The position numbers were made by a program, and so were the translations under genes. From Acinetobacter equi (GTDB taxonomy: Bacteria > Pseudomonadota > Gammaproteobacteria > Pseudomonadales > Moraxellaceae), in the NCBI RefSeq assembly GCF_001307195.1, contig NZ_CP012808.1:682001-746000 (forward strand): a stretch of DNA of 64,000 nucleotides, in the 5' to 3' direction. The notes under the pieces are model-generated. The model saw nothing but the letters and a program-made list of their open reading frames with translations, ran no database searches and was not told where the DNA came from. Position 1 is the first letter of the stretch. The number at the start of each line of letters is the position of its first letter. This document shows, one piece after another, positions 1-64,000 of the stretch.

Positions 1-137
1 ACCTTTTTAAATTAAACACAACCAACTGATTTATATGAATATAATTAAAAAATTAACCAGTGTTTGTATTTTTAATATACATTTTCTGTTGTTTTTCCAT
101 CCTCCAAAGTCAAAAAATGATCTTTTCATGTATATAA

Positions 138-167
138 AAAAGGCGAAATAAATATTTCGCCTTTTCT
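138..167 (-). terminator. Terminator of the copper receptor gene
   Basis: A perfect stem (AAAGGCGAAAT / ATTTCGCC) with an A/T-rich tail follows the stop codon of the TonB-dependent receptor. It is a standard intrinsic terminator for leftward transcription. Confidence 0.75.
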
Positions 168-170
168 CTA

Positions 171-2240
171 TTAGAATTTCATTGAAATTCGTGCCCAATA
201 ATTTCGTCCAATATTATTAAATTGCTCATTACTTGCAAAACCAAAACCTGAACTACCTGCTTTATTAAGATGTTCGGTATATGTTTTATTTAATAAATTA
301 TCGATGCCAACAGATAAATCTACACCTTCTTGAATATGATAAGTTCCATTAATAGCCAATGTCGTAAACCCAGCACTATCTTTCATATCATAACCAACAA
401 TATTTCCTTCATTGATTGTAATTCGATTTTGAGCTGCAACAACACGCCAGAATAAACCTACATTATATTTATCTTGAATATAACGTAAATTAAAGCGACC
501 TTCTAAAGGTGAAATTTGTGGTAATGGTGTATGGTCGGTTGTATTTTTACCCCATGCATACATTGCACTTACATCTGCCTGAATTGCATCAGTAAATTGA
601 TAACCTATACCTGCTTCAGCACCTGCGATAGTTGCATCTACATTTCGACTATTTGCACTCATCATTCCAGCCATACCACTGTATTGAATTAGAATGTAAT
701 CTTTAATCATTCCTGCATAAGCCGAAACCCATGAGCTAATCGCACCATGCTCATGTTGATAGCCTACATCTAACTGTATGGTTTTTTCAGTATCCACATT
801 ATTAAAAGTATCTGCTGAACCATTGCCAGATTTTGGTGAAATCAATTCCCAATAATCAGGCATACGTTCTACATAACCTAAACCGATATAAGTCTTACCA
901 TCATCATGCTCAGGATGGCTGTTTTCCAAACGTATAAAAGCACTTGGTAAAGTTTTATCAAGTTTTTGATTATATCTTACAGTTTCTGGGCGTTTATCTT
1001 TTACTTCAACCTGATCTACACGAAGACCTGTTACAAGTTTATTATCACCACCTAAATCATAACTTAACTCACCAAATGCCCCATATGAACTAAATTTCAT
1101 ATCTTTTAAACGAGGCTGATCTTGGTATGCTGATGTATGAGTTGATTTTCGAATACTATGTTCATTATTTTGCGTATCAAAACCAGTAATAAACTGAAGT
1201 TTATCCCACTCATGTGTAACTGCCATACGTGCATTTAAAGTTTTACGCGCAACATTTGTTGCCATTGGCATGGACATCATATGAGTCGGTTTAAATTCAC
1301 GTAAACTATAGTTATCCATTACATGATCGTTATAACTATAATTAACTTGAGCTTCAATTTTTTTAATGACATCTGTTACATTTTTCTTTTCTACACGTAA
1401 ACCTAAACTTTCACGTGCAAACTTAGAACCATCCATCATTCGACCTGCATAGACAGCTTCACCATCACCTTTGCCACCAGTCAATTCAATCCATGTATCT
1501 TCATTTGGTGTCCAACCTAATGCAAGATCAGCATTCCAACGTTTCCAATCAGATGGAACAGTATTCCCATTACCATCTTCATAACTATCTGAAACAGAAC
1601 GATTGGCATTTAAACGAATATATTTTTTTTCATCACCAACCGTAGCTTCAACGTTATGATCTAATCGACCATAAGATCCAAGTAATACACTTGCTAAACC
1701 ACGATAGTTTTTATCTTCATCAAATTTTTCTGGAAGTCTTTCAAATAAAACTGTCGCTGCAGAACCTGTATTAGCATATTGAACAGTTTGAGGTCCTTTA
1801 ATTACAGAAATACGATCATAACTTTCTGGTGAGATATAAGATGTTGGTGAATCCATACGACTTGGACATGCACCTAAATTTTCTGTCCCATCAGTTAGAA
1901 TTTTAATACGTGAACCAAACATACCTCGGAATGTCACATCACCATTTGTACCTGCACCACTATTTACAGAGTTAAAACCCACAATACTTTGTAAATAATC
2001 AGCGCCATCAGAAGCAGGAATTGGTTGTGTTGGTTGTTTTGGATCAGCACGTACAATTAAACCATTCGCATCGTTTCCTTGAATTGCTGTAGCAACAATA
2101 GGTGCCAATGTTTCAATTTCACTGCTATTCACAGTCGGTTGAATAGCTGTTTCTGCAAATGTAATACCTGAATAACATGCAACACAGATCGCAGCCGCAA
2201 GAGGCTGTAAAAAGAATTTTGGTTGAGCCATTTTTTTCAC
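171..2240 (-). CDS. oprC: TonB-dependent copper receptor (OprC/NosA-like)
   Basis: Outer-membrane TonB-dependent beta-barrel receptor that imports copper. The 689 residues contain an N-terminal signal peptide, a plug domain (about residues 70-190, with TFRGMFGSR and VIKGPQTVQY) and a 22-strand barrel ending in an aromatic-rich C-terminus (WARISMKF). Two motifs match the copper site known from Pseudomonas OprC: a CxxxM at C125/M129 (ACPSRMD) and an HxM at H306/M308 (DHVMDN). The start is either GTG at 2240 (MKKMAQP, a better signal peptide) or ATG at 2231. It lies 59 bp downstream of a His-rich DUF2946 gene on the same strand, an arrangement usual for copper receptors, so the two are probably cotranscribed. 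Family assignment is strong. The substrate is inferred from the copper-ligand motifs. Confidence 0.9.
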   Translation of the reverse strand: MKKMAQPKFFLQPLAAAICVACYSGITFAETAIQPTVNSSEIETLAPIVATAIQGNDANGLIVRADPKQPTQPIPASDGADYLQSIVGFNSVNSGAGTNGDVTFRGMFGSRIKILTDGTENLGACPSRMDSPTSYISPESYDRISVIKGPQTVQYANTGSAATVLFERLPEKFDEDKNYRGLASVLLGSYGRLDHNVEATVGDEKKYIRLNANRSVSDSYEDGNGNTVPSDWKRWNADLALGWTPNEDTWIELTGGKGDGEAVYAGRMMDGSKFARESLGLRVEKKNVTDVIKKIEAQVNYSYNDHVMDNYSLREFKPTHMMSMPMATNVARKTLNARMAVTHEWDKLQFITGFDTQNNEHSIRKSTHTSAYQDQPRLKDMKFSSYGAFGELSYDLGGDNKLVTGLRVDQVEVKDKRPETVRYNQKLDKTLPSAFIRLENSHPEHDDGKTYIGLGYVERMPDYWELISPKSGNGSADTFNNVDTEKTIQLDVGYQHEHGAISSWVSAYAGMIKDYILIQYSGMAGMMSANSRNVDATIAGAEAGIGYQFTDAIQADVSAMYAWGKNTTDHTPLPQISPLEGRFNLRYIQDKYNVGLFWRVVAAQNRITINEGNIVGYDMKDSAGFTTLAINGTYHIQEGVDLSVGIDNLLNKTYTEHLNKAGSSGFGFASNEQFNNIGRNYWARISMKF

Positions 2241-2299
2241 TCATTTCATAAATAATATTCGGCTGAAGTCAATGAAGACCCCAAATTTAACGATTAGAT

Positions 2300-2737
2300 T
2301 TATGCAAAAAGTGGCGGGGCTCGCCCCTGAGGAATTAAAAAAAGACGCTGTAAAACAAACCAAATATGACTAAATGTCTTTTGGAATGCCACTAAACGAA
2401 TTTGAATACGATCAAGGACTTCTTTTAATTCTAGATCTGGAGGTAAAACCAAATTCCCATATACCGTACAATATTGACATTGATGGTTTGCATCATGCTC
2501 AGCATGTCCATTGAGATGTTGTTCGCTTACAGATGCTAAATGATGGGAATGAGACTGATGAGAAGTATGACTAATTTCTACAACTGGCTTTGTTAAAAGT
2601 GCACGCGTAATCGTTTCACACACTGGAGCAACTTGATATTGCCTAGGTAATAAAGGCTGTAAAAAAACAGCAATCTGTAAAAACACTGCTATAAATGAAA
2701 ATAGCAACCCAACGCGTAGTAGCAAAAGCAAATCCAA
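2300..2737 (-). CDS. DUF2946 family protein, copper-associated
   Basis: A 145-residue protein with one N-terminal hydrophobic segment (about residues 3-30), a His-rich middle (about residues 56-86, with SHSHH and HAEHDANH) and a CxxC pair in CQYCTVYG, followed by a second hydrophobic stretch. This is the layout of DUF2946 proteins, which commonly sit beside OprC-type copper receptors. The His/Cys content suggests metal handling in the periplasm, but no biochemical role is known to me. It is the first gene of a two-gene leftward unit with oprC. Confidence 0.75.
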   Translation of the reverse strand: MDLLLLLRVGLLFSFIAVFLQIAVFLQPLLPRQYQVAPVCETITRALLTKPVVEISHTSHQSHSHHLASVSEQHLNGHAEHDANHQCQYCTVYGNLVLPPDLELKEVLDRIQIRLVAFQKTFSHIWFVLQRLFLIPQGRAPPLFA

Positions 2738-2813
2738 AAATTTGTCTATAGCATATTATAGCAAAGCTCAATATAAATTGAGCTTTGCTTACAAATTATT
2801 GAAGAAAAATTAC

Positions 2814-3338
2814 TTAACGTTTCGCTAAAACTTTCTGCCTTTGACGAACGACTTTTTCAACTTTTTCACGTGCTCTTTGACGCTTCAAAGGTGATAGATA
2901 ATCCACAAATAGTTTACCATTCAAGTGATCCATCTCATGTTGAATACATACAGCTAACAAGCCATCCGCTTCCATTGTAAATGATTGACCTTCAAGATTA
3001 ATTGCTTCAATTTTTACACGTGACGGACGCTCAACTTTATCGTATATTTGAGGAACAGAAAGACACCCCTCTTCATAAGGTTGGGTTTCTTCTGTTAAAG
3101 GTGTAATTTTAGGATTAATAAAAACTAAAGGCTGATTTTTATCCTCAGATAAATCCATAACAATTAATTGAATATGACGATCTATCTGTGTTGCTGCTAA
3201 ACCAATACCAGGTGCTTCGTACATGGTTTCAAACATATCTGCAGCAAGTTGACGAATTTCATCAGTCACTTCTTCGACAGGTTCTGCAATGGTACGAAGA
3301 CGTGGATCAGGAAAACTTAAAATAGGTAATAAGGCCAT
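2814..3338 (-). CDS. def: Peptide deformylase
   Basis: Cytosolic metalloenzyme that removes the formyl group from the initiator methionine of nascent proteins. The 174 residues hold all three family motifs: GIGLAATQ (motif 1), EGCLSVP (motif 2, metal-binding Cys) and QHEMDHLNG (motif 3, the two His ligands and catalytic Glu). Length is normal. It is divergent from the LysM protein, dprA and tsaC, the usual neighbourhood of def in gammaproteobacteria. Confidence 0.97.
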
Positions 3339-3450
3339 ATTGCGTCCTCACTTATGCCATTGATTAAAACCAAAATGAAGAGATACTTCATCTAAAAAAA
3401 TTCTGTGTAAGGTCCATATTATACAGCAACTAAACGTAGTTTTAGGAATT

Positions 3451-4614
3451 ATGATAATGAAAAAGGGTTTGAATGGCACATCATTTATCAGTGCCTTGGG
3501 GTTTCAAAAATATTTTTTGCTTCTAGCTCTAATTATTAGTGTAGGGTTAAGCATCTCATCTAATATATATGCAGACATTGCTCGTAATATTAATCCACCT
3601 ACTTTGAAAGCAAATGCTCCCAATGTTTATTTGGTAAAAAAAGGTGATACGCTTTGGGATATTTCAAAAAAATTACTTAATAATCCACTAAGATGGCCTG
3701 AGGTTTGGGCAAGTAATAAACATGTAAAAAATCCTCATTGGATTTTCCCAAATGATCGCCTACTTGTTTGCCACTATCAAGGGCAACCTATTATAGGAAA
3801 AGATGAGGGTGATGGATGTACAGGAATTATTCATCGCCACACCAATCACTCACGGACTTTATCTCCTCAAGTTCGTATAGAAGCACTCCACAATACTATC
3901 CCCATCATCCCTTTAGAGAATATTAAACCTTGGTTAGACCGATCATTTATCGTTTCTGAAAATACACTTAAAAATACGCCTTATATTGTTGGAATTGCAG
4001 ATCAACGTGTAATTGCAGGTGCAGGGCAAAATGTTTATATCAAAGGAGCTAACCTTAAAATTGGGCAAAATTATGGAATTTATGCAGAAGGAAAACCTTA
4101 TGTTGTAAATAATGAAAAAGATCACAAAACTAATGCAGGAATTGAGCTTGCACAGGTTGCATCAGGTGTCGTAATAGAATCATCAAATGATATCAGCACA
4201 TTAAAAATCACAAACTCATATCAACAAGAAGTACGTCGTGGTGACTATGTTTTACCAGAGCACGAAGTTTTATATCCAACCATGTTTTATCCAACCTATG
4301 CAGAGAATATTCCATCTTATGGAAAAATTATTCGTATTCACGACTCTCTGAGTGCAGCAGCAACAAAAAGCATTGTCACGATTAATTTAGGTCAATTAGA
4401 TGGCGTCAAAGTTGGTGATGTTTTTGCTATTAATCAAGCAGGACAACTTACAACAGATCCAAGAACACATAAAAAAGTTCAACTACCATCAGAGCGAATT
4501 GGCAACCTTATGATCATTCAAATTTTTGATCATCTTAGCTATGCCTATGTTCTTGATAGCCAAATTCCTATTCATCTTGATGCCACATTATCACCATCTA
4601 TCATGTTAGATTAA
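3451..4614 (+). CDS. LysM domain protein, secreted or inner-membrane anchored
   Basis: A 387-residue protein with a hydrophobic signal or anchor at about residues 20-42 and a single LysM domain at about 58-108 (LVKKGDTLWDISKKLL, then WPEVWASNKH). LysM binds peptidoglycan. The remaining 280 residues are the conserved but uncharacterised extension found in LysM proteins encoded next to dprA. It starts a rightward unit with dprA 13 bp downstream. ATG codons at 3451 and 3457 are both possible starts. The function is inferred to be envelope-related only. Confidence 0.85.
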   Translation: MIMKKGLNGTSFISALGFQKYFLLLALIISVGLSISSNIYADIARNINPPTLKANAPNVYLVKKGDTLWDISKKLLNNPLRWPEVWASNKHVKNPHWIFPNDRLLVCHYQGQPIIGKDEGDGCTGIIHRHTNHSRTLSPQVRIEALHNTIPIIPLENIKPWLDRSFIVSENTLKNTPYIVGIADQRVIAGAGQNVYIKGANLKIGQNYGIYAEGKPYVVNNEKDHKTNAGIELAQVASGVVIESSNDISTLKITNSYQQEVRRGDYVLPEHEVLYPTMFYPTYAENIPSYGKIIRIHDSLSAAATKSIVTINLGQLDGVKVGDVFAINQAGQLTTDPRTHKKVQLPSERIGNLMIIQIFDHLSYAYVLDSQIPIHLDATLSPSIMLD

Positions 4615-4627
4615 AAGGAAATAATCT

Positions 4628-5755
4628 ATGTTGGACCATTTATCTCAGCATCAAATAAATAGCATTAGTTTGTGGTATGTGGTTCAGCATTCATTACCGA
4701 GTTTTTATAAAATCCAAAACTATTTTAAAAATCTAAATGATGCCCTTCAACCTCAACAAATCACGACATGGCAAAATTTAGGGCTTCATAAAAACCATAT
4801 TGAAAGATTTAAACAACTACAAAACATAGAAACACAAAAGCATCTTCAAAAAATTTTCTACACTATTCAACAATATTGTGATTTTGTTCTAACAGATCAA
4901 GACCACCTCTATCCTACGCAATTACTTCCTTATGAGGACAGACCACCTATTTTATTTGGACAAGGTAATATTCAAGCACTGTTGCAACCACAAATAGCCA
5001 TTGTTGGAAGCCGTAAAGCAACTCAATATGGACTTCAAATTACTTATGATTTTGCTCATTATTTAAGTCATCAAGGCTTTTATATTACAAGTGGATTAGC
5101 GCAAGGTATTGATGAGGCAGCTCACCAAGGTTCTCTCAAAAATCAAAGAACGATTGCTGTTATGGGTACTGGAATTGATCAAAAATATCCCATTCAAAAT
5201 TTAAAATTGCGACAAGAAATACTTATTCAACAAGGAACCATCATTACTGAATTTTTACCATTTACAAAACCATTACAACACAACTTTCCAAGACGAAACC
5301 GTATTGTAAGTGGATTAAGTTTAGGTGTACTCATCACAGAAGCCAGTTTAAATAGTGGATCATTAATTACAGCAAAGCTTGCTGCAGAACAAGGCCGTAG
5401 TATTTTTGTCACACCAGGACATATTTATAATGAATCTCATAGAGGTTGCCATTCACTTATTCGAGAAGGTGCTATTTTAGTAGATCATCCTGAACAAATT
5501 ATTGAAGATTTAGCACTTCCTATCCAATGGCACCACCAAAAAATACAATCTTCATTAACACAAGAAAATCTTAAAATTCCTGAACATTTATTAGCTTTAT
5601 ATCAACAGCTAGACTGGAATGGACAAAATATTGATCAATTAGCTACTCATTTAAAAGTAGATATTCCTATCTTAACAAGTCACTTAATGGAATTAGAACT
5701 ATTAGGAATATGTATGCAACAATCGGGTCTATATTTACGTTGTCGTTCTATTTAA
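4628..5755 (+). CDS. dprA: DNA-processing protein DprA (Smf)
   Basis: Loads RecA onto incoming single-stranded DNA during natural transformation. The 375 residues contain the Rossmann-like DprA domain (about residues 110-310: AIVGSRKATQYG, TSGLAQGIDEAAH, PRRNRIVSGLS, ITEASLNSGSLITA, PGHI) and a C-terminal winged-helix-like segment (about 315-375). Length is normal. The start is 13 bp after the LysM gene, consistent with cotranscription. Confidence 0.95.
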   Translation: MLDHLSQHQINSISLWYVVQHSLPSFYKIQNYFKNLNDALQPQQITTWQNLGLHKNHIERFKQLQNIETQKHLQKIFYTIQQYCDFVLTDQDHLYPTQLLPYEDRPPILFGQGNIQALLQPQIAIVGSRKATQYGLQITYDFAHYLSHQGFYITSGLAQGIDEAAHQGSLKNQRTIAVMGTGIDQKYPIQNLKLRQEILIQQGTIITEFLPFTKPLQHNFPRRNRIVSGLSLGVLITEASLNSGSLITAKLAAEQGRSIFVTPGHIYNESHRGCHSLIREGAILVDHPEQIIEDLALPIQWHHQKIQSSLTQENLKIPEHLLALYQQLDWNGQNIDQLATHLKVDIPILTSHLMELELLGICMQQSGLYLRCRSI

Positions 5756-5799
5756 TAAGGTTCAAAATAGTCACTTAATTCTCTTTAGGTGATTTTTCC

Positions 5800-6369
5800 A
5801 TGATTACAACATCTGCAACTGAAGCCGCAACTCTCCTACAACAAGGTAAAGTTCTTGCTTATCCTACAGAAGCAGTTTGGGGTTTAGGTTGTGATCCTTA
5901 CAATGAAAATGCATTTCAAGAAATTTTAAGATTAAAACAACGCCCAATTGAAAAAGGCGTCATTCTCTTGGCAGGTCATATTTCACAAGTAGAGCATTTA
6001 CTAGCATCTTTAAGTGAAGAAATGCGTGAAAAAGTGATTCAATCTTGGACTGATCGAAAGCCAACAGAACGTGCAACTACTTGGTTACTCCCTGCAGGTG
6101 ATCATATTCCTACATGGATCAAAGGTGCTCACACAAAAGTTGCTGTTCGCGTTACAACTCATCCACTTTGCGTTGCATTATGTCGTGCATTTAATGGCTT
6201 TATTGTATCAACTAGTGCAAATACAGCAGGCTTAAGTCCTGCACGATCATTACAAGATGCGACCCTGTATTTTCATCAAGAATTAGATTATCTCAATGGT
6301 GATTTAGGTTTAAGTCATGAGCCAAGTCGAATTATTGATGCTGAAACAGGTGAAATTATTCGCGCCTGA
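5800..6369 (+). CDS. tsaC: L-threonylcarbamoyladenylate synthase TsaC (Sua5/YrdC family)
   Basis: Makes threonylcarbamoyl-AMP, the first step of t6A37 modification of ANN-decoding tRNAs. The 189-residue single YrdC-domain form shows PTEAVWGLGCDP near the N-terminus, the LKQRPIEKGVILLA nucleotide-binding segment, VAVRVTTHPL, and STSANTAG near residue 145. There is no C-terminal Sua5 extension, so this is the short TsaC type. It follows dprA by about 45 bp in the same direction, as is common. Confidence 0.95.
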   Translation: MITTSATEAATLLQQGKVLAYPTEAVWGLGCDPYNENAFQEILRLKQRPIEKGVILLAGHISQVEHLLASLSEEMREKVIQSWTDRKPTERATTWLLPAGDHIPTWIKGAHTKVAVRVTTHPLCVALCRAFNGFIVSTSANTAGLSPARSLQDATLYFHQELDYLNGDLGLSHEPSRIIDAETGEIIRA

Positions 6370-6828
6370 ACACTTATTTAAAATATAAAACTTTAGATAA
6401 AAAAAAGCTCAACCATATAGGGATGGTTGAGCATAAAAAGGATGTGTAATCACATCCAGAGGGTTCGAGAATCCTTGGAATAAGAAAAACTTCGATTAAT
6501 TTCAAACGTTTAACTATTCAACGACGCGAATTATCTAGCAATATAATTACAAAATGAAATACATATTAGATATTAATATATAGAAAATAAGTATTGTTAA
6601 ATATAAATTTTACCGAATAGATAAACTTATGTATCTATTTTGTTGTTACTTTTTCAACAAATGTATTATTTATAAATTATAAGTTTTTATTTTCTTACCC
6701 GACTATTTTTGTAAACTTTATTTTATTTGATCATTATATAAACAAATCACATATTTTTCTATTATTTAATAATGAGATTAAATTATCATTATTTAAAATT
6801 AATATCAATAACAACCACCCTCTTTATT
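6370..6828. other. 459-bp intergenic region with three consecutive hairpins
   Basis: No convincing open reading frame is present. Just after tsaC lie three stems in a row: 6407-6432 (GCTCAACCAT / ATGGTTGAGC), 6440-6457 (GGATGTG / CACATCC) and 6456-6478 (CCA..GGGTT / AATCC.TGG). The first could terminate tsaC transcription, although it lacks a clean U-tract. The other two have no obvious terminator role and could be part of a small structured RNA. From 6480 to 6828 the sequence is plain AT-rich and I see nothing in it. Confidence 0.5.
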
Positions 6829-7719
6829 CTATGAAGCAATCCTCCTTTGAGCGACCATTACCCCCCCAATTGCCATTAATGTTCCTAAAGTATGGTAAAT
6901 CGTCCAATCTTCTTTTAACCAAAAATAAGCAATAACTGCTGTACAAATTGGTGTTAAGTTCATAAAAATACTTGTTCTATTTGGTCCTAGGTTTTGGATT
7001 GCGAGCATCCATACTAAAGGTGCTATTAAGGATGGAAATATTCCCGCATATAGAACACTTAGCATATTTTGATGATTAATAGCATCTAGACCAAACCATA
7101 AAAGGAAAGGAATGTGATACACAACAGCAAATGTAATTTGAATATATAAGCTAATAAATAAAGGAATCTGTAATTGCCATTTTCTTAAAAACACGCCATA
7201 AAATGCATAAAAAAAGACAGCGACAATCATCATCAAGTCACCGATATGACCACCAAATTGTAATAATTGATAAAATTTTCCTTGAGTAATTACCAATAAC
7301 AACCCACTAAATGAAATTAAACAACCTAAAAAACCAAACCGATTAGGCCATTCTTTCAAAATAAAAATAGAAACAAAAATTGTAAAAATAGGAATAAAGG
7401 CATTAATAATACCCATATTGGTTGCAGAGGTATAATGTGCTGCTGTATAGCTCAAGCCCTGATATAGCACCATACCAAAAGCAGATAAAATTGCTAAATG
7501 CTGCCAATGTTGAGCGATAAGTTGCCTATTTTTCCAAACTCTCAGCAACATAAATGGCGTTAAAATAATAAAAGCAATAAACCAACGATAAAAGCTAATA
7601 CTGACAGGAGAAATAAATTCAGTAACATAACGTGTCACTACAATATTAAGGGACCAAATAAAAACAGCAACTAAAGGTAAAAACAGTGCAAAGCGCATAT
7701 TGTCATTTTTTATTAGCAT
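6829..7719 (-). CDS. EamA/DMT-superfamily inner-membrane transporter
   Basis: A 296-residue polytopic membrane protein with about ten hydrophobic segments arranged as two EamA repeats (about residues 10-140 and 155-290), the drug/metabolite transporter pattern. Substrate is unknown; relatives export amino acids or metabolites. Start may be ATG at 7719 (MLIKNDN) or the internal ATG at 7698 (MRFALF), which puts the first membrane helix right at the N-terminus. It stands alone, between two long AT-rich spacers. Confidence 0.85.
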   Translation of the reverse strand: MLIKNDNMRFALFLPLVAVFIWSLNIVVTRYVTEFISPVSISFYRWFIAFIILTPFMLLRVWKNRQLIAQHWQHLAILSAFGMVLYQGLSYTAAHYTSATNMGIINAFIPIFTIFVSIFILKEWPNRFGFLGCLISFSGLLLVITQGKFYQLLQFGGHIGDLMMIVAVFFYAFYGVFLRKWQLQIPLFISLYIQITFAVVYHIPFLLWFGLDAINHQNMLSVLYAGIFPSLIAPLVWMLAIQNLGPNRTSIFMNLTPICTAVIAYFWLKEDWTIYHTLGTLMAIGGVMVAQRRIAS

Positions 7720-7981
7720 TTAATTTTCATATTCAAAAATTTGGATATATATATTGAACAATTTTTACCATATTATAAATATCAATTTTTTTATATTTAT
7801 ATACTCAAAAGTACCTTACAGCATTTTTAGATATAATAGACTTTTTTTTATACAATTTCATTTATCTATAAATAATAAACATACTATTTATACGAAAAAA
7901 TTTTAAATGTAGAACAATAGATCTTGTTGTGGATCTTAAATCAAGATACAACATTGAGATAAACTTTATTAGGATCTTGAA

Positions 7982-8524
7982 ATGACTTCAGTATATAACA
8001 TCCCCCTAAAAACCATTCAAGGTGAAGAAACCACGCTCAATCAATTTGAAGGAAAAGTGCTACTTATTGTAAATGTCGCATCAAAATGTGGGTTAACACC
8101 ACAATATGAAGGTTTACAAAAACTATATCAAGCAAAGAAAAATGAAGGCTTAGAAATTTTAGGTTTTCCTGCAAACAACTTTTTAGAACAAGAACCTGGT
8201 TCAAATGAAGAAATTCAAGAATTTTGTTCTATTAATTATCAAATTAACTTCCCTCTTTTTGCAAAAATTTCAGTTGCTGGTTCAGATATTCATCCATTAT
8301 ATCAGACCTTAACTCATGCTATTCCTGAACGAATTGGTGAAGGACCTTGGTGGAAAGACCTTGTTGATTACGGCTTAACACCCAATAATCCACCTGAAGT
8401 TTTATGGAATTTTGAAAAATTCTTAGTCAATAAAAATGGGGAAGTTATTGCACGCTTTGCACCAGATATTCAAGCTGATGATGCACGTATTATTGATGCA
8501 ATCAATCGTGAATTAAATAATTAA
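7982..8524 (+). CDS. Glutathione peroxidase family protein (thiol peroxidase)
   Basis: Reduces hydroperoxides using thioredoxin or glutathione. The 180 residues show the family signatures: NVASKCGLTPQYEGL, with the peroxidatic Cys in the position of selenocysteine (about residue 37), GFPANNFLEQEPGSNEEI with the second Cys in EFC, and the WNFEKFLV segment. It is the Cys, not the selenocysteine, form. Single-gene unit ending at a clear terminator. Confidence 0.93.
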   Translation: MTSVYNIPLKTIQGEETTLNQFEGKVLLIVNVASKCGLTPQYEGLQKLYQAKKNEGLEILGFPANNFLEQEPGSNEEIQEFCSINYQINFPLFAKISVAGSDIHPLYQTLTHAIPERIGEGPWWKDLVDYGLTPNNPPEVLWNFEKFLVNKNGEVIARFAPDIQADDARIIDAINRELNN

Positions 8525-8570
8525 GTATTCTATTTAATTAAAAATGATCTATCAGTTACAAATGGATTAT

Positions 8571-8597
8571 AAAAGAGCACAACATGTGCTCTTTTTA
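8571..8597 (+). terminator. Terminator of the glutathione peroxidase gene
   Basis: Perfect AGAGCACA / TGTGCTCT stem with a three-base loop, followed by a T5 run. Confidence 0.8.
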
Positions 8598-8686
8598 TTC
8601 ATTTTTATAATTTCAACTTCCTGTAATATTTTGATGTCAGAATTACTTTTATCTATTTGAGTTTTAAATACAGGATGTCTATTTTT

Positions 8687-9262
8687 ATGAAAAAATTGCT
8701 GCAAGATGTGCTTGCTCCAGTTTGTCTTTTTAGTATTGGCATACTGCTTATTGGATGTGATCAATCTAAAGTTTCATCACTGCAAGAATCAGAAAATACA
8801 TCTATAGAAGCAGCTGAAAATAAATCTGAAACATCTGAATTTAGAAGTGGCAATATGTTTTATATCATTCGTGATGTAGCAGACTTTCAAATGAGCTCAA
8901 ATGACTATATTGAACAGTTGCAACATACAAAGTATGAACTTCAAACCGCACTTCAAAATAAAGATCAATCACTACTTACAACATCTGTAGAAAACTTAAA
9001 ACAACAATTGACTACATTTAATGATGCACTAGCAAAATTAGAATTAAAAAGCGAAGAAATTAATAATATTCGCAAACAACTTATACAGACGAATGAACAA
9101 GCTCTTAAATCTTCTTATTTAAATGGTCAACATAATTTTTCTGAGCAAGATTTCAAAAATTTTGAGCAACAACTTGGAAACATTCAAACTGAAATGCTAA
9201 AACTTGCTCAAATGGTGATGAATAATAGTCAGGAACCTTCATCAAACGAAGCTGAAAATTAA
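8687..9262 (+). CDS. Putative lipoprotein with coiled-coil
   Basis: A 191-residue protein beginning MKKLLQDVL with a lipoprotein signal peptide ending in the lipobox LLIGC, so it is predicted to be membrane anchored through that Cys. The mature part is Gln/Glu/Lys/Asn-rich and mostly predicted helical (about residues 70-180), suggesting coiled-coil. I do not recognise a family. Upstream in-frame starts exist at 8675 (ATG) and 8657 (TTG). 8687 is preferred because it gives a standard signal peptide. Confidence 0.7.
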   Translation: MKKLLQDVLAPVCLFSIGILLIGCDQSKVSSLQESENTSIEAAENKSETSEFRSGNMFYIIRDVADFQMSSNDYIEQLQHTKYELQTALQNKDQSLLTTSVENLKQQLTTFNDALAKLELKSEEINNIRKQLIQTNEQALKSSYLNGQHNFSEQDFKNFEQQLGNIQTEMLKLAQMVMNNSQEPSSNEAEN

Positions 9263-9275
9263 GTTTCAATAATAA

Positions 9276-9310
9276 TAAAAGACCAATTTAAAAATCAAAT
9301 TGGTCTTTAA
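9276..9310. terminator. Bidirectional terminator between lipoprotein and adhP
   Basis: Stem AAAGACCAATTT / AAATTGGTCTTT between two convergent genes, with A/T tails on both sides. Confidence 0.75.
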
Positions 9311-9315
9311 AAATG

Positions 9316-10350
9316 TTATGAACGACGTAAATCAATCACAATACGGCCATCAATTTTCCCATGTTCCATTCGATTAAAAATATCATTAATATTTTCAAGT
9401 GGTTCCACACTAATATGTGCTTTAACTTTTCCTTTAGCAGCAATATCTAAAGCTTCTTTCAAATCTAGGCGTGTGCCAACAATTGAACCTCTCACTGTAA
9501 TTCCATCTAGAACCATATCAAAGATAGAAAGATCAAACTTACCCGGTGGTAAACCGTTCAACACCATTGTACCGCCACGACGAATGATAGAAACTGCTTG
9601 TTCAAAAGCTTTTGGAGAAACTGCCGTAACTAATACACCGTGACAACCATCACCTGTTGCTTGTAAAACAGCATCTTTAACATTGGTTGTTAATGCATTA
9701 ATACCAACATCAGCACCTAAACTTTTTGCAAGTTCTAATTTCGAATCATCAACATCAATAGCAACAACATTGAATCCCATTGTTTTTGCATATTGCACAG
9801 CAACATGACCTAATCCACCAATTCATGAAATTGCAACCCAATCACCAGTTTTAGCATCAGTCATCTTCAAACCTTTGTAAACCGTAACACCTGCGCAAAG
9901 AATTAGAGCAATTTCTAGTAAATCAACACCATCTGGAATCACACCAACATAATCACCATCCGCTAGGCAATATTCAGCAAAGCTTCCATTGACTGAATAA
10001 CCTGAATTTTGTTGAGACTTACATAAAGTTTCCCAACCTGCATAACAGTGATCACAATGCCCACAAGCTGAATATAACCATGGAATTCCTACAGTATCAC
10101 CAACTTTTAAGTGATGAATACCTTCTCCAATTTCAACAACTTCACCTACACCTTCATGTCCTGGAATAAATGGTAATGTTGGTTTAATTGGCCAATCACC
10201 ATGCATTGCATGTAAATCTGTATGACAAACACCTGTTGCCACTACCTTAACGAGGACTTTTCCAGCTGTCACTTTTGGTATTTCAACTTCCATGATTTTT
10301 AATGGCTGATTAAACTCAGTAACCACTGCTGCCTTCATCATTTTAGCCAT
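9316..10350 (-). pseudogene. adhP: Alcohol dehydrogenase AdhP, interrupted by a nonsense codon
   Basis: Zinc-dependent, NAD-linked alcohol dehydrogenase (propanol-preferring type), split into two open halves that are in the same frame. The N-terminal half (10350-9826) has the catalytic zinc ligands ([18 protein letters not shown]) and the structural zinc Cys cluster ([17 protein letters not shown]). It stops at TGA (9823-9825), exactly where the Rossmann GxGxxG would begin: the reading is VAIS-stop-IGGLGHVAVQYA, where GIGGLG is expected. One base, GGA to TGA, explains the break. The rest (9822-9316) is intact to the normal C-terminus. Either a real recent inactivation or a base-call error. 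No other damage is seen. Confidence 0.85.
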
Positions 10351-10547
10351 GCTGTTCTCCTTGTTTTTTCACTTCAATTACTTATTCACGCAATAAGAAA
10401 CATACTAATTCAATAAAGGTAGGAAATTGGTAGGTACGCTATCATATTTATTTTCTTACAGTTTATCGGTAGATTTTTATTAACAAAATCACTAAATTAA
10501 TAAAATGTTTGATAAAAACATCAAAATAACTTTAGGGAGAAGATCGA

Positions 10548-11546
10548 ATGTCATCTAAATCCATTTACAACATTACTCCAATTACATTTCGTTTAGATTT
10601 AAAAGATCCATTTATTTTTACCGCTCATCATATTGATCATTATCCGCAAGGTAATGCCAATTTAGGTCCAGCAACGCCTGCAACTCAGCAAGAATATAAT
10701 ATGTACTATGGTGATGTTGTTCCAGGATTTCCTGAGCATCCTCATACAGGTTTTGAAACAATTACACTTGTTGAACAAGGTTATGTCGATCATTTTGATT
10801 CGTTAGGAAATGGTGGACGATATGCCGCTGGCGATGTTCAATGGTTAAGTACTGGTCATGGTGTTGAACACTGTGAAATGTTTCCCCTAATTCATCAAGA
10901 TAAAGCGAATCCATTTGAATTATTCCAAATTTGGTTTAATTCATCACCAGAACAAAAGAAACAGCCTGCTGACTATAAAATGTTTTGGCGTGAGCATATT
11001 CCTCATATAATTCATGAAACATCTCAAGGATTAAAAAGTGATGTTCGTGTAATTTCTGGAAAATTTAAGCAACAAAAAGCGTTAGAAAGACCACCTCATT
11101 CATGGGCAGCAGCAGATGAAAATAAAGTTAATATTTATTTAATTACTTTAGATGCCAACGCTGAACTTACAATTCCAGCAACAACTTCAACTTCAACAAG
11201 ATTTGCCTATTTTTATCAAGGAAGTACACTCAATATTGCTGATACATCCATTGGATTTAAGCATCTTGTAGAACTTAAACCAGATGATGATATTCATCTA
11301 ATTGCAGGAGATCAGGAAGCTCGTATTTTATGGTTAGAAGGTGAACCTATTGGTGCACCTGTCGCAATGCGTGGTCCTTTTGTACTTAATAGTGATACAG
11401 AACTTGATCAAGCATTTTTACGCTATCGTAATACTCGCTTTGGTAAATGGCCTTGGCCGAATAATGCACCAGTTTTCAATCGTGAAACACCACGTTTTGC
11501 GAGTTATGGTGGTGGTGTAAAAAAAGAATTTCCTGAAAAGGTTTAA
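10548..11546 (+). CDS. Pirin family protein (cupin)
   Basis: A 332-residue bicupin. The N-terminal cupin contains the pirin metal-site pattern PEHPHTGFETITLVEQG and the later GHGVEHCEMFP segment, giving His/Glu ligands for iron. A pirin C-terminal cupin follows (about 195-300). Pirins are oxidoreductase-like or quercetinase-like proteins; the physiological substrate here is unknown. A strong Shine-Dalgarno (AGGGAGA) precedes the ATG. Its stop codon overlaps the convergent lipoprotein gene by 4 bp. Confidence 0.88.
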   Translation: MSSKSIYNITPITFRLDLKDPFIFTAHHIDHYPQGNANLGPATPATQQEYNMYYGDVVPGFPEHPHTGFETITLVEQGYVDHFDSLGNGGRYAAGDVQWLSTGHGVEHCEMFPLIHQDKANPFELFQIWFNSSPEQKKQPADYKMFWREHIPHIIHETSQGLKSDVRVISGKFKQQKALERPPHSWAAADENKVNIYLITLDANAELTIPATTSTSTRFAYFYQGSTLNIADTSIGFKHLVELKPDDDIHLIAGDQEARILWLEGEPIGAPVAMRGPFVLNSDTELDQAFLRYRNTRFGKWPWPNNAPVFNRETPRFASYGGGVKKEFPEKV

Positions 11547-12013
11547 TTTTTTACAGGTACAACAACACCAATATTACATTCAGGGTCCTGACCTAAAGCT
11601 CGTATTAAATCACGTTTAAACCGAGACTGAGCATAAGGATATGCTCTTGGTAAAAACAAAGTAATTCTAGTTTTATGGTCTGTAAGCCCTTCCACAAGTG
11701 TTTTCTGCAAAAATTGATTTGGATAAACTTTAATAAAAATTGTGCCCATTTCTAAATGCTCCTCCAAACGATTATCGCTATAAACCAAATCTTCTTCTGT
11801 CGTAAATGCAACACACTGCTGATAAGCTTGTTTCAAATGATTGAAAGCTTGTTCATATGAAATATCAATATCTGCACTTAATCCATTTTCATATGCATTA
11901 GCAACTAAAGCAGCTTCTGTTGGATAATTGGGTTCCGTTAAAAATTGTGTGGTATAACAACCAGATAAAATTAATGATAAAAAACAGATATATATTTTTT
12001 GTGTTAATTTCAT
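11543..12013 (-). CDS. Putative lipoprotein, unknown family
   Basis: 156 residues with a short signal peptide and lipobox LILSGC at about residues 14-19. The mature part has a conserved-looking NHLKQAYQQC segment and a C-terminal RALGQDPEC. Length and two Cys are consistent with a small periplasmic lipoprotein. I cannot assign a function. It is convergent with and overlaps the pirin gene by 4 bp. Confidence 0.7.
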   Translation of the reverse strand: MKLTQKIYICFLSLILSGCYTTQFLTEPNYPTEAALVANAYENGLSADIDISYEQAFNHLKQAYQQCVAFTTEEDLVYSDNRLEEHLEMGTIFIKVYPNQFLQKTLVEGLTDHKTRITLFLPRAYPYAQSRFKRDLIRALGQDPECNIGVVVPVKN

Positions 12014-12136
12014 TATGCCCTAGAATTATTTTAAACCGAGATAAACAACACAATAATAAACGACCATTTATAATTCAACACATTATATTTTTATAATAAA
12101 ACTACTCTAAAGAGTAGTCTTTTATCAATAACTACC

Positions 12137-12625
12137 TTATTTTTTAGGTAATTCAATCTTTTGCTTACTGCACTTCCCTATAATTCCCATATCATTTTTT
12201 GAGATAATATCTTTAGCTTTCGTTTCATCTACCGTCTCTAACTTAGCACCACCAACAAAAGCACCCATTTTGATCTTTTGTTGAATATAGTAGAACTTTC
12301 CTGCTTCTATAGGTAAAGAAAGATGATTCGGTGAAAATTCTGACTCCGTTGAGATAATATAGTCCTTCCCACCATCTACTTCTTTATAGAAAAATACACC
12401 TCTTGATATCTCACCTAAACATTCACCGTTAATCCAAACGTCTTTTTTTAATACAGCACCTTTCATACTATTATCTCTATAAACATAAATACCTGCTTTT
12501 TCAGGAGCCAATGTAGATAAAGTTTTCATTTGCTGTGATTGTGCTTGATTAGCTTTAGGTACTGAAGCGCAACCAACAAATGTTAGAGAGAATAATAATG
12601 GTAAAACCATTTTAATTTTTGTCAT
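12137..12625 (-). CDS. DUF2846 domain lipoprotein
   Basis: 162 residues with signal peptide and lipobox FVGCA (Cys at 19). The body matches the DUF2846 pattern: KAGIYVYRDN, WINGECLGEI, FFYKEVDGG and FYYIQQKIKMGAF. Function unknown. The ATG sits directly against the U-tract of the atp operon terminator, and the only Shine-Dalgarno-like bases (AGGGTGG) lie in that terminator's stem, so its translation may depend on how the terminator folds. Confidence 0.75.
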   Translation of the reverse strand: MTKIKMVLPLLFSLTFVGCASVPKANQAQSQQMKTLSTLAPEKAGIYVYRDNSMKGAVLKKDVWINGECLGEISRGVFFYKEVDGGKDYIISTESEFSPNHLSLPIEAGKFYYIQQKIKMGAFVGGAKLETVDETKAKDIISKNDMGIIGKCSKQKIELPKK

Positions 12626-12655
12626 AAAAAAACCACCCTTTCAGGTGGTTCTTTT
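12625..12655 (-). terminator. Terminator of the atp operon
   Basis: Reading leftward, stem AACCACC / GGTGGTT followed by a run of seven T, 20 bases after the atpC stop. It abuts the start codon of the next leftward gene. Confidence 0.8.
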
Positions 12656-12671
12656 AATCTCAAACCGACAA

Positions 12672-13091
12672 TTAGATTGCGCGGTTTTTGATTTTGCGGA
12701 TCGTGTCCAACTGTGCAGCAGTTTCTGCAAGAGCAGCAAGAGCAGCAGCAGAGTCCAAATCGCTCTTTTGATTTGCTAACAATTGTTCAGCTTGCTTACG
12801 CGCTTCAATAATTGCAGCTTCATCTAAATCGTGTGCACGAACTGCAGTATCTGCAAGAATCGTAACCACGTGCGGTTGAACTTCTAGAACACCACCTGAT
12901 ACATAGATTAATTCTTCTGTACCATTTTCAAGCAAAACACGAATTGCGCCTGGCTTGAGTAAAGTTACTAACGGAGCATGACCCGGCATAATACCGATCT
13001 CACCGCCAGCAGCTTTAGCAATTAGCATAGTTACAGTGCCAGAGTACAAAGACTCTTGAACACTTACAACGTCACACTGCATAGTCGCCAT
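12672..13091 (-). CDS. atpC: ATP synthase F1 epsilon subunit
   Basis: Last gene of the atp operon. The 139 residues show the N-terminal beta-sandwich (MQCDVVSVQESLYSG, IGIMPGHAPLV, YVSGGVLEVQPHVVTILADTA) and a C-terminal two-helix regulatory domain. It is part of the central stalk and inhibits ATP hydrolysis. 26 bp after atpD. Confidence 0.97.
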   Translation of the reverse strand: MATMQCDVVSVQESLYSGTVTMLIAKAAGGEIGIMPGHAPLVTLLKPGAIRVLLENGTEELIYVSGGVLEVQPHVVTILADTAVRAHDLDEAAIIEARKQAEQLLANQKSDLDSAAALAALAETAAQLDTIRKIKNRAI

Positions 13092-13117
13092 GAGAATCTC
13101 CTAAATTAGGGAACTAA

Positions 13118-14527
<1,410 letters not shown>

Positions 14528-14542
14528 TCAAACTAATATATG

Positions 14543-15412
14543 TTAAACGGCAGCGGCACCACCAACGATCTCAGAAATTTCCTGAGTAATCGCGGCTTGA
14601 CGCAGCTTGTTATAAATAAGTTGTAGGCTCTTGATAAGGTCACCCGCATTGTCAGTTGCAGCTTTCATTGCAACCATACGAGCAGACTGCTCACATGCGA
14701 TGTTTTCGATCACGCCTTGATATACCACAGACTCGATATAACGAACCAATAAGCCATTTAAAAGCTCTTCAGCTTCTGGCTCATAGATATAATCCCAACC
14801 GTATTGACGATTAAGAGTCTTGTCTTCTTCAGCAGCAGCCAAAGGAACAAGTTGTTCGATTTTTTGATCTTGAGTCATGGCATTGACGAAGCCGTTTGAT
14901 ACAAGATAAATACGATCTAAATCGCCTTTATCAAATGCATCCAACATCACCTGTACAGAACCAGTTAACTGTTCAAGACTTGGTGTATCGCCTACGTTTG
15001 TAGTCGCACCAAGAACTTTACCGCCGTAGTTTTTAAAAAACGAAACCGCTTTTTGACCAATTAAAGCAAATTGAACTTCAATTGACTGCTCTTGTTGCTG
15101 TTGAACGTGTTTTACCACTTTTTTAAACAAGTTAATGTTCAAACCACCAGCAAGACCGCGATCTGAAGAAACAATAATATAGCCAACGCGCTTAACTGGG
15201 CGTTCAACCATATAACGATGTTTATATTCAGGATTCGCTTGTACCAAATGAGCAATTACACGGTGCATATTTTCGGCATACGGACGGCCTTGAGCCATGC
15301 GCTCTTGCGCACGACGCATCTTAGAAGCTGCTACCATTTGCATCGCTCGAGTAATCTTCTGCGTGCTTTTGATACTAGCTACTTTGGCGCGAATTTCTTT
15401 TAAATTTGCCAT
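14543..15412 (-). CDS. atpG: ATP synthase F1 gamma subunit
   Basis: Central rotor shaft; 289 residues. N-terminal helix [23 protein letters not shown] and C-terminal helix ending [20 protein letters not shown] are the typical coiled-coil pair; [15 protein letters not shown] is the conserved Rossmann-like core start. Located between atpA and atpD. Confidence 0.98.
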
Positions 15413-15499
15413 ACGCTTAACCTAGTATTCGAAAGCTCTTTCGAGCTCTCGAAGGTTGATTCCGTGAACCAAACCAACACTAATTAGCAAGTTGCTAAA

Positions 15500-17044
15500 T
15501 TAGTAAGTTTGAGTCGCTTTAAAGCTTTCAATACCTGCTTTGATTGCAGCTTCGATGTCTTTGTTGTAATCACCAGTGGCATCGATTTGTTGCATTAAGT
15601 CAGCATATTCTGAACGGAAGTAAGCAATTAACGCAGCATCAAAGTCTACGATTTTCTTAACTTCTACGTCAGCCATATAGCCTTCATTAGATGCATAAAC
15701 TGAAACAGCTTGGTCTGCAATTGAGTATGGAGCATATTGTTTTTGCTTCATTAACTCAGTTACACGTTGACCGTGTTCAAGTTGTTTACGAGTTGCTTCG
15801 TCAAGGTCAGAAGCGAACTGAGCAAACGCTGCTAATTCACGGTACTGTGCAAGTGCAGTACGGATACCACCAGATAATTTCTTGATGATCTTAGTTTGCG
15901 CTGAACCACCAACACGAGATACAGAGATACCCGCATTCACAGCAGGACGAATACCTGCGTTGAATAATGATGTTTCAAGGAAGATCTGACCATCAGTAAT
16001 CGAAATTACGTTTGTTGGTACGAATGCAGATACGTCACCCGCTTGAGTTTCAATAATTGGCAATGCAGTTAATGAACCAGTTTGGCCTTTAACTTCACCA
16101 TTAGTGAATTTCTCAACGTAGTCAGCAGATACACGAGAAGCACGCTCAAGAAGACGTGAATGTAGATAGAACACGTCACCTGGATAAGCTTCACGACCTG
16201 GTGGACGACGAAGAAGCAATGAAATTTGACGATATGCTACAGCTTGTTTAGACAAGTCATCATAAATGATAAGAGCATCTTCTCCGCGGTCACGGAAGTA
16301 TTCGCCCATTGTACAGCCAGAATATGGAGCTAGATACAACATTGCTGCTGGATCTGCTGCTGCTGCTGCTACAACAGTTGTATACGCCATAGCGCCAGTT
16401 TCTTCTAACTTACGTACAACGTTAGCGATAGTCGATTGTTTTTGACCAATTGCTACGTATACACATTTAATGCCAGAATTTTTCTGAGCGATGATCGCAT
16501 CGATCGCCATAGCTGTTTTACCAGTTTGACGGTCACCAATGATCAACTCACGTTGACCACGGCCTACAGGGATCATTGTATCTACTGATTTATAACCAGT
16601 TTGTACAGGTTGATCCACTGATTGACGCCAAATTACGCCTGGTGCTACTTTTTCAACAGCATCAGTTAATTTAGCATCGATAGGACCTTTACCATCAATA
16701 GGATTACCTAAAGCATCTACTACACGGCCTAAAAGTTCTGGACCAACCGGAACTTCTAATACACGACCTGTGCAACGAGCTTTTTGACCTTCTTGAAGGC
16801 TTAAGTAGTTACCTAAAACAACGACGCCCACTGAATCCTGTTCTAGGTTCAGTGCCATACCGTATAAGCCGCCGTCGAATTCGATCATTTCACCGTACAT
16901 TGCATCAGCAAGGCCGTGAATACGCACAATACCGTCGGAAACCATAACAATGGTTCCTTCGTTTTTAGCAGTCGCGCTGGTGTCCAGATCGCCGATACGC
17001 TGTTTAATGAGCGCACTGATCTCGGATGGATTCAGTTGTTGCAT
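15500..17044 (-). CDS. atpA: ATP synthase F1 alpha subunit
   Basis: Non-catalytic nucleotide-binding subunit, 514 residues from the chosen ATG ([10 protein letters not shown]). P-loop GDRQTGKTA near residue 169, and the alpha/beta signature [17 protein letters not shown]. An upstream in-frame start at 17059 is possible, but 17044 matches the usual [10 protein letters not shown]-terminus and has GAGG about 8 nt upstream. Confidence 0.98.
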
Positions 17045-17090
17045 TGCGCTATACCTCAATCTTTTTTAAGTTCAGTCTTCTTATATGCAA

Positions 17091-17627
17091 TTACGCAAGA
17101 AGACGAGTCCGCATTTTTTCAAGCTTGTTAAGCGCAGAATCATCTATCACTTGGTCGCCTGCACGAATAACAACACCAGCAATAAGTGCCTGGTTAACTT
17201 CTACTGAAATAGAAACAGTACTGTTAAAATGCTTTTCTAAAGCAGTTTTCAACATGTTTTCTTGTTCAGCAGTCAATGGGAAAGCCGATTCAATCACGAC
17301 ATCCACATTGTTGTTATTCTGTGATTTGAGCTGTTCGTATTCTGCTTGAATCTCAGGAAGAAGAGATAAACGATTATTATCAGCAAGAAGTGTCAAAAAG
17401 TTTGACACAGCTGTCGTTTGATCTTCACCTAATACTTTAGCAAAAAGACTTACCTGCTCAGCAGGAGTAAGCTCAGGGCGATTTAAGTAAGCTGAAAATG
17501 CGTCATCTTGTACAGCAGCACCAAGCACCTGTAATGCATTTGACCAGTTGTCTGTTGCATTTTGCTCAGTTGCATAAGCAAATGCTGCTTTTGCGTATGG
17601 GCGTGCCAACGTCAAGAGTTCAGCCAT
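17091..17627 (-). CDS. atpH: ATP synthase F1 delta subunit
   Basis: Peripheral-stalk subunit linking F1 to the b dimer; 178 residues. The N-terminal helical bundle begins [13 protein letters not shown], and the C-terminal [24 protein letters not shown] is the classic OSCP/delta signature. Confidence 0.97.
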
Positions 17628-17639
17628 AATCCGCCTCGC

Positions 17640-18110
17640 TTAAAGTTTAGCAGCCAGCTGAGTAAGCATGGCATTGTGAGCTTCTGCGTCAACTTGCTGG
17701 CTAAGAATTTTCTCAGCACCAGCAACTGCAAGAGCAGCAACTTGTTGACGTAATTCTTCGCGAGCAGCATTGATTTCTGTATCAACAGCTTCTTTAGCCT
17801 GTTGACGAATTCGCTCACCTTCAGCAGTTGCTTGAGTACGAGCTTCTTCTACCAATTGCGCCGCACGACGGTTCGCTTGTTCGATCAATTGAGCCGCTTG
17901 TGCTTTAGCCGCATCTAATTCAGCTTTCACTTGTGCTTGCGCATCCGCAAGGTCAGCTTTAGCTTTTTCAGCAGCATTTAAGCCATCAGCGATACGACGC
18001 TGACGCTCACTAATCGCATTGATTAGTGGTGGCCAAACAAACTTCATGCAGAATGCGACAAAGATCGCAAATGCAATTGCTTGACCAATCAATGTGAGGT
18101 TGATATTCAT
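17640..18110 (-). CDS. atpF: ATP synthase Fo subunit b
   Basis: 156 residues: one N-terminal membrane helix ([20 protein letters not shown]) then a long Ala/Glu/Arg-rich helix forming the stator coiled-coil. 12 bp upstream of atpH. Confidence 0.97.
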
Positions 18111-18154
18111 TGCTCTCTATTCCTCAAATAGTGGATTTTTGGGAATTAAGCTGA

Positions 18155-18454
<300 letters not shown>

Positions 18455-18481
18455 TTAACTTTTGAAAACTAGGCAATACCA

Positions 18482-19360
<879 letters not shown>

Positions 19361-19460
19361 TCACACCTGGTCAATGTCAAATACTAAAGGAGAGAGCGAA
19401 CATCGCGTGCTGCTTGATATCTCACCCAACTCCCAAAAAACTTTTCAATTTTTACTGAGC

Positions 19461-19859
19461 TTATACTCGTTTTTGTAGACGTGACACCCAAAAAGGTGCA
19501 ACCCACGACATGGCTTGAACGAGAATAAAACCACAAAACAATGCTACCGGTGATAACGGTTGTACATTGCTTAAAATTAAAATGAATCCTACGATCAAAA
19601 TTGCAAACTTACCTAACATGCCTCTATACATGTTCAAAAGAACTTGTTTAGATGCTCGCGCTCCCGCAGCACGAAACGACTGCCATGAAAAATAACAACT
19701 TGCCAACCAGCAAACCAACGCACCAAGTGCGGCACTTAACGCTGCGACAGAGTCTTTTATTGCCCATGCAATCAATGCTGAAACAGGAATCATTAATGCT
19801 TGTAAGAAGACTAAAGCTTTCGCTAATCGTCGGTCAATCAAGCGACTAGTTCGGCTCAT
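19461..19859 (-). CDS. atpI: ATP synthase subunit I (AtpI)
   Basis: First gene of the atp operon. The 132 residues have four hydrophobic segments (about 12-33, 35-56, 75-98 and 102-122), with a basic N-terminus RTSRLIDRRLAKAL. AtpI helps c-ring assembly and Mg2+ supply. A recognisable promoter lies about 65 bp upstream. Confidence 0.88.
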   Translation of the reverse strand: MSRTSRLIDRRLAKALVFLQALMIPVSALIAWAIKDSVAALSAALGALVCWLASCYFSWQSFRAAGARASKQVLLNMYRGMLGKFAILIVGFILILSNVQPLSPVALFCGFILVQAMSWVAPFWVSRLQKRV

Positions 19860-19923
19860 TTTTTACCTACTCACTACATCAATAGTCGATAAGTTCAACT
19901 GATGATCGTTTTTTATCGCAGGC

Positions 19924-19952
19924 ATTATAGAGTTACACCCCTGAACATGCAA
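19924..19952 (-). promoter_or_regulatory. Predicted sigma-70 promoter of the atp operon
   Basis: On the leftward strand TTGCAT (19952-19947) is followed, after 17 bp, by a perfect TATAAT (19929-19924), 65 bp ahead of atpI. It is the only good match in that gap. Confidence 0.7.
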
Positions 19953-20030
19953 TCTTTTCCCGACCTTAGTAGATATTTTTTGCAACGAATTAATATCTGA
20001 ATGAATTTTACATTTTGTTTAAAAAGCAGG

Positions 20031-20870
20031 TTACTTTTGCGCATTTAATACACACTTCTGAGCTTCAGTCGCCAATTTTGACCATGCTTCTACAAAGTTA
20101 TCTTCTCCCCCCATACTTTCATCAACTTTTTGAAATACAATTGGATCTAGTTTTTGATATTGACTTGAACTTGCATGCCCTTCTGCTAAAAGGCACATTT
20201 TTTTATATGGTCGGCTATCATTTAAATATTTGATTTGTGCAATTGTTGGTGCAACATGAGGATCTGATGTTAATGCACCTGCAAATTTTAAGTTTAAAGC
20301 ACGTTCTAAGTATTGATATGCATCATGATATGCCCAATACGGTCGCGCAATCGTATTACGATTATACTTATTTGACACTTCTAACATTTCTTTTGCAAAA
20401 CGACGTGCATTTTCCCAATATTGCGTCTTAAATTCTGGCTTTTGCTGTGAACGCAGTGCAGCAATAAAAAAACCAATACGAATTGCATTGTTTGGATCTA
20501 GCCAAACATGAGTATCTATCGTTCCATTTAATACCTGCCCTCTTGGATTCCGCTGAGGTAATTCTTGTATTAAATTTGAATCTAAAATAGAAATAGCCAA
20601 GGCATTATTTTCAAGCAACTTTGTTAAAGGTGCTTCATGCTGTGGTCCTAACCAAATAAGTAAAGATGCATCTTGAATCATCTTTCTATGTTTTGGTGTT
20701 AATGTAACATCATGCCCTGTTTGATCTGCCAATAATAACTCTGGTTTTTCAATACCTTTTGTTACTTCTTGAGCAATCAAATAAATTGGATGTGTCGAAA
20801 CCACGATTCCTTGAGTCCAACCAATGGTACTAAAGAAAAATAAAGAAAAAAAGGCAAAGAACCTAGACAT
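20031..20870 (-). CDS. znuA: Zinc ABC transporter substrate-binding protein
   Basis: Periplasmic zinc-binding component of ZnuABC; 279 residues. Signal peptide (residues 1-20, ending IGWTQG), then the cluster A-I fold with metal-binding His in STHPIYLIAQEV, DTHVWLDPNN and YWAYHDAYQYLE. The His-rich loop seen in some ZnuA proteins is absent. It is divergent from zur-znuCB across a Zur-box palindrome. Confidence 0.93.
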   Translation of the reverse strand: MSRFFAFFSLFFFSTIGWTQGIVVSTHPIYLIAQEVTKGIEKPELLLADQTGHDVTLTPKHRKMIQDASLLIWLGPQHEAPLTKLLENNALAISILDSNLIQELPQRNPRGQVLNGTIDTHVWLDPNNAIRIGFFIAALRSQQKPEFKTQYWENARRFAKEMLEVSNKYNRNTIARPYWAYHDAYQYLERALNLKFAGALTSDPHVAPTIAQIKYLNDSRPYKKMCLLAEGHASSSQYQKLDPIVFQKVDESMGGEDNFVEAWSKLATEAQKCVLNAQK

Positions 20871-20895
20871 AGATGTACATTAAAATTCGGAGGAT

Positions 20896-20910
20896 TGTTA
20901 TATTATAACA
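20896..20910. promoter_or_regulatory. Zur operator between znuA and zur-znuCB
   Basis: A perfect 15-bp inverted repeat TGTTATATTATAACA in the 133-bp divergent gap. It matches the core of the known enterobacterial Zur box (TGTTATAATATAACA). It sits just upstream of znuA, and could repress both directions when zinc is plentiful. Confidence 0.8.
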
Positions 20911-21003
20911 CTTAAATTTAAAAACATCAGTTAATGTCGATTCATAAGCATGTCTTCTTCATGCTAAAATGCTACTAATTTTTTCTAAACGAATGGGATT
21001 GTT

Positions 21004-21498
21004 ATGAGTCAGTGTTCTCACAAGCATCACGATACCTTGCATGGTGTACATGACCATCTCAATGTCACCCAAAGATTATCTGAAGCTGAAAATATCTGTA
21101 CCTCAACAGGTTCACGCCTAACACCTCTTCGCAAAGAAGTTCTTGAGTTAATTCTTAATGCTTCTGGTCCAGTAGGTGCTTATGATTTATTGGCAAAGAT
21201 TAAAAGCGATTCTGATCGCCCTGCCGCTCCGCCAACGGTATATCGCACCTTAGACTTTCTTTTAGAACAAGGCTTAATTCATCGTTTAACATCAATTAAT
21301 GCATATATTCCTTGTTGCCATCCACGAGAAGGTCACCAAGCTGCTTTTCTCATTTGTACCGAATGTAAAATTGTGAAAGAAGCATCTGCTCAAGGTTTGT
21401 TGCAACAACTTGATGTCATTTCTTCATCTGATGGTTTTACTGCACATCATAGTATTATTGAAATTTCTGGAATTTGTCAGCAGTGTCAGAACAAATAA
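21004..21498 (+). CDS. zur: Zinc uptake regulator Zur (Fur family)
   Basis: 164-residue metal-responsive repressor. N-terminal winged helix (LTPLRKEVLELIL, PPTVYRTLDFLLEQGL) and C-terminal metal and dimer domain with paired cysteines (PCCHPR, CTEC, CQQC). The N-terminus is His/Cys-rich (CSHKHHDTLHGVHDH). First gene of the zur-znuC-znuB unit, so it likely controls its own operon. Confidence 0.93.
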   Translation: MSQCSHKHHDTLHGVHDHLNVTQRLSEAENICTSTGSRLTPLRKEVLELILNASGPVGAYDLLAKIKSDSDRPAAPPTVYRTLDFLLEQGLIHRLTSINAYIPCCHPREGHQAAFLICTECKIVKEASAQGLLQQLDVISSSDGFTAHHSIIEISGICQQCQNK

Positions 21499-22265
21499 AA
21501 AGTTCAAATCCCCTCATCGAACTTCACAAAATTTTTGTTCGTATTGATGATCGAGATATTCTTAAAAATGTTGATTTTAGTTTAAATCATAAAGAAATCG
21601 TCACGCTTATTGGTCCCAATGGCGCAGGTAAATCAACATTAATTAAAGTATTACTAGGCATTTTAAAACCAAATTCTGGCAAAATTAAAACGGCTTCAAA
21701 ACTTAAATTTGCATACGTACCACAAAAATTTAATCCATCTCATAGCCTCCCCTTGCGTGTTAAAGATTTACTTGCATTGGAAAAATGCCCAACATCCTTA
21801 AAACAAGAAATTATTCGCGATACTGGAATTACCAAATTAAAAGATTCTAGAGTTCAACAATTATCAGGTGGTGAACGTCAACGTGTTCTACTTGCTCGTG
21901 CCTTATTACGTCAACCAGATGTACTGGTTTTAGATGAACCCATGCAAGGTTTGGATATTCAATCTGAAGCTGAACTTTATGATTATGTAAGAAGCCTTCC
22001 TGAAAAATATGATTGCGCCATTTTAATTGTTTCTCATGATTTACAATGGGTGATGCAAGGCACACATCGTGTCGTTTGTTTAAATAAACATATTTGCTGT
22101 AGCGGTCTTCCTGAAAATATTCAGCAGCACCCCGAATATCAAGCTATTTTTGGCACAAATCGTGTGTTTTATCAGCATCATCATGACCATTGCGTACATG
22201 GTGATACAGCAACACCTTGCCAACATAATCCACGTCCTCATATTCACCCAGAACCGGAAGCTTAA
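21483..22265 (+). CDS. znuC: Zinc ABC transporter ATP-binding protein
   Basis: Cytoplasmic ATPase of the zinc importer, about 260 residues. Walker A GPNGAGKST, Q-loop VPQKF, signature LSGGERQRV, Walker B VLVLDEPMQGLD and the H-loop IVSHD are all present; the C-terminus is His-rich. The start is probably GTG at 21483, inside the end of zur (overlap 16 bp); an in-frame TTG at 21474 is the alternative. Overlap implies translational coupling. Confidence 0.95.
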   Translation: MSEQIKSSNPLIELHKIFVRIDDRDILKNVDFSLNHKEIVTLIGPNGAGKSTLIKVLLGILKPNSGKIKTASKLKFAYVPQKFNPSHSLPLRVKDLLALEKCPTSLKQEIIRDTGITKLKDSRVQQLSGGERQRVLLARALLRQPDVLVLDEPMQGLDIQSEAELYDYVRSLPEKYDCAILIVSHDLQWVMQGTHRVVCLNKHICCSGLPENIQQHPEYQAIFGTNRVFYQHHHDHCVHGDTATPCQHNPRPHIHPEPEA

Positions 22266-22268
22266 ATC

Positions 22269-23069
22269 ATGATGGAATGGCTACAATTGTTATTACCAGC
22301 ATGGACTATGGGTACATTACTTGTATTTCTTACAGCTCCATTGGGTTGTTTAATGTTATGGCGTCGTATGTCTTTTTTTGCTGATACTATGGCACATGGA
22401 ACGCTATTAGGTGTTGCAATTGCAGGAATCCTTCAATTACCTTTTTGGTTAGGTGTTGGTTTCTTAGCCTTATTACTGGTTGCGATTTTATGGGTGCTTC
22501 ACGATCCACGCTTGCCTAATGATGCTTTACTTGCCCTTTGTTCTGCAACATTACTTTGTTCTGGTTTACTCCTTATTCAAAATTTACCAAGTTTACGTCC
22601 TGAATTACTTAGCTATTTATTTGGTGATTTATTACAAATTTCTTGGACAGATTTACCTTTTTTTGTTCTGATCATCGCCTTTGCCTTGGCTGTTCTTTAT
22701 CGTTACTGGCAAGCACAAATTCAAATTGCGATTGATCCTGATATTGCAATGAGTGAAGGCGTAAATGCTAAATGGCAACGCTTAATTTTTATGTTGCTTC
22801 TTGCATTATTTACCGTGTTAGCACTTCGTGCTGTAGGCTCTCTCTTGATGGGTGCTTTACTTGTAATTCCCGCATTAACTGCACGTCTACTTGCACACTC
22901 ACCTAAACAAATGGTGGTTTGGGCATTTGTAATTGCACAAATTGGGGTTACAGTAGGGTTATGGTCAAGTGCTGCCTTAGATACATCTACAGGTCTAACC
23001 ATTGTTCTAACAATGGCGTTACTTTTCGCGATGATTTTTATCGTACAAAAATTTAAAAAATTAAGTTAA
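22269..23069 (+). CDS. znuB: Zinc ABC transporter permease
   Basis: 266-residue inner-membrane permease of the ABC-3 family with about eight hydrophobic segments; typical pieces are FFADTMAHGTLLGVA near the N-terminus and LLMGALLVIPALTARLLA in the second half. Starts 3 bp after znuC. Confidence 0.95.
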   Translation: MMEWLQLLLPAWTMGTLLVFLTAPLGCLMLWRRMSFFADTMAHGTLLGVAIAGILQLPFWLGVGFLALLLVAILWVLHDPRLPNDALLALCSATLLCSGLLLIQNLPSLRPELLSYLFGDLLQISWTDLPFFVLIIAFALAVLYRYWQAQIQIAIDPDIAMSEGVNAKWQRLIFMLLLALFTVLALRAVGSLLMGALLVIPALTARLLAHSPKQMVVWAFVIAQIGVTVGLWSSAALDTSTGLTIVLTMALLFAMIFIVQKFKKLS

Positions 23070-23141
23070 TCATGAACTACTCTCCCCTCTTCTCTAATAT
23101 GAGGGGGAATTCAACATTTAATACAAATATAATTCATATTA

Positions 23142-23747
23142 TTAAATGATGCTATATATTCCATAAGCAGCAATTAATATTAAAATCCAACCACATAAAG
23201 CCAATATTTTTGAGTAATATTTGGTTTTAGATAGTTTATTAAAACCTAAATAAACCACAGACAATGTCAAAAAATCGAGAATAATCCATGCAATCACCAA
23301 TATCATTAAACTCGTATTGATATTGCTATGAATACCTATAAATTGTGGGAAGAAAGACGAAAAGAAAATAATATCTTTAGGATTTGAAATACCAACAAGA
23401 AAACCTTTTTTCATTCCACCATCAATCGGTGAAAGCGTTTGAATTTGTGCATCTTTAGTTTGAAAAACTTCTTTTAAAATTTCAAAACCTAAATATGCAA
23501 TATATAAACATCCTAAAATTTTAATCCATATAAACAGTGTTTCATTAACACTAAAAGCGCCTTTTAAAATTAAAATAGAAATGGAAATAAGAACTAATGA
23601 AGCTAGATTTGTACCAATAATTGTTTTTAGCGCACTTGTATAACCACCTTTTAATCCTGCACTTGCCACTAAAATCATGACAGGACCAGGTGTTGAAATC
23701 ATAATAATGACACTCAACACATAAAGATAAAAATCAAAATAATTCAT
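23142..23747 (-). CDS. LysE/RhtB family amino-acid exporter
   Basis: 201-residue inner-membrane protein with six hydrophobic segments. The LysE signature near the N-terminus is STPGPVMILV, with GISNPKDIIFF in the centre. Substrate unknown. It lies 20 bp downstream of a second LysE-type gene on the same strand, so the two probably form a small operon or an old duplication. Confidence 0.88.
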   Translation of the reverse strand: MNYFDFYLYVLSVIIMISTPGPVMILVASAGLKGGYTSALKTIIGTNLASLVLISISILILKGAFSVNETLFIWIKILGCLYIAYLGFEILKEVFQTKDAQIQTLSPIDGGMKKGFLVGISNPKDIIFFSSFFPQFIGIHSNINTSLMILVIAWIILDFLTLSVVYLGFNKLSKTKYYSKILALCGWILILIAAYGIYSII

Positions 23748-23767
23748 AAAATTGACCGTTTAAATAT

Positions 23768-24391
23768 TTATGATTGCCGCACTAAACTTAATAAACTTGC
23801 TGCACCAGCAAATAAAAATGCAAAAGTTCGATTCAAATATTTTTGTTGTTTTGGTGATTTTAAGATACATAAAACTTTTGATGCTAAGCCTGTATATCCT
23901 GCCATAACAATCAGATCAATAATAACCATCGTGATCGCCATCGTCATATATTGCGAAGTTTGGGGTTTAGACAAATCTAAAAATTGTGGAACAACAGCCA
24001 ATAAAAAAACAATCGCTTTTGGGTTGCTAATATTCACAATAAAACCATTTAAAATCAGTTTTACACGAGATTTTTTAACCGAATCTTGTTCTACACTTAC
24101 AGCCTGAATAGGTGCTTTCCATTGCAAATAAGCCAAATACAATAAATATGCAACACCAAACCATTTTACCAGTAAAAAAGCCCAAGATGTGGTTGCAAAT
24201 AAAATCCCTGCACCAGCAGCAACAATTGCAAATTGTACAAGTAGAGCCAATTGTAGCCCTATTGCATTCCAAACGCCTTGTCTAAAACCATAGTTTAAAC
24301 CGCTAGACATTGAAGCAATTGCACCCGCACCAGGAGAAACACTAATCACCCAGCAAGCCAGCATAAAGGCAAACCACATTTGATAAGACAT
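23768..24391 (-). CDS. LysE/RhtB family amino-acid exporter
   Basis: 207-residue six-segment membrane protein with the N-terminal SVSPGAGAIASMSSG signature and the central NISNPKAIVFLLAVVPQFLD, typical of RhtB-like threonine/homoserine exporters. The exact substrate cannot be read from sequence. First gene of a two-gene leftward unit with the LysE protein downstream. Confidence 0.88.
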   Translation of the reverse strand: MSYQMWFAFMLACWVISVSPGAGAIASMSSGLNYGFRQGVWNAIGLQLALLVQFAIVAAGAGILFATTSWAFLLVKWFGVAYLLYLAYLQWKAPIQAVSVEQDSVKKSRVKLILNGFIVNISNPKAIVFLLAVVPQFLDLSKPQTSQYMTMAITMVIIDLIVMAGYTGLASKVLCILKSPKQQKYLNRTFAFLFAGAASLLSLVRQS

Positions 24392-24558
24392 AGTAATCGT
24401 TTAGAAATGAGCTGAAATCCAAGAAGAAAAGTATAAAATAGATCAGGTCTTTAAAATGTAAAATTTCAATAATGATTTTTAATAATATGCTATTCAGAAA
24501 GTTATCATTCAGGCACAATAAAGATAGCCACTGAGGAATATAATATTAGGAGCCATGA

Positions 24559-25479
24559 ATGACTGCCCAATCTGTAATTTTACCTTTACCATCAGATCAT
24601 GCGCGATTTATTACTTTACGTTTAAAAGACCTCTCTATTGATCAATTAAAAGAAAAATTATCCGATTTACTGTCTACTCGTGACCGTCTCATTTCCCAAC
24701 ATCCTCATGCCGAAATTAAAACTGCAATTGCTTTTGGTCCTGAGCTTTGGGCACAAATTTATTCAACATCACCTGCTGACTTTAAACAGTTAGAACCAAT
24801 TGCAGGTTCATTTGAAATGCCTGTTGTTCCAGCAGATATATTTATTCATATTGCATCTCAGCGTGTCGATATCTGTTTCGCACTCAGCCAAGCATTTTTT
24901 GAAGGCATTCAAGACCTGGTTGAAGTACTTGATGAACGTGTTTGTTTCCGTCATTTTGAAGGTCGCGATTTAACTGGCTTTATTGATGGTACAGAAAACC
25001 CTCAATTTAAAGATGACCGAGCTGAAACTGCATTATTAGCAGAAGATGCAGATGTGTTTGCAGATGGTTCTTTTATCTTTGCTCAGCGCTATGTGCATGA
25101 TTTAGAAAAATGGAAAAAACTCAAAGTTGATGCGCAAGAGCATGTAATTGGTAGAACGAAATTAGAAAGTATTGAACTTGATGATGATGTAAAACCTGAA
25201 AATGCACATACAGCACGTGCCATTGTTGAAGATGAGGAAGGTGAAGAACAAGCGATTTTGCGCCACTCTTTACCTTATGGCGATGGTCGTGGCGAACAAG
25301 GTTTATATTTTGTTGCCTATACCAATAATTTAAGCATTATCGATAAAATGCTGTTCCAGATGTTTGGTACAAGCGGTGATGGTATTCATGACCGACTTCT
25401 ACATTTCGTTACACCAATAGATGGTGCATATTTCTTTGCGCCGAGTGAAGAATTATTAGAAGAAGTTTTAGAAAATTAA
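24559..25479 (+). CDS. Dyp-type heme peroxidase
   Basis: 306-residue dye-decolorizing peroxidase. It contains the GxxDG motif in LTGFIDGTENP, with the catalytic Asp, and a downstream heme-ligand region RHSLPYGDGRGEQGL. No signal peptide, so cytoplasmic, as in YfeX-like proteins. An AGGAG Shine-Dalgarno precedes the ATG. The last 103 bp of the gene occur again at 26244-26346. Confidence 0.93.
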   Translation: MTAQSVILPLPSDHARFITLRLKDLSIDQLKEKLSDLLSTRDRLISQHPHAEIKTAIAFGPELWAQIYSTSPADFKQLEPIAGSFEMPVVPADIFIHIASQRVDICFALSQAFFEGIQDLVEVLDERVCFRHFEGRDLTGFIDGTENPQFKDDRAETALLAEDADVFADGSFIFAQRYVHDLEKWKKLKVDAQEHVIGRTKLESIELDDDVKPENAHTARAIVEDEEGEEQAILRHSLPYGDGRGEQGLYFVAYTNNLSIIDKMLFQMFGTSGDGIHDRLLHFVTPIDGAYFFAPSEELLEEVLEN

Positions 25480-25486
25480 TATTTTA

Positions 25487-25514
25487 TAAGAAGCTGACAT
25501 TAGTCAGCTTTTAT
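25487..25514 (+). terminator. Terminator of the Dyp peroxidase gene
   Basis: Stem AGCTGAC / GTCAGCT followed by TTTT, just after the peroxidase stop. Confidence 0.7.
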
Positions 25515-25599
25515 CTTTTTTATTTGTAATAGCTGCTATGAAATACGAGTTTGGGCTGAAAAATTAGGGAACAGTCAAATCAAGTTGAAACGAGCATAC

Positions 25600-26118
25600 T
25601 TAAATGCAAGAAAACAAATTACCAACAGATATAGATGTTACAATATTAGAACTTATATCATATCTCACACCAACCTCCTTATTTGGGTTAATTTTATAAT
25701 AAATAAACATATCTCCCTCCTTTCCATTTTCATCAATCTCAATATCAGGTTCTATATTTTTAGGATGATTTATATAAACTTTATTAGCAGAATCACCCAC
25801 AGCTACCCCATATGGAGATAACATATCCTTTCTTGAAGCTATTATTCTAGAAACTATTTTTTCATTAATTTCATAATTTAATCCGTTATTTCCATTATTA
25901 ATTTCTTTTGCAAGGAAACAACCATCTATTTCTTCTGTATATTTTTCAAGTACACTTTCATTAAATTTATCATTAATTTTAACTCCTTTAGAAGTGCCAT
26001 CAAGTTCTAATACAACTATCTTGCTATTTTCATCAACGAGCTTTATATCCTTTTTAGCACAGGCAACAATCAATAAACTTACGATTATTACTGTACAGAG
26101 TCTAAATATCTTCAACAT
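25600..26118 (-). CDS. Small lipoprotein, candidate orphan T6SS immunity protein
   Basis: 172 residues with a lipoprotein signal and lipobox LLIVAC (Cys at about 20). The rest is Asn/Lys/Asp/Glu-rich with no recognised domain. The AT-rich composition resembles the neighbouring effector and immunity genes, not the core genes. It is enclosed by two copies of the peroxidase 3' end (25378-25480 and 26244-26346), which marks it as an insertion. A periplasmic lipoprotein beside a cell-wall-targeting T6SS effector is most simply an extra immunity protein. That is inference from context only. Confidence 0.65.
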   Translation of the reverse strand: MLKIFRLCTVIIVSLLIVACAKKDIKLVDENSKIVVLELDGTSKGVKINDKFNESVLEKYTEEIDGCFLAKEINNGNNGLNYEINEKIVSRIIASRKDMLSPYGVAVGDSANKVYINHPKNIEPDIEIDENGKEGDMFIYYKINPNKEVGVRYDISSNIVTSISVGNLFSCI

Positions 26119-26243
26119 TATATTTATGCTTTCCTATATGTAAATATATATGGTTATGATGATCATTCGGGAATCCCGCCTAAAAGACAATAGAAACTAA
26201 AAATAGAATTTTTATTTATTTCTCTACAATTAATCCTAGCTAT

Positions 26244-26346
26244 GATGATATTCATGACCGACTTCTACATTTCGTTACACCAATAGATGGCGCATATTTC
26301 TTTGCACCGAGTGAAGAATTATTAGAAGAAGTTTTAGAAAATTAAT
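26244..26346 (+). pseudogene. Duplicated 3' end of the Dyp peroxidase gene
   Basis: 103 bp aligning base for base with 25378-25480, with three mismatches by eye (25382/26248, a T/C in the GGTGCA/GGCGCA segment and a G/A in GCGCCG/GCACCG). It carries the last 34 codons and stop codon of the peroxidase but no start. It is a remnant of a recombination that inserted the lipoprotein gene lying between the copies. Confidence 0.9.
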
Positions 26347-26348
26347 AA

Positions 26349-26375
26349 TGAAGCCGATGAGAGTCGGCTTTTATT
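26349..26375 (+). terminator. Terminator after the peroxidase remnant
   Basis: Stem AAGCCGA / TCGGCTT with a T-rich tail. It differs in sequence from the terminator following the intact gene, so the second copy came with its own downstream flank. Confidence 0.6.
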
Positions 26376-26611
26376 CCTCTATAGCTTTGTTGCACATAAA
26401 CCATTGTTTTTTATTTAAATTAAAAAAACATTCAAACTTTTTTTAAATCATATAGTTATGAAACCTTTATGGAACCAAGCCTATTCAAATTTCCCTCCTA
26501 CATTTTACAATAACAATGTATAATATATCCGTGATGAGAAAATTAATAAAAGTCCACTTCCATCAGCTTATCAAAATTGCGTATTCTATTCAGAATTTAT
26601 ATTTCAATAAT

Positions 26612-27514
26612 CTAACCACATCTTCCTCTATAAGTTGAGAAGCTTACTTTTGAACCAGACATACAATTTACTTTTCTAGGGGGCTGATCATCTTCATTCA
26701 AATCATAAATTAAATAATTATCTTGAATAACAAATGGTTCATTATTTGAATCAACTTTAAATGTGGTATATCTCTTACCTAATACAGCATTATCTGCACA
26801 AGTATCGTATTCTAATGTGAAATTATTTTTACTAATAGCAATATTATTAAAATGACTAAAATTACATGCATTATAACTATCATCAAATAATAAATTATTT
26901 GTCCATAATACTTTATGACTCAGACCATCTCTAATAATAATTGATTTTAATAAATCCTTTTCACCTAAAACTTCTATAAAATCCTTAACTCCATCTTTAT
27001 TAATGTCCATTTCTCTTTTTAGAAAAATATTGCTTTTTAGCCTAGAAACTCTATTTTCAACAAAAGTGGTCATTTCATTTAAGTTATTGGATCCAATATT
27101 TATATTATTATTCTCAACCCATCCATTTCCTGAGTTTAAAAATATTTTTAATTTATAGTTTTCTTTAGGTATATAAGATGTATCCGAAGTAACAGTTTTT
27201 ACTAAATAATCTTTGGGAATTAGAAAAACTATTTTTTCTTTAATTCCCTTTATTTCTCTTAATTTTAAATCCTTTTTTTGATCAATATTTGGAATTATAA
27301 AAATGAATGCATTACCCATTTTATTAGATTGACCATTATAAATGCAACCATGATCAGGCAAATAATAATATCCATCCAAATTACTATATTCAGTATTCAC
27401 ACCATTACAAGCTAATATACTATCTAAATTTTTATCATTTAGATCTTTTTTATCAGCCTGCACACCACAAGCAGCTAATAAAAAAATAAAAAACCATACT
27501 GTACTTTTTATCAT
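26612..27514 (-). CDS. Lipoprotein, candidate immunity protein of the adjacent effector
   Basis: 300 residues with signal peptide and lipobox LLAAC (Cys at about 16). A segment [15 protein letters not shown] resembles an EF-hand-like D-x-N-x-D-G calcium loop, and the C-terminus carries several Cys (CNFSHF, DTCADN, VNCMSG, GRCG). The start overlaps the effector stop by 4 bp (ATGA), so it is translationally coupled to the effector. Position and predicted periplasmic lipid anchoring fit an immunity protein that protects peptidoglycan; I know no characterised homologue. Confidence 0.75.
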
Positions 27515-29517
27515 ATTTTCTTTCCGCCTATATTTGGTCTAAAATATCCAATCCACCCACTATGCGCTGCTAAAGCCTTACCTGAAATGGTATAAACAGC
27601 TGTTCTAGTACAACCTTTCTTACTACTACCACCATTATTTTGATTAAATTTTTCTTCAGCACTCCCTACATAGCCTATGGCTTCCAGAATGGTTACTGTT
27701 TTCTTTGTAGAGTCGACCGCATAAACAATACCACAATGCCCAGCACTACTTCTCCATACAAATATATCGCCAACTTGAGGAATAAAAGATACTGATTTAC
27801 TTCCTGTAACATAGTCTATTTTATTAGAATGTATCGCTAGTCTAAATGCATTCTCAGTTAACATTACTCCCGTATGAATTGAATAAAATTTATCCGTAAC
27901 ACCTAGTTTCATTAAATATATTGCAACCGTTTCTGAGCAATCTAAACCTTTTAAATCATTAGCCGTAATTATAGACTTGGCATTTTCAGGAGATGTCCCT
28001 CCTCTAGCTCCCAATTGAGAGTACGGTATATTTTGATCTACAAGCCTTTTCATTTCATTTAAAACTGAAGTCATATGTCCAACTGGTTCAACTGGTTCAA
28101 CTGGTTCAACTGGTTCAACTGGTTCAACTGGTTCAACTGGTTCAACATTATTTAAAGAATCTGTTTCTACGATAGAATTTTTACATTTATTTAGTTCAAA
28201 TACTCTTGATGTAATATCTTTAAAATGATTTTTTCTTTTTTGTCTTGAGGCCGTCTTACTATTTATTATATCAATTAAATTATCCACTATAGCTAATTGC
28301 GATATTAAAGTGACTTGCTTTTTATTCGCTAAAGCTGACAAACCGAAAGACTTCCAGTATGCCATTGATGCTAGCGTCCCTTCTTTTAGATTATTAATAT
28401 TATTGGCATCTATATAAATATTTTCTTGTGGATAGCATTTTTTTATTTCATTGTTAATTTTACTATACTTATCTTTTCCTGTGATTTGGATTATCCCTCG
28501 TCCTCTATATTTCCATCCATCTCCAGAATTAACATCTCCATTCCCATTTCGATTAGCATAAGCAATATTCGCAATCATCTCTTGATCAGCTGGATGTTTA
28601 TCATTTCTACCATATTTATCACATAATTGTTTATTACCACGAAAGGCTTTAAAAGGTCCCCCATGACTACTTTTAGCAACTTTCTTTCCATTCTCAATTA
28701 TATAAATAGTTCTTGCATTCGTTGTATAAGGGGCGACTAAAATATCTGAATGATAATTTAGACTCTCACCATTTTTTACTGTAATAGAAGTTCCAATTTC
28801 CTCAAGAACTTGAGCAAAAAAATGTGCTTTACTTACGCAATTTTTCATTAAAAATTTTTCTGAATATCTATTATATGCATCAACTAATATTTTAATTTCA
28901 GTTGTACTCGCCTGTGAAAAAATTTGCTTTAACTCATCTTCTGTAACTTGAGAACAATTTTTACATCCATTTACAGATACTTGAGCTATAGGTTGATTTT
29001 CATCATTAACAGTATGTTGTGTTTTAGATTGGTTAGTATCAAGAGAAGAAGTATTATTTGGTTGACTGTGATTGTCAGTTTTAGCCTCAAATTTAATTGT
29101 ATCTAATGAAATACCTATACCAAAATTTCTAGATTCTGTAACAAACCTATTACTAATTACTTTATAGTTTGAATTTGTTTTTGACCAACCCTCTATAACT
29201 ATACTTTTTCCAGACTTTCCTTGGTTTAAAATAACCAAGCCTTTTTCATTTGTTAATTTTTCACAAATTTTTTTTCCACCAATAATTATTTTAATTTTAA
29301 AATTACTTATAGCTTCACCTTTTCTATTGACTATTGCAACTGCCAACAGATTTGTATTTGTATTTGTATTTGTATTTGTATTTGGTAGCTGTAACTTCTG
29401 ACCAATATAAATCAAATTTTTATTTTTTATTCCATTTAGACGAATTAATTCATCGACAGTGCATCCATTTTTTTTTGCAATTACACTTAAAGTATCGCCT
29501 CTCCTTACTGTATACAT
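27511..29517 (-). CDS. Putative T6SS effector: LysM, GH19-like muramidase and NlpC/P60-like domains
   Basis: 668 residues. Residues 1-45 are a LysM domain ([17 protein letters not shown]), followed by an (Asn-Thr)n run at 46-56. A GH19 chitinase/lysozyme-like domain spans about 185-440, with the candidate catalytic Glu in [11 protein letters not shown] (239/240) and the fold marker [17 protein letters not shown] (Glu-Pro-Val) linker lies at 458-479. The C-terminal domain (480-668) has an NlpC/P60-type Cys527 (LDCSET) and His594 (GHCGIVY). Predicted to cut both glycan and peptide parts of peptidoglycan. It begins one base after vgrG and overlaps a lipoprotein gene downstream, the usual vgrG-effector-immunity order. 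Domain calls are by motif; the delivery route is inferred. Confidence 0.8.
28081..28146 (-). repeat. 9-bp tandem repeat encoding (Val-Glu-Pro)n linker
   Basis: Seven consecutive copies of GGTTCAACT (GTTGAACCA on the coding strand), nearly perfect. It joins the muramidase-like and NlpC-like halves of the effector. Changes of unit number would keep the frame and only alter linker length. Confidence 0.9.
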
Positions 29518-29518
29518 T

Positions 29519-32500
29519 TTACTCTCCTAGAAGTTCATTGAAATTTTCAATATTAAAATCTGTATATTGCGTTTCATAAACAATCAATTCCAACTCTTCT
29601 TCTTTTTCGGTATAGACTCTATCAGTTTCAAAATTTGAATTAATTGCTCCTTGAATCAATACCTCTTGAGTATTTTTGTTAATAATCTTATAGCTAGAGC
29701 CAATTAAATCACCATGTTCACTCCCTAATGATTTCAAATTAAATTGCTGGCTATAACCCCCAACCAATATCTTCGGTATAAAAGGTAACTGAATATTTAC
29801 TTTCTCCCCACCCACAAAACTATGCTGTCCAGCTTTACTCTCGAACTTACCGCCCGTTTTCGTAAAAATACCACTTCCATTAATTTTAAGTTGAGAACCA
29901 CCAGCCGTCAGTACAATTTCTTTTGGACTGGTAATTTCAATTTTATCTTCAGTAGAAATAAGTTTAATCACTTTACGAGCAATTGCTTCAATTGCATCAT
30001 CCTGTGCTTGAAGTTCTAACTTTCCTTTTGCCGCATAAGCACTAAATCCTTTTTGCGCGGCAAATAAACTGATTTTATTCTGAGCATGCCCAACAATATT
30101 CTTTTGAGCACTTAGGTTAATAGAACCTTGCGCACTTTCAGCAATATCTTGCGAAGCATTTAAAATAATATCTTCAGGTGTGGTCAGCGCAATACCATTA
30201 GGTGAGGCAAGCAACATCAGAGCTTGTCTAAATATTTGACCTTGAGCCTGCTTATTTTTATCTGAACTTTTTTCTAAACCTTGCGTATAGCCTTCCATAA
30301 ATCCAGCAAGACTACCTAAAATTTGAGATGCATCAATTTTAAGTGGATTATTAATTCCCCCAAATGAACCACAGGATTGAGTTAAATCAAAATCTGAAAT
30401 ATCAACATTCATTAACACACGTGCAACATCCTGCAATAACGTTGCTGTTGATGATTGTGTACTCATCAAACTTGCTAATTGCCCTTGTATTGCCTCATTT
30501 GCATATTCTTGAACATTTTCTAAATAAGACGTTAAATTATCTAAAGCATTTGGAATTTCAGAAACAAATTGATTTAATTCCGTCATAATATTTGAACCAA
30601 TAGGGCTCAATTCTTGCAGATCATTAAAAAATCCAGCACATCCTTTTAGTGCTGTAATTGGATCTATATTTAAACTTTCCGTAAATAAATTAATCGTAGT
30701 ATTAATGGCATCACTTTGACTTTTCAAACCAATCGATTGAATAAATTTCGGTAAACGACTAATAACATTCAATGCATCTGTCTGTTGTTTAACTGCAATT
30801 TCGCTCAACATTTTCATGCTTTCCTCGCCTTGAGCAAGTAAGCTTTGGGCTTGAGCCGATTCTAAATGTTCTGCAATTGCATTTTCTTGAGCATAAGTCG
30901 TAATGAGCATGCCTTTTCCAGCACGTACAGCACCGTAAGCATCTGTTCTTAACTCAAACCCTTCACCACGCCCATCACTTATTTCATTTTGTTTTGGATG
31001 ACTTAAATTTCCTAAATTTAATTGTGTTGCAGCATGACTACTCTGTAATTGTGCACTAATTTGTCCTGTCGTATCATCAAAGCGGAGCTGGTTAAATCCT
31101 TCACCTTCAACCTCTTTGGAACGAATACCACTTAATTTTTTAGTATCTGGTAATTGTCCTTTTATATCAAACATAGTTTGGTGACGTTCGGCTTCGTGTA
31201 ATCGTCCTGTCACAAATGGTCGGTCAACATTACCATCAAAGAAATCAATTACGACTATTTCACCAATTCGTGGATGAAATCTTGTACCGTATCCCTCACC
31301 CGCCCATGTTGTTAATACATCCACCCATGCCGAATCTGTATCATTTTCATTTGAACCTGCACCACCATCATGTGAATGATCATCGGTACGCGTAAATAAA
31401 AATCTAACTTTAATACGTCCCCATTGGTCTACATAAATTGTTTCACCTTCAGGACCTACAACTTTAGCACGTTGAGGATATGCAATCGGTCTATGCTTTA
31501 ATGGATCATATTCAGGAACAACTCTAATTGCACGGCGTATTAATGAAAGTTGACAACCTTGTCGCTCATCTTGGTAAATATTCCACCGACTAAGTTTTAA
31601 TAAATTTAAAACCTGTTCTTGCAAATCTTTGGGTAAATTATTTTGATTATAAAATTGCTTAGATAATATTAAAAATTCACGATCTGAACCTTGATGCATA
31701 TCAATTTCAGGATGACCACTAAATTCAAACCAATACCCCACTTGTGCATCTCGAACAGAACTCAATGCTGTAAAATACTTAGATTGTAATTCTTGATATT
31801 GGGTTAAATTTTGATTAAGTGCTTCTAATTGAGCAGTTCCTGAAGCTGTTGCTTGATCGTCACCGTTTAAATCACTAATCCAAGCTGGACTAATTGTCCA
31901 TGCTTGTTCCAAACTTAATGATTGATTTTCTTGAACATCACTATGTAAATGCGTACTCAGTACACTCTCACCCAAATCTTGAGCCAAGGAGTCAGATTGC
32001 CAACGCTGTAATTGAATTGCTGTAGATTGCAAACTACGTTGAGCAATAAAACTTGTAATTGTATCAAAATGCTCTGTAGCATTTGTTCGATGATAACGAA
32101 TTAACTTTCTTTGTAATGCTTGATAATAAGATTGATCATCAATTAATTTCAGTTTTTGTGCTTCAATCGGTGCTGATGAAAAAGGAACTTTTAATTGAGC
32201 TTCGTCAATTAACCAACTTATTCCTTCACTTCGCCATAGACGAGTAAGAAAGTCGATATCCAATTCATTTGACTGCATGACAAATGGGCGAACATCATAA
32301 TTTTTGCTTAGTCCCGTTAAATCCAAGCTCAAGCTTGCAGCAAAAAGTGGGCTTTTTTCCTGCCACTCTTTAAAAATAATTTCTGTAATATCTCTAATAC
32401 TTTTATTCATAAACACACGACTATTGCGTCGTTTGTACCAAAGTGACATTGCATCTTGTAAAGTTAATTTATATAAAGTTAGTGCACCATCACTTTGCCC

Positions 32501-32791
32501 TTGAGATGCTTCTGTAATAATGCCCGTAGTTCGAAATAACTCCCCTAAATCTGTTACTTGATCTACAGCAACTTGGCAACCAACAAACTGCTTTAATGAA
32601 ATATGCGCATTTGTTGAAATACATATTAACTCAGCTTTTAAACCGTCATTAATTGTATGTTGCCCATCAATACGCTGTAAAAATACTTGTGTATTTAAAA
32701 AAGGATTAGAAAATTGAATATGAATTGCTCTTTTTTAAGCAGTTAATCCAAAACTTTCTAAGATGTTATAAATTTGAGAAATCATAGTCAT
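29519..32791 (-). pseudogene. vgrG: Type VI secretion spike protein VgrG, early nonsense codon
   Basis: VgrG tip protein with gp27-like and gp5-like regions and DUF2345/C-terminal needle. The natural N-terminus is readable from ATG 32791 or 32785 (MTMISQIYNILESFGLTA) but is followed by TAA at 32735-32737. The frame then runs uninterrupted through KRAIHIQFSNP, LQRIDGQHTIND and on to the C-terminus at 29519. Acinetobacter VgrGs I recall have Gln (CAA) at the stop position, so one C-to-T change explains it. The first ATG after the stop is at 32449, which would remove about 114 residues of the gp27-like base. The long open body contains GRIKVRFLFTR and GTRFHPRIGEIVVIDF, typical VgrG core. An effector gene follows by one base. 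Confidence 0.85.
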
Positions 32792-32895
32792 ATTTTCTTT
32801 TAATACTTAATATAATTTAAAAAAAATGAAATATAGTTATCATTTTAATGATTGTATATTAATCAATTCCACCAAAAATGTCACATATTTTTTAT

Positions 32896-32924
32896 AAAAA
32901 AAGGGAGCTTATGCTCCCTTTTTA
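32896..32924 (-). terminator. Terminator of the malic enzyme gene
   Basis: Perfect GGGAGC / GCTCCC stem with flanking A6 and T5 runs, 14 bases past the maeA stop. It would work in either direction. Confidence 0.8.
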
Positions 32925-32936
32925 AATCACAAGAAA

Positions 32937-34637
32937 TTAGAACGTAACACGCTTATATTCACGATACTCTGGCTTCCAGAAATTATCATCAATTGCTTGT
33001 CTCAAAGCTTCATCGCTTACTACAGGAGCAACTCCTGCTTCCATTGCAGCTTTTGCAACTTGATAAGCAATGATTTTTGAAACTTTTTGAATTCCATCTA
33101 AATCTGGCAATAAGTCTGCATCTGGATCTTGTAACTTAGGTGAACAATCTGCTAATGCATTACTTGATGCCATTAACATACTATCCGTTACACGTGTAGC
33201 ACCACATGCCACAATACCTAAACCAATACCAGGGAAAATGTAAGAGTTATTACACTGTGCGATATGGTGTAATTTTCCTTGATAATTTACAGGTACAAAT
33301 GGACTACCCGTCGCAATTAAAGCCCTACCATCTGTCCAATTTAGAATATCAGCAGGAACTGCTTCTACACGTGATGTTGGATTAGATAATGGCATTACAA
33401 TTGGACGTTCACAGTTTTGCGCTAAGGTACGAATCACTTCTTCAGTGAATAAACCTGGTTGACCTGATACACCAATTAAAACAGTTGGCTTCGCATGTTT
33501 TACAACTTCTAATAAAGAAATCATACCGCTTGCATCAGCCCATGCAGATACCGCTTCTGGTTTTTGTGCCAAATTACGTTGGAAGTCAAGTAAGTTTGGT
33601 TGATTTTCAGTAATTAAACCAAAACGATCAACCATAAACACGCGTGCACGTGCTTCTGCATCCGTTAATCCTTCAAAGACCATTTGTGCAATGATTTGTT
33701 CTGCAATACCACAACCTGCTGAACCTGCACCTAAGAATGTAATGACTTGATCTTTCAGTTGCTTACCTGCTGCACGTGAAGCAGCAATTAAACTACCAAC
33801 AGAAACTGCAGCCGTACCTTGAATATCATCATTAAAACAACATAATTGATCACGATACTTTTTCAACAACGGCATCGCATTATTTTGTGCAAAATCTTCA
33901 AATTGAATTAAAGCTTTTGGCCAACGGCGTTTAATTGCATTAATTACTTTATCAACAAATGCATAATATTCATCTCCACTTAAACGTGGTTGTCTGCATC
34001 CCATATAAATAGGATCATTCAGCAATTGCTGGTTATTTGTACCAACATCTAATGTAATTGGTAATGTGTAAGCTGGGCTGATACCGCCACAAGCGGTATA
34101 TAGCGAAAGTTTTCCAATAGGAATCCCCATTCCACCAATGCCTTGGTCTCCTAAGCCCAAAATACGTTCGCCATCAGTAATCACGATCACTTTGACATTT
34201 TTCTTTCTTACATTATGCAAAATCGTATCAATATGATCACGATCAGGATAAGAAATAAAAATACCACGATGACGACGGTAAATATCTGAGAATCGTTGAC
34301 ATGCCTCACCTACCGTTGGGGTATAAATGATCGGCATCATTTCACTTAAATGATCTTCAATTAAGTGATAAAACAAAGTTTCATTCGTATCTTGAATATT
34401 TCTTAAGTAAATATGTTTGTTAATCGCATCATTAAATGCGCTAAATTGCTGATACGAGCGCTGACTTTGCTCTTCAATACTTTCAATTACATATGGAATT
34501 AAACCATGTAAATTGAAGTGTGAGCGCTCTTCTTCAGTAAAAGCAGATCCTTTATTTAATAAAGGTAGTTCTAATAATGTATTTCCTGCGTAAGGAATAT
34601 ATAAAGGTTTCTTTGTTGCGGTTGTATCTGATGCCAT
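32937..34637 (-). CDS. maeA: NAD-dependent malic enzyme
   Basis: Oxidative decarboxylation of malate to pyruvate. From ATG 34637 the protein is 566 residues (579 from the in-frame 34676 start). Signatures: [61 protein letters not shown] and the Rossmann [12 protein letters not shown]. The large form without a phosphotransacetylase domain is the MaeA/SfcA type. The choice between the two starts is uncertain because neither has a strong ribosome-binding site. Confidence 0.95.
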
Positions 34638-34676
34638 TTCCGATCTCATTTTGGACAACTTCGAAGGAATTTTCAA

Positions 34677-34989
34677 AAGAGAAAATACCTATCTAGCTTT
34701 ATGTGTATAGCTTACCTTTATTTCCACAAAAAATGTCATTTTGTAGATTGATATTGAATCTATCATTATTTTATCAATAAATAAAAAATGAATTTAATAG
34801 TTGTTTTGTATATTTATTATTCATAATTGGCTATTTATTAACTGTTTTTAGATTTTGATCAAATTTTAAGTGATAGAAAAAAAATTTAAATGCTCATAAA
34901 TAATCGAATATTTGCTATTTATTTGCACTACTTATCATTTTAAAAATAAATACCATGTAATTTATTAGGAATAGTGATCTGGTTATCAT
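34677..34989. other. 313-bp AT-rich intergenic region, nothing recognised
   Basis: Upstream of maeA and downstream of the DUF2798 gene. It probably holds the maeA promoter. I see no ORF, repeat or clear stem-loop. Confidence 0.6.
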
Positions 34990-35274
34990 TTATTTAGATG
35001 ACTTTAGATGTGATATATCAACAAAAATACCAACAAATCGTCTCACCCAAGGTAAGAGCAAAAGTACAATTGGAAATGCCATCGACCAAGAGATCATCCA
35101 ATTTTTTAGCCACAAATCAATAAAACCGTCATACCATCCTATATTTCTTAACAGATTAATCAGTGAAATAATTCCACTCATTAAACAAGATAAAATAAAC
35201 GGTACAAATATATTTGCCCATTTCGCTGAAAGCTTAGGAATATTACGAATTTTTCTCATTTTTTCTTGATACAT
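34990..35274 (-). CDS. DUF2798 family membrane protein
   Basis: 94 residues with two membrane segments (about 22-44 and 60-80). The pattern LSAKWANIFVPFILSCLMSGIIS, then WLKNWMISWSMAFPIVLLLLPWVRRFV matches the DUF2798 family. Function unknown. Monocistronic. Confidence 0.8.
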   Translation of the reverse strand: MYQEKMRKIRNIPKLSAKWANIFVPFILSCLMSGIISLINLLRNIGWYDGFIDLWLKNWMISWSMAFPIVLLLLPWVRRFVGIFVDISHLKSSK

Positions 35275-35458
35275 TTTTATTCAATAAATCATTTATTGGC
35301 TATCTAATATGTCATAACAATCGTATTTTTTTATTCTATTTTTCTACAAACCATATAAAAATATTCGCACAATATTCATTCAGTACAATTGCACTCACCT
35401 AAAGGGCTGGAAATTTGCTATATTTAGCGTTTCTCTGCGACATTTATTTTCGATTGAT

Positions 35459-37249
35459 ATGAATACGGCAATACAAGCAGCGCTGGAACATGCAGTGCAA
35501 AACCTTCAAAACGAAGGTGTTCTTCCATCCGATTGGAACAATACAAGCAATTTGACTCGTACTAAAGACCGAAGCCACGGTGACTTTGCGTCAAATATTG
35601 CAATGATTGCTTCTAAAGCTGCAGGTATGAAGCCACGAGATTTAGCAGAAAAAATTCTCGCAAATCTTCCAGAAGTTGCCGACATTAGCAAAGCAGAAAT
35701 TGCAGGTCCTGGCTTTATCAACTTCTTTTTAAATGCAGATCAACGCTTTACGATTTTAGATCAAATCCAAGCACAAAAAGAGCAATTTGGTCGTACAACC
35801 GTAAATGCTGAAAAACGTATTCAAGTTGAATTCGTTTCTGCAAACCCAACGTCTAGCCTCCACGTAGGTCACGGTCGTGGTGCTGCCTACGGTATGACAG
35901 TTGCAAATTTACTTGAAGCAACTGGTGCAAAAGTAGATCGTGAATACTATGTAAATGATGCAGGTCGTCAAATGGACATCCTTGCAACATCAACTTATTT
36001 ACGTTACTTAGAACTTACTGGTCAAACATTAGTATTTCCAAAAAATGCTTACCAAGGTGACTACGTTAAAGAAATCGCACAAAGCATTATCAATAAAGAT
36101 GGTGATGCTTATGTACGCCCAGTTGCCGATGTATATAAAGACGTCCCTGAAGACGTTCAATATGCCGCTGAACTTGATGCAGATGGTAATAAAGTTGTAC
36201 TTTCAGGTGATAAAGAAAAACATATTGATGGCTTAATCTTCAATTCACAAAACTTAATTGCTGAAGGCTATCGTGTTTTCCATCAAGCAGCACTAAAAGC
36301 AATTCTTGAAGATATTAAAGATGACCTTGGTGAATTTGGTGTAACTTTCAATCAATGGTTCAGTGAAGCAACATTGACTGAAAAAATTGATGAAGCACTT
36401 CAAATGCTTGATCAACGTGGTTTCTTATATGAAAAAGATGGCAATATTTGGTTCAAATCGACTGAATTTGGCGATGAAAAAGACCGTGTTGTAAAACGTC
36501 GTAATGGACAAACAACTTATTTTGCATCTGACATTGCTTATCACTTAAATAAACTACAACGTGGTTATACAGACCTTATTGATATTTGGGGTTCAGATCA
36601 CCACGGTTATATTACTCGTGTAAAAGCTGCAATTGATGCTCTAGGTTATGACTCTAAAAAACTTACAGTTCTTTTAGTTCAGTTTGTAAGCTTATGGCGT
36701 GGCGGTGAGATGGTTCAAATGTCATCTCGTTCGGGTCAATTTGTAACTTTACGTGACTTACGTAAAGAAGTTGGTAATGATGCTGCTCGTTTCTATTACG
36801 TAATGCGTAAGTCTGAACAACACATTGATTTCGACTTAGATCTTGCTGTTTCACAAAGTAAAGATAATGCTGTGTACTACATTCAATATGCACATGCACG
36901 TATTTGTCGTATGCTTGAAAAAGCAGCAGCAACTGATGTGAATTTCTCTGCAGAAAATGCTCGTCAATTTGCAGCAAAACTTGATCTTGATGCTGAAACT
37001 GAAATTTTAGCTAAACTTGCAGCTTATCCTGAAATTGTGGCACGTGCTGCAAATAGCTACGAACCACATCAGGTTGGTAACTATTTGAAAGAATTAGCCG
37101 CATTATTCCACGGCTGGTACAACGAACATAAAGTTCTAAATGATGATGCTGAACTTACACAAGCACGTTTATTACTTTCAGTGAATGTACAACAAGTTTT
37201 ACGTAATGGTTTAGAATTACTTGGTGTTTCTGCACCAGAATCAATGTAA
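35459..37249 (+). CDS. argS: Arginyl-tRNA synthetase
   Basis: Class I synthetase charging tRNA-Arg; 596 residues. N-terminal Add-1 tRNA-binding domain, HIGH-type motif in SSLHVGHGRGAAYG (about residue 135), a KMSK-like segment MVQMSSRSG, and a C-terminal DALR anticodon-binding domain. Complete and of normal length. Confidence 0.98.
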   Translation: MNTAIQAALEHAVQNLQNEGVLPSDWNNTSNLTRTKDRSHGDFASNIAMIASKAAGMKPRDLAEKILANLPEVADISKAEIAGPGFINFFLNADQRFTILDQIQAQKEQFGRTTVNAEKRIQVEFVSANPTSSLHVGHGRGAAYGMTVANLLEATGAKVDREYYVNDAGRQMDILATSTYLRYLELTGQTLVFPKNAYQGDYVKEIAQSIINKDGDAYVRPVADVYKDVPEDVQYAAELDADGNKVVLSGDKEKHIDGLIFNSQNLIAEGYRVFHQAALKAILEDIKDDLGEFGVTFNQWFSEATLTEKIDEALQMLDQRGFLYEKDGNIWFKSTEFGDEKDRVVKRRNGQTTYFASDIAYHLNKLQRGYTDLIDIWGSDHHGYITRVKAAIDALGYDSKKLTVLLVQFVSLWRGGEMVQMSSRSGQFVTLRDLRKEVGNDAARFYYVMRKSEQHIDFDLDLAVSQSKDNAVYYIQYAHARICRMLEKAAATDVNFSAENARQFAAKLDLDAETEILAKLAAYPEIVARAANSYEPHQVGNYLKELAALFHGWYNEHKVLNDDAELTQARLLLSVNVQQVLRNGLELLGVSAPESM

Positions 37250-37317
37250 TTCTAAAATTACAGATCATGTATATATTTTCAAAATAAGATGAAATATTTC
37301 TTTTTTTTGAAGATTTA

Positions 37318-37348
37318 AGTAAACAGGACTCTACGTCCTGTTTACTTA
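37318..37348 (+). terminator. Terminator of argS
   Basis: Twelve-base stem AGTAAACAGGAC / GTCCTGTTTACT with a five-base loop. Confidence 0.75.
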
Positions 37349-37411
37349 TTTAAAACACTTCAGTAATGTTACAGTATTGATATAAACAATGAATAACAAA
37401 GAGGTTTCCTC

Positions 37412-38002
37412 GTGTTTGGAAAAACGCAACGCGGTGTATCTGAAAGACCCAATAAGCCAAAAAAGTCACTCATTCCATCATGGCTTGGAACATTAGTCGT
37501 TATTCTGGTTATTCTATGTTTTGGCCTAGCGCTTTTATTGTGGAAACCTTGGGAACCAGTACAACCTAAAAGTGATGCTACAGTTGAAAGATCTCAAGAA
37601 GATACTAACAGCGAATATCGCTTCTATGATTTATTGCCACAACAACAAGTCACCCCTATTCCTGAACAAGCAATTCCTGAAACAAAAGAGCAAGCAACTG
37701 TGGTTATTGTTGAAGCACCACCAACAACAGCCTCATCAGAAGTTGGTCTTATTTCCGAACCAACTGCAACAAAGCCAAGTTATATCTTACAAGTTCGTAG
37801 TTATAATAATCCAGATGCAGCAGATGCGCGTCGCGCTGAAATTATTTTAAATGGCTTATCTGCAGATGTAATTCGTACTGTAGAAAATGGTGAAACATGG
37901 TACCGCGTGATTTCAGGACCATATGAATCTCAACAATCCGCAGTCATTGCACAGCAAACTTTACAACATAGTGGTATTGATTCTATTGTGATTAAACACT
38001 AA
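37412..38002 (+). CDS. SPOR domain protein, inner-membrane anchored
   Basis: 196 residues starting at GTG with a GAGG Shine-Dalgarno. One membrane helix (about 27-48), a Pro/Gln/Glu-rich periplasmic linker, and a SPOR domain at about 120-196 (YILQVRSYNNPDAADARRAEIIL, WYRVISGPYES). SPOR domains bind denuded peptidoglycan at division septa. FtsN-like proteins commonly follow argS, so it is a likely divisome protein, although shorter than classical FtsN. Confidence 0.85.
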   Translation: MFGKTQRGVSERPNKPKKSLIPSWLGTLVVILVILCFGLALLLWKPWEPVQPKSDATVERSQEDTNSEYRFYDLLPQQQVTPIPEQAIPETKEQATVVIVEAPPTTASSEVGLISEPTATKPSYILQVRSYNNPDAADARRAEIILNGLSADVIRTVENGETWYRVISGPYESQQSAVIAQQTLQHSGIDSIVIKH

Positions 38003-38013
38003 AAATTAGAATA

Positions 38014-38042
38014 TAAAAAAGATGCTTTTGCATCTTTTTTTT
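38014..38042. terminator. Bidirectional terminator between SPOR gene and pirin
   Basis: Stem AAAAAAGATGC / GCATCTTTTTT with a TTTT loop between convergent genes. Confidence 0.8.
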
Positions 38043-38064
38043 ATATTTATACTTTAATCAAAAT

Positions 38065-39015
38065 CTATTTAGAAGATCTCATTCGATCTGGCAAGATCGG
38101 TGCTTTAAGTCTTTCACCATCATAATGTGGAATTGAGCCAAAACGAGCATCCTCATTTACCCATTGTTCTCTTGCAATTGCTAATTCTTCTTGAGTTCTG
38201 CCGACAAAATTCCACCATAATAAAATTGGCGATTCAAACGGCTCACCACCTAACATTAAAACTCGGCTATTCGCATGAATATATATTTCAATTTCATTCA
38301 TGCCTGTTTCCAATGTCACCATATTATCTAATGTTAATTCATGTCCATTGATCGTTGCCGAGCCATCTAACACCATAAAGCCATATTCGAATTTTGAATT
38401 TAATTGAAGCTTTGTAGAGGTTGAAGTCTGTGCAAATAAATCCACACCCAATAATTCAGTATGAACAGCAACAGGCGATCGCGTATTTAAAAACTCCCCA
38501 ACCAATACCGTAAATTCAATCCCCTCTCCTTCAATTGTAGGGAGCGTTGGATAATGGTCAAACTGTGGTGCCATATTGCGCTTATCATCAGGCAATGCAA
38601 TCCAAAGCTGTGCAGCGTGCATACGTGTTTCAGTATCTGGTGCAACTTCAGTATGTGAAATACCATAACCTGCAGTCATTAAATTCACTTGTTTAGGGCG
38701 AATCAATTGGTTAGTCGTTCCCAAGCTATCACTATGTAGCATCGTGCCTTCAATCATCCATGTGAATGTCTGCAAGCCCATGTGTGGATGTGGACCAACA
38801 TCTAGACCATCACCTTGTGGAAAATGTACTGGACCCGCATGATCTAAAAAGCACCATGCACCAATCATGCGCTTTTGTCGACTTGGTAATGCTCGTTTAA
38901 TAACAGTACCTTGACCAATTTCAGCACGTCGAATAGGAACTTCTTGAATAAATTGATTAATATATTTTTCGCAATCATCTGAATGAGACATATCAGTATA
39001 GTTACTGTTACTCAT
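38065..39015 (-). CDS. Pirin family protein (cupin)
   Basis: 316-residue bicupin, the second pirin of this window. Metal-site residues appear in GPHPHMGLQTFTWMIEG and GYGISHTEVAP; a pirin C-terminal cupin is present (about 190-290, ending GGEPFESPILLWWNFVG). Different subgroup from the pirin at 10.5 kb. Role unknown beyond family. Confidence 0.88.
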   Translation of the reverse strand: MSNSNYTDMSHSDDCEKYINQFIQEVPIRRAEIGQGTVIKRALPSRQKRMIGAWCFLDHAGPVHFPQGDGLDVGPHPHMGLQTFTWMIEGTMLHSDSLGTTNQLIRPKQVNLMTAGYGISHTEVAPDTETRMHAAQLWIALPDDKRNMAPQFDHYPTLPTIEGEGIEFTVLVGEFLNTRSPVAVHTELLGVDLFAQTSTSTKLQLNSKFEYGFMVLDGSATINGHELTLDNMVTLETGMNEIEIYIHANSRVLMLGGEPFESPILLWWNFVGRTQEELAIAREQWVNEDARFGSIPHYDGERLKAPILPDRMRSSK

Positions 39016-39254
39016 ATTCCTGTTCCTTTATTTTTAATATCTCTATACCTATAACATTACCCTATTTTTATTATTTTTCGAGATATTATCTACATACACT
39101 GAATTTCATATTTAGGACAATAGATTATCTCTATTCATAAGTCTAATTCGCAGAATAAGTATAGTGATCTTAGATAGCACTGTACGAAAGGATAATATCT
39201 CTTGTATATTTTTTGTGTAATTTTCAACTATTTACTTTATTGTGAGTATCAATT

Positions 39255-41675
39255 TTGAAAATTAAAAAAATTTCAGAGATTAAAAACTTTTCCATTTTTA
39301 AAGATTTTGATTGGGACACTAATTTAACTTATCAAAATAAACAAAGACAGAATGAAGTCTATGATTTTAAGGATATCAATATCCTTTATGGACGTAACTA
39401 TTCTGGAAAAACAAGTCTTTCAAAAATAATTCGCAGTCTTGAGAAAAAACAACTTCCGCTTAAATATGATAATCCTGATTTTAAAATTAAGCTTTCTGAT
39501 GATACTGAGATCACTCAAAATACTTTACAAACTTTTGAACATCCTATTCATGTTTACAATTCAGACTTCGTAAAGGAAAACTTAAAATTTATTCATAATG
39601 AAAATGACAACATTGAGTCATTTTCGGTAACTTTAGGTGGTGACAATCAGCAAATTCTAGAGCAGATTCAAAAATTAAAAGGTGAATTAGGTTCAAATGA
39701 AGAAAATAATAAATCAGGTATCTATCTTGATATTCATAATAAAGAACACCAAGTCAGAAAGGCTAGTGAAAATCACAATGCTAAAAACCGTCATTTGGAA
39801 AATACACTTTCAGATAAAGCGACTCGCGGCTCTGAATCAATAAAGAGTCAACATACTCTATTTGGAGATATTAATTACTCTATAACCAAACTTAGAAATG
39901 ATCTTACCGAAGTTCAAAAATCTAGCTTTCAAGTTTTATCTGAAGATCAAAAAATAGAAAAATTAGCCTTGATAAAACAAACTGAATTACCCACCCCACC
40001 TGAAATTCCTAAATATACTTTAAACTTTTCTTCACTTCTTCAAGCAACAACTGAAACTTTAAAAACCGTTGTTAGCCTTAGTGGAAAAATTGAAGAATTA
40101 ACAAATAACCCCACATTAAACTCATGGGTGCAAACAGGACATCAACTCCACCATGATCGGGACACCTGTGCATTTTGTAATAACAAAATTTCAGAAGAAA
40201 GAGAACAAACCCTGAATCAGCATTTCAATCAAGAATTTCAAATACTTCAAAGCAGAATATCAAAGGGTATTCAACTTTTAGATAAAGAATTAGACAGTGA
40301 AATTTTAAAATTTAATTTAAATATCAATCTCTATTATCAACAATATCACTCTAGGCTCTCAGCATTAAGCTCAAACCTAGACTCTTCATTTAGTAAACAA
40401 AAAGCATCACTTGAACAACTAAAAATTGCACTCGAGCAGAAACAAAATAACCCTTTTATAGAACTAGAATCTAACAACCCGCAAGATTACTCTCTAGAAA
40501 TCACAACTATTCTTGATCAAATTTCTGATATTCGAAATCAGTGCATCCGATTGAATAGTGACTTAAAAACCAAACAGGAAGAAGCTAAAAAAGCTGTACG
40601 CCTTAACCACGTTTATCACTTCTTACAAGATATTAACCACACTCAATTAACTTCTGATATAGAGTTTGCATTGCAAGCTATAGCACCTTTAAAAACAGAA
40701 CTAGCAACGCTAAGAACTCGAAAAGATACACTTCTATCAGATATTGAAACTGAAGAGGCTAAATTAAAATCTGAGGGCGAAGCTTGTAACCGTATTAAAG
40801 AGCTTTTAAATCATGAATTTGGACATTCATCATTAAGTTTAGAACCAATTGAGGTCGATACTATGAATGGAAAGCAGATCAAATTTGAAATACAGCGTAT
40901 TAAAGATGGAAATAAAACTAAAGCTCACAATTTGAGTGAAGGTGAATGTAGCTTAATTTCATTCTGCTATTTCTTAGCTAAAATTCAAGATGATTTAGAC
41001 CACGATAAAAAGCCAATTATTTGGATAGATGATCCAATTTGTAGTCTTGACAACAACCATATATATCTCATTTACTCATTATTAGAGAATTTATGCTTAG
41101 AGAACAATTACAATCAACTATTTATTTCAACTCATAATTTAGATTTTTTGAAATATCTAACTCAACTTACACCTATGGGAAAAACAGCAACTACAATTAA
41201 ACGCGAAAAAGCTTTCTATCAAATCGAGAGAGCTTTCACTTGTTCTATATTAAAAAAGATGCCACTCCATTTACAAGAAAATTCAAGTGAATTCATATAC
41301 CTATTCGATCAGATTTATAAATGTTCCTTAGCAATCGACGTAGATGATTCAAATCATATTTACTTTTATAACTTCGCTAATAATGCTAGAAAATTCCTAG
41401 AAATCTATACTTACTACCTTTTCCCTAATCCTCAATTAAAAGACAGACAAAGACTTCAAAGATTTTGGGGTGATAGACTGCCACGTATTTTTAGTGAACG
41501 CATTAATCATGATGGATCTCACGCAGTGACTATTCTAGAAGGAAAAATAACTTTGCGAGATTTTAGTGAAGTTAATACTAATGCCAAACTTATCTTAAGT
41601 AAGTTAAAGACATCTAATTCTGAGCAGTACAATTGCTTACTTGAGAGTATTGGTATCACGCCTACAACTCAATAA
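39255..41675 (+). CDS. RloC/PrrC-like AAA_13 ATPase, candidate anticodon nuclease
   Basis: 806 residues. Walker A GRNYSGKTS (46-54), long coiled-coil arms (about 130-520) interrupted by a CxxC (C305/C308, DTCAFCNN) that could form a zinc hook, ABC signature LSEGE (560-564), Walker B IIWIDDP (about 588-594) and H-loop FISTHN (H627). The last 180 residues lack ABC motifs but contain ARKFLEIY (R712, E716) and a downstream INHDGSH (H752/H756), which resembles the Arg-x3-Glu...His triad of PrrC/RloC tRNA anticodon nucleases. RloC combines the same zinc hook, ATPase and nuclease. It stands alone between core genes pirin and guaA. ATPase identity is firm; nuclease activity is inferred. Confidence 0.72.
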   Translation: MKIKKISEIKNFSIFKDFDWDTNLTYQNKQRQNEVYDFKDINILYGRNYSGKTSLSKIIRSLEKKQLPLKYDNPDFKIKLSDDTEITQNTLQTFEHPIHVYNSDFVKENLKFIHNENDNIESFSVTLGGDNQQILEQIQKLKGELGSNEENNKSGIYLDIHNKEHQVRKASENHNAKNRHLENTLSDKATRGSESIKSQHTLFGDINYSITKLRNDLTEVQKSSFQVLSEDQKIEKLALIKQTELPTPPEIPKYTLNFSSLLQATTETLKTVVSLSGKIEELTNNPTLNSWVQTGHQLHHDRDTCAFCNNKISEEREQTLNQHFNQEFQILQSRISKGIQLLDKELDSEILKFNLNINLYYQQYHSRLSALSSNLDSSFSKQKASLEQLKIALEQKQNNPFIELESNNPQDYSLEITTILDQISDIRNQCIRLNSDLKTKQEEAKKAVRLNHVYHFLQDINHTQLTSDIEFALQAIAPLKTELATLRTRKDTLLSDIETEEAKLKSEGEACNRIKELLNHEFGHSSLSLEPIEVDTMNGKQIKFEIQRIKDGNKTKAHNLSEGECSLISFCYFLAKIQDDLDHDKKPIIWIDDPICSLDNNHIYLIYSLLENLCLENNYNQLFISTHNLDFLKYLTQLTPMGKTATTIKREKAFYQIERAFTCSILKKMPLHLQENSSEFIYLFDQIYKCSLAIDVDDSNHIYFYNFANNARKFLEIYTYYLFPNPQLKDRQRLQRFWGDRLPRIFSERINHDGSHAVTILEGKITLRDFSEVNTNAKLILSKLKTSNSEQYNCLLESIGITPTTQ

Positions 41676-41702
41676 AAAAGGACACCTAAGCGTCCTTTTT
41701 CT
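41675..41702. terminator. Bidirectional terminator between the RloC-like gene and guaA
   Basis: Stem AAAAAGGAC / GTCCTTTTT between convergent genes. Confidence 0.75.
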
Positions 41703-41722
41703 AAATAATTTCCGTCAGGAAA

Positions 41723-43291
41723 TTATTCCCACTCGATAGTCGCAGGTGGTTTAGATGAAACATCATAAACAACACGTGAAACATCTTTAATTTCATTCAT
41801 GATACGAGTAGAGATTTTATCTACTAAATCATATGGAAGATGAGCAAAGCGAGCTGTCATAAAATCAACAGTTTCAACTGCACGTAATGCAATTACCCAT
41901 GCATAACGACGACCATCACCTACTACACCAACAGATTTAACTGGTTGGAATACAGCAAATGCTTGAGCAGTTTTGTCATACCAACCACTTGCACGAAGTT
42001 CTTGCATGAAAATATCATCTGCTAAACGTAAAATGTCAGCATATTCTTTTTTCACTTCACCAAGAATACGAACACCTAAACCAGGACCTGGGAATGGGTG
42101 ACGGTAAAGCATTTCAAATGGAAGACCTAGAGTCGTACCTAAACGACGTACTTCATCTTTGAACAAGTCACGAATTGGTTCAACAAGTTCAAAAGCTAAA
42201 TCTTCTGGTAAACCACCCACGTTGTGGTGTGATTTAATCACATGTGCTTTACCTTGTTTGCTTGCAGCAGATTCAATAACGTCAGGGTAAATTGTGCCTT
42301 GAGCAAGGAATCTTACACCATCAAGCTTACGTGCTTCTTCAGCAAATACTTCAATGAATTCACGACCAATGATTTTACGTTTTTTCTCTGGATCAACTTC
42401 ACCTTTAAGTGCAGTTAAGAAACGCTCTTCAGCATCTGCACGAATTACACGGATACCCATGTTTTTCGCAAACATATCCATTACTTGCTCGCCTTCGTTC
42501 AAACGAAGTAAGCCGTTATCTACGAATACGCAAGTTAATTGATCGCCAATTGCGCGATGTAAAAGAGCAGCAACTACAGATGAATCAACACCACCTGATA
42601 AGCCTAAAAGAACTTTTTCATCACCAATTTGTTCACGTAACTGTTGTACGCGAAGATCGATAATATTTTCAGAATTCCAAAGGTTACGACATCCACATAC
42701 ACCATGAACGAAGTTAGATAACAATTCTGCACCTTTCGCAGTATGTGTTACTTCAGGGTGGAATTGAATACCATAGAAACGACGTTTTTCATCAGACACC
42801 ATCGCCACTGGGCAGCTTGGTGTACTTGCAGTAATTTGGAAACCTTCAGGGATACGCGTTACTTTATCGCCATGACTCATCCATACTTTAAGTTGATCTT
42901 TTGTATCTTCTAAATCACCAATTAAAGCATCACGTACTTTAATATCAACTTCAGCATAACCAAACTCATGCACTGTACCTGGTTCAACTTTACCACCAAG
43001 CTGTTCAGACATGGTTTGTAAGCCATAGCAAATTCCTAATACAGGAACACCAAGTTCAAATACAACTTGCGGTGCGCGTGGACTACCTTCTTCATGAACA
43101 CTTTCTGGACCACCTGAAAGAATGATCCCGTTTGGGTTAAATGCACGAATGTCTTCTTCAGACATATCGAATGCGTACATTTCTGAATAAACACCAGCTT
43201 CACGTACACGACGTGCAATAAGCTGACTATATTGAGAACCGAAATCCAAAATCAGGATACGGTCTTCAGTAATTTGGGTATTGGTAGTCAT
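41723..43291 (-). CDS. guaA: GMP synthase (glutamine-hydrolysing)
   Basis: Converts XMP to GMP. 522 residues from ATG 43291 ([13 protein letters not shown]). N-terminal class I amidotransferase with catalytic Cys in GICYGLQ and His/Glu in FHPEV; ATP-pyrophosphatase loop [11 protein letters not shown] (about residue 230); C-terminal dimerisation domain ending [13 protein letters not shown]. Complete. Confidence 0.98.
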
Positions 43292-43486
43292 GGCAAACAA
43301 CTATGCAGGCAACGAGAATAATAAGCGCGACATTCTAACATTTTTCTTGAGCTTACGCACAATATTCGGACAAGCCTTCAATGAAAGTATTTTTCTAGAA
43401 TATATTCAATCTTTTAGTATCGAAAAAATATTCATGAATCATAAAAATGAGCAAATGAAAATTCATTTACTCACCTTGAAAACAGG

Positions 43487-43924
43487 TTATTTTTCCATTA
43501 AATAATCAATACTTAATTTACCTGCACCATTTAACATCAAGAAAAAGAAACCACCTGCAATGGCTAAGTTTTTCATAAATTGAATCGCATCTGCTTCTCC
43601 ACTATGAAAAATAAATGCTGTAGCTATGCTAAACATGCCTAAAACTAATGCAATAAATCTAGTTTGAAATCCTGCTAATAAAGCTAATCCACCACCTAAT
43701 TCAACTAAAATAGTGAAAGGTAATAAGCCTCCAGATACTCCCATTGCTTCCATATATCCTACTGTTGTGCTGTAAGCAGTAATTTTTCCCCAGCCAGCAA
43801 CAATAAAAATATAAGCAACCAATACACGAGCAAAAACATTAATCCATGAGTTAATACTATTTTTTTCTATACTATTTTTAATTACGATATTTGGATTAAA
43901 CATTAAAAACCTATTTTGTTTCAT
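43487..43924 (-). CDS. DoxX family membrane protein
   Basis: 145 residues with four hydrophobic segments; FARVLVAYIFIVAGWGKI and LLPFTILVELGGGLALL are typical DoxX/YphA segments. Function in the family is poorly defined (redox or quinone-linked in some members). The true start may be the internal ATG at 43900 (MFNPNIV). Confidence 0.8.
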   Translation of the reverse strand: MKQNRFLMFNPNIVIKNSIEKNSINSWINVFARVLVAYIFIVAGWGKITAYSTTVGYMEAMGVSGGLLPFTILVELGGGLALLAGFQTRFIALVLGMFSIATAFIFHSGEADAIQFMKNLAIAGGFFFLMLNGAGKLSIDYLMEK

Positions 43925-44093
43925 TATTTGATGGCATATCTTACAGAAAGTTCATTATTAGAATAAATGATCTTTTTTCATACACATCATTCTATTTTTG
44001 CAACGAACTTAATTCAAAATAATTTATTTTTGATACTGACTTTCTATGTATGGACTGCTAGGATTTGTTTAATTTTTCGCAACACTGTCCAGC

Positions 44094-44744
44094 ATGGAAC
44101 TAATCGATTTTATTTTAAATGTAGATGAGCACTTGTTTGAATTTATTACCAATTATGGTACATGGGTTTATGCAATCTTATTTTTAATTATTTTTGTCGA
44201 AACTGGTTTAGTGGTTATGCCATTTTTACCAGGAGATAGTTTACTCTTTGCTGCGGGTGCATTAGCTGCATCAACAGGTGCAATGAATCCTATCACTTTG
44301 ATTATTCTTCTTTTTATTGCTGCTGTTTTAGGTGACACATTAAACTATCATATTGGTAAATATATAGGTCCACGTGTTTTTGAACTTGAATCTAAATTAA
44401 TCAATAAACAACATTTAATTGCAACACAGCATTTTTTTGAAAAGCATGGTGGAAAAACGATTATTTTTGCTCGCTTTATTCCTTTTGCACGTACATTTGC
44501 CCCTTTTATTGCAGGTGCGGGCAGTATGAATTATAAATATTTTCTAACCTATAATGTTATTGGTGCATTCTGTTGGATTACATCTTTTGTTGTTCTAGGT
44601 TACTTATTTGGTAATGCACCGATCATTAAAGATAATTTCACTCATCTTATTTTTGGAATTATCATTATTAGTGTATTACCTGGTATTTTTGGAATTATAA
44701 AACAACGCATTGGAAAGAAAAAACTTAAATCTTCATCTGATTAA
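44094..44744 (+). CDS. DedA family membrane protein
   Basis: 216 residues. The DedA/SNARE-associated pattern is present: ETGLVVMPFLPGDSLLFAAGALA, then GDTLNYHIGKYIG and the amphipathic FFEKHGGKTIIFARFIPFARTFAPFIAGAGSM. DedA proteins are undecaprenyl-phosphate or lipid flippases needed for envelope homeostasis. Convergent with the LysE gene, with which it nearly abuts. Confidence 0.9.
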   Translation: MELIDFILNVDEHLFEFITNYGTWVYAILFLIIFVETGLVVMPFLPGDSLLFAAGALAASTGAMNPITLIILLFIAAVLGDTLNYHIGKYIGPRVFELESKLINKQHLIATQHFFEKHGGKTIIFARFIPFARTFAPFIAGAGSMNYKYFLTYNVIGAFCWITSFVVLGYLFGNAPIIKDNFTHLIFGIIIISVLPGIFGIIKQRIGKKKLKSSSD

Positions 44745-44745
44745 G

Positions 44746-45336
44746 TTAAAAAATCTGAAATACCACGGGTAACATACAAATCAATAAAATGAGAGCTGAA
44801 CCTTTATATAACTGGTCGGCTTTTATTTTTTTGGTCTCCCCAGCTAAAATTTTACGCCCAAAGAACATCCAAAACATTGCTGTTGGAATCAATACAATAC
44901 AAAATATAAGATGAATAACTACAAAATTGAAAACACTATTCCAAGTCTCCTCTGGGAAAATACCAGCAGCAAATAGAAGCGCTTTAGGGTTTTTTAATGT
45001 CACAAAAAATAATTGACGAGGGCGAATATAACGATGCTTCTGACTATGTTCTTCTAAATATGAAAGCTTCCATAATCGAAATACAAGCCAACAAACATAA
45101 CCAAAACTCAAAGCATGTAAAAGTGCAATTAAATGTGGCCAAATTGAGGTAAATAAATGAATAATCAATGACCATAAACTAATGGCATAAAAATACCCCA
45201 ATAGTTCAGCAGGGATAAATAAGCTCGTTTTTGCAAAGCCTTGTTGATGAGCAGAACTTGCCAATAAAATATTGGTTGGACCCGGAATCATCAAGACAGC
45301 AATTATTGCTAAAACAAAAAGCCAACTCTCAATCAT
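44746..45336 (-). CDS. LysE family transporter
   Basis: 196-residue membrane protein with six hydrophobic segments and the LysE N-terminal signature MIPGPTNILLASS plus the central TLKNPKALLFAAGIFP. Third LysE-type exporter in the window, not adjacent to the other two. Substrate unknown. Confidence 0.82.
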   Translation of the reverse strand: MIESWLFVLAIIAVLMIPGPTNILLASSAHQQGFAKTSLFIPAELLGYFYAISLWSLIIHLFTSIWPHLIALLHALSFGYVCWLVFRLWKLSYLEEHSQKHRYIRPRQLFFVTLKNPKALLFAAGIFPEETWNSVFNFVVIHLIFCIVLIPTAMFWMFFGRKILAGETKKIKADQLYKGSALILLICMLPVVFQIF

Positions 45337-45535
45337 TGAGCTTTATCCCCTTTTAAAAGCAGGTGCACACCTTATATGAAAGTGAATAAAAATAACAATC
45401 AATTTAGTTAAAAACTCAATCACACTAAAATTATTTTTGTAAAAATAATAATAAATTTTTGTTTTATATAGTTTATTTCAAACATCATTATTTTGTTATC
45501 ACATATTCCAAATGTGATAACAAATTCACTTCATA

Positions 45536-45928
45536 TTAATTTGCTGTTTTATTTCTCACAATAATTGGACATCCTTTAAATTGTGCAGCTTGAATAATAG
45601 CCTCTTGCTCGCCTAAAACACGTGCTAATTCTGTTTTTTTCGTATTAGAAGACTGTCCCATATTCACAGAAATGCTCGGACCAAATCCCCATCCACTTCG
45701 GCTTCCCCATCCACCACCAAGACCTACACCCACACCAACGCCTGTACGCTTCGGTGCATCTACACCATTTTCAACATACTGATGAATACGGTTATATTCA
45801 CTTTGCAATTGACCGCAATCTAAAGCTTGATACTGTGTAGGAGAAACATAAGTTGGTTTCACATTTGAGGCACATGCGCCCAATAATAATGTGGAACCGA
45901 TCATTAAAAATGTTAAAGTGCGTTTCAT
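45536..45928 (-). CDS. Small lipoprotein, Gly-rich centre
   Basis: 130 residues with signal peptide and lipobox LLLGAC (Cys at about 19). Contains LDCGQLQSEYNRIHQYV and a Gly/Trp/Ser-rich stretch (VGVGVGLGGGWG), then LARVLGEQEAI and a second Cys pair candidate (KGCP). The layout is familiar from small Acinetobacter lipoproteins of unknown role. Stands alone. Confidence 0.72.
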   Translation of the reverse strand: MKRTLTFLMIGSTLLLGACASNVKPTYVSPTQYQALDCGQLQSEYNRIHQYVENGVDAPKRTGVGVGVGLGGGWGSRSGWGFGPSISVNMGQSSNTKKTELARVLGEQEAIIQAAQFKGCPIIVRNKTAN

Positions 45929-46178
45929 TTTATAATCTCAAATATTTATCTATCTCATTGAACAATGATTGATAGGCTTGCGTCAATTTATGTTGTTGAT
46001 TCATGTGAATCAACTGTAAATTTTGGTGGCGTGTTATTCTCAGTATCACACATCATGGCAATTTCATTTTGGATCAAAAGTCGTACTTTTAATATTTTAT
46101 CGATCTTACTTCTTACGCTATTTTGAATCGATATGATCAAAATTACATATATTTTTCGCAAGAAGAAAGTTCTCAATA

Positions 46179-46571
46179 TTATCCAAATGTTGGCTGTAAG
46201 ATTACTAAACCATAAATAGCAATAAATGAAATTACAGCAATCACCCAACCCGCTCTTCGCTGAACCAATAAAACTGTTTCATCTTTTTTAAAAGCTTTAA
46301 TTAATGAAGAAACCATAACAAGAAATAAGATAATTTTAGCGTAAAACCAAGTTTCAACTTGAAAGTTCTTCTGCATCAACAAGACTAGCCCTGTTAGCAC
46401 TAATAAAGTTAAAGCCAAATGCTGTATACCAATAAATGGTTTACGCAATTTTGGATGAATCTGCTGTGTCTCAGTTGCTTTAAATAAACCAATGCCACTT
46501 AATATAAGAGCAATCAACAACAAACCTACACCAACTAAATGAATGTTGCTAAGTAATGTAACATCTACCAT
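46179..46571 (-). CDS. SirB2 family membrane protein
   Basis: 130 residues, four membrane segments (about 7-28, 45-65, 72-92, 108-127). HLVGVGLLLIALILSGIGLF, then HLALTLLVLTGLVLL fits the SirB family (InvA expression up-regulator, despite the name a conserved membrane protein). 12 bp downstream of bolA. Confidence 0.75.
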   Translation of the reverse strand: MVDVTLLSNIHLVGVGLLLIALILSGIGLFKATETQQIHPKLRKPFIGIQHLALTLLVLTGLVLLMQKNFQVETWFYAKIILFLVMVSSLIKAFKKDETVLLVQRRAGWVIAVISFIAIYGLVILQPTFG

Positions 46572-46583
46572 CGACTTAAAACC

Positions 46584-46892
46584 TTAATTTTTGGGTGCAT
46601 GTGCACATTCTGGGCTAGATGTATCTTGTCCGTTCCATTCTGATGGAAGAAATGCATGAATCGCTAATGCATGTATTTTTCCAGCACTTAATAAATTACC
46701 CGCAGCGCTATATACCAATTGATGGCGCTGTACTAAACGTAAGCCTTCAAATGCTTCACTCACAATAACAGCTTTAAAATGTGACTCTTTACCAGGAAAA
46801 TAACCACCATGGCCAGAAGACTCATTCACCACTTCTAAGTAATTAGGAGAAAGCTCTTGTAAACGTTGAACCAACTCTTGTTCTAAGCTCAT
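46584..46892 (-). CDS. BolA family transcriptional regulator / Fe-S chaperone partner
   Basis: 102 residues from ATG 46892 (MSLEQELVQ). BolA core NESSGHGGYFPGKESHFKAVIVSEAFEGLRLVQRHQLVY and the HALAIHAFLP helix with the conserved His. BolA proteins pair with monothiol glutaredoxin to bind an Fe-S cluster. An upstream in-frame start at 46922 is less likely. Confidence 0.9.
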   Translation of the reverse strand: MSLEQELVQRLQELSPNYLEVVNESSGHGGYFPGKESHFKAVIVSEAFEGLRLVQRHQLVYSAAGNLLSAGKIHALAIHAFLPSEWNGQDTSSPECAHAPKN

Positions 46893-47078
46893 TTTTAATT
46901 CCAATTTCCAGCAATCTATCAATCAGTATAACGATTATTTATCTCTCTTTTTAGCTAATTCTTTTCATACTTATAAGAAATCTTTTATTCATTTTGACTA
47001 TTTTTTCTATTTAATAGAATTTTATGTTCCATTTTGGCTTTTATTTATTCAAACAGTATTTTTTTTTGAATAAAGTTA

Positions 47079-47106
47079 TTGACCCAAGTTTTCCATAATG
47101 TATTAT
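47079..47106 (+). promoter_or_regulatory. Promoter of the tRNA-Gly pair
   Basis: TTGACC (47079-47084), 16-bp spacer, TATTAT (47101-47106), ending ten bases before the first tRNA base. Confidence 0.65.
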
Positions 47107-47115
47107 ACACCGCAT

Positions 47116-47191
<76 letters not shown>

Positions 47192-47237
47192 AAATCTTTT
47201 TTGTTTAGTTTTTTATAGTAAAAAATTATTCGACCCC

Positions 47238-47313
<76 letters not shown>

Positions 47314-47322
47314 AATTCAAAA

Positions 47323-47353
47323 AAGCCCTCATCAAAAGATGGGGGCTTTTTTA
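47323..47353 (+). terminator. Terminator of the tRNA-Gly pair
   Basis: Stem AAAAGCCCTCATC / GATGGGGGCTTTT with a four-base loop and T-run, ten bases after the second tRNA. Confidence 0.8.
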
Positions 47354-47706
47354 TTGTTGATTTTAAACAATATTTTTTTCCCAACTTATAAACTTAAAAT
47401 GCTTAAAGCTAGTAAAAAGTTAAGATAGATCACTTGAAAATGGTCTTACGTGACCAAAAGTGCCCTAAACGTGCCCTGCAACCATCACATATAGATCAAT
47501 ATATTAAAGATTTTGCATAAATTTTAGTGAACATAGACTGAGTAATTCTAAAAAAGCTTAAAACACTTCATTATGGCTTTTATTGAAGTCTTTTTTACTA
47601 CTTTATAAAAATGGTGACCAAATCTGGTCACCATAAATATACAATAAAAAACAAAATCTTAAACTAAAAATTATTAATTTATGGACCGATTTTTTATTAA
47701 AAAAAC
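47354..47706. other. Left end of the island: possible integrase arm sites
   Basis: 353 bp with no gene. It contains three GTGMCC hexamers in direct orientation at 47450, 47460 and 47471 (one helical turn apart) and a perfect 10-bp inverted repeat ATGGTGACCA / TGGTCACCAT at 47611-47634 that reuses GTGACC. Spaced repeats next to a tRNA att core resemble arm-type binding sites of tyrosine integrases. This is inference. Confidence 0.45.
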
Positions 47707-47916
47707 TTATTCTTCCTGCTTGAACTTTAATAAATCACCAACCTCTACATTTAACAATACACATAATTTTTCTAATGTTTCAAAGTCAATACGAGTTGAT
47801 TGACCATTATAAAGCTTATGTAAAGTTGTCTTACTCATTCCGGTTGCCCGAGCTACATCTGCCACCTTCATTCTTCGTTCCGCCAAAAGAACAGGCAAGT
47901 TACAAACTATCATCAA
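47707..47916 (-). CDS. XRE/Cro-type small transcriptional regulator
   Basis: 69 residues, entirely one helix-turn-helix domain: VLLAERRMKVADVARATGMSKTTLHKLYNG then IDFETLEKLCVLLNVEVGDLL. Divergent from the excisionase-like gene across a 107-bp gap, as in phage-like lysogeny switches, so it is the probable repressor of the island. Confidence 0.85.
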   Translation of the reverse strand: MMIVCNLPVLLAERRMKVADVARATGMSKTTLHKLYNGQSTRIDFETLEKLCVLLNVEVGDLLKFKQEE

Positions 47917-47920
47917 TTAC

Positions 47921-48010
47921 CACCATTGTGTAATAAAGTACTTGCATAGTGTATTAAACGCATTTATTATTGCATTGTGATCTTAAATAACACCATTATG
48001 ATACTTTATA
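47921..48010. promoter_or_regulatory. Divergent control region of the island regulator and integrase genes
   Basis: A rightward promoter is readable: TTGCAT (47942-47947), 17 bp, TATTAT (47965-47970). Around it lie a direct repeat CACCATTRTG (47921 and 47991) and an inverted pair AATAAAGTA / TACTTTATA (47932-47940 and 48002-48010), candidate operators for the XRE protein. Confidence 0.5.
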
Positions 48011-48023
48011 AAAGGATACAAAC

Positions 48024-48239
48024 ATGAATCTTACCTATATTACTACAAAAGAACTAGCGGAACGAATCCATTACAACGAACGTACCATCCGTAATCAGTT
48101 GAAGGACAGTGTTCTAATTGAAGGCATTCATTACATCCGCCCTTTTGGTGGACGCAAAATTTTATATGTATGGGAGCGTATTGAAGAAGATATGACTAAA
48201 ACCACTTTAGGCTCGCTATACAGCCTACAACTTCAATAA
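48024..48239 (+). CDS. Excisionase-like small DNA-binding protein
   Basis: 71 residues with a MerR/AlpA-like winged HTH: YITTKELAERIHYNERTIRNQLK, then HYIRPFGGRKILYVWERIEE. Ends 13 bp before the integrase start, the usual place for an excisionase or recombination directionality factor. A strong AAAGGA precedes the ATG. Confidence 0.75.
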   Translation: MNLTYITTKELAERIHYNERTIRNQLKDSVLIEGIHYIRPFGGRKILYVWERIEEDMTKTTLGSLYSLQLQ

Positions 48240-48252
48240 GGAGAACATTATT

Positions 48253-49437
48253 ATGGCGGCTATTCGTACTAGATACGGTAAGTTATGTGTTGATTTTCGA
48301 TACTTAAACATCCGTTGTCGTGAAACAACAGCTCTTGAAGATAATGCTCAAAATCGCAAAAAGCTTGAAAAAGCGATTGAGCGAATGGAAGCGGAAATCT
48401 TACTGGGTATTTTTGACTATGCTAAATACTTTCCAAAAAGTTCTCGCTTAAAAGAAATCAAAAATGCAGAAAACAAAGTAAATGAAATCAGCTCTAAAAC
48501 TCCCCTATTTTCCAAGTTCTGTGAAATCTGGTTCACTGATAAAAAAATAGAATGGCGTGCGAGCTACAAGGAGAAAATTCAGATTGTGATCAAAAAGTAC
48601 TTAATCCCTTTTTTTGGCACAATTCCGGTTATTAATATCAAAAAGTCAGACATTCTTGGATTCCGTTCATCCCTCGCCAAAGTGACTCACGGAAAAAACC
48701 AAGAATGCCTTTCACCATCAAGAATCAACCAGATTATGATAGCACTTCGTATGATACTCGATAGTGCTGCAGAACGATATGACTTTGATAACCCTTATAA
48801 GAATATCAAGAACTTAAAGCAAGGAAAGATTGAAGTAACACCTTTTTCATTAAAGGAAGTACATACAATTTTAGCTGCAGTTCGTGATGATTTTAAGCCT
48901 TATTATACTGTTCGATTTTTCACAGGTATGCGCACCAGTGAGATCGATGGCTTGCAATGGAAAAATGTGGACTTACAGCGTCGTGAAATCAATATTAGAG
49001 AAGCGCTAGTGAATGGGGTTCTTGGTGGAACCAAAACTTATGGCTCTGACCGCACAATCCAAATAAATGATCGGGTTTATCAAGCCTTTCTGCAGCAGAA
49101 AAGCTTGAATAATGGTAAATCCAGTTTTGTCTTCTGTAACCGCGATGGTGGACCTCTAGATTATCGTTTAGTGAATAAACGTGTCTGGCATCCCCTACTA
49201 CGCTATTTAGGACTAAAGCCTCGTCGTGCTTATCAAACACGTCATACCGCTGCAACGCTCTGGCTGTCGGCAGGAGAGAATCCTGAATGGATCGCGCGCC
49301 AGCTCGGGCATTCAACGACTGAAATGTTGTTCCGGGTCTATAGCCGTTACATTCCGAATGTTACGCGTCGTGATGGCAGTGCTTTTGAGGCCATGCTAGA
49401 GAGACTAAATACAGAGGAGCTTGCCCATGAACAGTAA
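48253..49437 (+). CDS. Tyrosine-family site-specific integrase
   Basis: 394 residues. An N-terminal Arm/DUF3596-type domain (MAAIRTRYGKLCVDFRYLNIRCRETT region), a core-binding domain (about 85-185) and a C-terminal catalytic domain with R227 (FFTGMRTSEIDGLQW), R330 (QTRHTAATLW), LGH at 351-353 and the nucleophile in VYSRY (Y363). The H of the HxxR box is replaced by Tyr (YQTR), as in several phage integrases. It should catalyse insertion into the neighbouring tRNA-Gly. Confidence 0.92.
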   Translation: MAAIRTRYGKLCVDFRYLNIRCRETTALEDNAQNRKKLEKAIERMEAEILLGIFDYAKYFPKSSRLKEIKNAENKVNEISSKTPLFSKFCEIWFTDKKIEWRASYKEKIQIVIKKYLIPFFGTIPVINIKKSDILGFRSSLAKVTHGKNQECLSPSRINQIMIALRMILDSAAERYDFDNPYKNIKNLKQGKIEVTPFSLKEVHTILAAVRDDFKPYYTVRFFTGMRTSEIDGLQWKNVDLQRREINIREALVNGVLGGTKTYGSDRTIQINDRVYQAFLQQKSLNNGKSSFVFCNRDGGPLDYRLVNKRVWHPLLRYLGLKPRRAYQTRHTAATLWLSAGENPEWIARQLGHSTTEMLFRVYSRYIPNVTRRDGSAFEAMLERLNTEELAHEQ

Positions 49438-49675
49438 AGCTTTCTTTGGTGGTGTGGTCGTCAGTCATGAAGCAGATATGGTCGCACGTGAACTCATTCA
49501 TGAGTTACACATTCCCAAACTGAACAATCTAGCCTTTTTGCTGAAGGTTAACAGATGCTTCGATGATCACCAGGCATTGAGACTTTGGCTACAGCGAATG
49601 CTAGATGATGGGCAAGCCCATTACGATAACCTGGCACAACAAGCTCGCCTCCGGTTAATAAGTCTCGCTCACTAA
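49427..49675 (+). CDS. Small protein of unknown function, downstream of integrase
   Basis: 82 residues from ATG 49427 (MNSKAFFGG), overlapping the integrase stop by 11 bp. Mostly helical and basic at the C-terminus, with LRLWLQRMLDDGQAHYDNLAQQ. No family recognised. Coupling to the integrase suggests a role in island maintenance. Confidence 0.65.
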   Translation: MNSKAFFGGVVVSHEADMVARELIHELHIPKLNNLAFLLKVNRCFDDHQALRLWLQRMLDDGQAHYDNLAQQARLRLISLAH

Positions 49676-49744
49676 TAAAACAAACATACAAGGTCATCCA
49701 ATCGATGACCTTAGACCCTTTATACCTCTAAGAAAGGTGAACAC

Positions 49745-50305
49745 ATGCATAAAGATATTTCAATTTGGATGCCACTCTATATTGGCGACTTACAGGCGAA
49801 ATTTGCACGAATGACAGCAGAACAAATTGGTGCTGCACTTCTGCTAATGATGGATTTCTGGAAAAATGGTGCCATTCCTCATGACCTAGCTACTGTATGT
49901 AGCATCACGAAATTACCGCAGCACACCAAGGCTAAAACTTTATTGAATACGCTGATGACCCTAGAATTATTTGAAGTCGAATCTGAGCAGATTAATTCAA
50001 ATTTTTTAACCAATTTAAAAAGCCAGGCATTGCAAAATCAGCAAATGAAATCTGATAAAGCTAAAAATGCAGCTCAAGTACGTTGGAATAAATCCACAAG
50101 TAATGCTCAAGCATCTAACAAGCAAATACCCAAAAATGCTCAAGCATTCTCTGAGGATAACCCGAGTATTACTCAAGTTATACTTGAATCATGCCCTTCA
50201 TCTTCATCTTCATCTTCATCTTCATCTTCATCTTCATCTTCATCTTCATCTTCAAATTTTGAAGAAAAAAATGAGGATTTTTCAGAAAATTCCAAATGGA
50301 TTTAG
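49745..50305 (+). CDS. DUF1376 (YdaU-like) phage replication-type protein
   Basis: 186 residues. The first 90 match DUF1376: DISIWMPLYIGDLQAKFARMTAEQIGAALLLMMDFW. The rest is a low-complexity tail with 18-19 Ser encoded by a hexanucleotide repeat. In phages and satellites DUF1376 proteins sit just before a DnaC-like loader, as here, and probably bind the origin. An AAAGGTG precedes the ATG. Confidence 0.8.
   Translation: MHKDISIWMPLYIGDLQAKFARMTAEQIGAALLLMMDFWKNGAIPHDLATVCSITKLPQHTKAKTLLNTLMTLELFEVESEQINSNFLTNLKSQALQNQQMKSDKAKNAAQVRWNKSTSNAQASNKQIPKNAQAFSEDNPSITQVILESCPSSSSSSSSSSSSSSSSSSSNFEEKNEDFSENSKWI
50196..50253 (+). repeat. Hexanucleotide microsatellite (CTTCAT)n
   Basis: About ten uninterrupted copies of CTTCAT encoding the poly-Ser tail of the DUF1376 protein. 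Unit changes keep the frame and vary tail length. Confidence 0.9.
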
Positions 50306-50315
50306 GAGAATGATC

Positions 50316-51062
50316 ATGAATACCATGCTTAAAACATTCCAGTTACGCGCAGAAGCAATGGAAACACTCTGCCCTTCCCACCATATACCACTGATGGAAA
50401 TTGCTGGTCATAGGCTCTGCAAATTATGTGCGAAAGAAACCGTCCATCACTCACATGCAGCCTATGCAGATGAGCTGCAACAGCGGTTGCTGCAACAGAA
50501 AATCAAAAACTCAGGGCTCAATAAACGCTACCTGGACCGTGGCTTCAAGAATTATGTGGTTGCATGTCCTGAACAAGACAACACCATCAAGCTCTGTCAG
50601 GCCTTTGCACAGCAGATTATTTCTGACCACTATCCAAACATGTTGATGATTGGTACACCAGGTACAGGTAAAACCCATCTGAGTGCATCAATTATTCGCA
50701 ACATTCTGCACAACAGCACAAAATCTGCACGCTACTATACAAGTGCAGAAATTGCTCAAAAAATGATGGATACCTGGTCAGATGCTTCACGCTCTGAAAA
50801 GGCAGTCATCGACCATTTCTCCAGTTTTGATTTATTAGTGATAGATGAATATGGCTTGCATGACCGGCATGAGAAACGTCTAGAGATGGTACATAAGATT
50901 CTGTATAGCCGTTATGACAATATGAAGTCCACGCTGCTAATTTCCAATTTCACATTACAGAATATGCAGCGGGATTTAGGTGTCCGATTATGGTCACGGT
51001 TGCATGAAAACAATTTGATTGTAGTTCCGTGTTATTGGGATGATAGAAGATTAACTGGGTAA
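50316..51062 (+). CDS. DnaC-like helicase loader (IstB/DnaC ATPase)
   Basis: 248 residues from ATG 50316, which has AGGAG seven bases upstream. N-terminal Cys/His cluster (CPSHH, CKLC) that may bind zinc, then the AAA+ core: Walker A GTPGTGKTHLS, Walker B LLVIDEYG, sensor LLISNFT, and Arg finger region RLWSRL. Typically loads the replicative helicase at a phage or island origin. Follows DUF1376 by 10 bp. Confidence 0.88.
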   Translation: MNTMLKTFQLRAEAMETLCPSHHIPLMEIAGHRLCKLCAKETVHHSHAAYADELQQRLLQQKIKNSGLNKRYLDRGFKNYVVACPEQDNTIKLCQAFAQQIISDHYPNMLMIGTPGTGKTHLSASIIRNILHNSTKSARYYTSAEIAQKMMDTWSDASRSEKAVIDHFSSFDLLVIDEYGLHDRHEKRLEMVHKILYSRYDNMKSTLLISNFTLQNMQRDLGVRLWSRLHENNLIVVPCYWDDRRLTG

Positions 51063-51077
51063 CAAAATCCACATAGC

Positions 51078-51111
51078 CAATCAACCTAAGAGTAGGGTGA
51101 TTGGCTTTTTA
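51078..51111 (+). terminator. Terminator after the DnaC-like gene
   Basis: Stem AGCCAATCA / TGATTGGCT followed by TTTTTA separates the replication module from dndB. Confidence 0.75.
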
Positions 51112-51215
51112 TAATAAAAATGAATTTTATATATACAATCTAATCAGATCTAGGCTTAATTATTAAAAAAAATAACTTCCATATATATTTTTTTAACTTC
51201 CAAAAGCCAATATGC

Positions 51216-51224
51216 TGATATAAT
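51216..51224 (+). promoter_or_regulatory. Extended -10 promoter of dndBCDE
   Basis: TG-A-TATAAT (51216-51224), 31 bp before the dndB ATG. No good -35 is seen, as is typical of extended -10 promoters. Confidence 0.5.
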
Positions 51225-51255
51225 TTTATTTTTTAATGGTTAAAATTTTCTTAGC

Positions 51256-52377
51256 ATGGACGGAAATTGGTTCGAATTCATAGCAATACAAGGCTTACAG
51301 GCTCGTAAAGCTTTTTACATCATTATGGTTCCTCTCAAAGTTGTACCTAAATTTTTTAAATTTGATGATGACTCATTACCACCTGCAATGCGTGCACAAC
51401 GCACATTAAACAAAACAAGAATTCCTCAAATAAGCAGATATATAATTGATAATCCTGATGAATATATACTGTCATCTCTCTGTGCATGCGTAGATGGAGA
51501 AGTTGTATTTGAGCCCAATGATCTTTCTAATAATTTGGGTAAGTTAAAAATTTCAATGGATGCTACTGTCCTAATTAATGATGGCCAACATAGAAGAGCA
51601 GCTATAGAAGATGCTCTCAAACATCGTCCATATCTAGGAAATGAAACTATTTCTGTTGTGGTTTATGCTGATCAGGGCTTAAAACGTTCTCAGCAAATGT
51701 TTGCTGACCTAAACATGCATGCAGTAAAGCCAGCTCAATCAATTAAATTACTTTTTAACCATAGAGATGAACAATCACATATTACTAAAGCAGTAATTGA
51801 AAATATTGAACTATTCCGCAAATTTACTGACTTTGAAAAGTCTAGTTTATCTAACAGAACAACTAATTTATTTACATTTAGCTCCTTACATCAAGCAACT
51901 AAACAACTATTAAACGATTTACCACAAGAAGCTACTCATGAAGAAAAGATTATAATTGCGACTAAATTCTGGAGCTGTGTAATTCAATATATTCCAGGGT
52001 GGCTAAATCTTTTAGAAGGTAAAGTTACGGCAGCTGAGTTAAGGAATAGTTATATCCATGCTCATGGCATTGCAATCCAAGCTCTAGGTAAATTAGGCAA
52101 TATTTTACTCATACAGTATTCAGAAAATTGGGAGTCTAAACTCAGTAAATTGATACATATTGAGTGGTCTCGAAACAACTTAAAAGTCTGGAATAACCGC
52201 GCGTTAGTTGCAGGTAAAATCAATAAGTCCCGCAATAATTTGGTGCTTGTGACCAACTATATTCAAAAAGTTTTAGGCATTCCATTGAATGACGAATCAC
52301 AACGAGTTGAAGATCTACACAGCAACTCTATTCAAGTTGAACAAAGTACCGTAACAAAAATCGAGGAGATGGTCTAA
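51256..52377 (+). CDS. dndB: DNA phosphorothioation-associated protein DndB (DGQHR domain)
   Basis: 373 residues. The family-defining INDGQHRR lies at 107-114, and the N-terminal IQGLQARKAFYIIMVPLKVVPKFFKF plus RAQRTLNKTRIPQISRY are DndB hallmarks. In characterised systems DndB binds DNA and negatively regulates dnd transcription and modification. It abuts dndC with no gap (TAA-ATG). No clear Shine-Dalgarno upstream, but the N-terminal family motif begins within the first 15 residues, supporting this start. Confidence 0.93.
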   Translation: MDGNWFEFIAIQGLQARKAFYIIMVPLKVVPKFFKFDDDSLPPAMRAQRTLNKTRIPQISRYIIDNPDEYILSSLCACVDGEVVFEPNDLSNNLGKLKISMDATVLINDGQHRRAAIEDALKHRPYLGNETISVVVYADQGLKRSQQMFADLNMHAVKPAQSIKLLFNHRDEQSHITKAVIENIELFRKFTDFEKSSLSNRTTNLFTFSSLHQATKQLLNDLPQEATHEEKIIIATKFWSCVIQYIPGWLNLLEGKVTAAELRNSYIHAHGIAIQALGKLGNILLIQYSENWESKLSKLIHIEWSRNNLKVWNNRALVAGKINKSRNNLVLVTNYIQKVLGIPLNDESQRVEDLHSNSIQVEQSTVTKIEEMV

Positions 52378-53871
52378 ATGAGTTTTTTTGAGACCAACTC
52401 ACTAAAAGATGTTCATGCATCAATCCAAGAAGTCTATCTGTCTGATAAGCGACCATGGGTTGTTGGATATTCAGGCGGTAAGGACTCTACTTGTGCCTTA
52501 CAACTAGTATGGAATGCCCTAGCTTTATTACCAGCAGAACGAAGACAAAAGCCGGTATATGTTATTAGTTCAGATACTCTGGTTGAAACCCCTATTATCG
52601 TTCGCTATATCGATAAAAATCTTGAAAACATCCAGAAAAAATCTGATGAACAAGGCATGCCTTTTATTGTTCAAAAGGTAAGTCCAAGAGTCGAGCGATC
52701 ATTCTGGGTCAACTTAATAGGTCGTGGTTATCCAGCACCAAGTAATAAATTCCGCTGGTGTACAGAACGTTTAAAAATCGAGCCTGCGAATGATTTTATT
52801 ACACAACGAGTCGCTGAATTTGGTGAAGTTGTAGTTGTTCTAGGCGTACGTTCCGCTGAAAGTGCAACGCGTGCACAGGTTATTGCGATGCACAAAATTA
52901 AAGGCACCAAACTAGCACGCCATTCGTCACTTTTAAATGCTTTTGTGTTCGCGCCAATTGAAGCCTTTACTACGGATGATGTTTGGAATTATTTACTACA
53001 GAATAAATCACCATGGAATAATGACAATCGCGAGTTAGTCACCATGTATCGAAATGCCCAAGCGGGTGAGTGCCCTCTTGTTGTTGATAAAACAACACCT
53101 AGTTGTGGTAACTCACGTTTTGGTTGCTGGGTATGTACTGTTGTTCAACAAGATAAGTCGATGGAAGCAATGGTTGAGTCTGGAGAAGAATGGCTTGAAC
53201 CATTATTAGAATACCGAGACCTTTTGTCTTCAACTCAAAATCCGGAAAAGAAATTCATCTATCGTGAATTTAAACGCCGTAATGGTCAAGTTTCATTTAA
53301 CCATGCAAATGGCAAGCTTGTTCCTGGTCCATATAAATTAGATTTCCGTAAAGAGTTACTTGGCAAATTGTTGGAAATTCAGAAACAAGTACAAGCCGAA
53401 GCACCAATTGGTGAAGCACCTGTTCTGATTCATCCAGCGGAATTACATGAAATTCGTCGTTTATGGCGTTCTGAAAGCGGTGATTGGGCTGATTCCGTCC
53501 CTCAAATTGTAAAAAATATTTTAGGGATCGATTTAGATTGGGAAATTGAAGATAGTGTTCTCTATAACACTCAGGACTTTTCTTTACTCGATCGTATTTG
53601 TAAAGAGCATGAACTTCCTACTGAGCTAATGGTTAAACTTATTGGTGTGGAAAAAGCTTCTCATGGTCTAAAGCGACGTCATAACATACATAGTCAACTC
53701 AGCAAAGTACTTAATGAAGAATGGCGTGATTTAAAAACTATTCTTGCTGATCATGGCTCAGATCAAACAATTGATGACATCATTGAAATAGAAGATGAAG
53801 AATCATCTTTTGCTGAAGAAGTTTCTTCAGGTCAACTAGATTTACTAAATAACGCTGGAGCTAATCCATGA
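52378..53871 (+). CDS. dndC: DNA sulfur modification protein DndC (PAPS reductase-like, Fe-S)
   Basis: 497 residues. ATP-pyrophosphatase P-loop YSGGKDST (31-38), FRWCTERLK (C128), and a Cys cluster C232, C243, C250, C253 (ECPL, SCGNSRFGCWVC), consistent with the 4Fe-4S cluster reported for DndC. It activates the DNA backbone and helps place sulfur. A GAGGAG lies upstream inside dndB; the stop overlaps dndD (ATGA). Confidence 0.95.
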   Translation: MSFFETNSLKDVHASIQEVYLSDKRPWVVGYSGGKDSTCALQLVWNALALLPAERRQKPVYVISSDTLVETPIIVRYIDKNLENIQKKSDEQGMPFIVQKVSPRVERSFWVNLIGRGYPAPSNKFRWCTERLKIEPANDFITQRVAEFGEVVVVLGVRSAESATRAQVIAMHKIKGTKLARHSSLLNAFVFAPIEAFTTDDVWNYLLQNKSPWNNDNRELVTMYRNAQAGECPLVVDKTTPSCGNSRFGCWVCTVVQQDKSMEAMVESGEEWLEPLLEYRDLLSSTQNPEKKFIYREFKRRNGQVSFNHANGKLVPGPYKLDFRKELLGKLLEIQKQVQAEAPIGEAPVLIHPAELHEIRRLWRSESGDWADSVPQIVKNILGIDLDWEIEDSVLYNTQDFSLLDRICKEHELPTELMVKLIGVEKASHGLKRRHNIHSQLSKVLNEEWRDLKTILADHGSDQTIDDIIEIEDEESSFAEEVSSGQLDLLNNAGANP

Positions 53872-55874
53872 TTATCAAATCGTTAGTTTTAGATAATGTT
53901 GGTTTATATAGTCAGCGTACTGAATTCTCTTTAGAACCTAAAAAATCATCCTCTACCAATCGCCCTATTATTCTAATTGGTGGTCGTAATGGTGCTGGTA
54001 AAACAACATTCTTAGATTCTGTTCGATTAGCACTTTATGGTAAACGTGCTTTGGGCCTTGGGATCAGCACAAAAGAATATCACCAATATTTATTAAGTAA
54101 GATAAATCAAAATCATCTTGAGCGTTCTTCAAGTGTGGAACTTACATTTGTTTATACAGAAGGTAGTATTCCCGCTGAGTTCAAAGTAAGTCGCTCTTGG
54201 TCTTTATCATCAGAAGGACAAATTTATGAGAATTTAGATCTTCAAAAGAATGGTTCAACTGTTACGTCTGTACCAAAACAAGAATGGGAAAACTTCCTCT
54301 TAGAACTGATCCCAATCGGCGTATCTCAGCTATTTTTCTTCGATGGTGAAAAAATTCAAGATATTGCTGAAGATAACAATGCTTCTTTATCAGATGCAAT
54401 TAAAAATCTTCTCGGAATCGACTTGATTGAAAAGTTACGTCTAGATCTACACGCATATTTGAGTCGTAATAAATCCGATGATGCTGGACAAAATGATGTA
54501 GAGCTTCTAACGGAGCAGTTGAATGATCTTAAGTCTCAAGAAAGTAAAATCAATAACGAATATGCCCAGCTTAAATTCGAACATCAGGGTTTACTGAAAA
54601 GTATTGAGCAAAAAAAACTTCGCTTTGTTTCTGAAGGTGGCGCAATTGCATTGCAATATGATCAACTTAAAATAAAACTCTCTCAGCTAAACAAAGATAT
54701 TAATACCTGCAAACAAGAATTAGTCAGCTTAGCAAATGGTCTTCTCCCATTCCTCTTTGCACCAAAACTGATTTCAAAATTTACTAAGCATCTAGAACGT
54801 TCTTCGGCTGATCAATCATCAGATCAAAAAGTTGTTGAGCAAGCTCTAAACTCATTCCAAACTAGTTCTGTTCAGAAACCAGAGCTTTGGAAAGATGAAC
54901 ATTGGCAAAACTTAAATGAATTTCTTGTGAGCTATTTTAATGCAGAACCACAACATAGCTCACATATCGCATTTGGGGAATTAACAGAATCACAACAAAC
55001 CCTAGCTAAATTATTAAGTTTAGATGCAGAAGTGAGAAAACAAGTTAAATCACTCTTTGAGCGTTTTACCTACTTGAACCAAGAAAAAGAAGCAACAGAG
55101 TTTTCTATTGCTCGTGCTGAAAATGCTGAAGACTCTAATGCTTACTTAGATGAGTTACTATACAAAGAGCGTAAACTTGGTGAGCTTGATTTAATTCTTA
55201 ATAAGAAGGAAGAAGAAGTTCGTAAAATGAGTTGGGATGTTGTGACAGCAGAACGAAACTTAAAAGCTGCTAGCGAAGCAGTTGCCGAGTTCGCTCTACA
55301 AAATCACAAAAATTCTTTAGCCGCTAAAGGAATTAAAGCTCTCATTGAATTTGAGACTGCTCTTCTTGAACAAAAAATCAATCAAGTTCGTCATAACTTT
55401 GTTGAAATTTTCAACTCATTGCTACGTAAGCGTAATTTTATTACTGATTTACATATTGATCCAAAAAGCTTTAATACTCAGTTAATTAAAACCAATGGTA
55501 AAGTTGTAGAAAAGTCTGCTTTATCTGCTGGTGAAAAGCAGATCTATGCGATTGCGATGTTATGGTCTTTAGCTAAAACAAGTGGTCGTCATTTGCCAAT
55601 GATTGTAGATACTCCACTTGGCCGTCTAGACCGCGAACACCGCGATAACCTGATGAAGTTCTACTTCCCTCACGTAAGTCATCAAGTCATTATTCTTTCA
55701 ACTGATACAGAAATTGATGACTTATATGTTAATCAATTAAATGAATTTATCTCTGAAAGTTACTTGCTTGAATATAATCACGAGTTAGGTTCTACTCAAG
55801 CATTACCAGGTTACTTTACTGATCTGAAACGCACCAATACGACGGAGAAGAGAATTGCATTACAGCAAGCTTAA
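53868..55874 (+). CDS. dndD: DNA sulfur modification protein DndD (SMC-like ATPase)
   Basis: 668 residues. N-terminal GGRNGAGKTT (38-47), long coiled-coil (about 195-290 and 410-500), C-terminal LSAGEKQIYAIAML signature and MIVDTPLGRLD Walker B with a downstream LSTDTEI. Rad50/SMC-type ATPase that is thought to introduce or process nicks for sulfur insertion. GGAG seven bases before ATG. Confidence 0.95.
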   Translation: MIIKSLVLDNVGLYSQRTEFSLEPKKSSSTNRPIILIGGRNGAGKTTFLDSVRLALYGKRALGLGISTKEYHQYLLSKINQNHLERSSSVELTFVYTEGSIPAEFKVSRSWSLSSEGQIYENLDLQKNGSTVTSVPKQEWENFLLELIPIGVSQLFFFDGEKIQDIAEDNNASLSDAIKNLLGIDLIEKLRLDLHAYLSRNKSDDAGQNDVELLTEQLNDLKSQESKINNEYAQLKFEHQGLLKSIEQKKLRFVSEGGAIALQYDQLKIKLSQLNKDINTCKQELVSLANGLLPFLFAPKLISKFTKHLERSSADQSSDQKVVEQALNSFQTSSVQKPELWKDEHWQNLNEFLVSYFNAEPQHSSHIAFGELTESQQTLAKLLSLDAEVRKQVKSLFERFTYLNQEKEATEFSIARAENAEDSNAYLDELLYKERKLGELDLILNKKEEEVRKMSWDVVTAERNLKAASEAVAEFALQNHKNSLAAKGIKALIEFETALLEQKINQVRHNFVEIFNSLLRKRNFITDLHIDPKSFNTQLIKTNGKVVEKSALSAGEKQIYAIAMLWSLAKTSGRHLPMIVDTPLGRLDREHRDNLMKFYFPHVSHQVIILSTDTEIDDLYVNQLNEFISESYLLEYNHELGSTQALPGYFTDLKRTNTTEKRIALQQA

Positions 55875-56214
55875 AATTTCATCTGAGGCAACTACTCGTC
55901 TTCGTATGTTAAAACAACGGACTGGTTTAACACCAAACTTGCTTTGCCGTATTGCCCTGATGATGTCTTTAGAAGAAGGCCCTTTAGGTAATATTCCATT
56001 ACCGAATGAAGATGGTTCTGAATTCAATGCCTACACCCTTACAGGTGAAAATACAGATCTATTCTTATCACTTCTTAGATATGTAGAAGACCACCAAGAA
56101 GAGCCTCTAGAAAACAAGATACTTCTTGATCGTATGCGTGGGCATATTCACAGAGGTGTTGGTGCTATGTCTGTTCGCTATAAGTCTTCTGAAAGTTTAA
56201 TTGCTAATATATAA
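55855..56214 (+). CDS. dndE: DNA sulfur modification protein DndE
   Basis: 119 residues. Starts at TTG 55855 with GGAG exactly seven bases upstream, overlapping dndD by 20 bp; no ATG or GTG is available. Pattern LKISSEATTRLRMLKQRTGLTPNLLCRIALMMSL is the DndE N-terminus, and HIHRGVGAMS is the conserved C-terminal motif. Small DNA-binding tetramer thought to bind nicked DNA. Confidence 0.93.
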   Translation: MHYSKLKISSEATTRLRMLKQRTGLTPNLLCRIALMMSLEEGPLGNIPLPNEDGSEFNAYTLTGENTDLFLSLLRYVEDHQEEPLENKILLDRMRGHIHRGVGAMSVRYKSSESLIANI

Positions 56215-56216
56215 AT

Positions 56217-56248
56217 TAAAAGGCAAGCCTATTGGCTTGCCTTTTAAT
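56217..56248. terminator. Bidirectional terminator between dndE and the restriction operon
   Basis: Perfect AAAGGCAAGCC / GGCTTGCCTTT stem with a TATT loop, between the convergent ends of the dnd and dpt operons. Confidence 0.85.
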
Positions 56249-56261
56249 AACTTTATAAACT

Positions 56262-57329
56262 CTATTGTTCCAAAGCAGTTTTTAATTTAGCAATTGCACC
56301 TGCTCTATGTTTAGCAATAATTTCTCCACCTTTATATATATTTTCAGCAAATAATTCAGATGTAAATCTTAAATTTATCAATGGCAACTTTTCTTGCAAT
56401 TTATCCAACTGATGATCTTTCAAATACAAGCTGTATATTTCAGCTAAAATCTCTAAACCAATATGTCTCATGAATATCATTTTCTGAATATCACGCAAAT
56501 CTTTTGTTAATTCTGTATTCGTGAAAGATTGTTCGATCTCTGGAAAAAGATCCATTAAAAAATTTAAAAAACCAATTTGAACTTTATACAAACTCTCTTC
56601 AGTAGTAAGTTTCAAATTCTTTTTAAATACTTTAGCTATAGCAACCAATGTTAATAAGCTTGTGAAAAATTCAGGATCATTAACTGTAGTAGTTTTTGAA
56701 AGGATAATTTTAGTATATGGTAATCTATCAAAATCGCCATAAATTTTCCTCGCTATAATATTTTCAATATCTTCCTCATCAATAATTGCTAATTCTCCAG
56801 GACTTACCTTTTGAGCTTTTTTATTAATATCCGAAAATAATTTTCTAGTTCTTTTTTTACCACTAACAGAATCCACATGTTGTACTAATATTATAGAAAA
56901 CTGATCTTTAAAATTAGGGTCATCTAAAACTTGTCTTTTTATAGCCTCTACACGATGTTGCCCATCAATCGCAAATAATTTCTCAGCACCAGTTAGCTCC
57001 AATAATCCCATTGAATCTTCTAAGTATTCTCTGCGTTCATCAGTAAGAATATCTACATGCCCAAGATCCAGTGGATACCAATTAGGGGTATCATCAAACA
57101 CTCCAACAATAATTGAGTTAAAGAAACGATCTTCGTTATTTCTAATATATTCAGTGATTTTTTTTACATTTGGAGTGATTTCTCGTTGTAAATAATCATC
57201 TAAAGTCTGATTCTCTCTTATATCTTTAGAACGCATTATACGATCTGAAATTTCAGATGCAGACATAAGAATAGGGTAATAGACCCAATTACCCATTACA
57301 GCTCGAAGTGCTGGAAAAATATTACTCAT
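56262..57329 (-). CDS. Second DGQHR (DndB-like) protein in the restriction operon
   Basis: 355 residues. Contains IDGQHRVEAI (121-130) but shares little visible sequence with the dndB product outside that block; no DndB-type N-terminal motif. Central segment RTRKLFSDINKKAQKVSPGELAII is typical of the wider DGQHR family. Last gene of the leftward operon, 22 bp after a GIY-YIG-like gene. DGQHR proteins bind DNA and may be regulators or sensors of modification; here the role is unknown, and its place with nuclease genes rather than dnd genes is unusual. Confidence 0.85.
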   Translation of the reverse strand: MSNIFPALRAVMGNWVYYPILMSASEISDRIMRSKDIRENQTLDDYLQREITPNVKKITEYIRNNEDRFFNSIIVGVFDDTPNWYPLDLGHVDILTDERREYLEDSMGLLELTGAEKLFAIDGQHRVEAIKRQVLDDPNFKDQFSIILVQHVDSVSGKKRTRKLFSDINKKAQKVSPGELAIIDEEDIENIIARKIYGDFDRLPYTKIILSKTTTVNDPEFFTSLLTLVAIAKVFKKNLKLTTEESLYKVQIGFLNFLMDLFPEIEQSFTNTELTKDLRDIQKMIFMRHIGLEILAEIYSLYLKDHQLDKLQEKLPLINLRFTSELFAENIYKGGEIIAKHRAGAIAKLKTALEQ

Positions 57330-57351
57330 AATTCTATTTCAAAACCTAATT

Positions 57352-57909
57352 TTAGAATGCATTACGTGCACGCTTAATATTTACTGGAAAGTCCCTATCA
57401 TTCGCCCAGGGTAAATAGAAACCATGTAAATATTCTTCAATCTGAGATAATTCACTTGTATCATCAAATTCACAGTAATGAATCGTTACATCTTGATGAT
57501 ACATCGCTAAGGCAGTTCTCACCTTATCTCTTCTTTCGATACCAGATATCTGAATATAGTTTCTAAGTCTTTCTCTTAATGGATTTGTTGAACCACGCTC
57601 ACCTGCTATTCCAACATAAAAAACACACTCAGGTAACCGATTAACACGTTCTCTAGGTCCAACTGAAAAAAGATAAATTCCACATTCAGTGGCACGTGTT
57701 CTATCTTCCGACAAATATTTATCTAATTCTGTATACTTGACCGACACCCAATTAAAGTTATATCTAGATAATATTGCTCCATATGTGTCCCAATATCTTG
57801 GAGCAATTGCTATCTTTTGAATGGAGCTTTTCAAATAGAATTTATCAGATTGATCTTGATACTCCTGATATTCAGGCGATAGAAAGTCTAAAATATCTCT
57901 AGTTGCCAC
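57352..57909 (-). CDS. GIY-YIG nuclease-like protein
   Basis: 185 residues starting at GTG (AAGGA upstream). GIY at 77-79 (CGIYLFSV), YVG at 98-100 (VFYVGIAG), an Arg-containing helix LRERLRNY (111-118) and a candidate metal-binding Glu in QIEEYLH (158/159), in the order of the GIY-YIG fold. Residues 1-70 are an extra N-terminal region. The start overlaps the 111-aa gene by 11 bp, so it is translationally coupled. Catalytic competence is inferred from motif spacing. Confidence 0.75.
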   Translation of the reverse strand: MATRDILDFLSPEYQEYQDQSDKFYLKSSIQKIAIAPRYWDTYGAILSRYNFNWVSVKYTELDKYLSEDRTRATECGIYLFSVGPRERVNRLPECVFYVGIAGERGSTNPLRERLRNYIQISGIERRDKVRTALAMYHQDVTIHYCEFDDTSELSQIEEYLHGFYLPWANDRDFPVNIKRARNAF

Positions 57910-58234
57910 TCTTAATCCTTATCTTTTCAAACACACAAGCTAAAGCACACAGTGGTACTAAAAGCTCAAGATCTTTTCTAACAAAAGTCGCTTCTACAAA
58001 TACACCTTTGTCAGATTCATAAAGCTCAGTAATACGCTTCACTCCACGCTTATGAAGCTCTTTTCCTAATCTGCCTAAATTAGAATAATGCTTAAAATAT
58101 TCTTCTAGTTCATAACCATGCTGCGTGGAATCATACCATTCACGTAATGTCACAATTTCTGCAGCTTTTTTAGCTGCAGAAATTTGCTCTTTCCGTAGTT
58201 GAACTTCGCTTTTTGAAGATTTAGAATTACTCAT
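57899..58234 (-). CDS. Unknown small protein downstream of dptH
   Basis: 111 residues, Lys/Glu-rich with a Ser/Lys-rich N-terminus and predicted helices (ISAAKKAAEIVTLREW, LGRLGKELHKRGVKRITEL), ending VPLCALACVFEKIRI. I recognise no family. ATG 13 bp after the dptH stop with AAGGGG Shine-Dalgarno, so it is cotranscribed. It overlaps the GIY-YIG gene by 11 bp. Confidence 0.75.
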   Translation of the reverse strand: MSNSKSSKSEVQLRKEQISAAKKAAEIVTLREWYDSTQHGYELEEYFKHYSNLGRLGKELHKRGVKRITELYESDKGVFVEATFVRKDLELLVPLCALACVFEKIRIKSGN

Positions 58235-58246
58235 TACTAATTCCCC

Positions 58247-59398
58247 TTAAGAAACTTCAAATTGTTGACACAGCTCCCAGAAGGCTTTGTCTTTCATCTT
58301 CACTAGTTTCTTATGACCATCAATATACAAGCTATAATGTTTATCAAGTTTACGAACCGTTTCCATTAAGTGTTCTTGCTCAGATTTATCATCCACATTA
58401 AATATTGCTTTGATATCACCGTTGCTAATCTGCGCAACGCGATGGATTACCCAAGTCAAGATATAGGCAGAGTAGTTATTTTCCCCAGTCTTAAAGTGCG
58501 TAATATCTTGTGTAGATAAGACCACGCCTACCCCATACTCACGTCCTTCCTTAAGAACCTTGCGTAAACTTGGGAAATCTTGCGACATAAAATTATCAGC
58601 TTCATCAACAAGAATCATCTTTGTTATTTGTCGATAGTCACCTTGAACTTGTGGTTTACCTTGTTTCTGCATCTGTGAATAAAACAGATCCAAAGTTAGA
58701 GCAACCACAAGATTTTGAACTTGTGGTGGATACCCTGCTAATTCGATAACCAAAACACCATCTAACAAATCATACAAACTTGAACAAAGATGATTATCTG
58801 ACTCAAAAATTTCTAATTCATTTAAGCTTTCAAGAGCAGCGTACAAAGAATCAATTGATGGATCAGTCGCTTCGAATAAATTCCAAATATCTTTAATTGT
58901 TGGCGCTGGTAAATGCCATGTAGATGCATCGGCCCTATCAATTCCAGCTTGCTCATAAGCATCTAGAACCAATTTACGTAATGTTGCTTGCTGTTTAACA
59001 CCTAGTCCAAATGCCTTAGCCATCGTGTCAGAAAAACCACGAGCAGTATGCACAGGCAACATTGGTGTATCACCAAATAAACTCAATGGATTATAAGGTA
59101 ACTTATAAAGTTTATGTCTCTTAACAGCATTGATTTCTACAAACTCATCATCTACATAATCTGATTTGTAGTCGAAAATCAACATACCGATTGGCGCTGA
59201 ATTGACATTAGATTCTTGGTTCTGCATCAATTGCGTAATGAGCGACTTGGTAAATTGCGTCTTACCAGTACCCATCGTACCAATAATGCCTGTATTGGTA
59301 TTCATGAACTTAGCTGTATTCGTAGGTTCCCAATACAATTGCTCATGTGTTACAGCATTAGAACCAAAATGAATCTGTAGAGGATTTATGCTTTTCGG
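58247..59398 (-). pseudogene. dptH: dptH, 3' part: HerA/FtsK-like ATPase module
   Basis: In-frame from the end of the 9-bp repeat array (PKSINPLQIHFGSNAV...) to the stop at 58247, about 384 residues. Walker A IGTMGTGKTQFTKSL, Walker B KMILVDEADNFMSQ, and the ISNGDIKAIFNVDD / LSTQDITHF segments are the ATPase/translocase of DptH. It is the C-terminal third of the restriction protein, separated from the N-terminal part only because the repeat array shifts frame by +1 (63680 vs 59338 phases differ by one). A TTG at 59338 could act as a separate start, but the strongly conserved residues upstream of it argue for one original protein. Confidence 0.85.
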
Positions 59399-59402
59399 TA
59401 CA

Positions 59403-59838
59403 GGATCTACAGGATCTACAGGATCTACAGGATCTACAGGATCTACAGGATCTACAGGATCTACAGGATCTACAGGATCTACAGATCTACAGGATCTACA
59501 GGATCTACAGGATCTACAGGATCTACAGGATCTACAGGATCTACAGGATCTACAGGATCTACAGGATCTACAGGATCTACAGGATCTACAGGATCTACAG
59601 GATCTACAGGATCTACAGGATCTACAGGATCTACAGGATCTACAGGATCTACAGGATCTACAGGATCTACAGGATCTACAGGATCTACAGGATCTACAGG
59701 ATCTACAGGATCTACAGGATAAGATCTACAGGATCTACAGGATCTACAGGATCTACAGGATCTACAGGATCTACAGGATCTACAGGATCTACAGGATCTA
59801 CAGGATCTACAGGATCTACAGGATCTACAGGATCTACA
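59403..59838 (-). repeat. 48-unit 9-bp VNTR in dptH, with two frame-breaking units
   Basis: Units of GGATCTACA (coding strand GTAGATCCT, Val-Asp-Pro). From low to high coordinates: 9 perfect units, one 8-bp unit (59484-59491, one G lost), 25 perfect units, one 14-bp unit (59717-59730, five bases gained), 12 perfect units. Net +4 bp puts the two halves of dptH in different frames. No spacers, so not CRISPR. Confidence 0.97.
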
Positions 59839-62800
59839 CCAAGGTCAATCGTAAAATAGTCTGTTTTTCCATTTAAAATAAAATGATCCGGAATATTAAA
59901 TAAACTTCTACTATCTACTTGATCAAGTAAAACTTTTAATGGCGTAGAAATAAATTTATTTTGACAAGCTCCAGGGAGTTTAATTACAAGAATATCTTCT
60001 TCCAAACCAAAACTTTCTAAGAAGAACGTATCACTTTCAATAAAAGCTAATACAAACCCTTTTGGATAATTTTGGATATTAGCTAACTGATAATTTCCTC
60101 CCAACCACCACTCTCGATTTTGAAGCAACTGATCAAAGTAATTATCAGGATAGGTTTGGTAAAGCTGATACTTCTCAATCTGCATCATAATTTGTCGAAT
60201 GAATAAACTTCTATAAATATGTCCTACTAAATCCTGACGACCGAATAAGCAAGTTTCTAAATATTTTTTTAACTTTTGTGCCTGAAGAATCCCTTTATCA
60301 TGTTTTTGTTTTTGACCAACTTTTACTTCTAACGGTAGTAAATACATCTGTTGGTCTTTAAAACCAACAAATAGAACATCATCCGAAATAACTCCATACT
60401 TTTTACCTTGGCAATAAGTACTAAAGTCAGATTCACTCATTTTTAAACCAATATTACCGGATACACGAATCATTTCAGCAACACTGAGTGGAACCCAAGT
60501 AATATCACTATTGTATAGAAATGTATTCACATATTTATAAGCAGCAATAATGCTTTTTTTCTCTCGACGATCTTTGTCTTGAAGCGTCAGCATTTTTAAT
60601 AGCCACTCACCATTAAAGGCATTAAACTCATCAATTCGTCCTGCTTGACCTTGACTTAGAATTTGGTCATAAAGATCTCGGCGCTTAGTTACCGTGATAG
60701 CATCATAATGTGCAGAATTTGTGTAATTATCAGAATAATGGATGAGTACAACATCCTGTTGTGTTTTAAAGAAATCTAAAGTGACTTTAGGATCAATGAT
60801 TACTGTCCACAAGCTATCCTCATAGGCACGATCAAGTAGCCTTTGTAGCTGATTTGAAACTTTTAAGGATAAACCATTAGACTCATAAAAATTCTGATTT
60901 TTCCATGCAGCATGACTCAAGGCACTATATCGCTGAACAATTTGAAGTAATGGTTTATCACATTCAATTCCTTTTAAGCCAGCAGTAGTAAAGTACGTAT
61001 CTTGCTGGTGATAAGAAGTCTCACCAGCCAATAAGCCATTACATGCTATCCCCGTTTTTTCTGCTTTTAAATCCACGTTAGCAACTTCAACAGGTGTATT
61101 ATTTCGAACAAATGTCAGATGTGCATACTTAAAGTTATCTTCATCATTAATTTCAAATTTACTATATGTAATACGTCTACGAATAAGATCTGCAATTTGA
61201 TCTACACTATTATCTGACAAAGTTAGCTTACACAGTTGTTTCAGCTTCATTTGACTAACAGTATCTGCTACTTCATCAAAATATGTTGTAGTTAATTTTT
61301 CATCATAAAGATTAATGTGAATATTAGGTACTTCTTGAGGTTTAAGCTTCTGAACAAACCCAACCAAACCTAAAAACAACTCCTCATTAGATCCATTATT
61401 TATAGAATTTATTAATAAAGTGTCTCTTTCACCCTGATTAAATAAAATCTTAAAAGCTTCTACAAATTCAGCTGTTTTTTGTCGAACTAAGGGCCTGATA
61501 TAATTTAATTGCGTTTGTTTCTGTGGAATGATCTGAAGCCACATCGGATGCTCAACAACAGCTTGACTATAACTAAATTCATACTCAGGATGCCAATTAA
61601 AAGGAATTAATCCTTCTGCACTTAAACGCCGTAGCGTTGTATTATGTAAGGTTTTAAACGCTGCTGTAGAGTCATCTAAACATTCATTGACCAAATTCAA
61701 AAAATACGAAAGATTCAATGGGTGAAATAGCGTGATATATTCCTTTCTATCTAATACACAGAACCCTAAATTCACGAGAGTCTTTTCCCCTTGTGATAGC
61801 ATACGTTCAGTAGGAATCTCATGAATGAGCTTTACATATTCTGTAACTACCCGATTTACAATCGATCTTAATTCTGCCCCCCATGAAACTAAACTTAAAG
61901 CTGTATTTTTATTTTTCAGATAATCATAAAGCTGCGTATAAGCAGTATAAAGTTTAGGATAAAGTACTGCTAAATCCTCAATTAGAATTTTACTACCTCT
62001 AACAGTTTCTGTAGAAAGCATTTTGTTAGAAATAAATTCCATTTCTAACTCAAGTAACTTCTTATATTCATTTTTAGATTTATACTCTCGACCTAAGAAG
62101 GAAATTCTTGAGTTTTTAGGGTTATATACTCCAAACAATTGATCATCGAAGAAATACTGGTAGGATTCTAAATTAAAGATTAGTGGTAAATTTAAGCTTG
62201 ATACAGAGAGAATACCCTGTATTTCAAAGGTTAAATTATTTTGACCTTTATTTAATACGAAATTAACTTGTTCCTCTGTATTTAAGAGCCTATCAAAATC
62301 TACTGTTCCAAATTGATTTGTATCTACACTTTCTCCAGATTTAGATAAAGTATAAATTGTAGTAATTGAGGAATCAAAAATAAACTCTGATTGGTCTGTT
62401 TCAAGAATAATAAATTCTTTATTAGGTACCAATAAAAACTTATCTTCAAATGAACTCACGGGGAAAACTTTTTCTGGGATCAGTAACACTCTAAACTTGA
62501 AACACTCTTTTGGCTTTGATCTCTTAATTTCAAAATTTAGATATTTAGGTATACCATCAAATTCTGTTTCTAAACTTAAGATTGTTTTTTTATTAGAGCG
62601 GTTATTAATTTTAAAATTTAATTGTTTCTTAAATTTATTTGAGATTTTTATTTCATCTTCAGAAAGTTGGCCTTTTACGAATACAACATCCAAGCTAATC
62701 ATGGACTGATCTGGAGTCACTTCTAGAATCAAATGATGATCACGACTAGAAGAACTCCCTTTTTGAGAAATAGCCCCCTTGGTACGATGATATTGTTTTT

Positions 62801-63680
62801 TAGCAGAGGTAGACAACTCAGAAAATTCTATCAGATCTACAGAATTTTTCTCTCGCTCTTGCTGACATGCACCAAAATCTAAAGTTTTTCGCCATGACTC
62901 TAAATCATCATTTGAGAAAAAATTATCAATAAACTTTTCACTAAAATCCAAATCGACTAGTTTTTCAACATACTCAGTTGGAAATTGCTCAATAATATAC
63001 TCAATATCTTCTTTGAGCCGCTTATTCTCATCTAGCCTTTTTTCAATTTGATTAATATTAGCTTGACTCCAACTTTGCAAAGCAGAGTCATTCAGATATC
63101 CAAGTTCATTGAACTCTATTTTTCCATCGTACACAGCATTGAACAATTCTCTAAAGCCAAACATTGTGGCGCCATCAGCACAAATTAACTCAAACTGATG
63201 ATTTAGTAGTTGTTTAGAAATTTCATTATCTTTGAAAGAGCTCTGATCAATAAAATTCAGTAGGGCTTCATAAATAGCTCTAGGATTCCAAATGTTGTCA
63301 GTCAAAGTTAAATCTTTAGATGAATTATTTAAAGTATCTAGAGATGAATTATGTATTATAAGTAGAATAGAGTCCTTAAAATTTCCTATTTGGCTTGAAA
63401 CATGATCTCTCAAATAAGAAATATAATTTTCTGAATATCCAGAATCACTATCTGAATGAAGTACTGGAATCACTCTACATCCATTTACAATGAAATACTG
63501 AATCTTTTCATTGTGTAAATAGAATGATGATTCTGATGTACGACTAAAAGCTTGGAAAAGTTTTAGACTATTCTCATCATCTGGTGATTTAAAGTGGAGT
63601 TTTTCACCAATTCTTAAGTGATTTTTTGCCCAGTCAAAAAATAATTCAACCAAAAAATCTTCATATTGTTTTTTTGACAT
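59712..63680 (-). pseudogene. dptH: dptH, 5' part: N-terminal region of the DNA phosphorothioation restriction protein
   Basis: 1,322 residues from ATG 63680 (MSKKQYEDFLVEL; GGGG eight bases upstream), overlapping dptG by 20 bp. It ends in twelve Val-Asp-Pro units and a frameshifted DLIL-stop. A PD-(D/E)XK-like motif appears near residue 1,100-1,120 (ISDDVLFV, then LPLEVKVGQ), a plausible nuclease. Together with the ATPase part about 1,770 residues would result, close to known DptH. In PT systems DptFGH restricts unmodified DNA and here would need this joined protein. The start at 63701 (GTG) is a less likely alternative. Confidence 0.85.
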
Positions 63681-64000
63681 AAATTGCATCCCCACTATCA
63701 CTCATTTTTTCAACATTACCCAAACGCTCATAAAAACTGACTAAAGCTTTTCTACTTTCTTTATCAAAGAAAATTCCTCGTAGTTCTAATCCTTTAATAA
63801 CCTCATACAAGCGTAATTTCTCTCTTTCACCAATCACTAAATTTGTTAATAACAATAAATATTCTTGAGTGAGTACAAATACTGTACCTGCACTTCCTCG
63901 AGTCTGTGTAAAAGGCTTTAAGATAATATTTTTAATTGTGCGTACTACATTTGAATTCCGACTTGCCCTAGTTTCACCTTTCTCAAATTGAGCTTTATAT
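63661..64000 (-). CDS. dptG: DptG, C-terminal part (runs off window)
   Basis: The open frame continues past the window edge: YKAQFEKGETRASRNSNVV at 63999-63943, then LTNLVIGEREKLRLYEVIKGLELRG and the end DAIYVKKTI. This is the C-terminus of the restriction subunit DptG, immediately upstream of dptH as expected in dptFGH. dptF should lie beyond position 64000. Partial at the 5' end. Confidence 0.8.
   Translation of the reverse strand, partial: YKAQFEKGETRASRNSNVVRTIKNIILKPFTQTRGSAGTVFVLTQEYLLLLTNLVIGEREKLRLYEVIKGLELRGIFFDKESRKALVSFYERLGNVEKMSDSGDAIYVKKTI

What the first reader, a model, noticed from the sequence alone, without database searches (positions are those of the whole stretch)
56262..58234. 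Three extra genes appended to a Dnd restriction operon: unknown 111-aa protein, GIY-YIG nuclease-like protein, second DGQHR protein
Canonical Dnd restriction is DptF-DptG-DptH (DndFGH). Here dptG-dptH are followed, with 13 bp and then 11-bp overlap and 22 bp, by three same-strand genes, so they belong to the same transcript and are translationally coupled. One has GIY, YVG and Arg/Glu residues in GIY-YIG order. Another carries the DGQHR block like DndB but otherwise looks different. A nuclease plus a DGQHR DNA-binding protein suggests a second effector arm that reads phosphorothioate state, or an autoregulator of restriction. I know of no description of this set; that is a limit of memory, not a search.
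Basis: partly seen in the sequence, partly recalled or inferred. Interest (0 to 1): 0.8.

Follow-up and report, generated by a model that had tools for sequence, protein, structure and literature searches.

The report
GIY-YIG nuclease plus DndB-like accessory cassette
Next to a bacterial DNA-sulfur defence system sits a two-gene add-on, a probable DNA-cutting enzyme and a DndB-like partner, that also appears beside such systems in distant bacteria and may be a second, separately moved cutting arm.

Summary
Behind dptFGH, same strand, lie a 111-aa gene (p111), a GIY-YIG gene (giy) and a second DGQHR gene (dndB2). They are not one unit: p111 follows dptH in 4 other Acinetobacter genomes without giy, and giy-dndB2 occurs without p111. 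I read giy-dndB2 in 8 distinct loci; 7 hold phosphorothioate (PT) modification genes, Dnd or Ssp; the eighth, at a contig end, shows weaker signs. In 4 of 6 other records searched neither DptH nor SspH matches. giy keeps the GIY-YIG catalytic positions and aligns with UvrC-type domains; no structure could be modelled. giy-linked DGQHR proteins form a clade apart from DndB and from a third clade tied mainly to membrane-type proteins; one relative on a viral contig has no giy. The slot between dptH and dndE holds five kinds of content in six complete Acinetobacter loci. Best reading: a split, portable effector that works like DndI (ParB-like NTPase plus nuclease); no activity is shown. New variant of a known kind.

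The parts
57352..57909 (-). giy: 185-aa GIY-YIG nuclease-like protein, first gene of the cassette
   Evidence: G77, Y79, Y98, G100, R114, Y118, E158 and P167 in 18 of 18 rows of A2, N170 in 16 of 18; profile-profile alignment with UvrC-type GIY-YIG domains; Pfam PF01541 below its cut-off
56262..57329 (-). dndB2: 355-aa DGQHR protein, second gene of the cassette
   Evidence: Pfam DndB E 2.6e-27; TIGR03187 86.4 bits, cut-off 58.85, and TIGR03233 (DndB equivalog) 53.1 bits, cut-off 328; DGQHR and the F and N of FxxxN in 43 of 43 rows, QR in 42 with 1 gap
57899..58234 (-). p111: 111-aa protein of unknown fold that follows dptH
   Evidence: No Pfam, PADLOC or NCBIfam match at E<=1; directly behind dptH in the 5 of 175 genus genomes that carry it
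58247..59338 (-). dptH, HerA/FtsK ATPase part, out of frame with the N part
   Evidence: PADLOC DndH PDLC02685 positions 1322-1678, E 2e-215
59399..59838 (.). 9-bp tandem repeat, about 49 copies, in the linker of dptH; two irregular unit spacings (23 and 17 bases) change the reading frame
59712..63701 (-). dptH, N part, up to the repeat
   Evidence: TIGR03237 1175.6 bits, model positions 2-1256
63661..63999 (-). dptG, cut by the window end (the whole gene and dptF lie beyond the window)
   Evidence: whole genes in L040, PADLOC DndG and DndF
56215..56248 (.). 15-pair terminator-like hairpin between dndE and dndB2
51256..52377 (+). dndB (canonical DndB, 'DndB1')
   Evidence: TIGR03233 455.5 bits, cut-off 328
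52378..53871 (+). dndC
   Evidence: TIGR03183 571.6 bits
53868..55874 (+). dndD
   Evidence: TIGR03185 498.3 bits
55855..56214 (+). dndE
   Evidence: TIGR03184 100.3 bits

Best explanation
giy-dndB2 is a portable two-gene effector cassette of phosphorothioate systems. It works like DndI or SspE split in two: DndB2 is a ParB/sulfiredoxin-type NTPase that senses DNA and its PT state, and the GIY-YIG protein is the nuclease it holds back on PT-marked self DNA and releases on unmarked invader DNA. It rides behind dptFGH here as a second arm, but can serve Dnd or Ssp modification modules without DptH or SspH beside them. p111 belongs to DptH, not to the cassette. Shown here: linkage, gene order, signature residues, partner-related clades. 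Inferred: nuclease activity, NTP use, PT sensing, complex formation.
For: (1) Of 8 distinct giy-dndB2 loci read, 7 hold PT modification genes: window (Dnd, DptFGH), Methylomonas L003 (Dnd, Dpt), Sphingobacteriia MAG L004 (dndC, dndD, a DndE-HerA fusion), Roseobacter L024 (Ssp-type; SspB and SspD confirmed by PADLOC), Rhizobium L030 (Ssp-type by annotation, SspFGH by PADLOC), Rhizobium L031 (dndBCDE plus desulfurase by annotation), Salmonella SARB27 L033 (dndBCDE by annotation plus a DndI-like 594-aa protein). (2) The eighth, G934, was found by the DndB2 profile alone in a sample of 398 phylum genomes and has giy directly upstream (profile E 7.9e-48) and a DndI-like protein nearby. (3) giy is upstream of dndB2 on the same strand in 8 of 8; gaps -13, -1, -4, -1, -1, 22 and 135 (L033, by its annotation) in the seven, and the ORFs overlap in G934. 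(4) In plasmids the 5 records with DndB2 are the same 5 with giy; in the genus each was found only in the window's genome (1 of 175 and 1 of 173). (5) In 4 of the 6 other records searched neither TIGR03237 nor the SspH model matches. (6) DGQHR tree: DndB1, giy-linked and third group separate. (7) giy and DndB2 pairwise distances correlate, r 0.93 over 10 pairs, 0 of 20,000 permutations. (8) DndI precedent (PMC11662687, passages).
Against: No activity, binding or PT dependence was tested. A giy-clade-like DGQHR protein (39% to the Roseobacter one) on a viral contig, L074, has no giy in the 13 kb read, and of the query proteins only DndB/DGQHR ones matched there, so DndB2-type proteins exist without giy and, as far as the 13 kb show, outside PT loci. 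The protein search gave 422 DndB2 relatives (E<=1e-10) but 16 giy relatives, and three contig lengths (30755, 468930, 3553) are shared by p111 and DndB2 relatives but by no giy relative; this listing shows only the longest contig, so it does not settle absence. DndB itself is a transcriptional regulator, so DndB2 may be one. In the 6 closest pairs r is only 0.66. Dnd and Ssp marks differ, so the pair would have to read something common or have changed specificity. Less diverse giy profiles reach only 30.5 and 31.2 over 47 columns against UvrC. N170 is S in 2 of 18 (A2) and 3 of 12 (A4) rows. The tree warns of long branches. L033 was labelled 'other' in the tree and relabelled after I read its sequence; a profile without L033 then scored its neighbour E 2e-34, while of the 13 other proteins scanned 10 were listed at E 0.22 or worse and 3 not listed.
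Confidence: 0.5

Rival explanations
1. Suicide backup: giy is a standalone nuclease that kills the cell when the main restriction system fails, and DndB2 keeps it silent, without reading PT marks.
For: Rakesh et al. 2024 place URI (GIY-YIG) nucleases at the boundaries of Dnd loci and propose this role for standalone nucleases (PMC10853773, section 17). The slot is filled elsewhere by other partners, for example small proteins with 3 to 6 hydrophobic segments, which would fit abortive effectors.
Against: The pair is a tight operon with a ParB-like protein, as in DndI, where the sensor governs self/non-self choice. It is found where neither DptH nor SspH matches, so it may be the main arm there.
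Confidence: 0.22
2. Regulator reading: DndB2 is a second DndB-type repressor that tunes the restriction operon, and giy is a passenger or minor accessory.
For: DndB binds its own promoter and limits dndCDE expression in Salmonella (PMC4507180, passages). A DndB2-type protein occurs without giy on a viral contig.
Against: DndB2 is the last gene of the operon in the window. In Roseobacter it follows the modification genes rather than a restriction operon. In the Salmonella study, deletion of dndB did not significantly change DndFGHI. DndB2 does not reach the DndB equivalog score, and its clade follows its partner.
Confidence: 0.15
3. Direct accessory of DptH: giy and DndB2 join the DptH HerA translocase as an extra nuclease.
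For: In Methylomonas and the Sphingobacteriia MAG the pair follows a HerA/FtsK protein directly, and in the window with only p111 between.
Against: In Roseobacter, Rhizobium NXC14 and Salmonella SARB27 the gene directly ahead of the pair is no HerA/FtsK protein by its annotation. In the Rhizobium pTi plasmid the pair stands upstream of sspF.
Confidence: 0.1

Closest known systems
DndI (IscS-DndBCDE-DndI, Salmonella Cerro 87; PMC11662687, abstract and passages read)
   Same: ParB-like domain with a DGQ-R motif plus a nuclease, encoded beside dnd genes and co-transcribed with dndFGH; a PT-guarded second arm
   Different: DndI is one polypeptide, DUF262 plus HNH. Here there are two genes, PF14072-type DGQHR plus GIY-YIG, found with Ssp too. 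Salmonella SARB27 carries both kinds side by side.
SspE (PADLOC models; described in PMC11662687)
   Same: ParB-like NTPase coupled to a nuclease in a PT system
   Different: Single protein with an HNH nuclease; giy and DndB2 gave no PADLOC SspE match at E<=1
DndB (TIGR03233; PMC4507180, passages read)
   Same: DGQHR, QR and FxxxN motifs; Pfam PF14072
   Different: Separate clade, 19% identical to the window's DndB, far below the equivalog cut-off, paired with giy
URI/GIY-YIG nucleases at the boundaries of Dnd loci (Rakesh et al. 2024, PMC10853773; abstract, sections 17, 21, 22, 24 and passages read)
   Same: GIY-YIG class nuclease beside dnd genes
   Different: In the text read, no DGQHR partner, no cassette and no Ssp linkage is described for them; figures and dataset S1 were not available to me
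UvrC N-terminal GIY-YIG domain
   Same: Order and identity of catalytic positions
   Different: giy has an N-terminal extension of about 70 aa and an insertion between YIG and Arg; 21-22% identity over the aligned columns

Membership tests
GIY-YIG nuclease superfamily | GIY and YIG motifs, Arg, Glu and Asn in order (motif list recalled; positions checked against UvrC) | tested here: met
   G77, Y79, Y98, G100, R114, E158 in 18 of 18 rows; N170 in 16 of 18; aligned with UvrC
GIY-YIG nuclease superfamily | Recognition by family profiles | tested here: inconclusive
   Pfam 16.8 bits against a cut-off of 22.6; 5 of 18 rows match PF01541, best E 0.0075. Profile-profile score 39.0 (48.8 with L033); 0 of 200 shuffles reach 39, top shuffle 23.1; reversed profile 27.2; less diverse profiles 30.5 and 31.2. 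No PDB sequence below E 0.7
GIY-YIG nuclease superfamily | Fold and active-site superposition | not testable with these tools
   Structure prediction switched off
DGQHR domain family (TIGR03187 / PF14072) | Score over cut-off, DGQHR motif | tested here: met
   86.4 against 58.85 bits; 96.2 against 29.1 bits; DGQHR in 43 of 43 rows
DndB (TIGR03233) | Equivalog score | tested here: not met
   53.1 against 328 bits; the canonical DndB in the window scores 455.5
DndI / SspE | DUF262 (GmrSD_N) and HNH (GmrSD_C) domains in one protein | tested here: not met
   No PF03235 or PF07510 match in the three proteins; the Salmonella 594-aa protein shows both
DndI / SspE | PT-responsive NTPase that controls a nuclease | not testable with these tools
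   Needs biochemistry
DptFGH restriction module | dptF, dptG and dptH present and open | tested here: not met
   dptF and dptG open; dptH in two frames. A sequencing or assembly error in the repeat is not excluded

The most novel reading that the evidence does not exclude
PT systems carry an exchangeable effector slot. Each effector comes with its own clade of ParB-like DGQHR or DUF262 sensor: GIY-YIG nuclease with DndB2, small membrane protein with a third DGQHR clade, HNH fused to DUF262 in DndI, AAA ATPase with DUF262. giy-DndB2 would then be a new split PT-reading restriction effector that works with both Dnd and Ssp marks, and the membrane type a PT-controlled abortive effector.
Probability: 0.4. 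Interest if true: 0.77.

Novelty: new variant of a known kind. Interest (0 to 1): 0.62.

Why it matters
PMC10853773 argues that nucleases other than DndFGH may be the true restriction parts of many PT systems. A two-gene cassette that recurs in two phyla and beside both Dnd and Ssp modules gives a small, testable candidate. The partner-related DGQHR clades suggest that DndB-like proteins may be general sensors for interchangeable effectors rather than only repressors.

Tried and rejected
Trio as one unit: rejected, because p111 and giy-dndB2 occur apart. DptH-only accessory: lowered by loci without a DptH or SspH match. Phage or viral spread of giy: no relative in viral contigs nor, with the window protein, in phages or plasmids; the more distant plasmid copies were found only through DndB2 and the Roseobacter protein, and the Salmonella copy through DndB2 in the phage collection, in a record that is a bacterial contig. 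Strict pairing of DndB2 with giy: not upheld, see the viral contig. Identity of p111: Pfam scan of 42 members gave only scattered hits, best E 0.015, PDB sequences none below E 0.6; unresolved. PDB relatives of DndB2 by sequence: none below E 0.6. Wide sampling for more giy loci: 1 of 348 in the order of the MAG, the MAG itself. DptH: 1 of 369 in the class sample, the window's own genome. giy-dndB2 of Salmonella in E. coli: no blastn match. The UvrC reference set came from the 18 loci L041-L058: L056 (the window's own giy) was left out and L041, L042 and L057 did not fit my motif expression, leaving 14. The reversed profile scored 27.2, above every shuffle, so scores near 27 mean little.

Full report
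Observation. The window lies in a 3.05-Mb single-contig genome; I take it for Acinetobacter from the names of the closest proteins. dndBCDE (+, 51256-56214) faces dptFGH and three more genes on the minus strand. A terminator-like hairpin at 56215-56248 separates dndE from dndB2 and no minus-strand promoter-like site was found ahead of the trio, which fits, but does not prove, one transcript with dptH.

The N part ends at the repeat and the HerA/FtsK part continues in another frame. The repeat has 46 exact 9-base units; the spacing is 9 except for one of 23 and one of 17, and each of the three stretches has its open Asp-Pro-Val reading in a different frame. The five other complete Acinetobacter DptH proteins fetched carry an in-frame repeat at the same linker, of 6 or 9 bases (Glu-Pro or Glu-Ala-Thr units), and are open through it; Aliivibrio has a 6-base repeat in its dptH and Methylomonas none that the scan listed. 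Whether the break is real or an assembly error cannot be told here.

giy. PF01541 matches below its cut-off. In the 18 rows of A2 the GIY, YIG, Arg, Tyr, Glu and Pro positions never vary (middle letters of the two motifs aside), and Asn varies in 2. A profile of 12 diverse members aligned with 14 GIY-YIG domains taken from the same and related genomes (mostly UvrC-like by length) over 83 columns, score 39.0; 0 of 200 column shuffles reached it (best 23.1), the reversed profile gave 27.2, the DndB2 and p111 profiles 11.0 and 8.6, and the less diverse giy profiles A1 and A2 30.5 and 31.2 over 47 columns. Adding the Salmonella member gave 48.8 and probability 94. The last motif, Glu, then Pro, then Asn, lines up with UvrC in the alignment. 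No fold could be modelled.

dndB2. It is a DGQHR-domain protein but not a DndB equivalog. QR, DGQHR and FxxxN, named as the domain's motifs in PMC4619093 (passages), are conserved. A tree of 25 proteins separates DndB1 (8 rows), a clade of 11 and a clade of 6. Ten of the 11 were labelled giy-linked beforehand; the eleventh, from Salmonella SARB27, was labelled 'other', and its 226-aa neighbour then proved to be a giy relative by a profile that did not contain it (E 2e-34). Four of the giy labels rest on proteins paired with giy proteins by equal longest-contig length (three) or adjacent coordinates (one), not on fetched DNA. Of the clade of 6, five have a small neighbour with 3 to 6 hydrophobic segments and one (L037, a long branch) a 307-aa neighbour without any.

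Context. giy searches: 1 of 175 genomes of the genus; 2 loci in the 84,980-species collection by patterns; none in viral contigs or phages; in plasmids 5 records by way of DndB2 and the Roseobacter giy, of which I fetched 3; in the other 2, both Rhizobium, the match coordinates place giy next to DndB2. The Salmonella locus came from the phage collection. The eighth, G934, lies at a contig end; the 9.8 kb held has giy, the start of dndB2, a DndI-like protein (27% to the Salmonella one, E 5e-81), a protein weakly like DndD (E 6e-5) and a piece that by eye looks like a cysteine desulfurase. TIGR03237 matches 1 of the 6 other records searched (Methylomonas) and SspH 1 of 6 (Rhizobium pTi), leaving 4 without either; for three of those four only one replicon or contig was searched, not the whole genome. 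p111 was not found in L003, L004, L024, L030, L031 or L033 (profile E<=0.1: only the two controls with p111).

Searching from the DndB2 side without reference to giy: plasmids 5 of 5 records have giy; the phylum sample gave 1 genome besides the window's, with giy; viral contigs gave 1 locus, L074, without giy in 13 kb, next to what look by eye like phage genes.

The slot. dptH was found in 7 of 175 genomes of the genus (6 over the family's cut-off). p111 is in 5 of 175, each directly behind dptH. Between dptH and dndE the seven hold: p111 and giy-dndB2 (window); p111, a GHKL ATPase (PF13589) and a PF20553 protein; p111, DGQHR and a 6-segment protein; p111, DGQHR and a 3-segment protein; p111, a DndB-like and a 307-aa protein; ORFs of 260 and 86 aa and an AIPR protein, no p111; and one locus where dptH and dndC are both cut short and adjoin. 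In three of them (L035, L036, L037) the DGQHR gene and its neighbour stand on the dnd strand, not behind dptH. In E. coli, 201 of 5426 genomes match the HerA part of dptH. Three slot types match 19, 12 and 123 genomes (the third covers 80% of the query in 109). I did not check that each lies beside dptH or that the sets do not overlap; the 10 rows listed for each of the first two types show dptH under the match. Other fetched slots: Aliivibrio and Pseudoalteromonas, membrane-type protein plus DGQHR; Massilia, ORFs of 80 and 441 aa.

Mechanism. DndI, co-transcribed with dndFGH, is a ParB-like NTPase fused to an HNH nickase; PT raises its ATPase and is thought to free it from self DNA (PMC11662687, passages). 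giy-dndB2 has the same two parts as separate genes with another nuclease. I therefore give about one half to a split PT-reading effector, and less to a suicide backup, a regulator, or a DptH accessory. All activity steps are inference.

Literature. PMC10853773 (abstract, sections 17, 21, 22, 24 and passages) names URI (GIY-YIG) nucleases at Dnd boundaries and DndE-HerA fusions; it is the closest prior statement I found. PMC4373003 (passages) notes 1 to 3 hypothetical proteins between dptH and dnd. Passages were also read in PMC4507180, PMC4619093 and PMC12707154. Searches for GIY-YIG with phosphorothioat plus DndF or ParB, for DndB with GIY-YIG, for DGQHR, for SspFGH with phosphorothioat, for DndI with phosphorothioat, and, from 2023, for two of phosphorothioation, DndFGH and 'second dndB' gave no listing or passage that I saw describing the giy-DGQHR pair; the other listed papers were seen only as search listings, and supplements could not be read.

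Noticed in passing
window 59399-59838: dptH is interrupted by about 49 copies of a 9-bp repeat whose unit spacing breaks twice, putting the N part and the HerA part in different frames; the five other complete Acinetobacter DptH linkers fetched also carry in-frame repeats (EP or EAT units) of differing length, which suggests a length-variable tether.
   Followed up: partly
L004:8298-9860: DndE-like part fused to a HerA/FtsK ATPase in a Sphingobacteriia MAG, directly ahead of giy-dndB2; such fusions are mentioned in PMC10853773.
   Followed up: partly
L020:9206-11109, L027:7079-8772, L032:9093-11017, L035:7571-9598, L036:9793-11573: A second cassette type: small protein with 3 to 6 hydrophobic segments next to a DGQHR protein of a third clade, between dptH and dndE.
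   Followed up: partly
L074:5971-7269: A DGQHR protein close to the giy-linked ones on a viral contig, without giy, followed by ORFs of 102 and 813 aa.
   Followed up: partly
L039:3113-5624: A dptH truncated at 696 aa adjoins a truncated dndC, as if the segment between the convergent operons had been deleted.
   Followed up: no
L033:9182-12881: Salmonella SARB27 carries a giy relative, a DGQHR protein and a DndI-like protein together beside dnd genes, with no TIGR03237 or SspH match in that contig.
   Followed up: partly
window 39255-41675: 806-aa protein matching PADLOC candidate PDC-S06 (E 9.7e-264), left of the dnd region.
   Followed up: no
window 47116-47313 and 48253-49437: Two tRNA-Gly genes followed by a 394-aa ORF that by eye looks like an integrase (not searched), left of the dnd genes, as expected of a genomic island.
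   Followed up: no
window 28080-28146, 29350-29384, 50196-50254: Further perfect short tandem repeats (9, 6 and 6 bp units); the last lies inside an ORF.
   Followed up: no
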